A stretch of 64,000 bases of DNA from NCBI GenBank assembly GCA_037501455.1, contig CM074858.1, forward strand, positions 35,523,001 to 35,587,000, given 5' to 3'. A program made the position numbers and the translations under genes. Below the pieces are notes generated by a model. The model saw only the letters and a list, made by a program, of their open reading frames with translations. It had not been told where the DNA came from and made no database searches. This document shows positions 1 through 64,000 of this stretch, in pieces. The first letter of the stretch is position 1. The number at the start of each line of letters is the position of its first letter. The stretch is from Lantana camara (taxonomy: Eukaryota; Streptophyta; Magnoliopsida; Lamiales; Verbenaceae).

Positions 1-2
1 AA

Positions 3-761
3 GAAGAGGTGGTCAAGTACAAGGAGAAGTACAGGGCTGCCAAGGCCATGCTGAGGTCGGCCAAGGCAGAGAAGGTAGCTGAGCTACAGGAACGGCTGGA
101 CGAGCTGCTGAGCCTTAGGGAGGAAGAGGCCCAAACGCATTCCGCGGAGTTGCAGAGCGCCCTCGATCGGATGGAGGATATGGAGAAAGTCCTACAGGCT
201 CGTGAAATCGAACTCAATGAGATCCGGGCCGAAACCAAGGAGAAGGTCCAACAGGCGAAGGCCGAGGGGGAAGCGGCGTCCCGAGCGGCCGCGTTGGCAG
301 AAGGACAGGCCAGGATCGACGCCATGATTGAGTCTTTTCGGAAGGCTAAGGGCCCGATCGAGCAGTACGCGGTTCGTGAGTTTATGGAGGGTCCAGCCTT
401 CGACGAGGCGAACACGGTCATGGCCGCGACCGACATGGAGGCTGGCTTCAAGATTGCGCGCAATCAGCTCAAGGCCCAGGGCCTGATTCCGGTGTCCTTC
501 GACGAGGCTTCCATCGGCCTAGATAAACCCGATCCGTATCCCGACCCGTTGGAGGAAGACGCCGAACCTCCTGTGGACATCGATTGGCGTCACCACAAGT
601 ACGGGTTTGCTATTGACATGGCCTACGCCAAGAGGGATAAGAGGGATCCCGTCTACGAGCTTCCTCCTCCGGTCGATATTGAGAGCTTCCTACCATCGAC
701 CCGACGCAGTCGAAAAAAGTCCTCGGGCCGTACGGACGCCTCGGGTTCATCTCCTTCTTAG
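3..761 (+). CDS. Antisense extra ORF (aORF) of Tat-1, C-terminal part
   Basis: The frame is open from the window edge to the stop at 761, so the true start lies outside. About 250 residues are visible. Residues 1-110 are rich in Lys, Glu, Ala and Arg with heptad spacing and should form a long coiled coil. A compact segment follows (about residues 115-160) with the pattern FMEGPAF, then GFKIARNQ. The tail is acidic and proline-rich and ends in a basic, serine-rich stretch. The position, downstream of integrase and in opposite orientation, matches the antisense extra ORFs described for plant Tat elements. Their function is unknown. The same layout recurs in Tat-2 (minus strand, 57639-59120), where a similar segment follows a coiled coil. 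I infer homology from layout and pattern, not from an alignment. Confidence 0.65.
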   Translation, partial: EEVVKYKEKYRAAKAMLRSAKAEKVAELQERLDELLSLREEEAQTHSAELQSALDRMEDMEKVLQAREIELNEIRAETKEKVQQAKAEGEAASRAAALAEGQARIDAMIESFRKAKGPIEQYAVREFMEGPAFDEANTVMAATDMEAGFKIARNQLKAQGLIPVSFDEASIGLDKPDPYPDPLEEDAEPPVDIDWRHHKYGFAIDMAYAKRDKRDPVYELPPPVDIESFLPSTRRSRKKSSGRTDASGSSPS

Positions 762-1437
762 CCTTGATAGTTTCATGTATTTTTTTTTTTTTTTAAAAGG
801 CCATTTTCACTTGACCCAGCGGCCGGGGATGTCGCCGCGTGAACATTTTGTTGCTTTGTTCTCACGCTTTATTTTCCATTACAATATTCTTCGGATTTCA
901 TGTGTGGGGCGGTGGGTCATGACCGATCCCTTTGTGTAATGGGATCAAGTTTGATCCCAAGTTACGTGTCGGATCGAGTTCGACCTCGTTTGTTATAACG
1001 GATCGAGATCGATCCATTCTTGTGGGGGTCTGAGTTCGATCCCCATTTGCTTGATGGATCGATTCTGATCCTTTTGATGGATCGATTTTGATCCGATCGG
1101 GAATGAAGTGGTCAATTTCGACCCCCACTTGTACGGTTTCGAATTTGGGGTTCCCCCGTCTCAAGGATTTTTCCTCGTTAGCCCCGTTCTCGTCGGGTCA
1201 TTGGACGACCTCGTTGGACTTGGGGATTTGTAAGTGCGAGAAAATAATCAAAAACATTTAGAGTGAATGTGGTTAGTCCTTCCAGACGGCATAGTCGTGG
1301 ATAGGATGCATAACTAATACGAGAGGTGTAAAAATGATTATCGCATTCCATCGTCCGGATCGAAATCGATCCGAAGACACGTTCGTGACCGGGCTTCGAA
1401 CAGGCTCCGGTCCGGTTTACTATACAAAATGAGCTTT
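762..1437. other. Convergent spacer between aORF and pol of Tat-1, rich in GATCGATCC words
   Basis: This is non-coding sequence between the aORF stop and the integrase stop, which face each other. From about 920 to 1130 it repeats short words of the type GATCGATCC / GTTCGATCCC at irregular 15-30 bp intervals. The same words build the tandem array in the LTR at 8047-8335. A T-run lies at 780-794. No promoter or terminator is clear. Confidence 0.6.
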
Positions 1438-2664
1438 TTAAACAAAAAACTTCTTCAGATTGTACGCGTTCCAGGGTCTTGGCAGCGGCACTCCGGTCAT
1501 ATCTTCGAGCTTGTACGCCATGTTTTTGCCTATTTTGGTAACTCGGTACGGACCTTCCCAATTGGGTTCGAGTTTTCCCACGTGCTGGAGGACCTCTACT
1601 TTCTTCAGCACTAGATCCCCGATTTGGAATGTGCGGGGTCTGACGTGCTTGTTGTACGATCGAGTTGCGGCCGCTTTGTACTGCTTAATCTTCTGGTACG
1701 CGCGTTCCCGCTTTTCCTCAATCAGATCTAAGTCATCGGATCGATTTTCATCGTTCCTGTCGAGCTGGTACTGACTGGCGTGGGCTGTTTCATGCAGTAA
1801 CTCCGATGGGATCACTGCTTCCGACCCGTATACCAAGGAATAGGGGGTTTGGCCCGTTGTCGTTCTGGGGGTCGTTCGGTATGCCCAGAGGACCCCGTCG
1901 AGCTCGTCTGCCCATGCTCCCAGCTTGGCGTCAAGACGGGTCTTTAGATTTTGAATGATGATCCTGTTGGTGACTTCGGCTTGGCCATTTGTTTGAGGGT
2001 GGCCGACGGTGGTGAACCTAAGGTCGATTCCGATGTCTCGACAGTAGCTTTTGGTGTTCTCGCTCCGGAACTGAGGTCCATTGTCACAGATAAGAACCCT
2101 CGGGATCCCAAAGCGGCAGATTATACTCTTCCAAAGGAAATTTCTTATCACCGCGTCGGTTATCTTTGGGACAGCTTCGGCTTCGACCCACTTTGAGAAA
2201 TACTCGACGGCTACTATGGCGAATCGTTTTTGCCGAGGGGCCAGGGGGAAAGGTCCAATAATGTCAATCCCCCATTGATCGAAGGGCCATGAGACATCGA
2301 TCGCAATCATGGTTGCGGGGTGGGTGTGTATGAGGTTGCCGTGTTTTTGGCACTTGGGACATTTCATCGAGCGCAACTTCGCGTCTCGGACTAAGGTTGG
2401 CCAGAAATATCCGCTTCTCAAGACTTTGCGGGCTAGGGCTCGACCCCCCGAATGGTTCCCGCAGTTCCCTTCATGGATTTCTTCCAGGACATCTTTGACC
2501 TGGTCGGGGCGGAGGCACCTCAGCGGCGGACCTGTGAATGATTTCTTGAACAATCTCCCTTCGTGGTCCAGCAGGTACAACAAGGAGCGATATTTCATCC
2601 GCCTTGCTTCTAAGCGGTTTTGGGGTAACGTTCCGTCCTTTAGGTAGGAAACTAAACTATCCAT
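1438..2664 (-). CDS. Integrase of Tat-1
   Basis: This is the integrase domain of the Tat-1 polyprotein, which would insert the cDNA into the genome. The N-terminal zinc-binding region is present (HEGNCGNH followed by CPKCQKHG). The catalytic core shows all three acidic positions: GIDIIGP, CDNGPQF and NGQAEVTNR. The C-terminal part ends PRPWNAYNLKKFFV just before the stop, typical of Tat pol ends. There is no chromodomain. The frame is the same as the second RNase H upstream (2803-3105) and continues up to a stop at 2803, so 2664 is only the first in-frame start codon. The core looks intact. Confidence 0.9.
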   Translation of the reverse strand: MDSLVSYLKDGTLPQNRLEARRMKYRSLLYLLDHEGRLFKKSFTGPPLRCLRPDQVKDVLEEIHEGNCGNHSGGRALARKVLRSGYFWPTLVRDAKLRSMKCPKCQKHGNLIHTHPATMIAIDVSWPFDQWGIDIIGPFPLAPRQKRFAIVAVEYFSKWVEAEAVPKITDAVIRNFLWKSIICRFGIPRVLICDNGPQFRSENTKSYCRDIGIDLRFTTVGHPQTNGQAEVTNRIIIQNLKTRLDAKLGAWADELDGVLWAYRTTPRTTTGQTPYSLVYGSEAVIPSELLHETAHASQYQLDRNDENRSDDLDLIEEKRERAYQKIKQYKAAATRSYNKHVRPRTFQIGDLVLKKVEVLQHVGKLEPNWEGPYRVTKIGKNMAYKLEDMTGVPLPRPWNAYNLKKFFV

Positions 2665-3120
2665 CCAACATGGCCCCTCCGAGTCGATCGAACCGATATC
2701 GATCCGTTCCGGGTCGATAACCCGACCGGGTGAGACGTGAAACGAAATGGTCCCATCCCGGGTACCTTGGAGGTCGTTCGCGAGTTTGGATAGTGCATCC
2801 GCTCACGTGTTTTCCTCACGGGGGACCTGCTCGATCCGAAATTCTTTGAATTTCGAGGCCAACTTTCTAACCATTTTGAGATAATCCGCCATCGATTCTT
2901 CCCTCGCTTCATACGTGCCGTTGACCTGACCCGCGAAAAGCTGGGAGTCGGTCACGACGGCCAATCGGTCGACCCGGTGTTCTGAAGAGAACTTTAGTCC
3001 TGCGATGAGTGCCTCGTATTCTGCCTCGTTATTAGTGGCCTTGAAGTCTAGGCGGACGGCAAAATCGAACTGTGTACCATCCGAACTGATTAGTGATATC
3101 CCCACCCCTCCCCCTTAGAG
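2665..3120 (-). pseudogene. Second (archaeal-type) RNase H of Tat-1, broken
   Basis: This domain degrades RNA in RNA-DNA hybrids, and a second copy of it marks the Tat lineage. Its first acidic motif (YVDGSS) sits at the end of the preceding reading frame (near 3140). A frameshift near 3105-3115 moves the rest into the next frame, where NNEAEYEALIAGL and VTDSQL supply the other catalytic positions. An in-frame TGA near 2803 then separates it from integrase. Both breaks would abolish a full polyprotein. The 3090-3105 overlap of the two frames locates the shift. Confidence 0.85.
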
Positions 3121-6056
3121 GTCGATGAGCCGTCAACGTACATTGTCCAACTCAAGGGATCGGGGGGGTTCTTTGGGGGCTTCGTGTTCTTTTCGACTAA
3201 AAAGTCAGTCAGAACCTGAGCTTGTTGGGCGAGGCGAGGTTGGAAAGTGATGTCATGTTCGCTTAGCTCCACCGCCCATTTCATCATTCGACCCGAGACA
3301 TCGGGTTTGGACAAGACTTGTCTAAGGGGTTGGTCGGTTAGCACCACGATCGGGTGCGCCTGGAAATAGGGTCGTAATTTTCGAGCCGCATGTGTCAACG
3401 CGAAGATAAATTTTTCGATCTCAAGGTAGTTTCGCTCTGCCCCATGTAGGATTTTGCTCAGATAATAGATGGGCATGTGTTTTCGATCCCTAATTGCGAC
3501 GAGGACCGAACTAAAAGTTTCGTTGGAAAGGGAGAGGTAGAGGTACAAGGTCTCCCCTTCGTTGGGCTTGGCCAACAACGGTGGAGATTCCAGGTACTCT
3601 TTAAGTTGCTCAAATGCTCTATCACACTCCTCATTCCATTCGAACTTTTTTAGGTTTCGTAATATTTTGAAGAAAGGCAGGTTCCGTTCGGATGATCGGG
3701 ATATGAACCGATTTAGGGAAATGGTCCGGCCGACCAAAGATTGGACTTGGCTTATGCAGTCGGGTCGAGGTATGACCTGGATTGCCTTGATTTTTGCCGG
3801 GTTTGCTTCGATCCCCCGCTGGCTAACCATATAGCCGAGGAATTTTCCCCCTTCGACCCCAAAGGTGCATTTGTCTGGGTTAAGCTTCATACCGTACCCC
3901 CTGAGGATTTCAAACACTCGACCCAGGTGGCCGAGATGATAACACGCCTGTTTGCTCTTTACGATCATATCATCCACGTAGACTTCCATCGTCTTCCCGA
4001 TCTCTTCCTTAAACATCTTGTTCACCAACCTCTGGTAGGTCGCTCCGGCGTTTTTGAGACCGAACGGCATTACTTTAAAACAATAAATGCCCTTGATTGT
4101 TATAAAAGCGGTGTGGGGTCGATCTTGGGGCGCCATGGAGATCTGATAGTATCCCTGAAAGGCGTCCATCATGCTCAGCATTTCACAACCAGCTGTCGAA
4201 TCGACGAGCTGATCGATCCGAGGGAGCGGGTAAGGGTCCTTTGGGCACGCTTTATTTTGATCCGTGAAATCGTTACACATTCTCCATTTACCCCCCGTCT
4301 TCTGTACCAAGACTACATTACATAGCCAATCGACATATTGGGCCGGGGTAACATAACCCGCATCGAGCAATTTGTTGACCTCGGCCTCGATGATCTCGTT
4401 TCGTTCTTTGCTTTGAGTTCTTAACTTCTGTTTTATGGGTCTGTGAGTGGGATCGAGACCGAGGCGATGGCAGATCACCTTCGGGTCGATCCCCACAAGA
4501 TCCTTCGTCGTCCACGCAAACACGTCTGCGTTTTCTAGGAGGAACTCAATCATCATCATCTCGTGCTGGGGGTTCATGTTGGCCCCGATCTTCGTGGATT
4601 TGTTGCTGTCGTTCGGGTCGAGGGGTATGTGTTTCAAAGAATCAGAAGGCTCGATCCGACCTACTGCTTTCCTCTTTTGGGCTACGCGCGATCCTTCGGC
4701 GTCTACCTTGGGCGCAGCGAGATCGAGATCCGAACTCGTGTAAGTCTGGAGATCAAGGCATTCGCCCGCGTCTTTCTCCTTGTCTTTCGGTTCCTTAAGG
4801 GTGATCGCATAATATGCCCAGCTGTCCGGGACGTCACACTCCACTTCCCCGACCCCGTTAGGGGTTGGCATTTTCAACTTCTGGTGGTAGGTGGAGATTA
4901 TGGCTCTGAAATGAATGAGGTCGGGTCGACCAAAAATCATGTTGTAAGCGAGGGGCATGTTTACCACAACGTACTCGACCTCTTGGGTAACTCGCTGAGG
5001 CGATGTTCCCATCGAAGTGAGCAATTTGATACGCCCAAGCGGGACAACCTGGGATCCTCCGAAGCCGGACAGAGGCGTTCGGATCGGATCTAATTTCAAG
5101 TTATGCAGTTTCATTTTTACAAGCGTAGAGTAAAGGATAATGTTCGTGCTACTTCCATTGTCAACAAGGCATTTGGTTACATTGTAATTAGCCACTCCCA
5201 AGGTCACCACCATCGGACAACTAGGCGTTTCACCCTCCCGATGTGGGCCAGAGTGACTGTCATTTTCGCTAAAGCTAACCTCTTGCCTCTCCCACTCTTT
5301 GCTTTGCTCGATCTGGAGGACCTCCTCACGCGGACCGTTGTATTCTCGAGCCGCCTTCCGGATGTTCTTCTTCCTGGCAGCGTTGGAATCACCGCCCTCG
5401 TGCCCCCCGGCGATCATGTAGATAGTGTCGTTAGTCGGGGGGTTATCCTCGATCCTCTCCAGGGGTTGCTTGCCGGTTCTCCTTGACGGGGACCGGGATC
5501 GATCTCGATCCCGAGACTGATCTTGGCTCCGACCGGCCTTCTCAGAATAGTGATCGATCTTGCGAATGAAGTCCTTCAGGTGCCCTTCTCGGATGAGTCT
5601 TTCGATCTCGTCGCGGAGGGCGTAGCATTCCTCGGTGGTGTGACCCCATTGCTGATGGTATCCGCTATACTTCCCCGATTTCTGGGCTTTGGGGCCTTCC
5701 CGGATGGTCTTGGGCTTGTTCAAGAGTTTTTTGTCCATGACCATGAAGATCTGTTGGACGGTCGTATTGAGGGGGATGTAGTTCCTCCGATCGATTTGGG
5801 CTGGCGGATCGATTTTTCCCTTCGATTTTTTCGGCTCGAACCCCTTTCGGGTCGGGGTTGACATCGACCCGTAGTGATGACTTTCTGGAGCGGGCGAAGG
5901 AGCGGGCCCGTGAGCTAACGCCATTTTCTCGACCCGCATGAAACCATGGGCGAGGTCTTGGATTTCAGTCAAGTTCTTGGGTCCGGCCCTGACTATCTCA
6001 TCCGCCCACAGACGGTTGCGTAGCGCTCGATGGACGACCGGAAGCAGAGTGTCCAT
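3090..6056 (-). CDS. Gag C-terminus, protease, reverse transcriptase and RNase H of Tat-1
   Basis: This is a 988-residue open frame. Residues 1-50 are the end of the gag domain. Around 130-144 there is a zinc-knuckle-like segment (YSGYHQQWGHTTEEC) whose first cysteine appears replaced by serine compared with the CxFHxxxGHxxxxC form seen in Tat-2. Residues 160-200 are an Arg/Ser-rich linker. The protease motif is LVDNGSS at about 297-303, followed by the conserved IFGRP near 374. RT spans about 520-770 with MDAFQGYYQ near 630 and the catalytic YVDD at 693-696. The classic RNase H follows at about 800-950 (LTDQPL). The frame ends just inside the second RNase H. The RT core looks intact. Confidence 0.92.
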   Translation of the reverse strand: MDTLLPVVHRALRNRLWADEIVRAGPKNLTEIQDLAHGFMRVEKMALAHGPAPSPAPESHHYGSMSTPTRKGFEPKKSKGKIDPPAQIDRRNYIPLNTTVQQIFMVMDKKLLNKPKTIREGPKAQKSGKYSGYHQQWGHTTEECYALRDEIERLIREGHLKDFIRKIDHYSEKAGRSQDQSRDRDRSRSPSRRTGKQPLERIEDNPPTNDTIYMIAGGHEGGDSNAARKKNIRKAAREYNGPREEVLQIEQSKEWERQEVSFSENDSHSGPHREGETPSCPMVVTLGVANYNVTKCLVDNGSSTNIILYSTLVKMKLHNLKLDPIRTPLSGFGGSQVVPLGRIKLLTSMGTSPQRVTQEVEYVVVNMPLAYNMIFGRPDLIHFRAIISTYHQKLKMPTPNGVGEVECDVPDSWAYYAITLKEPKDKEKDAGECLDLQTYTSSDLDLAAPKVDAEGSRVAQKRKAVGRIEPSDSLKHIPLDPNDSNKSTKIGANMNPQHEMMMIEFLLENADVFAWTTKDLVGIDPKVICHRLGLDPTHRPIKQKLRTQSKERNEIIEAEVNKLLDAGYVTPAQYVDWLCNVVLVQKTGGKWRMCNDFTDQNKACPKDPYPLPRIDQLVDSTAGCEMLSMMDAFQGYYQISMAPQDRPHTAFITIKGIYCFKVMPFGLKNAGATYQRLVNKMFKEEIGKTMEVYVDDMIVKSKQACYHLGHLGRVFEILRGYGMKLNPDKCTFGVEGGKFLGYMVSQRGIEANPAKIKAIQVIPRPDCISQVQSLVGRTISLNRFISRSSERNLPFFKILRNLKKFEWNEECDRAFEQLKEYLESPPLLAKPNEGETLYLYLSLSNETFSSVLVAIRDRKHMPIYYLSKILHGAERNYLEIEKFIFALTHAARKLRPYFQAHPIVVLTDQPLRQVLSKPDVSGRMMKWAVELSEHDITFQPRLAQQAQVLTDFLVEKNTKPPKNPPDPLSWTMYVDGSSTSKGEGWGYH

Positions 6057-6482
6057 CGTCGGGTCCTCGACCCCGAACCACTTCCCTTGAGAATCGGGTG
6101 AAGAAGTCTCGAAGGGATTCCCCGTTTTCCTGTCGGAGGTTGTTGAGGTAAGAAGGAGGCAATTTTTCCCCTGCCATGGGGAGAAGTGAGCAAGGAACCG
6201 ATCGGTAAAGTGATTGTAGGTTCGAATGCATCGTGGCGGCAGGCGGATGAACCAGTCCTGCGCCGGGCCCGTTAGAGTGGTAACAAATATCTTGGCCCAA
6301 ATCTATTGCGGGTGGGCATGAAGCAACATTCTATTCTCGAAAGAAGTGACATGTTTTTCGGGATCGGTCGTCCCATTGTACAGAGGCAACCCCGAGGGGA
6401 TGCGATCCCCATCGCAGGTTGTGCGGAGAATATCCTCTGAGAATGGGGAGGCTTCCTCCCGATCGGATCGGTAGCGCAGTGG
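6057..6482 (-). pseudogene. Central gag domain of Tat-1, split by frameshifts
   Basis: This joins the gag N-terminus (stop at 6483) to the gag C-terminus. Pieces of the retrotransposon gag domain can be read in changing frames: a YNGTTDP motif near 6380, WAKIFVTTL near 6290 and a SLRDFFTRF segment near 6120. At least one stop (about 6303) and frameshifts between 6230 and 6060 break it. Overlapping ORFs at 5998-6300 and 5993-6193 are the two frames on either side of a shift. The same domain is intact in Tat-2 at 51500-52000. Confidence 0.75.
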
Positions 6483-7247
6483 TCAGCGATTCAACCCAGC
6501 GCGTAGATCGACCTGCCTCTGGGAGATCATGGAACCTCGATCCCCCAGGCGGTCCGGAACCCGCTTTCTTGGCGAATCGATAAATCGATCCGGGCTGTTG
6601 CCCTGTCGGGCTGCGGCGATCCTAGCCGCCTCGTTGCGGGCCGACCGGGTGGATATCTGGTTCCGCAAGTCATCGTACTCTTCATGGTCGTCGTCGATCG
6701 CTCGTTTGCCGCGATTCGCGTGGCTAGGATGTTCCGAATCCCCGTGGCCCTCCAACGGGACCTGTTTGCTTCCTCCCGCTGGCGGCAGGGGAGGTGCATA
6801 TCCTTGGACCGGTCCCTGGCCTGCGCCCGTCTTGGGAGGGAGACCCCAGATGACCTGAACGGGTCCGCCGTTGAGCGGCTGGAGGTAATAGGGGACAGCG
6901 GATCCGTAAGTCTGTGCCGCGGGTCCCAGACCGCTGGCTATTACCGGGCTGGGGATTGTAGCTGGGCTCGCCTTTAGCAGCTCAGGGCGTCTCGGTTCCC
7001 GGCCCTCTACTTGGGCCTGTTCGATCTCAACCCTCCATTGATCGAGGAAGGTGTCAAGGTCGGCCTGCGTAATGGCGACCCTCGGTGCGGCCTCGGGTTG
7101 GGCCATGATCACACTGGCGCTGGGGCCAGCAATCCCGACGACGGGGGGAGCAGTGGGGAGATGACCAAGTGGCGTGTTGGTGTCGTGCCTGCCTTTGGTG
7201 ACCTCCTCCAAGTCCTCCTCCTGTCGGGTCTTCCTTGTGTTCACCAT
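6483..7247 (-). CDS. Gag N-terminal region of Tat-1
   Basis: 254 residues begin MVNTRKTRQEEDLEEVT and end at a stop at 6483. The protein is of low complexity, rich in Pro, Gly and Gln, with no catalytic motif, followed by a charged stretch (RKRVPDRLGDRGS) near the C-terminus. Its position directly downstream of the 5' LTR and primer site, and the continuation into the gag domain at 6057-6482, identify it as the start of gag-pol. The start is the first ATG after the primer site (about 58 bp downstream). Confidence 0.8.
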   Translation of the reverse strand: MVNTRKTRQEEDLEEVTKGRHDTNTPLGHLPTAPPVVGIAGPSASVIMAQPEAAPRVAITQADLDTFLDQWRVEIEQAQVEGREPRRPELLKASPATIPSPVIASGLGPAAQTYGSAVPYYLQPLNGGPVQVIWGLPPKTGAGQGPVQGYAPPLPPAGGSKQVPLEGHGDSEHPSHANRGKRAIDDDHEEYDDLRNQISTRSARNEAARIAAARQGNSPDRFIDSPRKRVPDRLGDRGSMISQRQVDLRAGLNR

Positions 7248-7304
7248 GATTGCAAGAAGAAAGAAAGTGTTTCACTCAAGATCGAGGTAGAGAGAAGTGT
7301 AGTT

Positions 7305-7322
7305 TTCCCACAGACGGCACCA
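7305..7322 (-). other. Primer-binding site of Tat-1
   Basis: On the minus strand it reads TGGTGCCGTCTGTGGGAA, four bases after the LTR end. The related sequence at 29370 (Tat-2) reads TGGGCGCCGTCTGTGGGAA. The leading TGG complements the CCA end of a tRNA, and the next bases resemble the 3' end of plant tRNA-Asp. The exact primer tRNA is not certain. Confidence 0.7.
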
Positions 7323-7595
7323 AACTGATCCGGCCCAAAAATGGTTTAGCTGAGTTGGAGGTCTAAGTGGCAATCTCGGGTCGATCAGTCAAGAATTTGT
7401 AACGTGGGCTCTTTAATCGATCTGGAAACACTTGAAACAAACGTGAGCTCAAAAGCCAAATTGGGGACTTGGGGTGGGACCCAAGTTTGGCACTCCGACG
7501 CTCAAGTCAGTGGGAGAATTTTAGAGAGAGAGAAACAAATGCTGAGAAGCGAAATAAATGCTCTTAAATTGCTTACCAAACACTGTTCAAGACTT

Positions 7596-7609
7596 GGGTA
7601 TTTATAGTC
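7596..7609 (-). promoter_or_regulatory. TATA box of the Tat-1 LTR
   Basis: The minus strand reads GACTATAAATACCC, a strong plant TATA box, with U3 repeats upstream and about 270 bp to the LTR end. Transcription would start near 7565-7575 and run toward gag. Confidence 0.6.
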
Positions 7610-8046
7610 AGGAGCATTTAACACAGTAGTGCGTGTACCGCGGCTATGCATTAAATGCTCTGCAGTCGATCGGGTCGTTTGTCGGACGCCTGAGCGGGTG
7701 CCTTGGGGTCGGGTGTACTTTGTTTCCCTTTTGGGCGTAGACATGCACCAGGTGCATTAAATGCACTGTAGCGCGTCTAGCCTTGGCGAACCAGGGAGTT
7801 ACACGTGTCCCGACAAAGATGCTTTATGGGATCTTGTCGCCTGGTGACATAGAATCTCGATCCGGGTGGTCGAGGTCAGGCGGGTCGTGACGAAGCATGT
7901 CCGTAGTGAGGAACCCGCTAGTGGGGTTGAGTTCGACCCCAAGACTCGTGCGAGACGAGGACATTTCACGAGTGGTTCCCGTGGGGGGGACAAGGACGGA
8001 CCGTTCGTTGCGGATTATGAGATCGGGATCCATCCCTTGCGGTGTA

Positions 8047-8335
8047 GGGATCGGATCGATCCATTGAGCCTAGGGATCGGATCGATCCCAGAGGTGCTTG
8101 GGATCGGATCGATCCCTTGAGCCTAGGGATCGGATCGATCCCAGAGGTGCATGGGATCGGATCGATCCCTTGATCCTAGGGATCGGATCGATCCCTGAGG
8201 TGTACGGGATCGGATCGATCCCTTGAGCCTCGGGATCGGATCGATCCCAGAGTTGTACGGGATCGGATCGATCCCTTGAGCTAGGGATCGGATCGATCCG
8301 CTCTTGAGATAGGGATCGGTTCGATCCGTTGTTCC
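8047..8335. repeat. Alternating 26/27-bp tandem array of GGATCGATCC palindromes in the Tat-1 U3
   Basis: GGGATCGGATCGATCC recurs at 8047, 8073, 8100, 8126, 8153, 8179, 8206, 8232, 8259, 8284 and (degenerate) 8312. Spacings alternate 26, 27, 26, 27 and so on, and the two linkers alternate between CTTGAGCCTA-like and CAGAGGTGCA-like. The real unit is therefore about 53 bp made of two half-units. Each half-unit holds the 10-bp palindrome GGATCGATCC. Confidence 0.95.
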
Positions 8336-8497
8336 TTGAGGGATCAATCTCAATTAGGGTTATGGGTCGAATTTGGTCCGTTAGGGCGTGGCAGATCGAG
8401 TTCGATCCGTTGATCCGTTGGCGCGGGGACGTTGGTCCGCTTAAGGTGGCGTGATGTCCACGTGGCTTTCTCTAAGGCGTGCCACGTGGCTCGACCA

Positions 8498-8754
8498 TTT
8501 TATGCCGTATCATAATTTATGGATATGAACATTATACGAAATAGGTACGATGATATAAATTTTATTTTAAATTTCTTATGTGAGGAATGTTGAATACAGT
8601 ATCAACTACGAGTATCTATATTATACGATATAATAAACTAAGTTTTTTAAAAGTTTTCGACCATACCCATTAAAATTCTAAAAAAGGAAAAAGTGAAATG
8701 TTTTTAACCGTTTTTTTAAGTTGTCAACACTAAGGTAGAGAAAGCGTTTTAATG
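8498..8754. other. AT-rich spacer between Tat-1 and Tek-A
   Basis: 257 bp of AT-rich DNA with no ORF, repeat or motif I can support. It may be older host DNA or a remnant of the element into which Tat-1 inserted. Confidence 0.5.
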
Positions 8755-9200
8755 TGTAGCGCCCCCTAACGCTACAACCCCGCACCCTAATACTCCCCGA
8801 ATGGAGATTAGACCCAACACTCAGGAAATGCTACGGCGAACGGACAAGATAATATATGAGTAAAGAGTATGACACAGTGCAGCGGAAGATAACGGGGTTT
8901 AAAACTTTGCCAGTAACGGGGAGGATAATGTGTAACGAAGTAGGAATATCATTATTGCTCAAGATAGTTTTCAAAAGAGTACAATAGGATCACATGCAAG
9001 GACAAAGTATGAGATACTTTAATTCTATGGAGAATAGGCTCAAGACAGTGCACTTTTATGATCAGATCCAGCCTACTATCGTATTGCTTCAACATACCTC
9101 TAGTTGTCGCTTCTTGATTTCTGAAATCATGCATTTTAAAGTAGGCAAGAGGGTTAGTCAAAGTGACTAAGTGAAGGGGGTATGAGGGTTTATAGATATA

Positions 9201-9235
<35 letters not shown>

Positions 9236-11095
9236 GATCAAGAAGATCTTGATCTACAATATTAACAATAGGATATAGCAAATATGGAACGGTTCATGAT
9301 ATGTGACAAACAGGGATAGCGGTAGTTTGGAATATTTGTAGAAATATGAGCCGTTTGTAACAAGAACATTAATGCCCGCAAGCTAGGCCTCTCCATCCGT
9401 AACTCCTTAAATCATGATAAAATAGTAACGGCGTTGATCAAGACGCCGATACTTCAATAAAACCAATATGATAATAACTCCGCTACTCCTTGATATCAAT
9501 AGGGGAGCAAACCCAAGAGACCACGAACACGATTCGGGAGATAGTTATCTCTCCCTCATCCCTTGGCGTGGAGTAACTAACCTCCAGTTAAACCACTACC
9601 AAGAGGTGGTGGCAGTCCGCAGCACCAACATTACCCTCGGCCCGATACCTTCCGGGTAATTGCTCGCTACGGATACAGCCGGGGCCCATAACATGAATCA
9701 AGAACAATATTTTGCTTGCATAACCCGGAATCAATTTTTTGATAAAGTGGACTTGAAATATATAACGTCCTAGTAAAACGTTGATTCCGGCATGAAAGTA
9801 TTTTTCTCTTAAGAGGGACATTGTAGTACAATAATATGTATATAGGGTAGTGAATCAAAATGATGGGTAGGCTTGAAAATAGTTTTTATATAGATACATA
9901 TGTATAGCATGATTCCAGTTGAAAACATTTTAACCCTCACCTATACCGGTAGTCCGATAATGTAATGTTGATTCCATTGCGCCTCAAAATATTAACTACT
10001 ATAGGCTTAGGACTAGGTTCTTTATTCTAATCAAATAAGCACATAAGGTACATAATATTCTAATCAAATAATCACATAAGGTGCATATTTTGTAACACGT
10101 TAGAGAATTCCCGGTAAACCCTAATTTTAACCTTTTAAGGAAATTTAATTAATTAATCAGGTTTCGTGAATTAATTAACCTCTTAAATATTTATTAATCA
10201 CATTATGATCCTAACTGGAATGTTAGAAATAAGATTTAGGGTTTAGTTCAACAATGTAGGTTGATTTTGAAATTATTTTACAATTTACCGATTTTTGGAA
10301 TAATTCGGATAAAATCTTTCTTGAAAATTTCCAAAACCTATTTTATAATTATTTTTAATTTGATTTCTAAATTATTTAGTTATTGGTTGACCAAAAAGTT
10401 AAAATTACTATTGAAAACATTTACTATTCTATTTCTTATGAATTAAACACTTTATAACATAAAATCAAACACACACACACACACACACCATCACACGTGC
10501 ACTTTAATTTGTTCAAGAACATTATGAATGTGTTCTTAATCTTATGAATATGTTCATACTAGTTCATGATCATATTTAATAAATTCTAAGTTCACAACAC
10601 ATAATTAAACTTATAATGTAACACTTTATGTAAAATTAATTTCAAATAAATTATTCTAATCATGAATTTAGTCAAATAAAATCATAAATATTCAAGCACA
10701 TACTCAAATTATGTTACATCCTAATTCATGCATTTAATTAAATAAAATTCATAATGTAAACACATTGTATGTAAAACTAACAATTTAGGCATATATTTCA
10801 TAAAAATAAATTTCCTAAAGCATAATTTAATTCATCCTAGGCATGCTACTACTATTATTATACTAAGAACATAATATAAAGCATGAAATAATGAAAGAAA
10901 GTACACCTTGTAGAGAGGATGATGGTTGTGGCGTGAGGAAGAGAGTGAGAGTGAGTGATTTTGTGTAGTCTTGGAAATGATCTTGGAGGGATATTTATAG
11001 GTATGGTTTAAGGGCTTATGTTGCAATTTCTAAAAATTTATGAGAGATGTGGGAGATTTCTAACCCACATATTTGTATGGTATTCTTGTAGGAAA
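8755..11095 (-). repeat. Tek-A: partial long LTR related to the Tek-B LTR
   Basis: It starts TGTAGCGCCCCC (plus view) and carries, in the same order as the Tek-B LTR, several shared blocks: GCAGCGGAA near 8880, a TTAGTCAAAGTGACTAAGTG block near 9150, a GCCCGCAAGCTAGGC block near 9373 and GATTCCAGTTGAAAACATTT near 9910. A TATA box on the minus strand (about 10988-11002, CCTATAAATATCCC) puts U3 to its right, but only about 95 bp remain before Tek-B begins. Its U3 is therefore missing or displaced by the Tek-B insertion. A (TA)n run lies at 9203-9235 and a (CA)n run at 10470-10488. There is no coding sequence. Confidence 0.7.
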
Positions 11096-12351
11096 TGTAA
11101 CGCCCCCACCCGTACTGGAACAAGAGGAGAGCGGCGTCTCAACCCCCGCACTGAAGCACCCCTCAAGTAATGGTGTGAGCCATCACTCAAGAAATACTCC
11201 AGCGAACGGCTGTCTATCTCAGAACTATACATGTACAACGATGTGGCTATGCAGCGGAAAATCAGAGTATTTTAAAACTTTTCAAAACATGTGCATGATG
11301 GCATATAACAAGCAAGAACATATCGATCGTGTAAGAGAGACTCGGCATATCAGAACATGTAACATATTCACAAATAAGTACCGATATAGCAGAGTTCAAA
11401 ATATCGGTAGCAGAGTAGCAGAAAGAGTATAACAAAGATACTCAAGTATTCAGAAACATAAAGTAATGCAGCCATAAAACATATGCAGGACACAAAAGAG
11501 AAAGTAATACTAAGTCCTGACTGAAGCAAAAATGACAATCTAGAGCTTCAAGATACCTCTAGACTGCGGCTGCAAGACCTGAAACCACGAGGCAAGAAAA
11601 CGGGAGAGGTATTAGTCAAAAGGACTAAGTGAGGGAATACTTAAAAGAAACTACTGAGTGATAAAGAACTTGAAGTAAAGTTCAGAACTGTTAAATGCAA
11701 TGCTTTAAAGAAGAACTTGAAACAAGTTCGATTGATAAAACTGTTTGAATGCAATGCTGTAAAAGTATGCACGTTTTAAAACACTTTCATGAATGCTATC
11801 ACACGCGCACACATATGCTGTAGATGGCTCATAATTCTTTCATAAAAAGGAATCCGGGTAAAGTGAACTTTTCCAAATATGAACCATCCTTTATGAAACA
11901 GAATTTTGCCCGCAAGCTAGGCTTCTCCATCTTTACTCCAGAAAACATGATTTCCTAGAGTATCGGACCGAGGTCAACAATAACTCCACACACAGTAGAG
12001 TATCAGACCAACGTCAACAATACCCCACTAACACATACAAACATGCACCATCCTCCACCGGTTGTCACTTCGGGTAGCTAGCCCTAGGCGACCTGTAAAC
12101 ATGTAATGGGAACAGATTTGTTGTTCGTTCCCAGACAGATTGTCCTGACTTAACAAGCCTCCTGTTAAAAGTCGGTGTCAATTGTCTAAGTGTGGCGGCC
12201 GGTATTGGTGATGTCGTTGGCGCACACCTCCCGAACATCACCTCCACACATAACCGTCGGGCCCAAACTGTAAACTGTATGCTTGCATTTCAAGATTAGC
12301 AGTGACCAGAGTACCACTCCAGTATGCTAACAATAACACGTGAAACTGAAA

Positions 12352-12453
12352 CTGTAAACATATGATGTTGTCTGTAAAACATATGATTCTGTCTGTAAAA
12401 CATATGATTCTGTCTGTAAAACATGTGATACTGTCTGTAGAACATGTGAAACT
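12352..12453. repeat. 21-bp x5 tandem repeat in the Tek-B LTR
   Basis: The unit is roughly CTGTAAAACATATGATTCTGT, repeated five times with drift from CATATG to CATGTG in the last copies. It lies in R-U5, the transcribed part of the LTR. Confidence 0.85.
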
Positions 12454-13110
12454 GTACTTTGAAAACATATGCAGAACATGTAACTGTCTTTGAACAAGAA
12501 TGCAGAACTTTGGAAAACATGTGCTGTAGATCAAGGTATACTATTAAAGTATGAATGATCCTTTCAAAAGAATGTCCCGATAAAAGGGATAGTTCAAAAC
12601 GAGGTTTAGCTTTGAATTTCAAAACATATGATACGATAGTATAATCGTGGTTCCAGTTTGAAAACATTTATAACTTCACCTCACCTATTAGTAACAAAAG
12701 GTAGGTAGACAGATTATGTGGTGCCCTGGGGATCCCAGTGCTCAACTTTAACTCCTGTAGGTGGTGTACTAGAGTGAGCTTAAGAACTAAGACCTACTAC
12801 TAACCAAGATGCATATGAAATGCATGAAACAATGAACAAGGAACATGTAAACAACATGTAACACAAGAGAGTAGTACCATTTAAGGTATTCAAGAATGGT
12901 AACACACAAAGGAATACGGTTAAAGTGAGTTACTCACAACGTTAGACTATGATCTTACTATAACCGAGTAAGCTTTAGTCAAATTATGAATCCTATCGCA
13001 AACCTTAGGTTAAGACACAAGTCCACGAAAGAAAACACATTTTAGACCCTGGATATGGAAACCCTAGGTGCAAATGTCTATTAGGAAAGCACAAGTTTTA
13101 TTTCATTTTT

Positions 13111-13184
13111 ACTATTCAAAAGCACTATTCAAAAGTACTATTCAAGATTACTATTCATGATTACTATTCACAGGTTACTATTCA
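13111..13184. repeat. 13-bp periodic ACTATTCA array in the Tek-B LTR
   Basis: ACTATTCA starts at 13111, 13124, 13137, 13150, 13163 and 13177, with a spacing of 13, 13, 13, 13 and 14 bp. The five-base linkers vary. Confidence 0.85.
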
Positions 13185-15017
13185 CATGTCGGGTCAAAGG
13201 GTCGGGTCAAACCCTTACTATACACACACACCCACACACATGGTACACACACACACCATGCACGTACACACACACACACAACATGCACACACACATACAC
13301 CCTAATTAAATTATGATCTTGATTATAACCTATAGTTTCAAGTTCATGTTAATATAATCAAGTGTGATCTAGGTTAAAGGTATAACCTATGGTTAAGAGA
13401 TCCAATTAAGGCATAAGATCAAGTTATGAAACACTATTCTAGCTTAGGTTATAACATGTCACAACATATATCATATCATATCATATCATATATCATGAAC
13501 CTTTAGGCATGTAACATGTAACAATTAAATTCCAATATCAACATGTAACAAGTTGTGACATAATTAATTGTAAATCACTATTCCATTAGCTAGAATGCAT
13601 GAACATAATTCAAATTCCATAATCATGCATCAATTCTCATAATATAACAATCGTATCACATCATCATAGCATATACTAGAGCAATTCATAACATATTCAA
13701 GCATATACTAAACAATTAAAACATATAAACAACTATTCAAACATATCATCAAAACTATATAATAAATGCATAAAATAAAATCCTATATGGCTTAGGGAAG
13801 ACCCTAAGACCCAACCTAAACATAATATAAACATACCATAACATAAAAACATAAACTAAACTAAAACATAACATAAACTAAAGCTTAAAAATAAAACAAC
13901 TAACCTATACTCAAAGGGGGGGAGACGGCAAGAGGGGGAGAGGGAGAGAAGAAAGGGTGTTGTTAACACAACATATGAGCAAGGATTCAAATGCCATGAG
14001 AGGGGTATTTATAGGTGTTGGGAAGCCCCTCACATTGGAAATAAACTTGAGGTAAGGGTATGAGAGCAAAAGTGTATAGCTTCTCTTGGAAGCTTCATCA
14101 ATCATGAACCAAATTTGGGACTGCTGGGGGGTATTTCAGTAATTTCATGGCGACGACTCGAGGATAAGTGGCTGGAAGTATAACCATTCCGTCTGGGTAA
14201 AAATTAGCTTCGAAACGCATATTCATTCGTCGAAATCGGATTTACCGTTTGAAAGATACATTAGTTTTAGTGAATAAAAGTTTTGAGCTCGAAACTCAAC
14301 ACTAGTGAAAAACGACTTTCTAGAATGATTTTCAAGTCCGGATTGTTTCCAAAATTCAAGAAATAAATCGAGAAAGCATTTTGAATCCAATATGGACTAT
14401 AAAATGTTTTACCGTTAAAAAGTTGAAAACGTAGAGTGAATAGTGAATCCTCACGTACGAACGTACGCTTCAAAATTTCAAGCTAGGGTTTGAATCAAGA
14501 GTTGTAAAACATTTCAAAAATCTTGAAATAGCTCAAGTAGTGCAAATCCGAAGAGAAAACATTTTCCGAATGAAAACCGTTCGTAGAAGTAGTGAACTAG
14601 GGTTTCCGTAAACATTTTCAATAAAACCAATGCTCAAAATAGATTTCCAAGTCAAGAATGATTTCAAAAGACTCGTCTCGACTCAAGGATCGATTCGAAT
14701 GTAAACTTGGGTAGGAAAGGTATCAGAATCAAAAGCTCATTTTCAGATGAATGGTAACTTTGGTCGGTAAGTTCCAAAAGTACCCTTATGGTTCAAGAAA
14801 GACTCTCTGAGCTCGGGAAACAAGTTCAAACGATAAGGAAACATGTGTGATGAACCTCTAGGGTTCGAGTAACAATATGAACAAGGTAGGCTCGGGTTAT
14901 GAATAGTAAACTGTATCAAAGGTCAAGAATTCCCCATTAAAACATGTCAGATCATATACGAGCACAAAGTTCATGTAAGAATGCAATGCATGATGATTCA
15001 AAAAGTTGGATCACGGT

Positions 15018-15878
15018 CTATAAACGCTTTACCCATGCCCTTAACTTACTGTTTTCATCCAGGCCCTGTTTTGGGCTGTTACAATCACCCCTCCTTAAAG
15101 AGAATCTGTCCCCAGATTCTTCCGCTGTAACTGCAAACAACTCAGGGTGATGCTTCTGCATTTTCTCTTCTGTCTCCCAGGTTGCCTCTTCTGTCCCATG
15201 TCCCTTCCAAAGGACTTTAACCAAAGGAGTTTTCCTATTCCTCAGCTCTTGAAACTTCCTATCTAGAATCTTAGCGGGCTTCAAAACATAAGTCAAATCC
15301 GGTTCCAACGGTATCTCTTCTATCGGCACAACCTCTGTCTCATCGGAGAAACACTTACGAAGCTGAGATACATGAAATACGTTGTGGATTCCTGTTAGAC
15401 CTACAGGCAAATCCAATCTATAAGCAGTCGGTCTGACTCTCTCCAGTATCTCATACGGTCCAACATATCTCGGGTTTAACTTTCCACCTTTCCCAATTCG
15501 GGAAAACCCTTTCCTTGGCGATGCCTTCGGAAATACCTTTTCACCCACTGCGAATTCCAAATCCCTTCTTCGTCGATCAGCATAACTCTTCTGCCTGTCC
15601 TGGGCAGCTTTCATTCTCTGGTGAATGATCTGAATCTTCTCCGTCGCTTCTCTTATCCATTTAGCTGAATTCACTCTGATTGGTCCTTCCTCAGTACATC
15701 TTGCTTCATCCAAATCCCAGTATAACGGGGATCTACATTTTCTTCCATACAAGGCTTCATATGGAGAAGCTTTAATAGAAGCTTGATAACTATTGTTGTA
15801 TGCAAATTCCACAAGAGGTAAACACTCTTTCCAACTTTCCTGGAACTCCAAAGCGCAAGCTCTTAGCATATCTTCCAA
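15018..15878 (-). CDS. Integrase C-terminal half with chromodomain, Tek-B
   Basis: 286 residues in frame with the upstream ORF after one stop at 15879. The first part finishes the integrase core (SPLYWDLDEA, GPYEILERV). The end is a chromodomain: KILDRKFQELRNRKTPLVK followed by VLWKGHGTEEATWE. Chromodomains are thought to steer integration to marked chromatin. This combination identifies the Tekay/Del clade of chromoviruses. The frame does not stop before the polypurine tract but reads across it and about 66 bp into the 3' LTR, ending at 15018. Confidence 0.92.
   Translation of the reverse strand: MEDMLRACALEFQESWKECLPLVEFAYNNSYQASIKASPYEALYGRKCRSPLYWDLDEARCTEEGPIRVNSAKWIREATEKIQIIHQRMKAAQDRQKSYADRRRRDLEFAVGEKVFPKASPRKGFSRIGKGGKLNPRYVGPYEILERVRPTAYRLDLPVGLTGIHNVFHVSQLRKCFSDETEVVPIEEIPLEPDLTYVLKPAKILDRKFQELRNRKTPLVKVLWKGHGTEEATWETEEKMQKHHPELFAVTAEESGDRFSLRRGDCNSPKQGLDENSKLRAWVKRL
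15084..15102 (-). other. Polypurine tract of Tek-B
   Basis: The minus strand reads CTCTTTAAGGAGGGGTGAT immediately before the LTR start TGTAACAGCCC. This is the expected primer for plus-strand DNA synthesis and fixes the LTR boundary. The pol reading frame runs through it. Confidence 0.85.
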
Positions 15879-17204
15879 TTATTTGATCATCCTTTCTGAT
15901 TGTCCATCCGTTTGAGGATGCGCTGCAGTACTGAAGTTCAACTTCGTTCCCATCAAAGTCTGAATTTCCTTCCATAATTGCGATGTGAATTTCGGATCTC
16001 TGTCCGACACTATGCTGTTCGGAACTCCATGTAGTCTGACAATCTCTTGCTGATACAGCTTTGCCAAAGTGCTGACCTTATCCGTTGTCTTTACTGGTAA
16101 AAAGTGCGCTGACTTTGTCAATCGATCAATGATCACCCAGATACTATCTTGTCCTCCTCTGACTTTGGGTAATCCAGTGACAAAATCCATCGCGATTCGC
16201 TCCCATATCCATGTCGGAATCGGTAATGGTTGCAACTTCCCACTCGGCTTCTGGTGCTTAGCTTTAACTTTCTGATAAGTTAAGCACTTCTTGATATAGT
16301 TGGCTATGTCTCTCTTCATTCCGTTCCACCAGAAATGCGTCTTAACATCTTGATACATCTTAGTGCCTCCGGGATGTATCGTGTACTTAGTCTTGTGCGC
16401 TTCATCGAGAATCTCTTTCCTCAAAACAGTTGGCACGCATACTCGACTTTTGTACCTCAATATTCCATGTTCATCAATGCTGAACTTGGTCTCATCATCT
16501 TTCTCCTTAGATTCGAGACATTTCTTGATCCACGCGTCGTTCTTCTGTGCTTCCAACACTTGCTCTTTCAAAGGTGATATCATCACAACTTTCGCGATTC
16601 GAGCTTTAGTTATCACCTCCATTCTCTCTCTTCGATCAATCTCGGGATAGGCAAAAATCTGTGCCAAACTAACTTTCCTGCTCAATGCATCGGCTACAAC
16701 GTTCGCCTTTCCTGGATGGTACTGAATAATGCAATCGTAGTCCTCCAAAAATTCCATCCATCTCCTCTGTCGCATATTCAACTCCTTCTGACTGAATAGA
16801 TATCGCAGGTTCTTATGATCAGTAAAGATCTCAAACGTAACCCCATACAGGTAATGTCTCCACTTCCCAAGAGCAAAAATTATCGCTGCTAACTCCAAAT
16901 CATGTGTCGGGTAGTTAACTTCATGCGTTTTGAGTTTCCATGATGCATACACAATCACTTTTCCATTATGCATCAAAACTCCTCGTAGTCCTTCTTTCGA
17001 AGAATCGGTGTAAACAGTATAACCTTCTTTTCCTTCTGGTGCAGTTGTTTGCATCTCCTTCAATCTTTGAAAACTTTGCTCACACTTCTCAGTCCAATCG
17101 AATTTCCCATCTTTCTTTGTCAATTTAGTGAGAGGTGTAGCTATCTTCGAGAAATCTTGGACAAACCTCCGGTAGTAACCAGCTAATCCCAGAAAACTCC
17201 TCAC
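15879..17204 (-). CDS. RT thumb, RNase H and integrase N-terminal half, Tek-B
   Basis: 441 residues begin at RSFLGLAGYYRRFV, the conserved end of RT. RNase H follows with YTDSSKEG, the DLELAAIIFAL segment and FTDHKNL, which hold the acidic residues. The integrase zinc region is HPGGTKMYQDVK followed by CLTYQKVK. The core contains AMDFVTGLP and VSDRDPKF. The frame stops at 15879, just after the third acidic motif of the core (TDGQSERMI). The stop lies in the same frame as the next ORF, so one substitution explains it. Confidence 0.92.
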   Translation of the reverse strand: MRSFLGLAGYYRRFVQDFSKIATPLTKLTKKDGKFDWTEKCEQSFQRLKEMQTTAPEGKEGYTVYTDSSKEGLRGVLMHNGKVIVYASWKLKTHEVNYPTHDLELAAIIFALGKWRHYLYGVTFEIFTDHKNLRYLFSQKELNMRQRRWMEFLEDYDCIIQYHPGKANVVADALSRKVSLAQIFAYPEIDRRERMEVITKARIAKVVMISPLKEQVLEAQKNDAWIKKCLESKEKDDETKFSIDEHGILRYKSRVCVPTVLRKEILDEAHKTKYTIHPGGTKMYQDVKTHFWWNGMKRDIANYIKKCLTYQKVKAKHQKPSGKLQPLPIPTWIWERIAMDFVTGLPKVRGGQDSIWVIIDRLTKSAHFLPVKTTDKVSTLAKLYQQEIVRLHGVPNSIVSDRDPKFTSQLWKEIQTLMGTKLNFSTAAHPQTDGQSERMIK

Positions 17205-17207
17205 TTC

Positions 17208-18123
17208 TCAGGGATTCTTCGGTGACTTCCAATCCATAATCGTTTCGATCTTCGAGGGATCTACTTCGATTCCAGATCCTGATATGATGTGTCCGAGAAA
17301 TGTAACTCTCTCAAGCCAAAACTCACATTTACTGAACTTTGCATATAGCTTGTGATCCAGCAAAGTGCGTAACACGATTCGAAGATGTTCAGCATGTTCC
17401 TCCGGTGTCTTCGAAAATACCAAAATATCGTCGATGAAGATCACTACAAACTTGCCGAGAAACGTCTTGAATATGCGGTGCATCTTATCCATGAATGCAG
17501 CTGGTGCGTTCGTCAAACCAAATGGCATTACTACAAGCTCATAATGTTCGTATCGGCTGTTGAAAGCAGTCTTCGGAATATCTGCTTCCCTAATCTTCAA
17601 TTGATAATACCCTTGTCTCAGATCTAACTTTGAGTAGACCTTCGATCCTTGAAGTATATCGAACAGCTCTTCAATATGAGAGAGAGGATACTTATCCTTG
17701 ATCGTCATCCTGTTCAGCTCCCGATAGTCAATGCATAAACGCAATGATCCATCCTTCTTCTTAACAAAAAGAGCAGGCGCTCCCCACGGCGACGTGCTCG
17801 GTCGAACATATCCAGACTTAATCAGTTCATCCAATTGCTTCCTCAGTTCTTCCAATTCAGCTGGAGCCATTCTGTAAGGTGTCTTGGAGTACGGCTCAGC
17901 TCCTGATATCGTATCGATCGTAAACTCCAACTCTCGATCAGGAGGTAACGAATCCAAATGCTCAGGAAACACATCTAGGAACTCTTTCACCACTTCCACT
18001 TCTTCGATCTTAAGTTGATCTCTCAGTCTATTCAAAAGATAAGCAACAAATCCAATAGCTCCTTTCTGAATCAACTTCTTAGCTTCCATCGAAGAAATCA
18101 CTGATAACTTCTCAACTTTCCCT
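17208..18123 (-). CDS. Reverse transcriptase palm/fingers, Tek-B
   Basis: About 300 residues, open from the stop at 18121-18123 down to an in-frame stop at 17208. The RT motifs run in the expected order: [30 protein letters not shown] and the catalytic IFIDDILV, then the [13 protein letters not shown] segment. The frame is the same as the ORF downstream (17204) and as the protease remnant upstream, so this pol is broken only by isolated stops and not by frameshifts. The catalytic aspartates are intact. Confidence 0.92.
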
Positions 18124-18257
18124 TATGATGTCCCACTTTCATCTTCTTCCAAGATGATCTCTTTCTTGTAACAATCCAACTTAGCTCGGTACTTAGACAA
18201 CCAATCCATACCAAGTATAACATCGTATCTTATCATCGGCAAGTCAATAAGATCCGT
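18124..18257 (-). pseudogene. C-terminal end of protease, Tek-B, cut by a deletion junction
   Basis: In frame with the RT below it, the minus strand encodes VILGMDWLSKYRAKLDC and its flanks, the hallmark end of gypsy protease. The sequence stops being element-like at about 18258, where it joins the LTR of element C. Everything upstream (protease active site, gag, primer site, 5' LTR) is missing. Confidence 0.85.
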
Positions 18258-18722
18258 CGGAATTGTTTGTGTGATCACCTAACTCACTAATGAATTGAAT
18301 GATTGTACACTTTTGGTGAAAGGTTGGAGATTTTCCCTCACTCGCCGGGCCATGTATTGAAGTGATCGTGATTGAATTATTACATTGATTAGTTGTATTC
18401 TCGGGCGAGTCCTACTTTTCTATTGAACTTATATTGCCTTCTTTTATAAAATCTTACCCGAGATTATAGCTTGCATGGTAATTGCGCATATATTTATTTA
18501 TACCCCTCGCTCAGTCCGTGTTGGACTGACCCCTCAACTTTTCAGTTTTGCAGGATCGAGCTAGACGGGAATTAGAGTCTATCTTGTCTTTTATTCGGGT
18601 CTAGCACTTCACCTCATATTTTGGTTCATGTATTGATACTTCTTATATTTTGTATTATGCCTTATTCATGTTGGATACAATATTGTATTGATATGTAAAT
18701 GTTAGTATCTATTAGTAAATAT
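18258..18722 (+). repeat. 5' LTR remnant of element C
   Basis: 465 bp that match 24384-24848 in the 3' LTR of element C with the same length and roughly 3% differences by eye. The left edge is the junction with Tek-B protease. At the right edge the sequence diverges after GTAAATAT and leads into the internal region, so the last ~215 bp of the LTR are absent here. No primer site can be recognised after it. Confidence 0.85.
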
Positions 18723-21700
18723 TCTCATGTCGTATCTTGTGAGTCTAAGTCGTACGGCATAGGCTTATTTGATAATTTGCGAGTCATGCATGTTATTTGG
18801 AACTACTTGAACTTATTTGAATCCATTTGAACTTACCTGAATATCTTTGTGCTTCCTGATGATTTGTGCATGACGTTGATTCATGTTATTACTTGTTGAT
18901 TAATTGACCTTCTACGGCTTGGAATTTATGTGTTTAACGTGTTTTACTTTAAATCTTATTGAGTTATTGGTTGCATTTTGCATCAAATCTATGTCCTTGG
19001 CATCAATTATACGGCATGAGCATGTATTAACCGCATGCATTTATTCTTGAGATGGTTTTCAGGTTATGAAGATAATATCAAACCACGGCCAATCTTTACG
19101 ACAACCTCAACCTATTATAAGATCTTTTCTATAGGCTAGAAGGGTAAAGGAACGCACCGGAGAAAAATTCATCCAATGATTCAAGAGCTGTGGTCTTCAT
19201 TCATCAAGTTAAGATTTAAGTCATAAGGTTCGGATAGAAGAAGTAATTGTGGGAGTAATTCACAAGCTCTAGGAAGTTAGAGGAAAGTTCTCCAACTATG
19301 GTATCAAGGGTGAACCTCAATATGGTGGAAAGTTGGGGTGTAATGATTTTATTCATAAGATCCACATGTATGCCACTCTAGGAAAACTTTTCAACTGGAT
19401 ATTTGTAGGAACCTTCACCCATGAGAAAAGTGAGCAAAGTCTCGATGACGTTTAGGTTGGGAGTTCCAACACCAAGAAGTGATGTTTATAACTTGCAAAA
19501 TAGACAGGTGGGTTTAAATTATAAAAGAGGGTGATCAACCGGGCTTAGGAGACTTATTTAACTCAAGGAAGAGGTGAAGGAGATTTCAGGGTACGAATAA
19601 TTCAAGGTTCGGACTTGTGAACAAATTGAGGATCTTCGGTTCGTTGGAACAAAAATCAAGGTGTGAGAAGAAAGTAACTCAAGTGATTCATGTCGAAGTA
19701 AGAATTGGGAATTAAGTTTAGGATGAGTCGAGACCCTTCGAGCTTTGAAATAGGATTTGGATCAACTTCAAAAATTTAAGAAGTTGAGCGATGTTGGGTT
19801 CGTAAAAATGATAAATTGGAAGGATGGAATAACGAGGTAATTAAGGTAGGTCTACAAGGAATTGAAATATTTTGGATTTCGGGTTAAGAAAGAAGTCGGA
19901 TGGGAAGAGTTAAAGAGAACGACTGATATGGCGATTTCAAGTTATGGTAAACTAAAGTGCTAAAGATTCTACCTTCGTTCAGATTGAGTCTATTTTCCAT
20001 AGCCAAGCTAATTGTCGTATTGAGCGGTTGAATTGGAAGATATGGAGCAACAAGGGAATCGATAAAGAAAGGCGAGGAATTTATAAAGGGAAATTAGGTG
20101 CTCCAGTGTAAGCAATTGGAGGGTGAGTCCATTTAACTATTCGCACTCATAAAGGATAAACCGAGGACTTCAATGGAGGTGATGGCTAGGGAAGAATTCA
20201 GATAACAATTAGAGATTACTTCTTCGAAAGAAGGTAAGGTATCAATTGCATTGAAGTGGAAGTATTTGAGCAAGAATCATAATTTTGGCTATAAAGTTAT
20301 GCGAATGGATACAAGGAAACTTTGATGAAGAAGATGTTCAAAAAGGAGGTTCGAGCAACACTTAGAAATCAATACTTTAGAAGGAATGTTTGGGGACAGA
20401 ATCGAGTTCAAGAAATTTCCATTCTCAAGTAATGGAAATGTGTAAGTTGATGTTAGGGATTTTGAAGAATTGGAAGACCGTGGGTAACAAGAAATGACCA
20501 AACAATTCGAGGCAAGATCGTAAATCAACAAACAAGGAACAAGTGCCAAGCTAATAGATGCAACTACGGTGACAGGTTTAAAGCATTCATAAGCACGTGC
20601 ATCATACATTGTTTTAAATCGTTTAAATCCTACCATTTATATACGTATATTAATTGAGCTTAACTATTCTAATGTGTTGCATCTTTAATTAGTTACAAGT
20701 GTGATATGTGCATCGGCATCTTAACCCAACATGCATTTTAAGTGTTTTCTTGATAGAAACTCTCCCCACCTCACTTATCAAGCAATACTTCATCCGAGAC
20801 ACAACCGAATTATGATAAGGAAAATAAAGGGATAGCAAAGTATGGGTCAAAAGGGAAAGAGTAGTTGAGAGGTCGGGAAAAGTAGTCGAAAGTTGGAATG
20901 AATGAAGTGGGTCACTATTCCTATCAATCGTTTTAAGGGTAAATGTGAGAAAATTTCTGGACAAGTGGCGACATTTGAATCGTTTGTGCTAAGGAAGTAA
21001 GTTAAAGAATTTGAGAACCTTTAAGAAAAATTTAAAAGTGATGTTACGAATTAACGAATAAGGATAGGAATTCTTAAGGGGGAGAGTCGACCGGGAAATA
21101 ACCTCAAATTCATGGATTGGCTCGAACGGATTACTTCCAATAGAGGCAACAAAAATACAAGAGTTAACCACAATGGGATTTCTCGAAAGTGGAAAAAGGA
21201 AAAGAATTAGATGATTATGATATTCGATGACCCTTAAGTTTGGGGTGAGAAAATCTTGAGAATAATTTCAAGAAGGAGAAGCACTTCAAGAACTGGAAAT
21301 GGGTATTCAAGAAATGGTAGGAGAATTAGCACTCGGTGAAATTTCAAGATCAAGGTAAGGAAGACTTCGGGAATAATATTGAAAGAGACGAGTGCCTCGA
21401 GAGATGAAGATATGGATTCAAAGAGAGTTGAAAAGTTAATGGATAAGACAGGGTAAAATTTTCGGAATAATACCGGAAGAGGTAAGTGCTTCAAGAGTAG
21501 AAGGTGAGTATTCAAGAAGTGTTTGAGAATTGAAATGACAAGGTAGATTAAAGAATGAACGATGACGACTTGGGTTGAAATATTAACATCATTGGACTCT
21601 TAACACTGGACACGTATGAATTCAAGTCTTCCAAGGTTGAACGGATTGAGCTCTCTATATAACGTGTTTCTTATCTTGGAAAGGATGGGGACGAAAGAGA

Positions 21701-22048
21701 ACTTCGAGGAAAAATTTTGGTAAGGAAGGTACCGGATAAGAGAATTGATCATGGAAGCAGGATTAAATTGTCATTTAAGTATTGGATTTCGGGAATTTCA
21801 TGTTCGATGCTATGGGTGGAGGAATCTCCAACATCAAATCGAGTGTTGAAATGGATCACTACCATGGAAGATTCCCGAACAATGGTGAACGGTACACTTA
21901 ATCATGCATATCACATGCATCATGAATTTTATTATTGTTGTATTTGATTTCTTGTTGATAGAAATTTGCTGGTATATAAGTGTTAGCTATGTGATTAATG
22001 TGATTCTACTTGCTCTATGTGTCATTTATGTGAATCTGTTACAATTTG
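18723..22048 (+). other. Internal region of element C, no coding potential seen
   Basis: About 3.3 kb with no ORF over 80 codons on the sense strand and no motif of gag, protease, RT, RNase H or integrase in any frame I read. From about 19150 it is a long run of GAA/AAG/GGA-rich sequence on the plus strand. Minus-strand ORFs here (such as 20289-20636) are only the reverse of this purine bias. It may be heavily decayed or may never have coded. Confidence 0.6.
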
Positions 22049-22180
22049 TTCTCTCATTTCTTTTTTGAGAGACGGGGTTCTCTCATTTCTTATGGAGAGA
22101 CGGGGTGCTCTCATTTCGTGTTAGGGAGACGGGGCTCTCTCATTACTTGTCTAAGAGACGGGGCTCTCTTGTTGCTTGTG
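22049..22180 (+). repeat. 28-29 bp hairpin repeats before the polypurine tract of element C
   Basis: Units start near 22049, 22078, 22106, 22135 and 22164. Each full unit has a short stem around a constant loop CGGGGT/C. Stems are GAGAGA/TCTCTC, GAGAG/CTCTC, GGGAGA/TCTCTC and AAGAGA/TCTCTT. The last change keeps pairing on both sides. Confidence 0.85.
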
Positions 22181-22221
22181 CATAATTTTAGAACTCGACA
22201 GTGGACCTGGGGACCAGGTCC

Positions 22222-22239
22222 TCTTAAGGGGGAGAGAAT
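22222..22239 (+). other. Polypurine tract of element C
   Basis: TCTTAAGGGGGAGAGAAT lies directly before the LTR start TGTAACGCCCC. A near-identical tract is found reversed at 59172-59187. Confidence 0.85.
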
Positions 22240-25063
22240 TGTAACGCCCCGGTTTTCACTTATAATTTTCATAACATTATATGTATTATATCTTCATGTA
22301 TTTATATGAATTTTTATTACCGTGAAATTTATGTAAATTAATTGCTAACGTGTCTAATTACTATTATGTGGCCTTACTTGTTCATTTCATAAATATGTGG
22401 ACTTAATTGCATAACATGATTTGGAGTTAGATGATTAATTGCCATGGAATGAAACTTGCCTGCATGAATTCAATTATTTCAAGGATTTAGTTGCAAAATG
22501 TGATGATTCATCTTGGTTAGTGGAAGATATAATATATCATAGGTATATCTCTCTCCCACATTTCATTCTATACATTTTCATCATATATACACACACTCAC
22601 ACCACATATATCGATCCGAACACACCAAGAAGGGAAGAAAGTATTCATCTCTTTTTCAAGCAAGATTCTTGGAGGATTTATGAAGTTAGAAGCATCATCT
22701 CATCATTTCATCCATTTCTTCTTCCATCTTGAGGTATATGGAAAATTTGATTGAATCCCTTGAGATATATTTGAGTAGGGCTTGATAAATATGATATGAT
22801 TCATTGGGTTATAAGTGCTTAGAAACATGTTTAGGATCATTATATCTCATAACTTGCATGAATTCTTGAATAAGAGGAAAGTTGGTTAACATGATATTTT
22901 AGGGGTTTTGAATGATGAATTCTTGATGATTAATGCATGTTTCATGGTTTATATGCTACCTAATTGATGTCTTTAAGTTATATACATGTTATATGATTAT
23001 TTTAGAGCATTTTGGTTGAGTTTACTTTGGGTTTTCATTCCTTTTCTTTCTTCCCCGAAGCTACCCCTGTTTTGCCCCTTTTTCCAGCTCTGGAATAGTA
23101 CCCGGGCGGGTACTTTTTCCCCATAAAGCTTCTGGACTGTTTTACCCGGTCGGGGAACTTTTCCCTTGAATTTTACCCGGCCGGGTACTCCCTCATACGA
23201 ACTCCAAATGACCTGATTTTTTATTCTTTGGAAAGATCTTCAAGTTTAGAACAAGCTCCAATTGGAATCATCTCAATATCTTTTCCCATTTGTGAGATAT
23301 TATCAATTCTTTTTGGTGTCACTGCTTTACCGACAAACTGCATTCACCCAACTTCAAGCCTACTCCATTTTCTCCTCGCTTTGAAATAGAAAACGAGCCA
23401 TATATTATCGGAAAGGTCTTTATGTCTAGTTTTATACCCAAAAATCAAAACTCAATTCCAACTTCTATATCTCAAGGTATTCCAGTTTTCCTACAACGTG
23501 TGCATTTTCGGAAATTGCCCGTTTTTGTCATACTTCACCAAAACCTTCCTTATTGCATTCCTTTCACTCTCTTGGCTCCCATATGTGAATTATATGATAT
23601 ATATACTTGATTAATTGATAAGTATGCTCCTACTTGACACTTCTTGGTGCTTAATTGCTCAAACGTTATTGGTTGGCTTCATGCCTTATATGGATTGAAC
23701 TTGAAATAATTGAATGATACGAATACATGATTTCTTGTTATTAATTTGACCTCTTAGGTGTTATTTGGTGTTTATACATGCTTAGTGTTAATTGATTGCT
23801 TGGTTTTATTTAAATTACATGAACATTGCCGTGCGTCATACTTGGTCTCATATTGAGTCATGTCTCACGAGTTCCTACTATTCCCTTTCTTGTCCAGTTT
23901 TTCTCCAGGGTGGAGATCATGGATCGTGTGGGCATTGCCTTGTAGCCTTATCTTGTCCCGTCGCTCGTCAGGTGAGGTTTAAATTAAAGCTACTTAGAAC
24001 CCTTACAACCCTACGTGTGTTTTCGGCCAAAAGTATATGTATATTTATAGTTTTCAAATCTTATTGATTTACAACGGATTTCATGAATTGAACGGATTGA
24101 TTGATTGATTGATTGAATGTTTTAGGGAGTAACTATTGTTCACGTTGGGCCCCGAGGGTAGTGTATTGAGCCAACCGGGGAAGCAAGGGCTGATGGGTAA
24201 CTCTTGCACTATCCTCACCATTGTGGGATCACCTCTGAATCCACCAGGAGGTTTGGTGGAGGAAGAAATCCCGTGCGTGGGAGTCATGTTCCCGACGTAC
24301 ACCATGATTGGATGGTTGGGTCTTGCAAGCCCGCCATCACCCGGAGGAAGAAGGATGTATTGTTTGAAATTGCTAATTGTGCGCGGAATTGTTTGTGTGA
24401 TCACCTAACTCACTAATGAATTGAATGATTGTACACTTTTGGTGAAAGGTTGGAGATTTTCCCTCACTCACCTGGCCATGTATTGAAGTGATCGTGATTG
24501 AATTATTAAATTGATTAGTTGTATTCTCGGGCGAGTCCTACTTTTCTATTGAACTTATATTGCCTTCTTTTATAAAATCTTACCCGAGATTATAGCTTGC
24601 ATCGTAATTGCGCATATATTTATTTATATCCCTCGCTCGGTCCGTGTTGGACTGACCCTTCAACTTTTCAGTTTTGCAGGATTGAGCTAGGCGGGAATTG
24701 GAGTCTAGCTTGTCTTTTATTCGGGTCTAGCACTTCACCTCATATTTTGGTTCATGTATTGATACTTCTTATATTTTGTATTATGCCTTATTCATGTTGG
24801 ATACGATATTGTATTGATATGTAAATGTTGGTATCTATTAGTAAATATGTAAATATGGTACCTATAAGTATTGAATGTAATTGCTTCCGCTTTTATTGCT
24901 CCGAATTGTTTATTGGTATTAATTGAGGGTACCCGCCTAGCTTTTGAGTTTTTTTTTTTGTCACCCGTTTGCTATAGTTTTGATTCATGTACGGATCATC
25001 CATTTCGTATGTGGACTGAGCTACAGTGCGGGGGTGTGGCATCTCGGCGTTCCGGGTGTTACA
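22240..25063 (+). repeat. 3' LTR of element C (2.8 kb)
   Basis: Runs from TGTAACGCCCCGG to CCGGGTGTTACA. A weak TATA-like sequence sits near 22580-22592. A palindrome array is found at 23097-23187. The part 24384-24848 is duplicated in the 5' remnant. The ORFs inside (for example 24136-24408) have no counterpart that I recognise and look like chance. Confidence 0.85.
23097..23187 (+). repeat. Three ACCCGG/CGGGT hairpins in the element C leader
   Basis: Palindromes at 23097-23114 (AGTACCCGGGCGGGTACT), 23142-23157 (TTACCCGGTCGGGGAA) and 23174-23187 (TACCCGGCCGGGTA). The outer stem bases differ between copies (AG/CT against TT/AA) but still pair. They lie about 520-610 bp downstream of the TATA-like site. 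Confidence 0.85.
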
Positions 25064-25571
25064 AAGCGTGTGTTTATTTTGGGGCATAAACATCACATAT
25101 CCCTGTCATTTCCTTGTCTAAACCAATTCTTCACGCATGGTTTGATTCCCAACTCGAACCTGAACTCCCCAACCTATATCTTTGTCATAAAAAGCCCCAA
25201 ATACCCTATTTCTTCTAAATCTCCGGAGCCTTCTTCAATTCACCCGTATCCAAAAGAAGAGCTCTTGACAAGTTGCTTTGAGTGCGAAACTTGGCCGTGG
25301 TTTGAAATTATAATAATATTCTACAATCCACAACTCAATTCGGATATAAATGCATGTAGGTTTGTGAATACATATGTCATATAATGAGCACCAAAGGCAC
25401 GTATATGATGCAAAATGCGACACATAATTCAGTAGAATTTAAATTAATCAAATTTAACAATACAATCTCCATATCAAATGCTCGTGATCAATGCGGGTCT
25501 CATGTTAACATGTTGTCCCTAAGTCGTGCGGCCTACACTTGACATGACACGACACTAGAAACCCCGGTTTT
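25064..25571 (-). other. 5' leader fragment of Tek-D
   Basis: About 500 bp between the end of element C and the primer site of Tek-D. In Tek-D orientation it follows the primer site, so it is the start of the internal region, cut off by element C. There is no gag ORF. The minus strand reads as ordinary AT-rich leader. Confidence 0.5.
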
Positions 25572-25591
25572 GCAACCGGGCTCTAATACCA
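25572..25591 (-). other. Primer-binding site of Tek-D
   Basis: The minus strand reads TGGTATTAGAGC then CCGGTT. This is the initiator tRNA-Met site TGGTATCAGAGC with one change, 7 bp from the LTR end. Confidence 0.75.
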
Positions 25592-27405
25592 CTTAAGATG
25601 TAGCACCCTGGACGATAGGCACCACATCCCCAGCACTACAAGTCTAGTCCACAAATGAAATGGAAAGTCCACGCATGAACTGGACTCATAGTGAATGGGT
25701 GACAAATAAAAACAACCTGGTTAGGCGGAATCTAACCCTGTACAAAGCAATCAAGAAACAGTACTAGTGCAATGCGGAAGCAATGATACCAACAATAGAA
25801 TTCAGTAATGACTACCAGCTCAAACAATTCATAAACATAATTAAATCCGACATGCACTTAAGAACGGGTTCAACTAAGCATGAAACCTGTCCATAATCAA
25901 TATTCCCAAAAATTCATAAATGGCACACCGACCCAAGTCCATGAATAAATACAATTAAAACCGTAATAACGTAAAATGTGACTCAAGTGTATAAGTGGGA
26001 CTCGAAAGAAAGCTAAGACTTGACTCCCGCCTAGCACTCCAAAACCTGCCAAAAGAACTGAAAACAAAGCTGGGTTCAGTCTATAGGAGACTGGTGGGTA
26101 TAAAAAAAACGGGGCATAGTATACGAATATCACTGAATTATAACACATTCATGCAAGCCTTAATCCCGTGTGAAATTTGAGAAGAATTTCCCAAGTGGGC
26201 AAAACAAAGAAAACATCAATGGGATTACGACTATCATATTTATTCATAAATGTTCATAGGGTTATGGCCTGACGAATGGGCGTGCAATATCTCCAACCAA
26301 CACCTTGTGTAAACATATCATAATTCATTCGTTATCATACATATCTTTTGTGCACATACATTCATGATCATAATCATACATATACACCTTTCTCCTCCGG
26401 GTGGTGGACGGGTTTGCAAGGCCCGACCACCGGTCCATTCATTTACCCAATGGGGTACCTGAACCCCCCAAGGGCGCTCATCTCCCATTCCCCGCTAATC
26501 TCCTAACGAGGTCCGGTATCACCGTAGTTTGGTTGGGACTAGCACATGGGATCACCGTCGGCCCTTGCCACCCCGGATAGCCACATGTACTAAGTCCCGG
26601 GCCTGTGCAATCATAAACATGGCCTCGCCAAAACATTAGGTAGGATTCATAAAAGAAAGGCATACGGTTCCAATCATTTACTCGATAAAAGACTCTATAT
26701 ACGTATAATGTATATTTTAGCTTAAAACCGTGCACATTGGGAGTATATAGGGTCGTTTAGCTAGTAGAAGAGAAACCCACCTGTTACACCTTACCGAAAA
26801 TACCAAAATGAAATGAAGACTCGAGGTACCCTATGAACCCGGCACGTCTCCGGCCTGGAGAAAACTGTTTAAAAGACAATGTTGTGTACTCGTGAGACTC
26901 AAGACGCTAAGTGAACCATATATGATGCACGGCAGGTTATGCACATGATATGAGATGCATAAAGAGTATAAATCATGTCATGATGTCATATAATCAAGTA
27001 ATTGATTCAAAACATTCAATACATGGTGGTTTCATATTCATGCGTTCATATCTTTCATATTTGGTATCAAATTAAGCCATAACCTTAAAACAATAATCAT
27101 AACATACATATCAACATGTTTACAATGCATAGGAATCGATTTAAGGTGAAAGAAATCCATTAACACACATTAAGAAAGCATTAGCTGCAAAGAAGGCCAT
27201 ATTTTATCATTTAAATGTTCACATTTTCATTTCACATTAACACTTTGGATTCATAACATAAAATCCATAAAATTCAAATAATGGTCATAACACATATATT
27301 AACAAGTTAATAAAGCATGGGAATCATAAAAGAGATGGAAGAAGAATAAACAAGCGAAGAGAAACAAGAAAAACGTAACCGGAGTAATAGGAATCGGCTG
27401 GACAG

Positions 27406-27528
27406 AATCCACCCCCATGGATTTTTCCAAAGGGAAAAATCCACCCCCATGGATTCTGGTCAGAAACCCACTGCCTCAAATCCACCCCCATGGATTTTTC
27501 CAAAGGGAGAAATCCACCCTCGCGGATT
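27406..27528 (-). repeat. Four AATCC/GGATT hairpins in the Tek-D leader
   Basis: AATCCACCCCCATGGATT occurs at 27406-27423, 27438-27455 and 27479-27496, with a variant AATCCACCCTCGCGGATT at 27511-27528. The linkers between copies 1-2 and 3-4 can also pair (GGATTTTTCC with GGAAAAATCC). They lie about 560-680 bp downstream of the likely TATA, close to the offset seen in element C. Confidence 0.85.
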
Positions 27529-27839
27529 CAGATCAGGGGCCAAAAAATGCAGCAGCAACAGGGCACTCGTGGGAGAAATCATCCAAACACCAGTCCACCT
27601 GAAAACTCAACCCAAATCACTTAAAACATGTAATAAACCATGTAGGAACATCAAAAGCAAGTTTAGGGCAATTACAACACATTAATCCTTAAACCCACAT
27701 CAAAAACATATATATATACATACACACAAATCAACTAATTCTTGAAATAAAATCATAGATCCTAACATATATTGGCATAATATCAACAAGGAACAAGAAT
27801 CTAAACTTAAATCATATCAATCTCTAACAAAACGCACAT

Positions 27840-27869
27840 TCACACACACACACACACACACATATATAT

Positions 27870-27902
<33 letters not shown>

Positions 27903-28228
27903 CACACGTTAAAATGGGATGAGGGAGATGGACGAATGAAATGATGGAGATGATGAAGATGATGATAGCTTGGCTCCTCCCTCTCTTCTTCTTTTCTTGG
28001 ATCAAAATGGGGGTGTGTGTGTGCGAAGAAAATGAGAAAGAAAGGGTTTGTGTGTGTGTGTAGAGATTTTGTGTGTGTTCTTGTGTATATAAGATATAAT
28101 GTATACATATATGATATATATGTATAAAGTAAAAGGGTGAGATATTTTGTATATATGATATGTATATAAGTACATATGCCATATATATATATTGATGGTG
28201 TGAGTGTGCAAGTATATGATATATATAC

Positions 28229-28259
<31 letters not shown>

Positions 28260-28320
28260 ATGTACATGTTTATATAAGTGTATGCATGAAATATATATAC
28301 ATATATATAATGTCACTTAT
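27840..28320. repeat. CA/TA microsatellite cluster
   Basis: Alternating (CA)n and (TA)n runs at 27840-27905 and many ATATAT and GTGTGT runs at 28010-28320, with a (GAT/GAA)-rich block between. No gene is supported. Confidence 0.85.
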
Positions 28321-28517
28321 TTATGAAATTCATTTTACTACACATATATACATATATAGTAAATATGATATGCTTATGAAATGTGTGAACTAGGAAATGT
28401 GTATATGTTATGAAATGGAATGGAAGAAATTAAATCAAGATACTTATATAAGCATTTACATTTCATATTCACATAATTCACATAAATATATTATTCAAAT
28501 AAGCGTGTAAAGGAATT

Positions 28518-29367
28518 TGATGAGGCATAAAATCATGCTCATATCAGAGCCATCCACGTCTCACCATCCACTGACCTAGAGCTTGAACGCTTGATTCAAT
28601 GGGCTCGCAGGCCGACATAGCCTATTCCCTTGTTGACTAATATCGGCCTACCACCCTCGGCCCCCAGTTCAAGCAGGAAGCTCAGAGTGTCAGACCTGAC
28701 GCTCACACCACGGTCCTCAGGTCCACCCTTCCTGGGGGGGCATCCACACGAGGGTACCCGCTTTCTGACGTTCGTATAGTTGACGCTCAAGGGTCATCTA
28801 CCGTGGGAGACCCATTCGTGTGCCCTTCGAGCATCACCAGCGCTCGCATATGATCTTCTCCCTTGTAGGGCATCCGTACTCCTGCAAGACAGACCTTGAG
28901 CCTTCTCAACGCACGACACTCACCAACAACCTCTGACACAAAGGCAGTGCGCACCTTGTACCTAACACGCCGCCTGCTTTGCAAAGACGTCACTCTCATG
29001 CCATCACAGGCCACCACGTGTTAGGGCAACACAGGTTTGGGACCACACGGTCCAATTACCCAAACTGCCCTCACCCCTAACATGTAAATAGGGGAGAACA
29101 CCTGCATTCTCCCCCAAGTCATCTTCCTCATACACACTGCATCACTGGGCATTTTTCCATTAGCATTTTCCTTCTTAAAAAGCTCTTTACACTTCACCAT
29201 CTTTTCGGTATCATCCTTGCATCACTTGGTGTTATCCTAGCTGGAAGTATCCACGCTCAAGAGGAAACCCAGTTCCTGAGGCTTTCACGCCTGTGATGGT
29301 CTTCCCCTCTTCATATAAATATTGAGAGTGTTGGTGCATTTTAGGAGTTCAGATTCCTGCACCATCA
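28518..29367 (+). repeat. 5' LTR of Tat-2
   Basis: It ends at CACCATCA three bases before the primer site. The start is placed at TGATGAGG because TGATG is the inverse of the CATCA end and base composition changes there. A TATA-like ATGTAAATAGGGG lies near 29092, leaving about 270 bp of R-U5. The left boundary is an inference. Confidence 0.55.
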
Positions 29368-29369
29368 TT

Positions 29370-29388
29370 TTGGGCGCCGTCTGTGGGA
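29370..29388 (+). other. Primer-binding site of Tat-2
   Basis: TGGGCGCCGTCTGTGGGAA follows the LTR. It is the same type of site as in Tat-1, with one extra G. Confidence 0.75.
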
Positions 29389-29464
29389 AATCCATCACCA
29401 TCATCTTCATCTTCATCGGATCTTTCTTTGAGCTAGTTGAGCTATAACACCTTTTACTCTAAAC

Positions 29465-29940
29465 ATGGTAACTGCGACTAGGTCTGGTGTTGTGGGTCAC
29501 AGGGGTGTTCTTCCTCCTGATCAAGAAGGAAACGTGGATACCAACACCCCCACTGGACGCACGCCCCCACCAACTCTAGAAAATAGGACTGGGAACACAG
29601 AGATCGCTGTTGCAGCCCTTCCCACCAATGGAAATGGCGTAGGAGGATCCGGCTCTATTCCTCCTCCATCGTCTTTCATTCCCTCTGTTCCAGCTTCCCA
29701 TCCCGGAGTGTACTCGATGGCCATGCCACCCCCGGGATACTCGTATGTACAACCCGGAGTGATGCCCGGGGTGGTACCAAGCATGGTGCCCGTAGTACCG
29801 CCCTACCCAGTGGGCACCCTAAAAATCCCTGTATCCTTGCCGGATGAAATTCAAGGAGTGGAGGCGCCCCAGCTAGCCCAACAGCAGCTTAAGGCGATCT
29901 ACGCGCAGTGTGAAGTATAGGCCGCTCAGAAGGCATGGAC
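29465..29940 (+). pseudogene. Gag N-terminus of Tat-2, cut by copia insertion
   Basis: 151 codons from the first ATG after the primer site (MVTATRSGVVGHRG) to a TAG at 29918-29920, then seven more in-frame codons to the edge of the copia LTR at 29941. The protein is Pro/Gly/Val-rich (PPPGYSYVQPGVMPG) like the Tat-1 gag N-terminus. It ends QLAQQQLKAIYAQCEV. The rest of a Tat gag-pol resumes at 50992 on the same strand, after the copia complex. No other 5' part for that gag exists in the window. Confidence 0.75.
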
Positions 29941-31893
29941 TGTTGGAAAACACGAATCAGAAAGCAGCGGAATTTAAAAACAAATTTCCCAACAAAAGGA
30001 TCTAGAACTCGCAATTGTGTATCCAAATTCGTAGAGTTAAGAAACATACTTTTCTTTTATTCTTTCTTGAAGCGTTTCAAGCCACCCAAGAACACTCTTC
30101 TCGCGGCTTGATTCCCTCTCCTTGGTAAAGCTCGAATCTTCAAACTTCTAACTTGAAGCTCTCTAGAGATAGTCCACCAACTTGACTACAATCTAACTAG
30201 TAAGGATACTAGTTCTCTAGTTAGTGTTTAGGCTTAACCCAGGGTTTCGTTTATCTTGGAGAAAGGATGGTGTTAAACACATGAACCAAAAGAATTGCCA
30301 ATTAGCTCTAAGGGGAGCTCGAGCACCCTTATTTATAAGAGGGAAGGGGCCGAAAATCCCTAGTCCTTATGGGCTTAGGATTTTGGTCCCTCTCTCCTAT
30401 TACTTGATCATCAAGTGATTTTGACTTTGACTTTGAATTCGAATTCAAATCAACTTTCAAGAGAGCTAAAATATCCAAACTATTTTTGGATAATTTTATA
30501 CTTTATTTATTTAAAATAAATAACTTATTTTATCTAATTAATTAATTAATAATTAATTAACTAGATTATTTTTCTCCAAAATAAGACTTTCTTTTTAATT
30601 CAAAATTAAACCAAAGTCTATTAAATAATTAACAAATTAATTATTTAATATATATATATATACAATATATATATTTACACGTGTGGAACACGTGTCACAA
30701 GGACACGTGTCACTCACGTGACCCACACGTGTGGTTTCACAAGTGTGAAATCCACTTGGCCCGATTAACTCTTTTAATCATTTTCAAGCCTCAAATCATG
30801 TAACCAAGTTGTTGTGTGTGACCCTCTAGGTTCTCAATTCAATTAGCAGTGACCCTAATTAATTAATTCACTAATTAATTAATCAGTCCACAGATTAAAC
30901 GACCATAGTCTAGCAACAGGTGTTTAACCCCTAGCTGAATTGGAATGTTCGGATTCGACAGAACCTTTAAGTCATTGATTCATGTGAGATACAATCCTCC
31001 TACTCACTATCTCTGAACCAAGATCTAGGGTAAGGGAATAATTAGAACCCTAATAATCCGGTCTTAAAGCTAAGTGCATTTCATATCCATTTGATCTCAA
31101 TCCAAGAAACCCTTTTCTTAATGTCTTGATCTACTGCCTTGTCCAAGGACTCCATATGGCATACGAATGACTTACACAATAAGAGATCTCCTTGCAAATG
31201 CAAGTGTAGGTCCTTTCTTGATTCTCATTCACTTTCATGAATCACTTGTACAGCCCCAGCATAAGCCTTAAATCAGTTGTCTAAGGCGACACCCTTTAAA
31301 GCTTATACCTAATACTACAGAGTTAACTCATAAAGTGACAAGGAACCTCAAGTCTAAGGATCAATTAACCACATCAATGACTCGTGAGATATTTCCTAAT
31401 CTGGAAGTTTCCATTTCCTGAAATAGAAACTCCCTTTCCCATTTAGGAATGTTCTCACACGGGGCACCTCAGTGAACTTACTTATTAAAGTAAGCACCCT
31501 CATGTATCATGCACGTATCAACTATACACTTTGCACCTCCATGAAACAAGGTGGTCCTTCTTAAGGGCGTGATCCCACACGCAAGCCTTAGAGGAGTCAG
31601 GTTGACACTCCCACTGTCTGTAGGACTCATCGGCTTGGAGTATTTTACTAATCATGACTTATGTGATATAGGGCTCGTTTCATGAACCATTCCACCTAAA
31701 TGGTAGAGTCCTAAAGTCATCAGGATTAGGGGAGTTCTCATACATGCACAGCTAAAGTAAACGCATACCAAACAAGAGCATATAAAGAAGTGTTGCCTCA
31801 ATTTGTTATTTCATTCAAAGATTGTCTGTGATTACAATAAGGAAAAGCACAAAGCGGATATACAGTCGGCTTTCTAGGGCACTATTCCTAACA
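29941..31893 (-). repeat. Copia LTR-1
   Basis: 1953 bp, plus-view ends TGTTGGAAAA and CTATTCCTAACA. A minus-strand TATA box lies at 30327-30341 (CTTATAAATAAGGG). A cluster of ACACGTGT boxes is found at 30676-30750. A polypurine tract (AAGTGGGAGAT on minus) adjoins at 31894-31904, so it serves as the 3' LTR for the internal part to its right. Confidence 0.92.
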
Positions 31894-31904
31894 ATCTCCC
31901 ACTT

Positions 31905-33352
31905 GCCCGTCAAAGCCATTCTAAAGCTACTCTAAGTCCTATCTTCTGAAGATGTCCTTGGAAAGCTTCTCGACTAAGGGGTTTAGTAAGTGGATCTGCC
32001 ACGTTCACTGCTGATGTAACCCTCTCAATTTGCACATCTCCTCTTTTGATAATATCACGGATTAGGTGATACTTCCTCATAATGTGTTTGGTCCGTTGGT
32101 GAGATCTTGGTTCTCTTGCTTGGGCAACCGCCCCAGTGTTGTCACAAAACACAGAAATGGGGTCTTTCATGCTAGGAGCAAGATTCAACTCTTGAATGAA
32201 GTTTCTAATCCAAACACCTTCCTTAATGCAGCTAAGTATTCGGCCTCAGTGGTCGAATCTGCAGTGATTGTTTGCTTGGAACTCTTCCAACTCACTACTC
32301 CACCGTTTAGGCAGAAAATGTATCCTGACATTGACTTAAAATCATCTAAGTCAGATGCAAAGCTTGCATCGCAGTATCCTTCGACAGTAAGATCTTTCTG
32401 ACCTCCGTAAACTAAGAATAAATCTTTAGTACTTTTCAAGTACTTAAGAATATTCTTCACGACAGCTCAGTGACCATCTCCAGGGTCAGATTGGAAACGA
32501 CTTGTCACACTAAGTGCATAAGCCACATCCGGTCGAGTACATAACATTGCATACATTATGCTACCTATTGCTGACGCATAAGGTGTATGTGTCATTCTCT
32601 CCTTCTCAAGGTTACTCCTAGGACACATCTTCTTTTAAAGACATGTTCCTACACTCATAGGAAGGTTCTTAACCTTTGCTGACTCTATATTGAATCTCTT
32701 CAATACTTTGTCCATGTACATCGACTATGATAGTCCTATTAACCTTCTAGATCTATCTCGATAGATTTTAATTCCAAGGATATAGGATGCATGACCAAGA
32801 TCTTTCATCTCGAATTGGTTCGATAACCACAACTTAGTAACTTTCATGTCATCCTTCGAATTCCCAATAAGAAGGATGTCATCAACATAAAGTACTAAGA
32901 ATTGCACTGAGGTCTCCAATTCCTTTCTATACACACATGATTCATTCGAAATTTGACTGAAGCCAAACGCTTTGACTGATTCATCAAATCGAATATTCCA
33001 ATTCCTAGAAGCCTGTTTCAATCCATAGATTGATCTTTGGAGTTTGCAAACGTTTTGCTCACTCCCACTGAACGTGAAACCTATGGGTTGCTCCATATAA
33101 ATGTCTTTGTCAATTTCACCATTGAGAAAGGCAGTTTTCACATCCATTTGCCATATCTCATAGTCATAATATGCAGCAATGGCAAGCATGATCCGAATAG
33201 ACTTTTGCATTGCAACTAGCGAAAAGGTTTCATCAAAGTCCACGTCGGGTCTTTGAGTGAATCCTTTTGCAACCAGTCTTGCTTTGTAGGCTGCAATGCT
33301 TCCATCAACTCCAAGCTTTCTCTTAAAGATCCATTTGCAACCTATGGGTTTG
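31905..33352 (-). pseudogene. Copia RT (C-terminal part) and RNase H, internal part 1
   Basis: Read on the minus strand from 33352: PIGCKWIFKRKLGVDGS, WQMDVKTAFLNGEI, SIYGLKQASRNW, then the catalytic YVDD (32878-32889), which is intact. The frame ends at a stop at 32725. RNase H follows in pieces: EGYCDASFASD and TTEAEYLAAL (32185-32460), then VFCDNTGAVA, KHIMRKYHLIRD and ADPLTKPLS (31910-32188). There are several stops and a short deletion near 32225. The protein is cut abruptly at 33352 where LTR-2 begins, in the middle of RT. The text is about 97% like 42851-44325 by eye. Confidence 0.9.
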
Positions 33353-35306
33353 TGTTGGAAAACACGAATCAGAAAGCAGCGGAATTTAAAAAATTTTCCC
33401 AACAAAAGGACCTTGAACTCGCAATCGTGTAACCAAATTCGTAAAGATAGAAAACTTACTTTTCTTTTATTCTTTCTTGAAGCGTTTCAAGCCACCCAAG
33501 AACGCTCTTCACGCGGCTTGATCCCCTCTCCTTGGTAAAGCTCGAATCTTCAAACTTCTAACTTGAAGTCTCTAGAGAAAGTCCACCAACTTGATCACAA
33601 TCTAACTAGTAAGGATGCTAGTTCTCTAGTTAGTGTTTAGGCTTAACCTAGGGTTTAATTTAATCTTGGAGAAAGGAAGGTGTTCAACACATGAACCAAG
33701 AATTGTCAATTAGCTCTAAAGGAGCTCGAGCTCCCCTATTTATAGAGAGAGGGTGCCGATCCAAATCCTAGTTGGGAAAGGATTTGGTTCCTCTCTCTCC
33801 TATTACTTGATCATCAAGTATTTTCCAACTTTGACTTTGAATTCTAATTCAAGTCAACTTTTAAGAGAGCTAATAATATCCAAACTATTTTTGGATAATT
33901 TTATACTTTATTTATTATAAAATAAATAACTTATTTTTATCTAATTAATTAATTCATAATTAATTAACTAGATTATTTTTCTCCAAAATAAGACTTTCTT
34001 TTTAATTCAAAATTAAACCAAAGTCTATTAAATAATTAACTAATTAATTATTTAATATATATATATAATATAATATATATATACACACGTGTGTCACACG
34101 TGTCACAGTGACACGTGTCACTCACGTGAGCCACACGTGTGATTTCACACGTGTGTAACCCTCTTGGCCCGATTAACACGTTTAATCATTTTCAAGCCTC
34201 CACTCATGTAACCAAGTTGTTGTGTGTGACCCTCTAGGTTCTCAATTCAATTAGCAGTGACCCTAATTAATTAATTCACTAATTAATTAATCAGTCCACA
34301 GATTAAACGACCATAGTCTAGCAACAGGTGTTTAACCCCTAGCTGAATTGGAATGTTCGGATTCGACAGAACCTTTAAGTCATTGATTCATGTGAGATAC
34401 AATCCTCCTACTTACTATCTCTCAACCAAGATCTAGGGCAAGGGAATAATCAGAACCCTAATAATCCGGTCTTAAAGCTAAGTGCATTTCATATCCATTT
34501 GATCTCAATCCAAGAAGCCCTTTTCTTGATGTCTTGATCTACTGCCTTGGCCAAGGACTCCATATGGCATATGAAAGACTTACACAATAAGAGATCACCT
34601 TGCATATGCAAGTGTAGGTCCTTTCTTGATTCTCATTCACTTTCATGAATCACTTGTGCAGCCCCAGCATAAGCCTTGAATCAGTTGTCTAAGGCGACAC
34701 CCTTTAAAGCTTATACCAAAGACTACAGAGTTAATTCATAAAGTGACAAGGAACCTCAAGTCTAAGGATCAATTAATCACATCAATGACTCGTGAGATAT
34801 TTCCTAATCTGGAAGTTTCCATTTCCTGAAATAGAAACTTCCTTTCCCATTTAGGAATGTTCTCACACGGGGCACCTCAGTGAACTTACTTATTAAAGTA
34901 AGCACCCTCATGTATCACGCACGTATCAACTATACACTTTGCACCTCCATGAAACAAGGTGGTCCTTCTTAAGGGCGTGATCCCACAAGCAAGCCTTAGA
35001 GGAGTCAGGTTGACACTCCCACTGTCTGTAGGACTCATCGGCTTGGAGTATTTTACTAATCATGACTTATGTGATATAGGGCTCGTTTCATGAACCATTT
35101 CACCTAAATGGTAGAGTCCTAAAGTCATCAGGATTAGGGGAGTTCTCATACATGCGCACATAATGGAAACACTCAAAACACGTATTGGCATATAAAGAAG
35201 TGTTTGCCTATAATCAATCGTATATTATTCAAAGATTGTCTGTGATACAAGAAAAATCCCAAAGCAGATTACGTCGAATCGGCTTTCTAGGGCACTATTC
35301 CTAACA
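33353..35306 (-). repeat. Copia LTR-2 (3' LTR of Cop-2)
   Basis: 1954 bp. A minus-strand TATA (33733-33749, CTCTCTATAAATAGGGG) and an ACACGTGT cluster at 34085-34155 are present. The last ~150 bp (35157-35306) are a variant form not shared with the other three LTRs. The left flank is GTTTG inside RT of the first copia. Confidence 0.92.
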
Positions 35307-38300
35307 ATCTCCCACTTGCCCGTAAAAGCCATTTAGGTATTCTAAGTCCCATCTTCTCAAGATGCACTTTGAGAGCCTATTGACTTTGGGCGTTTCCAAA
35401 GTGGATATGCTATATTCTCTGCTGATGTGACCCTCTTGTTTACACATCTCTTAGGAAACACCTTTTCCTTATAAAGTGATTCGTAATCACGTGTTCAGTC
35501 TCTTGGTGAGGTCTTGGTTCTCTTACTTGAGCAACCATCCATTTTATCATACAATATGATTAAGGAGTTGTTTCATGCTAGGAACTTCATCTAACTGGTT
35601 AGATGGAGTTTCTTACCCAAACACTTAACTTAGAGTTATATAATACGACTAAGTTCTCAACTACGACAGTCGAGTTTTTGCAATGTCCGTCCTTGGAACC
35701 CTTTCCAACACATTGCATTACCATTCTGGTAGAAGTTGTATCCTTGCAATGATTTCATAATCATCCATGTTTGATGAACGGTTACATCAAATATCCTTCT
35801 AACAACAAGATCTTTTGGGCTCTGTAAACTAATACATATCCTCATTTCTTCTCAAGTACTCTGAGGACATCCTTTACAGAGATCTAATGACCTTCTCTGA
35901 GGTCATATTAGATTCGGCCTACTACGCTTAGTGTTGTGCCATATCTAATTTAGTACATAACTTTTCATACATTATGCACCCTTTCACTTAAAGGGATTTT
36001 GGACATTCTAACTTTCTCAAAGTTTATCTTAGGACACATACTCTTCAAAAGAGACGTTCCATTGTCCATACTAAACTCCTTTTAGTACCGTGGTTATGTA
36101 CTCATTTTGTGATAATCCTTTTATTCTCTTAGATCTATCTTCTATAGATCTGAATGTCGAGAATATAGAATAATCACTAAGATCTTTCATGTCAAATTGT
36201 TTCTTAAACAATTGGTAACTTTCACGTCATCCTTGACATTCCTAATGAGAAGGACATCGTCTTCTAAAGAACCAAAATTGACTCTTACATCACTAACTTT
36301 CATATGTACACTTTTAAGACTTATTCGACTTCTATCTGTGTCAAACGATTTGACTATCCTATGGAATCGAATTGTCTAACTCCTAGAAGCCTTTATCAAT
36401 CCACAGATTGACTTTAGGGATTTGCATACCTTATGCATACTCCCACTGAATATGAGATTTATAGAAATACCTTATTTCACTCTCTTTCAATCTCATATTG
36501 AACAAGATAGTTCTCATATTCATTTATCATATCTCATAGTCAGAATATGAGGATATGGTAAACACAACCCAAATGGACTTTTGCATTTCAACCGTCAAGA
36601 AGGTTGTAATGCTTTCCATTTACTCGAAGCTCTAGGAGCTTGATCCTATCAGGTGGATCAACCAAGGTCAAAAACTCGGTGTAAGTATATGGAATCCATA
36701 TTGGATTTCAAGGCTTGCTTACACTACTCAGATTCCAAATCTGACAGTGTCTCCTCTTCAAGTAATTCCTTGGCTATCTAGGAACGCGTTCTAAACGCAT
36801 CTTAAGAGAAGGGTTTCACACGTGTACATGCTCTAAAATTTGGCTAAGTTTTTATCAGATGGGCTCGTTTCTTCTATATGTGGCGTGGATATTTATTCTC
36901 AAATTTCTTTGAGGTCTGCTTGCTTGTCTTTCTTCTTCTATAGGAACGATTCCTTAAGAAAGATACATTCCTTGAGACAAACAACCTTTGTCTAAGGGAA
37001 TCGCAGAAATGATATCCAATATCATTGTATAAACTTGAACTCATTTCAAGCTTATCTCCCACTATCCTCTTCAAGTAAGAGGATTCCATTGAATTCTTGG
37101 ATAAGAATAATTAGGGAATTTAGTATGCCACTTTGCATAGTGCAACTGAAGGACTGATTTTGGAAGGTACTAAATTCAAAATCTCTAACTGCATATTGTA
37201 GGAGTTTATTCCTAGAATGATTATAAGTCAGTAAAGCTTGCTATGGAATGGACCATATCCTATAGGGTTTCATTCCCTCATTCAGAAACACTAAGGTGTT
37301 CTCGAATTAGTTTACTGAGAGATAATCCTATTATCTCTAAGATGACTAAGGAATTAGTTACTAAGATATTGGCTATCTCGATCATATCGATTTACCTATA
37401 ACTTATGACTACTTCGGTTCCTAACCTCCTTTTGAAATTCTAAGAATTTCATATAAGTTTCGAATTTGTACTTTAACAAGTACATTCATTCATAATGATT
37501 AAACTGACGATTGTATCTAATGCTTACATTAAGCATCTTACACTCATCAGTATGGATCGAAATCCACTATAATTTTTGGAACGTTCCATGTTTCACCTAA
37601 ACAATGTTCCGGGAACGTTTTCCCTTTGAGATAGGATTCACAGGAAGTCAACTCTATAGGTTCATTTTCATAGAATGATCCTAAGGTGTCTGACTTGCTA
37701 ATCCTTTTATATCTCAACGTTCCAAAGTAATTCGAAGCTTTGTCATCTCACTGACTTTTGTTATCTCGTTGTATGTTCAGAACATTAGTGCCTTGAGTCT
37801 TTGCACAACGGATTATGCTGAATTGACTCAAGACTAGTGAATTCTATTCCTAGTAGAATTACTAAACGAGGTAACATTTCAGAGTACTCATACTCTTTGC
37901 AGTTCCCTTTCAAAGTCCTTATTTGCTATCATAGAAGCAAACGTCCTGTTTGATCTCTAGTGTCTTTTGGGCACACCCCTTACATGCCCCTCCATTGGGC
38001 TCTTAAGGGTTTCTTCTTCTTTAGGCGTTCAAGCCTTTAACTTAGGGAGTTTTAGAAGAAGAATTAACCATCACAACCTTTTATTTCTTCTTAAGGATGC
38101 TTTCAACCATTATCAACTAAATGATTAACTATGCTACATTAGCATCATTCTAGTTGAGCATAAAGGGTTTGAATGGTGGTGGAAGCAATGCAAGCAATCA
38201 GTGCATTGAGAACTCTTTTCTCAGTTAATGATCGAGACCACAAGATCTTCAAATAAGATCTTTAGACCTTGTTCATGTGCACTTGTTTCCTCATTTGGAA

Positions 38301-38766
38301 TATTGAATAATTCCACAATGTTATACCTTGTAACATTTTTATGAGGTGGTTCAATTGCTCTTAAGTGGTTTGGAAAAATCCATTTACCTAAGATTGCTTC
38401 TCTTTTGGCCCGGGTCGACTTTTCACAATTGAAAACTTCGCCCTTTAGAGAACGCCTTTCTCTAGTCGGATTCTAAAATGAATTTTAGGATCCGAAGCCA
38501 TTTAGAGTTAGTCAGGACTTGGTCAACTTATTTGACTTAAGGATGGATACGAATGGGTTTGCATTTCATATTGTAGAGAATCACAGAACTACAACCTAAA
38601 TGCTAAGCAGAGAAAATGTGGGCATGCTGAATTATAACGATATACAAAAGATAAGGTCTTTAATCTAATGTAGCTCCCACTGTTTTTCAAAGATCTATAA
38701 TTCCCAAAGATCTAAGAGGAACACGTTTCCCAATGGGTACTAAGATCCTAAGCATTTTACCTTGAA

Positions 38767-39087
38767 CCCACGACTCGCGGACATTCTAAGCAAAATCCTA
38801 GGTAGGTACAACTTACCAATTCTAACACCTTTAGAACTCTTAGTAATTGTTTTTGCATCACCTATCTTTCAATATGGACCCACGACTCGTGCGACATCCA
38901 TATTTACTTAGGCGTTTAAGCTAGACCCATCAATCATAAGATCATGATCAAAACTTAGTTCGAACGACCCACGACTCGCGGACATCGCCCTTGCCAAAAT
39001 TAACCACGAAATATTGATCATTTAAAATGATCAATTAGGTAACTAAGAACTAATAAGCTCCACTAGCTATCCCACGACTCGCGGACA
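38767..39087 (-). repeat. 17-bp motif CCCACGACTCGCGGACA, four copies in the Cop-2 leader
   Basis: Copies at 38767, 38879 (variant CGTGCGACA), 38968 and 39071, plus view. The same four occur in internal 3. Sequence between copies is AT-rich and unrelated. Confidence 0.9.
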
Positions 39088-40239
39088 ATAACTAGCTTTA
39101 CTTACTAAACTTAAAACCTATTGATGGAATGCTAGGAATTTAATTCAAAATTTGCATCTCGAATTAAATACCTATTATTCGAAATGAGCTTAATATTTAA
39201 TGGGAATTTTCGAATCAACCGAAGAGTTGTTCGGTTCGACCTCACCAACATATATGTTATCCAATTTTATTAGTCTTGATTAATGCAAGTACACTTAAAT
39301 GCATTTCAAACAAGCACATAAACAGATAACATGTCCTAGCATGATACTAACATGTAATGATCATGGGTTCTACCTATCTTATGCGTGATATGTGGGAGCC
39401 ACTCCACAATCACAAGTTCTAACATACATGCCACATAAACAGTTCAAATCACATAAGGGAAAGCGGTAACAAAATACTAGCCCTATCTCTATTACATTTA
39501 ACAATTGAGATTCCCCTCCCTAACATTTTGAGGGGTCTTCACTTATGGCCTCCTTGTTACTTGAATGTGGTCCATCTTACTCCATGGGTGCATTGTCTCC
39601 AAAATGAAAATAAAACCTCACCACCTATCTCTACTCTCAAATTACAATAAAAAGAAAAAGACATAAAGTAATGAGGCTCAATCTTCATATTGGCCTTAGA
39701 CAATTACACGGGGCATACCCCGGCCTTAAAAACAGTAATATGGAAAGCCACATAATAAATCACATAACAGTACGCACATAAGTGAGGCTCCAACCTCAAT
39801 TGAAAAACGCAACTATAGGGCTCCAACCCCAATTTAAACCATCCATGTGCACAAATTAAAACCATACATAGATCTAAACCCATGATCACCTAACATGCTT
39901 GGAATGCAAGAATTTAAATTTAACCAATAAATTAAAATTCTCGCTTTAAGCTCTAATAGCTTAAAACACGACTTAGATGCAATTCTTGTTCAAGAGCCTT
40001 TTTCTATAAAACCCGAAAAACTATAAACTAATAAAATTCCAATTAATTTCTGAAAATTAATAATTTTATTCTTTCAATATTTTCATAAAATAAAGATCGT
40101 AATTTTCCCAAAATTTAAATCGATTTTAATTTCTCAAAATCCCAATTTAATCAAAATTTTAAAATTAATTTTATTTTGATAAAACTGATTTCAAAAGATA
40201 AAATTAAAATAAAATTAAATCGGGATTTTTAAGGACCGA

Positions 40240-40640
40240 AACCACGAAACACGAAAACACGAAAACATGCCCGAAACCACCGGTTCATGAGGGCACCGCC
40301 GCGCGGCAGCATGCGCGCGCGCGAGCGCCAGCAGCGCGCACAGCGTGCGGCAGTTGCCGCCCGAGTGCGCGCGCTGGGCGCGCACGCCACACGCGCGTTG
40401 CGCGCAGCAGTGCCCCGCGTGTGCGGGCAGTCTCGGCCAGGCTCCCGCGCGGTTGCGGGAGGTGCTAGGTTGGACGTCCCGCGCGGTTGCGGGACGTGTG
40501 GGCGGTGACTCCCACACGGTTGCGGGAGCCTCGTGCGGGCAGTCCCGCACGGTCGCGGGACTGGTGAGCGGCGACGATTGGCTAGGCCTCGCGTGCTACG
40601 CCTTAGCACGCGTGAGCCTGGCCTTTTTTTGTTCGTAACG
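40240..40640 (-). repeat. GC-rich island with hairpin array in the Cop-2 leader
   Basis: About 400 bp of very GC-rich DNA in an AT-rich leader. Hairpins with TCCCGC/GCGGGA stems lie at 40442-40461, 40475-40496, 40509-40528 and 40540-40563 (spacing 33, 34 and 31 bp), with a shorter one at 40413-40427. Outer bases change but still pair. Long ORFs over this island in several frames are an effect of base composition. Confidence 0.85.
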
Positions 40641-40894
40641 CGATTTCGTGTTTCGTATCTCAAGTTTCTCAGAACCAATTCAATCCAAAAATTAAAATTA
40701 CGATTTAAACGAATTTCAACTAAAACAGCTTTTCAAAAACAGATTTAAGAAACAGTTTTCAGAAATTCAAGAAAAATTACAGTTTCGTATTTCAGGCTTT
40801 CTAAAAGAACTCATGAATACCTAATTCGCATCTAAGCCTAAGAATTTCTATCAAATTCAGAATAATTGAGACGAATCAGAAACACGATTAACGA

Positions 40895-40910
40895 GGTGGC
40901 TCTGATACCA
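40895..40910 (-). other. Primer-binding site of Cop-2
   Basis: The minus strand reads TGGTATCAGAGCCACC, a full initiator tRNA-Met site, two bases after LTR-3. Confidence 0.92.
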
Positions 40911-40912
40911 CT

Positions 40913-42850
40913 TGTTGGAAAACACGAATCAGAAAGCAGCGGAATTTAAAAAATTTTCCCAACAAAAGGACCTTGAACTCGCAATCGTGTAACCAAATTC
41001 GTAAAGATAGAAAACTTACTTTTCTTTTATTCTTTCTTGAAGCGTTTCAAGCCACCCAAGAACGCTCTTCACGCGGCTTGATCCCCTCTCCTTGGTAAAG
41101 CTCGAATCTTCAAACTTCTAACTTGAAGTCTCTAGAGAAAGTCCACCAACTTGATCACAATCTAACTAGTAAGGATGCTAGTTCTCTAGTTAGTGTTTAG
41201 GCTTAACCTAGGGTTTAATTTAATCTTGGAGAAAGGAAGGTGTTCAACACATGAACCAAGAATTGTCAATTAGCTCTAAAGGAGCTCGAGCTCCCCTATT
41301 TATAGAGAGAGGGTGCCGATCCAAATCCTAGTTGGGAAAGGATTTGGTTCCTCTCTCTCCTATTACTTGATCATCAAGTATTTTCCAACTTTGACTTTGA
41401 ATTCTAATTCAAGTCAACTTTTAAGAGAGCTAAAAATATCCAAACTATTTTTGGATAATTTTATACTTTATTTATTATAAAATAAATAACTTATTTTTAT
41501 CTAATTAATTAATTCATAATTAATTAACTAGATTATTTTTCTCCAAAATAAAACTTTCTTTTTAATTCAAAATTAAACCAAAGTCTATTAAATAATTAAC
41601 TAATTAATTATTTAATATATATATATAATATAATATATATATACACACGTGTGTGACACGTGTCACAGTGACACGTGTCACTCACGTGAGCCACACGTGT
41701 GATTTCACACGTGTGGAACCCTCTTGGCCCGATTAACTCATTTAATCATTTTCAAGCCTCAACTCATGTAACCAAGTTGTTGTGTGTGACCCTCTAGGTT
41801 CTCAATTCAATTAGCAGTGACCCTAATTAATTAATTCACTAATTAATTAATCAGTCCACAGATTAAACGACCATAGTCTAGCAACAGGTGTTTAACCCCT
41901 AGCTGAATTGGAATGTTCGGATTCGACAGAACCTTTAAGTCATTGATTCATGTGAGATACAATCCTCCTACTTACTATCTCTCAACCAAGATCTAGGGCA
42001 AGGGAATAATCAGAACCCTAATAATCCGGTCTTAAAGCTAAGTGCATTTCATATCCATTTGATCTCAATCCAAGAAGCCCTTTTCTTGATGTCTTGATCT
42101 ACTGCCTTGGCCAAGGACTCCATATGGCATATGAAAGACTTACACAATAAGAGATCACCTTGCATATGCAAGTGTAGGTCCTTTCTTGATTCTCATTCAC
42201 TTTCATGAATCACTTGTGCAGCCCCAGCATAAGCCTTGAATCAGTTGTCTAAGGCGACACCCTTTAAAGCTTATACCAAAGACTACAGAGTTAATTCATA
42301 AAGTGACAAGGAACCTCAAGTCTAAGGATCAATTAATCACATCAATGACTCGTGAGATATTTCCTAATCTGGAAGTTTCCATTTCCTGAAATAGAAACTT
42401 CCTTTCCCATTTAGGAATGTTCTCACACGGGGCACCTCAGTGAACTTACTTATTGAAGTAAGCAACCTCATGTATCAACTATACACTTTGCACCTCCATG
42501 AAACAAGGTGGTCCTTCTTAAGGGCGTGATCCCACAAGCAAGCCTTAGAGGAGTCAGGTTGACACTCCCACTGTCTGTAGGACTCATCGGCTTGGAGTAA
42601 TTTACTAATCATGACTTATGTGATATAGGGCTCGTTTCATGAACCATTTCACCTAAATGGTAGAGTCCTAAAGTCATCAGGATTAGGGGAGTTCTCATAC
42701 ATGCACAGCTAAAGTAAACGCATACCAAACAAGAGCATATAAAGAAGTGTTGCCTCAATTCATTATTTCATTCAAAGATTGTTTGTGATTACAATAAGGA
42801 AAAGCACAAAGCGGATATACAATCGGCTTTCTAGGGCACTATTCGTAACA
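40913..42850 (-). repeat. Copia LTR-3, chimeric, shared by Cop-2 and internal 3
   Basis: 1938 bp. From 40913 to about 42700 it follows LTR-2 in nearly every variant site. From about 42703 to 42850 it follows LTR-1/LTR-4 (GCACAGCTAAAGTAAACGCA and onward). It serves as the 5' LTR of Cop-2 (primer site on its left) and the 3' LTR of internal 3 (polypurine tract at 42851-42861). TATA at 41293-41309, ACACGTGT cluster at 41645-41720. Confidence 0.92.
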
Positions 42851-42861
42851 ATCTCCCACTT

Positions 42862-43868
42862 GCCCGTCAAAGCCATTCTAAAGCTACTCTAAGTCACATC
42901 TTCTGAAGATGTCCTTGGAAAGCTTCTCGACTAAGGGGTTTAGTAAGTGGATCTGCCACGTTCTCTGCTGATGTGACCCTCTCAATTTGCACATCTCCAC
43001 TTTTGATAATATCACGGATTAGGTGATACTTCCTCATAATGTGCTTGGTCCGTTGGTGAGATCTTGGTTCTCTTGCTTGAGCAACCGCCCCAGTGTTGTC
43101 ACAAAACACAGAAATGGGGTCTTTCATGCTAGGAACAAGATTCAACTCTTGAATGAAGTTTCTAATCCCAACACCTTCCTTAGCTGCATCATTTGCAGCT
43201 AAGTATTCGACCTCAATGGTCGAATCTGCAGTGGTTGTTTGCTTGGAACTCTTCTAACTCACTGCTCCACCGTTTAGGCAGAAAATGTATCCTGACATTG
43301 ACTTAAAATCATCTAAGTCAGATGCAAAGCTTGCATCGCAGTATCCTTCAACAGTAAGATCTTTCTGACCTCCATAAACTAAAAATAAATCTTTAGTACT
43401 TTTCAAGTACTTAAGAATATTCTTCACGGCAGCCCAGTGACCATCTCCAGGGTCAGATTGGAAACGACTTGTCACACTAAGTGTATAAGCCACATCCGGT
43501 CGAGTACATAACATTGCATACATTATGCTACCTATTGCTGACGCATAAGTTGTATGAGTCATTCTCTCCTTCTCAAGGTTACTCTTAGGACACTTCTTCT
43601 TTTAAAGACATGTTCCTACACTCATAGGAAGGTTCTTAACCTTTGCTGACTCCATATTGAATCTCTTCAATACTTTGTCAATGTACATCGACTATGATAG
43701 TCCTATTAACCTTCTAGATCTATCTCGATAGATTTTAATTCCAAGGATATAGGACGCATCACCAAGATCTTTCATCTTGAATTGGTTCGATAACCACAAC
43801 TTAGTAACTTTCATGTCATCCTTCGAATTCCCAATAAGAAGGATGCCATCAACATAAATTACTAAGAA
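42862..43868 (-). pseudogene. RT C-terminus and RNase H of internal 3
   Basis: This continues the RT frame after a stop at 43869. The catalytic site (43845-43856) reads Y-V-D-G, so the second aspartate is lost and RT could not work even if translated. RNase H pieces are at 43254-43562 (TRPDVAYTL, EGYCDASFASD) and 42894-43145 (VFCDNTGAVA, ADPLTKPLS), in different frames. A stop and shifts near 43255 separate them. Confidence 0.88.
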
Positions 43869-44825
43869 TTACACTGAGGTCTCCAATTCCTTTCTATACA
43901 CACATGATTCATTCGAAATTTTACTGAAGCCAAACGCTTTGACTGATTCATCAAATCGAATATTCCAATTCCTAGAAGCCTGTTTCAATCCATAGATTGA
44001 TCTTTGGAGTTTGCAAACCTTTTGCTCACTCCCACTGAACGTGAAACCTATGGGTTGCTCCATATAAATGTCTTTGTCAATGTCACCATTGAGAAAGGCA
44101 GTTTTCACATCCATTTGCCATATCTCATAGTCATAATATGCAGCAATGGCAAGCATGATCCGAATAGACTTTTGAATTGCAACTGGCGAAAAGGTTTCAT
44201 CAAAGTCCACTCCGGGTTTTTGAGTGAATCCTTTTGCAACCAGTCTTGCTTTGTAGGCTGCAATGCTTCCATCAACTCCAAGCTTTCTCTTAAAGATCCA
44301 TTTGCAACCTATGGGTTTGACCCCATCAGGCAAATCTACCAAGGTACAAACTTGGTTGGAGTTCATGGAGTCCATTTCGGATTTCATGGCTTCTATCCCC
44401 TGTTCAGAGTCAGAATCTGAAAGTGTCTCCTCATATGTTACAGGATCATTATCCTTTTTAGAGATTTCATGGAAGAATCCATACCATCTCTCCGGCTGTC
44501 TAGGAGTGCGTTCAGAACTCCTTAGAGGAGGATTTTCGTGTGTATCGAAATTCGTGATTGGTTGTGGTTGATCAGAAGGGGAAGTTTCTTCAGTGGGTGG
44601 TGTGGGATCACTTTGTACTTCCTCTAATTCTATGTTCTTGCCTTTCTTTTCTTTAAGGAACGGTTCCTCAAGAAAAGTGGCATTTCTGGAAACAAACACC
44701 TTTTGCTCAGCTTGATCATAGAAGTAATATCCTATGGATTCCTTAGGATAACCTACAAAGTAGCATAAGTTAGAACGAGATTCTAACTTATCTCCCATTG
44801 TCCTCTTCACGTAAGCAGGACAACC
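43869..44825 (-). CDS. RT N-terminal part of internal 3 (Tnt1-like copia)
   Basis: 313 residues. It opens with the end of the integrase-RT linker (FVSRNATFLEEPFLKEKKG), an acidic/Pro-rich spacer, then RT proper: KPIGCKWIFKRKLGVDGS, GVDFDETFSPVA, WQMDVKTAFLNGDI (first catalytic Asp) and SIYGLKQASRNW. It is in the same frame as integrase upstream (one TGA at 44826) and is cut by a TAA at 43869 shortly before the catalytic aspartate pair. Confidence 0.92.
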   Translation of the reverse strand, partial: GCPAYVKRTMGDKLESRSNLCYFVGYPKESIGYYFYDQAEQKVFVSRNATFLEEPFLKEKKGKNIELEEVQSDPTPPTEETSPSDQPQPITNFDTHENPPLRSSERTPRQPERWYGFFHEISKKDNDPVTYEETLSDSDSEQGIEAMKSEMDSMNSNQVCTLVDLPDGVKPIGCKWIFKRKLGVDGSIAAYKARLVAKGFTQKPGVDFDETFSPVAIQKSIRIMLAIAAYYDYEIWQMDVKTAFLNGDIDKDIYMEQPIGFTFSGSEQKVCKLQRSIYGLKQASRNWNIRFDESVKAFGFSKISNESCVYRKELETSV

Positions 44826-45548
44826 TCAAATTCTTAAGTAAGAATAACTAGGGATTTTACCATGCCACATTTCATAGGGCGTTTTAGGGACTGACTTTGA
44901 GGGAACTAGATTCAAAATCTTTGCTGCACTTTCTAGGGCATAACCCCAGAAAGAAGGTGGTAAGTCAGTAAAACTCATCATGGAACGAACCATATCTAGT
45001 AGGGTTCGATTCCTTCTCTCAGAAACTCCATTAAGCTGAGGAGTTCCCGGAGGAGTCCACTGAGCGATAATCCCATTATCTTTGAGATGATTAAGGAATT
45101 CTTCACTAAGATATTCGCCTCCTCGATCAGATCGAAGTGCTTTGATCTTGTGACAAGTTTGGTTCTCAACCCCCTTTTGAAATTCTAAGAATTTCTCAAA
45201 AGATTCAGATTTATACTTCATTAAGTATACATAACCATATCGACTAAAGTCATCAGTAAAGATTATGAAATACTGATGATTGTTTCTAGTGCTTACACTA
45301 AGCGGTCCACAAACATCAGTATGGATCAAATCTAAGACCTCAGTGGCACGTTCCACAGTTCCTTTAAAAGGAACTTTGGACACTTTTCCTTTGAGACAAG
45401 ATTCGCAAGAAGTTAACTCTTTAAGATCATTTTCAGAGAATGATCCTAAAGTGTTTATCTTGCTAATTTTGTTCTTGGAAATGTGTCCTAATCTAGCGTG
45501 CCATAAGGGAGCTGAAACTTTGTCATCTTTCTTACGCTTCGTTTCTCG
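44826..45548 (-). CDS. Copia integrase of internal 3
   Basis: In frame with gag-protease after a single stop at 45549. The zinc region is LWHARLGHIS followed by CESCLKGK. The core shows IHTDVCGPL, RSDRGGEY and NGVSERRNRT, the three acidic motifs of copia integrase. PYEMWHGKIPSY follows. It ends at a TGA (44826) in the conserved stretch after YLRI. The first start codon lies at 45383, but the domain begins at about 45540. Confidence 0.92.
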   Translation of the reverse strand, partial: RETKRKKDDKVSAPLWHARLGHISKNKISKINTLGSFSENDLKELTSCESCLKGKVSKVPFKGTVERATEVLDLIHTDVCGPLSVSTRNNHQYFIIFTDDFSRYGYVYLMKYKSESFEKFLEFQKGVENQTCHKIKALRSDRGGEYLSEEFLNHLKDNGIIAQWTPPGTPQLNGVSERRNRTLLDMVRSMMSFTDLPPSFWGYALESAAKILNLVPSKSVPKTPYEMWHGKIPSYSYLRI

Positions 45549-46787
45549 TTATATATTCATAATATTGATATTTTGAGTTAGATAAAGTCCATTACTTAGA
45601 GTACCGGTGTGAACGGAAGAGTTGTTCCGTTTGATAAAATATTTACCATTCTTAATATAAGTTTCATAACCTTCACAATCTAATAATGGAACTGAAATTA
45701 TATTACGAATAATGCTCGGTACATAAAGGACTTTATTTAAGACTAACTCAAAACTACCTAAATCTAATCTAATTGTGTCTAAAGCTTGAGCTTCAACGTT
45801 TGAGCCATCACCGATCTTCAAGACACATTCTCCTTCTTTGAGTTGTTGGACTTCACTTAGCATCTGTACATCATTACAGATATGAGTTCCACAACCGGTA
45901 TCAAGTACCCAAGAACTAGAATTAATAGAAAGATTTACTTCAACGAGAAAGATACCTTTCTTTAGAGTAGCCTTGTACTCTGGGCAGTTTCTCCTCCAAT
46001 GTCCCGCTTTGCCACAATGGAAGCAAACATCCTCTTTCTGATCACGCTTCTTCTTTTGGGCCTTCCCCTTCGAAACGCCACCAGTGGGCCTAAGGGGTTT
46101 CTTCTTCTTCTTTTGGGCTTTCTTGCCCTTACCTTTAGAAGGCCCAGAACAGGAAGATGGAGCATTAACCATCAAAACCTTATTGTCCTTCTTGATCGTG
46201 CTTTCAGCAGTCACAAGCTGACTAATCAGCTCAGCTACAGTAGCACCAGCATGATTCATATTGAAGTTAAGGACAAATGGGTTGAATGATGGTGGGAGCG
46301 AAGCTAGCAACAAATCCACTGAAAGCTCATCTTTCCGTGGCATGTCCATGGAAGCAAGTTTCTCAGTAAGGGTGAGAAACTTGAGTCCATATTCATGGAC
46401 ACTTGAACCTTCCCTCATTCTGAAGTGGAACAATTCCTTTGAAGTGTTATACCTTGTAACACGTTCATGAGGGCGGTAAAGTTGCTCTAAGTGGTCGTAA
46501 ATCTCCCAAGCGAATTCCATGGCCTCATGTTGCCTTTGCAAGTCCGGAGACATGTTAGCCAACATAAGGCAACGGGCTTGGAGATTATCATCCTTCCACT
46601 TCTGAATCGCGTCCCGCTCGGCCCGAGTGGGAGCCTCCCCTTCGGGACTAGGCTCCCCTTCGAAGAGAACATAAGTTCTCTTCTCAGAATCTAAAATGAT
46701 TTTTAGATTCCTCAGCCAATCAGAATAGTTGGGACCAGTCAACTTGTTTGACTCGAGGATCGATACAAGAGGGTTTTTGGATGCCAT
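45549..46787 (-). CDS. Copia gag-protease of internal 3
   Basis: 412 residues starting MASKNPLVSILESNKLTGPN. The gag domain covers about 1-210 (UBN2-like: NYSDWLRNLKIIL, YDHLEQLYRP, ELFHFRM). A basic linker (KKKKKP repeated) precedes one CCHC zinc knuckle, CFHCGKAGHWRRNC. The protease active site follows: SWVLDTGCGTHIC. The frame ends at one in-frame stop before integrase. This is the best preserved copia protein in the window. The ATG is the first in frame after a stop-rich leader and fits the family's usual N-terminus. Confidence 0.93.
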   Translation of the reverse strand: MASKNPLVSILESNKLTGPNYSDWLRNLKIILDSEKRTYVLFEGEPSPEGEAPTRAERDAIQKWKDDNLQARCLMLANMSPDLQRQHEAMEFAWEIYDHLEQLYRPHERVTRYNTSKELFHFRMREGSSVHEYGLKFLTLTEKLASMDMPRKDELSVDLLLASLPPSFNPFVLNFNMNHAGATVAELISQLVTAESTIKKDNKVLMVNAPSSCSGPSKGKGKKAQKKKKKPLRPTGGVSKGKAQKKKRDQKEDVCFHCGKAGHWRRNCPEYKATLKKGIFLVEVNLSINSSSWVLDTGCGTHICNDVQMLSEVQQLKEGECVLKIGDGSNVEAQALDTIRLDLGSFELVLNKVLYVPSIIRNIISVPLLDCEGYETYIKNGKYFIKRNNSSVHTGTLSNGLYLTQNINIMNI

Positions 46788-49042
46788 TTCAAAACACGTA
46801 GAGAATCACAGAATCTACGACCTAAATGGTAAAACAGAGAACTTAGTGAGCATGCTGAATTATAACGATATACAAAAGATAAGGTCTTTAATCTAATGTA
46901 GCTCCCACTGTTTTTCAAAGATCTATAATTCCCAAAGATATAAGAGGAACACGTTTCCCAATGGGTACTAAGATCCTAGGCATTTTACCTTGAACCCACG
47001 ACTTGCGGACATTCTAAGTAAGAACCCCAGGTAGGTACAACTTACCAATTCTAACACCTTTAGAACTCTTAGTAATTATTTTTGCATCCCACGACTCGTG
47101 CGACATCCATATTTACTTAGGTGTTAAGCTAGACACATCAATCATAAGATCATGATCAAAACTTAGTTCGAACGACCCACGACTCGCGGACATCGCCCTT
47201 ACTAAAATTGATCACGAAATATTGATCATTTAAAAGGATCAATTAGGTAACTAAGAACTAATAAGCTCCACTAGCTATCCCACGACTCGCGGACAATAAC
47301 TAGTTTCACTTACTAAACTTAAAACCTATTGATGGAATGCTAGGAATTTAATTCAAAATTTGCATCTCGAATTAAACACCTATTTGTTCGAAATTAGCTT
47401 AATATTTAATGGGAATTTTCGAATCAACCGGAGAGTTGTCCGGTTCGACCTCACCAACATATATGTTATCCAATTTTATTAGTCTTGATTAATGCAAGTA
47501 CACTTAAATGCATTTCAAACAAGCACATAAACAGATAACATGTCCTAGCCTGATTCTAACATGTAATGATCATGGGTTCTACCTATCTTATGCGTGATAT
47601 GCGGGAGCCACTCCACAATCACAAGTTCTAACATACATGCCACATAAATAATTTAAATCACATAAGGGAAAGCGGTAACAAAATACGAGCCCTATCTCTA
47701 TTACATTTTTACAATTGAGATTCCCCTCCCTAACATTTTGAGGGGTCTTCACTTATGGCCTCCTTGTTACTTGAATGTGGTCCATCTTACTCCATGGGTG
47801 CATTGTCTCCAAAATGAAAATAAAACCTCACCACCTATCTCTACTCTCAAATTACAATAAAAAGAAAAAGACATAAAGTAATAAGGCTCAATCTTCATAT
47901 TGGCCTTAGACAATTACACGGGGCATACCCCGGCCTAAAAAACAGTAATATGGAAAGCCACATAATAAATCACATAACAGTACGCACAAAAGTGAGGCTT
48001 CAACCTCAATTGAAAAACGCAACTATAGGGCTCCAACCCGAATTTAAACCATCCATGTGCATAAATTAAAACCATACATAGATCTAAACCCATGATCACC
48101 TAACATGCTTTTGCGAGAATTTAAATTTACCCAATAAATTAAAATTCCCGTTTCAAGTCTTAATGACTTAAAACACGAATTGATGCGAGTCTTATTTATA
48201 AAAGTTTTCAATAAATCCCAAATTGGTAAAACAATTAAAGTTCCAATTAATTTCTAAAAATTAATAATTTTATCAAAGATATATTTTCCCAAAATATAAA
48301 TCGTTTCAATTTCTCAAAATTCTCAATTTTAAGTTTTATTCAAAAATTAAAATAAATATTCAAAAATAAAATTTTAAAATTAAAATAAAAATTGGGACTG
48401 GATTTCACGAAATACGAAAACGGATTACGAAGGAAAAACGGGGCCCGTACGCGAAGAGGGCGGAACGTCACAGGCGTGCGCGCGGGCACGCAACAGGCTC
48501 GCACAGCGCGCGGTGAAGGCCGCACGAGTGCGCGCGCTGGGAGTGCACGCCGCGAGCTCCTTTGCGCGGCCCATCTCGGCCATGTGCGGGCGACGGGCGG
48601 CTAGTCTCGGCAGCCCTTGGCGGGCGCGCCTACGCGCGCCCGGAAGGCTCCCGCATGGCGTGCGGGAGGTGCTGGGCGGGATGACCTGCGCGCCTGGGCA
48701 GGCGGGCGGTGCGCGCGAAGCCCGCGCGCGCGACACCTTCGCTCGTGGGGTTTCGGGTGTTCGTCGTATTCCGTGTTTTCGTTTCGTGTTTTTGTTCAAA
48801 AGCAAAACAAATCCAAGAAATCCAAAAACAGTTTATACAGTTTCAAATCTAAAATAGTTTTCAAAAATTAAATTTTGCTAAAACCAATTTTCAGAAACTT
48901 TAGGAAAAATTACAGTTTCGTAATTCAGGCTTTCTAAAACAATTACAAATACTCAATCGCATCAAGCCTAAGAATTTCTACCAAATTCAGTATAATTGAG
49001 ACGAATCAGAAACACAATTAACGAGGTGGCTCTGATACCACT
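46788..49042 (-). other. 5' leader of internal 3
   Basis: 2.25 kb of non-coding leader between primer site (49025-49040, TGGTATCAGAGCCACC on minus) and gag. It holds four copies of the 17-bp motif at 46995, 47088, 47176 and 47279, and a GC-rich island at about 48430-48750 with CTCCCGC/GCGGGAG pairing near 48649-48668. ORFs over the GC island are composition artefacts. Such a long leader before gag is unusual for copia. Confidence 0.8.
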
Positions 49043-50991
49043 TGTTGGAAAACACGAATCAGAAAGCAGCGGAATTCAAAAAAATTTCCCAACAAAAGGA
49101 TCTAGAACTCGCAATCGTGTATCCAAATTCGTAGAGTTAAGAAACTTACTTTTTTTTTATTCTTTCTTGAAGCGTTTCAAGCCACCCAAGAACGCTCTTC
49201 TCGCGGCTTGATCCCCTCTCCTTGGTAAAGCTCGAATCTTCAAACTTCTAACTTGAAGCTCTCTAGAGATAGTCCACCAACTTGACTACAATCTCACAAA
49301 TAAGGATGCTAGTTCTCTAGTTAGTTTTTAGGCTTAACCTAGGGTTTCGTTTATCTTGGAGAAAGGATGGTGTTCAACACATGAACCAAAAGAATTGCTA
49401 ATTAGCTCTAAGGGGAGCTCGAGCTCCCCTATTTATAAGAGGTAAGTGGCCGAAAATCCCTAGTCCTTATGGGCTTAGGATTTTGGTCCCTCTCTCCTAT
49501 TACTTGATCATCAAGTAATTTTGACTTTGACTTTGAATTCAAATTCAAATCAACTTTCAAGAGAGCTAAAATATCCAAACTATTTTTGGATAATTTTATA
49601 CTTTATTTATTTAAAATAAATAACTTATTTTATCTAATTAATTAATTCATAATTAATTAACTAGATTATTTTTCTCCAAAATAAGACTTTCTTTTTAATT
49701 CAAAATTAAACCAAAGTCTATTAAATAATTAACAAATTAATTATTTAATATATATATATACAATATATATATTTACACGTGTGGAACACGTGTCACAAGG
49801 ACACGTGTCACTCACGTGACCCACACGTGTGGTTTCACACGTGTAGAACCCTCTTGGCCCGATTAACTCTTTTAATCATTTTCAAGCCTCAACTCATGTA
49901 ACCAAGTTGTTGTGTGTGACCCTCTAGGTTCTCAATTCAATTAGTAGTGACCCTAGTTAATTAATTCACTAATTAATTAATCAGTCCACAGATTAAACGA
50001 CCATAGTCTAGCAACAGGTGTTTAACCCCTAGCTGAATTGGAATGTTCGGATTCGACAGAACCTTTAAGTCATTGATTCATGTGACATACAATCCTCCTA
50101 CTTACTATCTCTCAACCAAGATCTAGGGTAAGGGAATAATTAGAACCCTAATAATCCGGTCTTAAAGCTAAGTGCATTTCATATCCATTTGATCTCAATC
50201 CAAGAAACCCTTTTCTTGATGTCTTGATCTACTGCCTTGGCCAAGGACTCCATATAGCATATGAATGACTTACACAATAAGAGATCACCTTGCAAATGCA
50301 AGTGTAGGTCCTTTCTTGATTCTCATTCACTTTCATGAATCACTTGTGCAGCCCCAGCATAAGCCTTGAATCAGTTGTCGAAGGCGACACCCTTTAAAGC
50401 TTATACCTAAGATTACAGAGTTAACTCATAAAATGACAAGGAACCTCAAGTCTAAGGATCAATTAATCACATCAATGACTCGTGAGATATTTCCTAATCT
50501 GGAAGTTTTCATTTCCTGAAATAGAAACTTCCTTTCCCATTTAGGAATGTTCTCACACGGGGCACCTCAGTGAACTTACTTATTAAAGTAAGCACCCTCA
50601 TGTATCACGCACGTATCAACTATACACTTTGCACCTCCATGAAACAAGGTGGTCCTTCTTAAGGGCGTGATCCTACAAGCAAGCCTTAGAGGAGTCAGGT
50701 TGACACTCCCACTGTCAGTAGGACTCATCGGCTTGGAGTATTTTACTAATCATGACTTATGTGATATAGGGCTCGTTTCATGAACCATTTCACCTAAATG
50801 GTAGAGTCCTAAAGTCATCAGGATTAGGGGAGTTCTCATACATGCACAGCTAAAGTAAACGAATACTAAACAAGAGCATATAAAGAAGTGTTGCCTCAAT
50901 TCGTTATTTCATTCAAAGATTGTCTGTGATTACAATAAGGAAAAGCACAAAGCGGATATACAATCAGCTTTCTAGGGCACTATTCCTAACA
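49043..50991 (-). repeat. Copia LTR-4 (5' LTR of internal 3)
   Basis: 1949 bp. Minus-strand TATA at 49427-49440. The perfect 20-bp palindrome AGGGGAGCTCGAGCTCCCCT at 49411-49430 adjoins it. ACACGTGT cluster at 49775-49845. Its right end abuts the Tat-2 gag. Confidence 0.92.
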
Positions 50992-51038
50992 ATGACGCAC
51001 TTTACCTCTGTGTACTTCCCCTCGAGCGCAGGGGCCAG

Positions 51039-52256
51039 ATGGCAGCACCTTTGGCGGGATTACAATTTCATCCCTTAACAGCCGCCTAAAATGTGCTGAG
51101 GGCACAGCCGCCTCCACCCGCACCAGCTCCAGAAAATGAAGACCCCCCGAGGGTCCCTCAAGGGCAGCAACCTGTAGAAAATGAAAGAGGCCCCCAGAGT
51201 GAGAGGGCTGGGAATGAAGAGGTCCAGTCAAGGGCCACTAAGAGGGCAAGCCGCAGAAATGTCGGCGACCCTCAACTGGCCGTAGTACAGAATCAATTGA
51301 ATGGACTCCAGAACCTGGTGGAGCAGCACTCTCGAGCGCGGTCTCAAGCTCCCCGCGCTGGGGGCGAGAGGTCCAAGGCCAGAGATACTCGCAATCCACG
51401 CAGCCTGAGGCTACGCTATTGGAGAGAGAAAAATGATGAGGACTACAGCCACGAGGGTGGGAACTACAGGCCTGTGTCGGGTGCTTCCCCTCTCATCGAC
51501 GAGGTCCTGATGACTCGTGTGGGAAAGGGTAAAATCCCCACATCTGTCAATCGGTACGATGGGACGACCGACCCAGTCGAGCACTTGGACCACTTTGTGC
51601 ACTTGATGCACTTATACAAGCACCCCAGCAACTATTGGGCCAAAGTCTTTGTCACCTCGCTCGTAGGGATGGCCCAGGAATGGTACAAGAAGCTGCCCCC
51701 TTGCTCCATCCGAGGGTACGGGCATTTGACCGGCACATTCATGAGCCACTTCAATTCCATGAAAGCGCCAGCACCTGCCGCGACAACTCTCTACAGCCTT
51801 GTCCAGGGGTCAAATGAGACGCTCAGGTCCTTTATGGGGAGATTTAATAAAGAGATCCTACTGGTTGAGAGGCCCTCGATGGACTTTTTGAGACATGTAC
51901 TTTTTGGGGCGATCAATATGAAAAATTATGTCAGCAAAGAATTTGTGGAAGAGGTGGCCAAGAAGAAGCCGCGCTCGTTGATGGAGATCAGGGACATAGC
52001 GGATTCCTTCTTCACCCTTGAGGATATGTACCTGGCAAGGGACCAGAAACTTGCCAATGCCCCTCGGCCAAGCAGAGGGTCGGAAGACAGAGAGCCCAAG
52101 AACCAGCACCGTAGCCCGGTGCCTGCTCGAAAGAACTCTCCCCCCCCCCCGGTCGGTTCGAGCGCATTCCCCTCAACAGTCCCATTGCGGAAGTATACTC
52201 CATGGCGGACAAAAAGCTTTTCAAAAGGCCACCGAAGATGAAGGAAACCAAGGTTT
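51039..52256 (+). CDS. Gag of Tat-2
   Basis: Open from 51093, with an in-frame stretch further upstream (51039 ATG, then a stop at 51087). The N-terminal 110 residues are Pro/Gln/Arg-rich. The retrotransposon gag domain runs from about residue 150: SVNRYDGTTDPVEHLDHF, WAKVFVTSLVGMAQEWYKKL, SFMGRFNKEI and EEVAKKKPRSLMEIRDIAD. The frame is lost at an 11-C run (52140-52150). The continuation (IPLNSPIAEVYSMADKKLF) lies in another frame up to a stop near 52254. The first ~30 codons after the copia LTR are of uncertain frame. Confidence 0.88.
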
Positions 52257-53482
52257 AAAAGCGCTCGGGAAAGTACTGTGCCTTCCATAAGCAGAAAGGG
52301 CATGACACCAACGAGTGCTGCCAGCTTGAGAGCGAGATCCAGAGGCTCATCGCTGGGGGGCATCTTAAAGAGTTTGTAAAAATACTGGAGAAGTACGACG
52401 AGCATTACGCTGAGCGAGCGCTCATTAGAGGAAGGAGCCGTTCTCACTCGAGGAGCCCGCGCCGCCCTCACACGGAGACGAGCAATTGCGGCAAAGGAAA
52501 AGATGCTAATGTGGAAAACCATCCCTTCGCTGTGATCCACATGATCGCTGATGGACCCTCATGTGGTGACTCCAATGCTTCCCTGTGCCGCCATGTTCGA
52601 AGCTATGATCAGAGGCCTTCCCAGCCTAAACCTATACTGACAATCACCAACACTCCATGCTCGAAGGAGAATGACGCTATAGGGTTCACAGAGAAAGACC
52701 TGGAACACATTGTAACACCCCATGGGATTGGTGAAACCTCTGACTGTCCCATGGTGGTTAGTTTAGATGTCCATACCCATGTTGTAAAGAAGGTCTTAAT
52801 TGATAGTGGAAGCTCTGTGAATGTTCTCCCTTACATCATATTTCAAAAGATAAATATAACAAACATTCCACTCGAACCCCTCAGCACAGCCCTCGTCGGC
52901 TTTGGGGGTTCCGAGATTGTCCCTCGCAGACAGATTCGCTTGGCCACCTCTTTTGGTCGCTCCCCACAGCGAAAGACTTTGAGCGTTCTTTACACAGTGG
53001 TCGAAGTGGACCTCCCGTACAACATCATCATCGGACGCCCGCCGCTCGTGGATTTTAAAGTAGTAATTTTGACATATCATCAGAAAGTCAAGTTCCCCAC
53101 CCTCGAGGGAACGGGCGAAGTTCTTTACAACGTTAAAGAGGCTTGGGAATGCTACATCATTTTCCTTCGAAGCCACAAGCCCAAGCAAACCATTCAGGCC
53201 GGGTCCACCAAAAAGTCGGTTGACTTTCCCAAATTGGATGAAGATGGACCCGAGCGTAAGAGGGCTAAACTTTACAAGAAGAAGAACAAAAAGAAGGTCC
53301 CGAGCGGGGCACAACATGCCGAGGATGGCCCACCTGGGGCCGTCGAAGGATCATCCTCCGAGAACGAGGGTGATGGGCCCTCAAATGAGAGTAGCGACAA
53401 ACTTATTGGGAAGAAGCAAGCACTCGAAGCTCCACGACCGGAAATACTTATTGAGCCCCATCGAAAAAATTTTGACCATTGA
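52257..53482 (+). CDS. Gag zinc motif and protease of Tat-2
   Basis: The frame is open from the stop near 52254. The first in-frame start used by ORF callers is 52511, but the zinc motif CAFHKQKGHDTNEC (about 52276-52317) lies upstream in the same frame, followed by an Arg/Ser-rich linker. Protease shows VLIDSGSSVNVL (about 52794), with the later IIIGRP and the FPTLEGTGEV stretch typical of Tat. A Lys-rich linker (KLYKKKNKKK) precedes RT. The frame ends at 53482. A shift near 53440-53470 moves the polyprotein into the next ORF. Confidence 0.9.
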
Positions 53483-54392
53483 GTTAGAACCTGGGAATCC
53501 AGACAAAACTACCCAGATCGGCTCAAACCTCGGCGGTCCCTCCCAGATCATGGTGATCGATTTTCTCCGGGAAAACCTCGACGTGTTCACGTGGAAGGCC
53601 TCCGACCTCACGGGAATAGATCCGAGTGTCATAGTTCACCGACTCAATGTGGACCCAGCCTTTAAGCCCATCAAGCAAAAGAAGAGGGATGTTCACGGTT
53701 TCAGGAGGCAAGTCATCGAAGAAGAAGTCAACAAACTCCTTGACGCTCAGTACATTGAGGAGATTTTATACCCGGAGTGGCTCTGTAACGTGGTTCTAGT
53801 GCCCAAGAGTGCTAATAAATGGCCCATGTGTAATGACTTCACAGACCTTAACAAGGCATGCCCGAAGGACCCATATCCACTCCCGAGGATCGATCAATTG
53901 GTGGACTCAACGGCTGGCTGTGAGCTTATGAGTATGATGGACGCCTTCCAGGGGTACTACCAGATCTTCATGGCGCCCAAGGATCGCCCTAAAACTTCAT
54001 TCGTGGTCCATGTGGGTGTTTACTGCTTCAAGGTTATGCCCTTCGGGCTCAAAACTGCAGAGACGATATATCAACGCCTTGTCAATAGGATGTTTGAGCG
54101 CGAAATTGGAAGGTCCATGGAGGTCTATGTCGATGATATGATCGTCAAGAGCGAGCATCAACATTCCCATATGGAGGATCTCAAGCGAACGTTCAACGTC
54201 CTACGTCACTATGGAATGAAGCTAAACCCTTCCAAGTGTACGTTTGGTGTTCGCGGAGGCAAATTCTTAGGTTACATGGCCAGTCAGCGAGGTATAGAGG
54301 CTAACCCAGAGAAGATTAAAGCAATCCTGGATATTCCTTCGCCTCGCAATGTGAGAGAGGTTCAAGTATTAGTGGGAAAGTCATTTCATTAA
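53440..54392 (+). CDS. Reverse transcriptase of Tat-2
   Basis: The ORF nominally starts at 53220, overlapping protease in another frame, but the pol-like text begins near 53440. Motifs are VIDFLRENLDVFTWK, CNDFTDLNKACPKDPYPLP, MMDAFQGYYQI and the catalytic YVDD (54126-54137), then KCTFGVRGGKFLGYM. The frame is lost near 54375-54392, before RNase H. The active site is intact. Confidence 0.92.
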
Positions 54393-55009
54393 AAAGGTTC
54401 ATCTCCCGCTCGGCGGACAGGAATTTATCTTTCCTCCAAATTTTACGCAACGCTCGCAACTTCTCGTGGAGCGAGGAATGCGAGAAGGCGTTGCAGGACA
54501 TGAAGCAATATCTCGCGAGTGTACCATTACTAACCAGGCCCAACCTAGGGGAAAACCTGTTCGTTTACCTCTCGGTATCCTCAGAAGCTACGAGCTCCGT
54601 CCTCGTGGCAGTACGCGAGTGTAAACATATGCCAGTATATTATTTAAGCAAAACTTTGCAAGGAGCGGAGAAAAGATATATGGAGATTGAGAAGTTTGCG
54701 TTTGCACTCGTTAACGCATCACGAAGGCTAAGGCCTTATTTCCAAGCTCATTCTATTATAGTGCTCACAGACCAACCCCTCAAACAGGTGCTCGCAAAGC
54801 CAGACATTTCAGGAAGGTTAATTAAATGGTCAATTGAACTCAGTCAATTCGACATCGCTTTCGAGCCTGGCACGGCGATACAAGCTCAGGTAGTGGCAGA
54901 TTTACTGGTGGAACGCTTCAATCTAGACGCTACGCCCTCATTGGAAGAGGGACTGTGGCTTCTACACACAGATGGCTCCTCGACCTCACAAGGGGGGGAG
55001 CCGGGGTGA
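54393..55009 (+). CDS. RNase H of Tat-2
   Basis: The frame resumes after a shift near 54380 (FISRSADRNLSFLQILRN, then DMKQYLASVPLLTRP from 54491). RNase H-like text is LFVYLSVSSEATSSVL, YYLSKTLQGAEKRY and VLTDQPLKQVLAKPD. The classic first acidic residue is not obvious, as is common in Tat elements, where a second RNase H is present. The frame ends inside the second RNase H (LHTDGSSTSQGG) because of a shift at a 7-G run (54992-54998). Confidence 0.88.
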
Positions 55010-56445
55010 CCCTCAGAGACCCTCACGGTGTAGAAGTTGATTACGTCTTCAAACTGGCATTTTCGATCACCAATAACGAGGCAGAATACGAGGCTCTTAT
55101 CCAGGGGCTTAGGATAGCCCTCCAGAATGGTGCCGCTCGAGTCACTACATATGTTGACTCCCAGCTGATCATAAGCCAAATTGACGGCACTTATGAGGCT
55201 CGAGAAGCTACTATGGTACAGTATTTGGCGAGCGCTAAGGAGGTGATCTCCAAATTCAAAGAATTCCACTTGTTGCAGATCCCAAGAGCGAAAAACGAGC
55301 ATACGGACGCTCTTTCCAAGTTTGCATCCGCTCTGGAAGATTCCTGCGAGCAGTCAGTCACATTCCTCAGAACGGAGAAGCCGCTGATTTGCGAAGCCGG
55401 ACTCTCGGTTGGGGTGAACTTGATTGATCCCTCCGAACCTTGTTGGTTCGATGACATCATTAGGTTTCTAAGGGATGGAACCTGCCCGAGTGATAAAGTG
55501 CAAGCACGGGAGGTTAGGAGTAAGGCCCCTCGCTTCTCTCTTGACAGCGACGGGCGGCTATTTAAACGGTCTTTCCAGGGTCCACCTTTAAGATGCTTGA
55601 GACCCTCGCAGGCTAAAGAAGTGCTAGAGCATGTGCACAATGGGAGTTGTGGAAATCATTCTGGTGGTCGAATTCTAGCTAAGAAAGTTTTGAGAAGCGG
55701 GTTCTATTGGCCCTCGTTATTGCATGATGCCATCAGCTATTCCAAAAGGTGTCCTAAATGCCAGTTTCACTCCAACACCCCTCAACTGCCGGTGGTCCAA
55801 ATGATCCCTATCGACGTTTCGTGGCCCTTTGACCAGTGGGGCATTGACATAGTAGGGCCCCTCCCAATGGCGGTCGGACAAAGGAAATTTGTGATCCTAG
55901 CTGTGGACTATTTCACAAAATGGGCCGAAGCCGAAGCGGTCGTGAAGATAACGTTCAAAGTTGTGAGGGACTTCATTTGGAAGAACATCATCTACAGATA
56001 TGGTATCCCGAGGGTGCTCATCTCGGATAATGGTTCCCAATTCATCGCCGCTGACACACGAGATTGGTGCTACGAACTTGGGATTGAGCAACACTTCACT
56101 TCGGTGGGCCACCCTCAGGCCAACGGTCAAGATGAAATGACCAACCGAACCATACTCCAGCATCTGAAGACAATGCTCGAAAGTAAGAAGGGGGAGTGGG
56201 CAGAAGAGCTTCAAGGAGCCCTTTGGGCATACCGTACTACCCCCCGAGCGGCGACAGGGGAGACCCCTTACTCCCTCGTATATGGTTCCGAGGCTATGAT
56301 ACCTGCGGAGATTGCTCAAGAATCTGCACTGTCGCCTATTTTGAGCCTGCAGTCAATGAGGCCAATCGGACGTTCAAATTGGATTTACTGGACGAAAGAA
56401 GGAATACTGCTTGGGCTCGGATCCATAAGTATAAAGCGACCGTAG
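54955..56445 (+). CDS. Second RNase H and integrase of Tat-2
   Basis: 496 residues. The second RNase H is NNEAEYEALIQGL and YVDSQLIIS, completing LHTDGSS of the previous frame. The integrase zinc region is HNGSCGNHSGGR followed by CPKCQFHS. The core holds GIDIVGP, ISDNGSQF and NGQDEMTNR, so all three acidic positions remain. The end of the frame (after IPAEIAQESA, about 56320) is out-of-frame text, since the true C-terminus continues in the ORF at 56196-56672. There are no internal stops. Confidence 0.92.
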   Translation: MASTHRWLLDLTRGGAGVTLRDPHGVEVDYVFKLAFSITNNEAEYEALIQGLRIALQNGAARVTTYVDSQLIISQIDGTYEAREATMVQYLASAKEVISKFKEFHLLQIPRAKNEHTDALSKFASALEDSCEQSVTFLRTEKPLICEAGLSVGVNLIDPSEPCWFDDIIRFLRDGTCPSDKVQAREVRSKAPRFSLDSDGRLFKRSFQGPPLRCLRPSQAKEVLEHVHNGSCGNHSGGRILAKKVLRSGFYWPSLLHDAISYSKRCPKCQFHSNTPQLPVVQMIPIDVSWPFDQWGIDIVGPLPMAVGQRKFVILAVDYFTKWAEAEAVVKITFKVVRDFIWKNIIYRYGIPRVLISDNGSQFIAADTRDWCYELGIEQHFTSVGHPQANGQDEMTNRTILQHLKTMLESKKGEWAEELQGALWAYRTTPRAATGETPYSLVYGSEAMIPAEIAQESALSPILSLQSMRPIGRSNWIYWTKEGILLGLGSISIKRP

Positions 56446-56672
56446 CCCACCAGTACAACAAGCGTGTTAAAGAAAGGACCTTCCAGCTAGGAGACTTGGT
56501 CCTCAAAAAAGTTGAAGTTTCCAAGCATGTAGGTGAGTTGGACCCCAATTGGGAGGGCCCCTTCAAAGTCATTCAGGTACGCGTGAACAACACCTACCTG
56601 CTAGAGACTCTGCAAGGCGAGTGTCTCCCTAGACCGTGGAATGCATGTAACCTTAGACGGTTTTACCTGTGA
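56320..56672 (+). CDS. Integrase C-terminus of Tat-2
   Basis: The ORF nominally starts at 56196, but protein-like text begins near 56320 after a frameshift: NRTFKLDLLDERRNTAW, RTFQLGDLVLKKVEV, ELDPNWEGPFKV and PRPWNACNLRRFYL, then stop. This matches the integrase end of Tat-1 (LEPNWEGPYRV, PRPWNAYNLKKFFV). There is no chromodomain. Confidence 0.9.
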
Positions 56673-56674
56673 GT

Positions 56675-57638
56675 GTCAGTCTTTGTAAACGCCCGCTCGT
56701 GGCATCTTGTACTTTCTCTTGACAAAGAGCATAACAGTTACTGTTAATTGCAAGCATGGCAATAAGCATTTTACTAATTATTATGTCGTTTATTTGCTTT
56801 TTCTTTGATTAGTAGTGTGTGTAATCGCTTGCGCTAGAAGCCTACTCCGTGTCGACCGTTCTGCACGTCGAACGGCTTAGTGAACTCCCCATTAATTTCA
56901 AATCAACGCTAGTTGTGTGTTAAGAATTCTCCGCATTGGATACATTGACGCTCATAAGCGTGTAAATCCTAAGAATGAGCGTGTCAAAAGGTGGGATGCT
57001 AAATGCTTAATTTACACCAACTGGACATTAACCACGCCAGTTCGCGCTCGTAAAGCCCCAATGACCCTCATTTTCTTATGTAAGAGTGCGCTCGTAAGTA
57101 GCAAACTCTGAGTTAATCCTCACGTGGATGATTAAGTACAAAGCTAACGTTACAAGCTACGCTCGTCTTAATTCCATACTTGATCAAATCCTACAATTGG
57201 TTTCTAAGTTCACTAAAATTACTGGAGCAACCAAAATAGGAGTACGCGTTACCTGTTTAAGGCCAACACTTAGTCATATCCTCAGGAGGTTTCTAAGTCC
57301 AAAATTCGAGCCTCACTATGGATATGGCCAGGGCACACTCATAAGGAACACCCTCGCGCCCATACATCTAACCCTCGAATGATCAGGCATTTCCAAATTT
57401 CTTATTTCCAGGGTACTCTCCAAAGACACCCTCGGGCATGTACACGCCCATCGCAGATATTCAAGCATCAAAGTAAACATACATACGAGCATCATACATA
57501 GAGCGACAACAGCGCTAAAACATTCGAAGATGAAGGGAATTAAACTTCATTTAATGAGAGGCATTCAAGCAAAAGTCAAGGAAATAAGTTTAGATACATT
57601 ATCAAAAGTACAGAAATCAAGTGCAGAAGTTAAAATGT
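56675..57638. other. Convergent spacer of Tat-2, rich in GCTCG/CGAGC words
   Basis: About 960 bp between the pol stop and the aORF stop, which face each other. There is no ORF of note. The word GCTCGT / ACGAGC and variants such as GCGCTCGTAAG recur many times (for example near 57043, 57088, 57160, 57487). Tat-2 coding DNA also uses these words often. Confidence 0.6.
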
Positions 57639-59120
57639 TCATGAACAGAAGTTGGAAGTAAATGAGCGTAAACTGGAAGCAGCAGTTGGAGGGGCATCAA
57701 GGGTCTTGAATCTCGGGCTCAGGAAGGGTAGTTGAGAGAGGAACTGGCGCCAACACATTAGTATTGAAAGTTGGCGCATCACTTGGATCTTCGCCGTCTT
57801 GAGCGTCTTTGGTAATACCTTCGTCTTCAATCTGAAGGGGCTCAGGATCATGGGATTTGCCGCCATGAACTCCCTCTGGAGCATCGTCACAAGCTCCTGA
57901 TACTCTGGCTCTACCAGACTCTCCGAGGGATCCCTATCGCGGACAATAGGCTCGCAGTTCTCGTCTAGATCCATACGCAGACGCTCGTCAGTCCGAGCGC
58001 TCTCAGGGGCCAATCTCAGCCTCACCATCTGCCCAATCGCCTTATAGAAGAAGCGCCGAGCGTTGTCAAAGCAATGGAGGTTGGCAGCAAAACCGAAGGC
58101 CTTCGAACGCACAAACTTTACCACCGCATCCCATGCCACTTTTGATTCTAGGCCAGCTACCTTCTCTTGCAGTTCGGCGAGGGTCTTCTTTGTTATCTCA
58201 TTTTAGCGGGTGCTCTCGGCCAACTACTCACCCAGCTCCCCATTCTGAATCCTCAGCTGGTCGCGCTCATCCTTGAGCTTCTAGTGGCGAACATCGAGGG
58301 CCAAGTATGCATCATCTGACCGCTTCAATTCTTCCTTCAACCTATCCTTCTCAAGGTTGCCGTCAGTCAGTTGAGCGCAAACGGTGTTGTAATCCTCCTG
58401 CAACTGACCGGGGTCAGAGATGCGTAGCAACTTCTTGTATTTGGCCTTGTGCTCAAAATAGGCCTACGCTCGACCCTGCAAGTTCTTTAGCCTCGGGATT
58501 ACCTCCTCAAAAACCAGAAGCAAGGATCACTATCAGAGTTAAAATAGAAAGGGTTGGAACTTTACAAAGGGAACTGAAGACTTACCTTCAAGAGTGCGTG
58601 GCAAGCATCATCCGCAACCCGAGCGGCATCATGCTCGTTCAGCTTGTCGTGGTCACCGAAAAATTGAAGTTTTTCGACGATATCTAAAACCAGGTTAATG
58701 GTGGCCGCGCTCTTCTTCAGAAGGATAAGGTCGTCTCTCCGCTGGCGCTTATAACGAGCGTCCCCTCGGCAGCCTATTTTCCAAAAATCCTCATCCTTAG
58801 ACGATGAGGTATCGCTGCCCTCGCCACGGTGGCCCACGACCACTTCCTTCCCTTTCCCAGAAATGGGGACAGAATCCGGCAGCCTCTTTCTTTTCCCCTG
58901 GCGGTCAGCCCTTATTTCATCGTGAAAGCGAGCTAACTCTCCCGAGCGGTTACGAGAGGTGCTGGAACTGAGTGCTATGGGCCCTTCAGGAGCGGCCGGA
59001 GGAGGAGTGGCCTCTCGAGCGCCATCCACGGTTAGATCTTCTATAGGGCCAACAATTGGAACTTCATTCCCGTCGCCCCCGCGAGCACCTCTACCTCCAT
59101 ACAGAATTCCAACTCTCAAA
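57639..59120 (-). pseudogene. Antisense extra ORF of Tat-2, two exons and an intron
   Basis: Exon 1 (59120-58586) is open with no stop: a Pro/Ser-rich region, a basic stretch (RQGKRKRLPD) and VADDACHALLK at its end. The next bases are a strong donor, AAG then GTAAGT. An acceptor TTTTTGAG at 58506 gives an 80-bp intron (58585-58506), and exon 2 starts EVIPRLKNLQGRA. Exon 2 keeps one frame (the frame of the 58139-57639 ORF), a coiled coil with four stops (for example near 58466), then VKFVRSKAFGFAANLH and GQMVRLRLAPES, comparable to the end of the Tat-1 aORF. It ends at 57639. The start is not in the window. Function unknown. Confidence 0.7.
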
Positions 59121-59171
59121 ACTCACACGTGTGGCGCCCGTACCTGTATGACGAAAGCACGGGGCGTTACA
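59121..59171 (-). repeat. End of an LTR (remnant H)
   Basis: Plus view ends CACGGGGCGTTACA, the inverse of TGTAACGCCCCGTG, directly followed by a polypurine tract (minus: CTTAAGGGGGAGAGGT) at 59172-59187. Only about 50 bp of the LTR remain. The left side is cut by the end of Tat-2. The tract is nearly the same as that of element C. Confidence 0.7.
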
Positions 59172-59189
59172 ACCTCTCCCCCTTAAGAT

Positions 59190-60593
59190 TAAATTATTCT
59201 CACTTATGTATGTGTTTACTAAATTGGATTTAAGTCATAAGATAATACTTTAATTTGTGCGACTGATCAAGGTACCAAAAATCATGGGTGGAGTAAGCAT
59301 CATTGTTGCTTCATAAGCAACTTATTGGATTCTTAATTTGGACGTACCCAATGCCTAAACAACAGTCAAATCAGCAAGGATATCTTAGATTAAGCAGCAT
59401 AAGTTACCCATATTAAAAATTCTTATTGTAATTATAAAACTATAACAATTTAGTAATGTTGAAACCCCTCATTTTGGGTCAAGTGATAGATTGGATATTA
59501 AATTCTCGGCCAATTTCACAACCACCTAATTACCAAACTGATCACCAACTTGGACACAAATAAATAATAAATAGTCTGATACCGTAATTGCACTCAAATT
59601 GCAGCGTCAAAAGTTAGGCTTGGGATCTCCTTTTTGAAGTTTGTCTTTTGTTTCCTATATTTTTACTACATGCACCAAGTATATTAATAGACGACCGAGA
59701 TCAAAATAATGATTTTTTAAATCCATTTTTTATTATAATTGTTTCTCTCTCTTAATCTCGACTGTCTATAAATACATTTGACTAGTGTATATGAGTGAAA
59801 TAAGAAATGAAATACAAACTTGAAACATGAGATCCCAACCCAACAAAAATGATATTAACCTTAAATTATTTCCGAAAATTTCTCCAATGGAAAGAGTACA
59901 CTTATATTCGGCAATTTTAGCATAAATATGACTTTATCAAACCAATGCAACCAAGGGATAGTGTTTTATATTTATTATATAATTGATAAAAATTTTAGAA
60001 AGAATGATCGATAAATAACAGATATAATTATATCTGTTATATAATTGGTTGAGATTCAATCTGGCAGGATTTGAGTTAGATTTTCCGCTCATATGCCTTT
60101 TATAATCACTATGAACGGGACAGCTTTTAAATAAAATGTACTCATAATTAATTTGTATACGTAGCATATAGTACCTCAGGGCATGCATGCATGCATGCAC
60201 GCCGGAGTTAAGTCTAACAATTAATTATGATGGCGGTTGGCGAGCAAAAGTAGATTTCTTTTTTTTTTAGATAGAGCAAAAGTAGCTTTTTCCAGAATCT
60301 GCAATGCTGCTCTATATACAGGATCCATATGGACATGTCAATTCGCTAGGTCCCTAATTATGGTGGGGATACATCAATCATGTTGAATTATTTTGTGCAA
60401 ATGATTAGATAGTTTGGACAAGTTTCTAATAACACTCTATATTAACTCGCGTACATTCAAGATATATGGACAGCTGTCAAAAATTAGGTTATTACTAATG
60501 ATGAAAGATCATAGACTGAGAGGTACCAATAACATACGTGAGAAGAACATATGTTTTACATAGGGACGGAGAAAAGTTTTAATTTATCATGTT
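59190..60593. other. AT-rich DNA, no gene seen
   Basis: About 1.4 kb without an ORF or element motif that I can support. A CATG/ATGC microsatellite (GCATGCATGCATGCATGCA) lies at 60181-60200. It should be the interior of element H by position, but nothing in it resembles pol. The end (60504-60570) holds a copy of a 60-bp direct repeat also found at 61157-61194 and 61202-61276. Confidence 0.5.
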
Positions 60594-61130
60594 GAATGAT
60601 CCAACTTGCAATTTGTGAACATGATTTATACCTTTTACAAATCTTATCCTACAATTTTTAATTTGATGAAATTAAAGGAGAATGCCTAGCCGGAATTGGT
60701 GACGTGTCAACCGAAATGACAGGTTAACTAGCATGTAAGCTTTATATATGAGTCAGCAAAAAAAGTCCTTAAATTGGTCCCGAAATCATGCCACATCAGC
60801 AAAAATTGAGGAATTTTCATTTTTTGGATTGAAATCAAAAAACAATTGCAAAAAAATTTTAATTAGAGGACGAAATTGAAAATAAGATATCAAACTGAGT
60901 AATCAAAAGGAATTCTTAGATGTACTAAAATTGTGCTGATATGTAATTTATTTATTTATTTATTTGATGTGGCAAAAAAAAATGCCACGTGACCAGTGAC
61001 GTGTTATTTCAATTGACACGTCACCAATTCCGGTCAGCAATTGTTCTATAATTTCATCAAATTAAAAATTGTAGGATGAAATTTGCAAAAGCCCACAATC
61101 ATGTCCACAAATTGTAAGTTGGATCATTCC
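60594..61130. mobile_element. 537-bp inverted-repeat element (MITE or fold-back type)
   Basis: Arms of about 128 bp (60594-60721 and 61002-61130) are inverted copies. Shared pieces include GGAATTGGTGACGTGTCAA near 60691, TACAATTTTTAATTTGATG near 60650 and GAATGATCCAACTT at the outer end. The 280-bp loop has no ORF and a small hairpin GTGGCA/TGCCAC near 60970-60988. Long arms and no coding capacity suit a non-autonomous DNA transposon, possibly Mutator-like, but no target duplication is certain. Confidence 0.8.
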
Positions 61131-62360
61131 ACAGGTTGAATTGAACAATTTTTCCTAACATATGTGACAAGACCATATGTTTTACATAGTGACGAAGCCA
61201 AAAGATCGATCATATAAGACTGAGAGGTACCAACTAATAACATATGTGACAAGATCATGTGTTTTATATAGGGATGAAAACATGACCGGGAGGAGGGGGT
61301 TGAAATCATGCGTTTTTAAAGTTTGTCTATAGATAATGAAATTGAAAAGTATTTTAAAGAAAAAACATTCACTGGCTGCAAAAGTTGAGGGAGGAGGGCA
61401 AGCACCCCCGTTGGCCAAACTTACCTCTCTCCCTGGGTTCTCGATGTAATTACTGATAAGTTTAATATTTGTACCACGAGTAGTAACTATCCATACTTGC
61501 GAAATTTGGTGATAACATATAACTTTTGTTGTGAATTTAACCATATTTTAATTTGGTTGTAGAAATATATATCAAGTTAGAGAGATATAGAGATAGTTCA
61601 ATCATATATTCTTTTTTCATCACTAAGCTTGTAATTTTTATGGTCACTTAAAACTTTTTGAGCCAATTTTATATTTGTTGGACTTGGTTTTGTTGATGAT
61701 TTGTTTGAATGTATTTTATTTGAAAAGATTCATATTTTACATATCTTTTGAAAATGTTATTTTGCTGGATTTTATCCAATTGAAAATCAAAGTTATTGAT
61801 CATATCCTAGCAAATCATGATTCCTACATTCAAGGTAATTGATTGACAAAGCTCAAGCATGAAAAGGATTTTTAACCAAATACTGGGAAGATTAAGGAAA
61901 TGAATCACTATTGATATATCCTAATTGATTGGTTCCAACGGCTCCTTCCATTCACAGCATAAGTTCCGACCATAAAAAGTTATGCACACATGAAGAAGAA
62001 GACAAGTCTACAAGTCCAAAAGTACAAGACAAGTCTATAAGTCTATAAGAGAAAGACTTTGAGTGTTGTGTCTCTAAGTTCATAAGTGCAAGACAAAGTC
62101 CGCAAGACCGTAAGTGCAGAAGGGGTGTTTTTCTTGAGTGTTGTGAGGATTTGTGATAATCCTGCATTGTATTGTAGAGAGACGGTAGTTCTCAGGTGTG
62201 GTCAGGTAATCTCTGGTACTTCAGTGTGTTGATACCAGAGTTGAGATAATATTTCATTAGTGTGTGTTTGTGAGATAAGTAAGTGAGTGAGACTTATTTA
62301 TCCCACAAGTGTTGGATTGTATGGGGTTACAAGGTTTTTCTTGTAATCATGGAACTTAAT
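61131..62360. other. Unassigned DNA with short direct repeats
   Basis: There are two further copies of the 60-bp repeat (61157-61194, 61202-61276). The part 61960-62110 repeats AAGTCTATAAGTCTA / CAAGTCTACAAGTCC words in a loose tandem. The part 62160-62345 resembles an LTR end in style but I could not pair it. No gene is seen. Confidence 0.5.
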
Positions 62361-64000
62361 TGTAGCACCCCAGACGGAGGATACCACATCCCCCGCACTA
62401 GGACTCAGACCCGGTCATGAAATAGGAAGTCCATGCCCGAATCCTAATCATAGCCAACGGGAGACCAACTCACACACTAGGCTAGGCGGATCTAACTTGA
62501 CCAAAACTCAGAGTACGGAAGCAATTAAAACCAACAACAATGGATAGCGGAAGCATTTAAAACAAGACATGCAAAGCAGGTGACGGGTTTAACTAGCATA
62601 GATACCTAATCCCGAATATCAACATACATAGCAGGTGACGGGTTCAACTAGCATAGATACCTAATACCGAATATCAACATACATAGCAGGTGACGGGTTC
62701 AACTAGCATAGATACCTAGTCCCGAATATCAATCCATAAACCAACATAACAAACAACACAAGTATCATCATAATATCTAATAACATCCAAATACTAGCTT
62801 ACTAACCCCACACAGGTTGAAGTCTAAATAGAACATAAACATAATCTGCAAGTGTGAAACATAAATACATAAAATAAGTAAAGTATGCGACAAATGCATC
62901 CTATCACCTACTAGACTGACAAGTGTGATTCAGAAGACTCACTTCCGCCTAGCTCAAGCCAAAAGAACCTGCAACTAAAAGATAAAACGAGGTGTCAGTC
63001 AACTGACTGAGTGAGGGGGCTAATGCACACCCACAATATATATATAGAGCACAACACATAACATAAGGGTGGACTCATGAACCGGGGATAGGTGTTGCAT
63101 ACCAAAACATATCGAAATAACCCAAATAGATATAGGTATAAGTTTAGAAATCATTTTCAGAAAAAACTCTATCCCGATTCATAAGTCCCATAACAGATCA
63201 TAACATATGCTCGGCGAGTACGAGCTTCCAACCTTTACTTCTCATAACAGAACAGAACGAAATATAGAAATAAATCCCTCCTCAACTCCAAAGATGGAAG
63301 AGCCTCGCGTTGGCCCTAACCATCAAAACATACACACCCTCAAGGGGTAGCGAACCCACAAGAGTCCTCCCCGGCTGTACACCGAAGGCTCAAGATAACA
63401 CGCCTCCCCTATCTACCTGAGTCGCGCAATGATACCTCAAATGGAACTAGCACAGTGGCTTATCCGATGGCCCTATGCCGTGCCGGTCTCCACTCGTACC
63501 AGCTCCTGGATCCACATAACATAACATACATACATATGCCAATATTTCATGGCAACTCGCTACAAAATCATAACATATCAGAGTTTTCCAAAATAGCTTA
63601 CATATGCCTTAATACTAAATTTTTCTTCAAAACCAAGGATGGTCCACAAGGTCATAATCATATCATATCCAACACATATCTAATCATACATAGTATACAA
63701 CCACATGCAAGGATTGAAATCATCATATTAAGGCCATAGGTCTCTTAACTATACAAAATTCTAAACCTCACCTTGTGCAAGTAGAGTCTGAGAGTGTGAA
63801 GGGCCAAACACTCTAAACCACGGGCCCACCAGCACCACCAAACTCTGTGACAAGACATACAGAAACCCAGACTTAAACTCTATATGAACCAAGTAAGACG
63901 CACGGCGTACCAAGAGATGAATGATATGTAATATGGAATGAAGTGTACACATAGGTCACGTAGCATAGTTTACATATTCTCCCAAATCATGCAATTAATG
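62361..64000 (-). repeat. LTR J, same family as the Tek-D LTR, runs off the window
   Basis: It starts TGTAGCACCCCAGACGG and shares several blocks in order with 25599 onward. There is no primer site on its left, so it is a 3' LTR or a solo LTR. A 55-bp x3 tandem repeat lies at 62576-62740. CACCTTGTGCAAG near 63770 and the purine/AT profile continue to the edge. ORFs inside are not convincing. Confidence 0.75.
62576..62740. repeat. 55-bp x3 tandem repeat in LTR J
   Basis: Units start at 62576, 62631 and 62686, each beginning GCAGGTGACGGGTT and containing AACTAGCATAGATACCTA. Copies differ at only a few sites except the end of the third. The Tek-D LTR has a single related piece (ACGGGTTCAACTAAGCAT near 25864). 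Confidence 0.95.

What the first reader, a model, noticed from the sequence alone, without database searches (positions are those of the whole stretch)
40913..42850. Chimeric copia LTR records recombination between nested elements
From 40913 to about 42700 LTR-3 agrees with LTR-2 at variant sites (start of LTR, the G-box cluster, TACCAAAGACTACAGAG). From about 42703 it switches to the LTR-1/LTR-4 form and lacks the variant tail of LTR-2 (35157-35306). The order LTR-1, part RT-RNase H, LTR-2, Cop-2, LTR-3, full internal, LTR-4 duplicates the RT-RNase H part (31905-33352 and 42862-44325). A crossover in LTR-3 between a chromosome carrying Cop-2 and either its homologue without Cop-2, or a second copia insertion elsewhere, yields exactly this order. 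The two RT-RNase H copies differ by about 3% by eye, against well under 1% for LTR-2 and the left part of LTR-3, so the partners were already divergent.
Basis: partly seen in the sequence, partly recalled or inferred. Interest (0 to 1): 0.75.

Follow-up and report, generated by a model that had tools for sequence, protein, structure and literature searches.

The report
Recombined LTR joining two plant retrotransposons
In what looks like a plant genome, related jumping-gene copies are fused through a shared terminal repeat that is part one copy and part another; this is a well-known kind of genome reshuffling, here with an unusually readable history.

Summary
Four copia LTRs on the minus strand surround a partial, a decayed and a nearly intact internal region. 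At 99 diagnostic sites (LTR1=LTR4, LTR2 different), LTR3 follows LTR2 at 63 of 65 up to 42295 and LTR1/LTR4 at 33 of 34 from 42705. Correction: no diagnostic site lies from 42296 to 42704, and LTR3-only changes place the crossover nearer 42296-42454; 35157 is where LTR2 itself becomes foreign.

The cause is very likely LTR-LTR homologous recombination with a partner already about 3% diverged. The array most likely sits inside one Gypsy gag gene. A crossover with a homologue lacking Cop-2 is possible but needs alleles about as diverged as the insertion is old. An assembly join cannot be excluded without reads. Chimeric shared LTRs are a known kind of structure.

The parts
29941..31893 (-). LTR1, 3' LTR of the host copia (Cop-1); Gypsy gag to its left
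   Evidence: TG...CA ends; PPT CAAGTGGGAGAT (reverse complement) directly to its right.
31905..33352 (-). I1: partial internal region of Cop-1 (RNase H and part of RT), ending at Cop-2's insertion point
   Evidence: 41/1448 differences from the stretch starting at 42862; ends ...GGGTTTG, where I3 continues ACCCC. RVT_2 (PF07727), 3.7e-59.
33353..35306 (-). LTR2, 3' LTR of Cop-2; about 35157-35306 is a foreign U3 head
   Evidence: cols 1815-1969 differ from LTR3 at 30/142, against 10/1738 for cols 1-1760.
35318..40912 (-). I2: internal region of Cop-2, a mosaic with decayed gag-pol (up to about 38640) and conserved leader parts (about 38640-39960 and by the PBS)
   Evidence: 93-98% to I3 in the bins from 38609 to 39803, 56-75% in the bins before that; tblastn stretches 31-54% aa (one 15-residue piece 73%), many stops.
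40913..42850 (-). LTR3, chimeric: 5' LTR of Cop-2 on the left, 3' LTR of Cop-3 on the right
   Evidence: PBS on its left, PPT on its right, one main switch.
42296..42704 (.). Crossover interval by diagnostic sites; LTR3-only changes favour 42296-42454
42851..49042 (-). I3: PPT, complete internal region of Cop-3, PBS at 49028-49042; gag-pol frame interrupted by two in-frame stops and ending inside RT
   Evidence: gag PF14223, zinc knuckle, GAG-pre-integrase, rve, SH3, RVT_2.
49043..50991 (-). LTR4, 5' LTR of Cop-3
   Evidence: PBS AGTGGTATCAGAGCC (reverse complement) to its left.
29441..29940 (+). Left flank: N-terminal part of a Gypsy gag ORF, cut by LTR1
   Evidence: weak match (DTNTP motif, E 0.03 against only 5 sequences) to the gag N-terminus of a second Gypsy in the window; no Pfam match.
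50992..52241 (+). Right flank: rest of the Gypsy gag ORF
   Evidence: Retrotrans_gag PF03732, 6.7e-9; 4 of 7996 scored proteins match at E 0.001, three named as plant, 28-34% identity; 28% over 376 columns to the second Gypsy, 7e-35.

Best explanation
LTR3 is the product of homologous recombination between the 5' LTR of Cop-2 (a young, non-autonomous copia nested in RT) and the 3' LTR of a copia copy about 3% diverged from the nest's host. Most likely route: (1) a copia landed in a Gypsy gag gene as, or soon became, a tandem LTR-I-LTR-I-LTR sharing a middle LTR; (2) the two internal copies diverged by about 3%; (3) Cop-2 inserted into RT of the left copy; (4) Cop-2's 5' LTR paired with the middle LTR, some 4.7 kb away if the lost part was as long as in I3, and recombined on the same chromosome, deleting the target-site duplication, the rest of the left internal region and one LTR equivalent, and leaving one chimeric LTR. 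Shown here: anatomy, the switch, the missing right TSD, three divergence values, gag on both flanks. Inferred: the prior tandem, the order of steps, the same-chromosome deletion. The broader claim (LTR-LTR recombination with a diverged partner) I put at about 0.85; the score is for the full route.
For: One switch fits 96 of 99 sites. I1 stops at GGGTTTG, the uninterrupted RT site in I3, while PPT and a whole internal region follow LTR3. I1-I3 divergence (41/1448) equals LTR1-LTR4 divergence (56/1949 within the LTRs; 59/1960 with 11 flanking columns): ratio 0.94, 95% interval 0.62-1.39 (using 59/1960), as expected if the tandem is as old as the insertion. In cols 1554-1969, LTR1-only, LTR4-only and LTR3-only substitutions number 4, 5 and 5, a star. 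LTR2-LTR3 divergence is about fivefold lower (0.58%). Gag lies on both outer flanks in the same direction. LTR1-LTR4 differences are evenly spread (dispersion p 0.41), so LTR4 shows no patch. Tandem LTR-RTs sharing LTRs are common in plants (PMC11899658).
Against: It needs one step more than a single crossover with a homologue. The outer 5-mers TGGAC and ATGAC agree at 3 of 5 positions (chance 0.10), so a flanking TSD is not proven. Family members that inserted independently also differ by about 2-4% (I2 leader against I3 leader, 39005-39803), so equal divergences do not prove a tandem. No protein matched the joined Gypsy flanks. No intermediate haplotype and no reads were available.
Confidence: 0.45

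Rival explanations
1. Unequal allelic crossover: Cop-2's 5' LTR on one chromosome recombined with LTR1 of the homologue that lacked Cop-2, giving LTR1-I1-Cop-2-LTR3/1'-I'-LTR4'.
For: One event gives the order; gag on both flanks is expected; the right part of LTR3 is LTR1/LTR4-like.
Against: I1 and I3 would be alleles 2.8% apart, about as diverged as the element is old (ratio 0.62-1.39). A recent sister-chromatid or low-diversity allelic event is rejected (P 5e-9 even at the upper limit of the LTR2-LTR3 rate). No substitution is shared by LTR1 and LTR3 against LTR2 and LTR4 (0 columns), though few would be expected.
Confidence: 0.2
2. Two independent copia insertions: the nested Cop-1/Cop-2 and a separate Cop-3 to its right, or at another locus, recombined LTR to LTR (a recombinant complex in the sense of Sabot and Schulman), or Cop-3 (as DNA or cDNA) replaced the right side by double crossover or conversion.
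For: The outer 5-mers are not identical and the outer LTRs differ by about 3%, in line with the published marks of this class (PMC1950507). About 3% is also family-level divergence.
Against: Both flanks are gag in the same direction. From the gag ATG to the first anchor shared with the window's other Gypsy there are about 208 codons here (159 left, 49 right) against about 136 there, so no large gap is evident; this stretch aligns poorly, so small gaps are not excluded. LTR4 shows no patchwork against LTR1.
Confidence: 0.17
3. The crossover is old, and later gene conversion between LTR2 and LTR3 reset their similarity, stopping where LTR2 becomes foreign. The low LTR2-LTR3 divergence is then not Cop-2's age.
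For: Conversion was predicted in 25% of LTR pairs in plants (PMC7251063, passages). 693 columns (861-1553) hold no LTR2-LTR3 difference.
Against: Conversion alone cannot remove the TSD and the rest of RT, so a crossover or deletion is still needed; five LTR3-only substitutions remain in cols 1554-1969.
Confidence: 0.1
4. Assembly artefact: two LTRs were collapsed or mis-joined.
For: LTRs are about 1.95 kb and alike (pairwise differences 2.1-6.1%); no reads could be inspected.
Against: LTR3 carries its own substitutions on both sides of the switch and an 11-bp deletion; the window has no Ns; both flanks are gag in the same direction.
Confidence: 0.08

Closest known systems
Recombinant complex LTR retrotransposons (Sabot and Schulman 2007, PMC1950507, whole text read; they cite Devos et al. 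2002, which I could not read)
   Same: Two elements share a middle LTR that is a chimera; outer LTRs diverged; no perfect flanking TSD.
   Different: Here one partner was nested in RT of the other, so a truncated third internal copy and a fourth LTR remain, and the array most likely lies within one Gypsy gag.
Tandem LTR-RTs in plants (Morales-Diaz et al. 2025, PMC11899658; parts 1-2 of 6 and passages read)
   Same: LTR-I-LTR-I-LTR array sharing an LTR within one insertion site, in one case inside another transposon.
   Different: The shared LTR here is a chimera that involves a further, younger insertion; the simple tandem itself is inferred.
[quoted passage not shown]
   Same: Like Cop-2: degenerate coding region with many stops, LTRs close to those of an autonomous partner.
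   Different: Family and species not matched here; Cop-2 also carries a foreign U3 head.
Recombinant Onsen progeny (Sanchez et al. 2017, PMC5668417, abstract and section list read)
   Same: Intra-family recombination makes mosaic elements, a likely origin of Cop-2's own mosaic.
   Different: That recombination occurs during transposition; the LTR3 chimera is post-insertional.

Membership tests
Ty1-copia LTR retrotransposon | Gag, integrase before reverse transcriptase, copia-type RT | tested here: met
   PF14223, PF00098, PF22936, PF13976, PF00665, PF25597, PF07727 in that order in I3; RVT_2 in I1; 7799 of the 7984 scored candidates match the RT piece at E 0.001 or less.
Ty1-copia LTR retrotransposon | TG...CA LTRs, PBS and PPT | tested here: met
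   The PBS as initiator-methionine type is recalled, not from a call.
Recombinant complex (shared chimeric LTR) | Middle LTR is a chimera of two LTRs | tested here: met
Recombinant complex (shared chimeric LTR) | Outer LTRs from different insertions, no flanking TSD | tested here: inconclusive
   TGGAC against ATGAC, 3 of 5; outer LTRs about 3% apart.
Template-switching complex | Flanking 5-bp TSD and near-identical outer LTRs | tested here: inconclusive
   TSD imperfect; outer LTRs 97% identical, which may be age. The present array as a whole does not fit, because LTR2 and most of LTR3 are of another sub-type; it could still describe the inferred earlier tandem.
Non-autonomous copia (Cop-2) | Recent insertion with a non-coding internal region | tested here: met
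   LTR2-LTR3 10/1738 in cols 1-1760; broken gag-pol.
Non-autonomous copia (Cop-2) | Mobilised by proteins of a partner | not testable with these tools
   Inferred from shared LTR and leader.

The most novel reading that the evidence does not exclude
The star-like 4:5:5 pattern and the equal I1-I3 and LTR1-LTR4 divergences record a tandem that was born with its insertion (dimeric cDNA or template switch) rather than by later crossover, and the later Cop-2 nest kept half of its middle LTR. If so, comparing internal-copy with outer-LTR divergence is a simple test of how plant LTR tandems arise, which PMC11899658 leaves undecided (passages).
Probability: 0.25. Interest if true: 0.45.

Novelty: new member of a known kind. 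Interest (0 to 1): 0.25.

Why it matters
Such loci show how LTR recombination trims and rebuilds plant genomes. This one lets the order of events be read from three internal clocks, and it warns that an outer LTR pair or a shared LTR must not be used blindly for dating. It does not change what is known about mechanism.

Tried and rejected
Rejected: recent sister-chromatid or low-divergence allelic duplication (I1-I3 far more diverged than LTR2-LTR3). Rejected: gene conversion as the only process (it cannot remove the TSD and the rest of RT). Rejected: normal reverse transcription making the LTR3 chimera directly (it renders both LTRs of an element identical, PMC1950507, and LTR2 keeps the foreign head). 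Led nowhere: search for proteins covering the Gypsy gag N-terminus and junction (2779 candidates, none at E 0.001); a Gypsy LTR pair around the array (best a 146-bp, 69% match, 25591-25736 with 62354-62496); paper search (two papers; by titles and abstract starts neither is on this structure); Devos et al. 2002 not held. Paper searches behind the novelty grade, seen as listings apart from the papers named. The abstract of PMC5491270 was read and is not used as evidence.

Full report
Anatomy. The window holds four copia LTRs of about 1.95 kb on the minus strand: LTR1 29941-31893, LTR2 33353-35306, LTR3 40913-42850, LTR4 49043-50991. Read on the minus strand, a PBS (AGTGGTATCAGAGCC) follows LTR4 and LTR3, and a PPT (CAAGTGGGAGAT) precedes LTR3, LTR2 and LTR1. 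LTR3 is therefore the 5' LTR of Cop-2 and at the same time the 3' LTR of Cop-3. Cop-3's internal region (42851-49042) has gag, zinc knuckle, integrase and copia RT pieces. Its long frame is interrupted by two in-frame stops and ends inside RT. I1 (31905-33352) is a matching RNase H-RT part.

The observation. At sites where LTR1 and LTR4 agree and LTR2 differs, LTR3 follows LTR2 at 63 of 65 up to 42295 and LTR1/LTR4 at 33 of 34 from 42705; one split fits 96 of 99, and none of 20000 site shuffles does as well. The 193 variable columns also include sites where LTR1 and LTR4 differ or LTR3 matches neither; these were not counted. The shuffle ignores linkage, so it shows order along the LTR, not which LTR changed. 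What marks LTR3 as the recombinant is structure: reverse transcription makes the two LTRs of one element identical, LTR2's foreign head runs on into Cop-2's equally foreign pol, and to the right of LTR3 stand PPT and a complete internal region where the duplicated target site and the rest of RT should be.

Where the crossover is. That is only where LTR2 turns foreign (35157). From 42296 to 42704 no site tells LTR2 from LTR1 and LTR4 together. LTR3-only substitutions are 1 in 1383 columns up to 42295 and 5 in 555 beyond (Fisher p 0.009), and an 11-bp deletion sits at 42471, so partner sequence probably starts by 42455. A direct comparison of LTR2-LTR3 substitutions on the two sides of 42295 (7/1383 against 3/409) is not significant (p 0.70), so this refinement is modest.

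Clocks. LTR2-LTR3, cols 1-1760: 10/1738 (0.58%). I1-I3: 41/1448 (2.8%). LTR1-LTR4: 59/1960 in the first alignment, 56/1949 (2.9%) when the 11 columns past the LTR end are left out. At the LTR2-LTR3 rate about 8 differences would be expected in I1-I3; 41 has P 5e-16, and 5e-9 at the upper confidence limit. The right part of LTR3 (cols 1554-1969) differs from LTR1 at 10/396 and from LTR4 at 11/396, with 4, 5 and 5 substitutions private to LTR1, LTR4 and LTR3. The partner was thus diverged before Cop-2 arrived, and I1, I3, LTR1, LTR4 and the right part of LTR3 look like one radiation.

Flanks. Left of LTR1 an open frame (29441-29920) carries what looks like a gag N-terminus; it has no Pfam match and only a weak match to the N-terminus of the window's second Gypsy (E 0.03 against 5 sequences). 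Right of LTR4 an open frame in the same direction carries Retrotrans_gag (PF03732, 6.7e-9), followed by Gypsy pol. The array therefore most likely interrupts one Gypsy gag gene. The exact empty site could not be proven: no protein matched the joined stretch, no clear Gypsy LTR pair was found around the array, and the outer 5-mers TGGAC and ATGAC agree at 3 of 5 positions, which chance gives one time in ten. Read as ATGGAC and ATGAC they differ by one extra G on the left.

Cop-2 is itself a mosaic. Against I3 its leader is 93-98% identical in the bins from 38609 to 39803 and its gag-pol 56-75%, and the change is abrupt (41/51, 51/57, then 60/60 in successive 60-column bins ending at 38584, 38641 and 38701). 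Gag-pol is littered with stops. Yet LTR2 and LTR3 are 99.4% identical over cols 1-1760. It looks like a non-autonomous copia that shares LTR and leader with the autonomous lineage, as described for wheat RLC_Angela (PMC9744471, passages). The foreign U3 head is expected to have been in both LTRs at insertion, which is why its absence from LTR3 matters.

Routes. Apart from an assembly join, each route that I found to fit needs LTR-LTR homologous recombination. The allelic route takes one event but requires alleles about as diverged as the insertion. The independent-insertion route explains the poor TSD but should leave a gap in the Gypsy gag; none is evident, but the stretch aligns poorly. The tandem route (tandem, nested Cop-2, same-chromosome deletion between Cop-2's 5' LTR and the middle LTR) uses only common steps and makes the older divergences equal. 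I favour it at 0.45. The equality is not proof, since independent family members also differ by about 2-4%.

Known or new. Shared chimeric LTRs from recombination are an established class: Table 1 of PMC1950507 lists 20 recombinant and 2 template-switching complexes in about 7 Mb of Triticeae sequence (whole text). Tandem LTR-RTs sharing LTRs are common in plants (PMC11899658, parts 1-2 and passages). LTR clocks can be disturbed by conversion (PMC7251063, passages). The locus is a new member of a known kind. The host species is unknown; among the 120 RT relatives listed the named ones are flowering plants (Sesamum, Hibiscus, Tanacetum and others), the best named at 64% identity over 82% of the query and 60% over its full length, so a flowering plant is likely (inference).

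Noticed in passing
30678-30731, 34086-34153, 41646-41713, 49776-49843: Each LTR has a cluster of G-boxes (CACGTG): 5 in LTR1, 6 in each of the others, at 11/15/11/11/14-bp spacing. This may mean control by bZIP/bHLH factors (recalled). One paper search on G-boxes in LTR retrotransposons gave 6 papers, none on such a cluster by title and abstract start (listing only).
   Followed up: partly
35157-38640: Foreign or decayed block in Cop-2 spanning the U3 head, PPT and gag-pol, next to near-identical LTR and leader sequence: a non-autonomous mosaic copia.
   Followed up: partly
40003-40796 and 48208-48929: GC-rich part of the leader is poorly conserved between Cop-2 and Cop-3 (50-72%) although the leader on its gag side is 93-98% alike. 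It carries open frames on both strands; the two tested, both in I3, have no Pfam match.
   Followed up: no
15018-18722 and 24384-24848: Minus-strand Gypsy with chromodomain (PF00385), RT and integrase, and a 465-bp direct repeat pair 97% identical at 18258-18722/24384-24848, perhaps LTRs of this or another element.
   Followed up: no
1438-7271: Second Gypsy element on the minus strand, related (66-68% DNA in two pol stretches) to the plus-strand Gypsy at 29441-56445.
   Followed up: no
41655-41761: 5 of the 10 LTR2-LTR3 substitutions in cols 1-1760 fall within about 107 bp of LTR3 in and just right of the G-box cluster, perhaps a mutable or converted patch.
   Followed up: no
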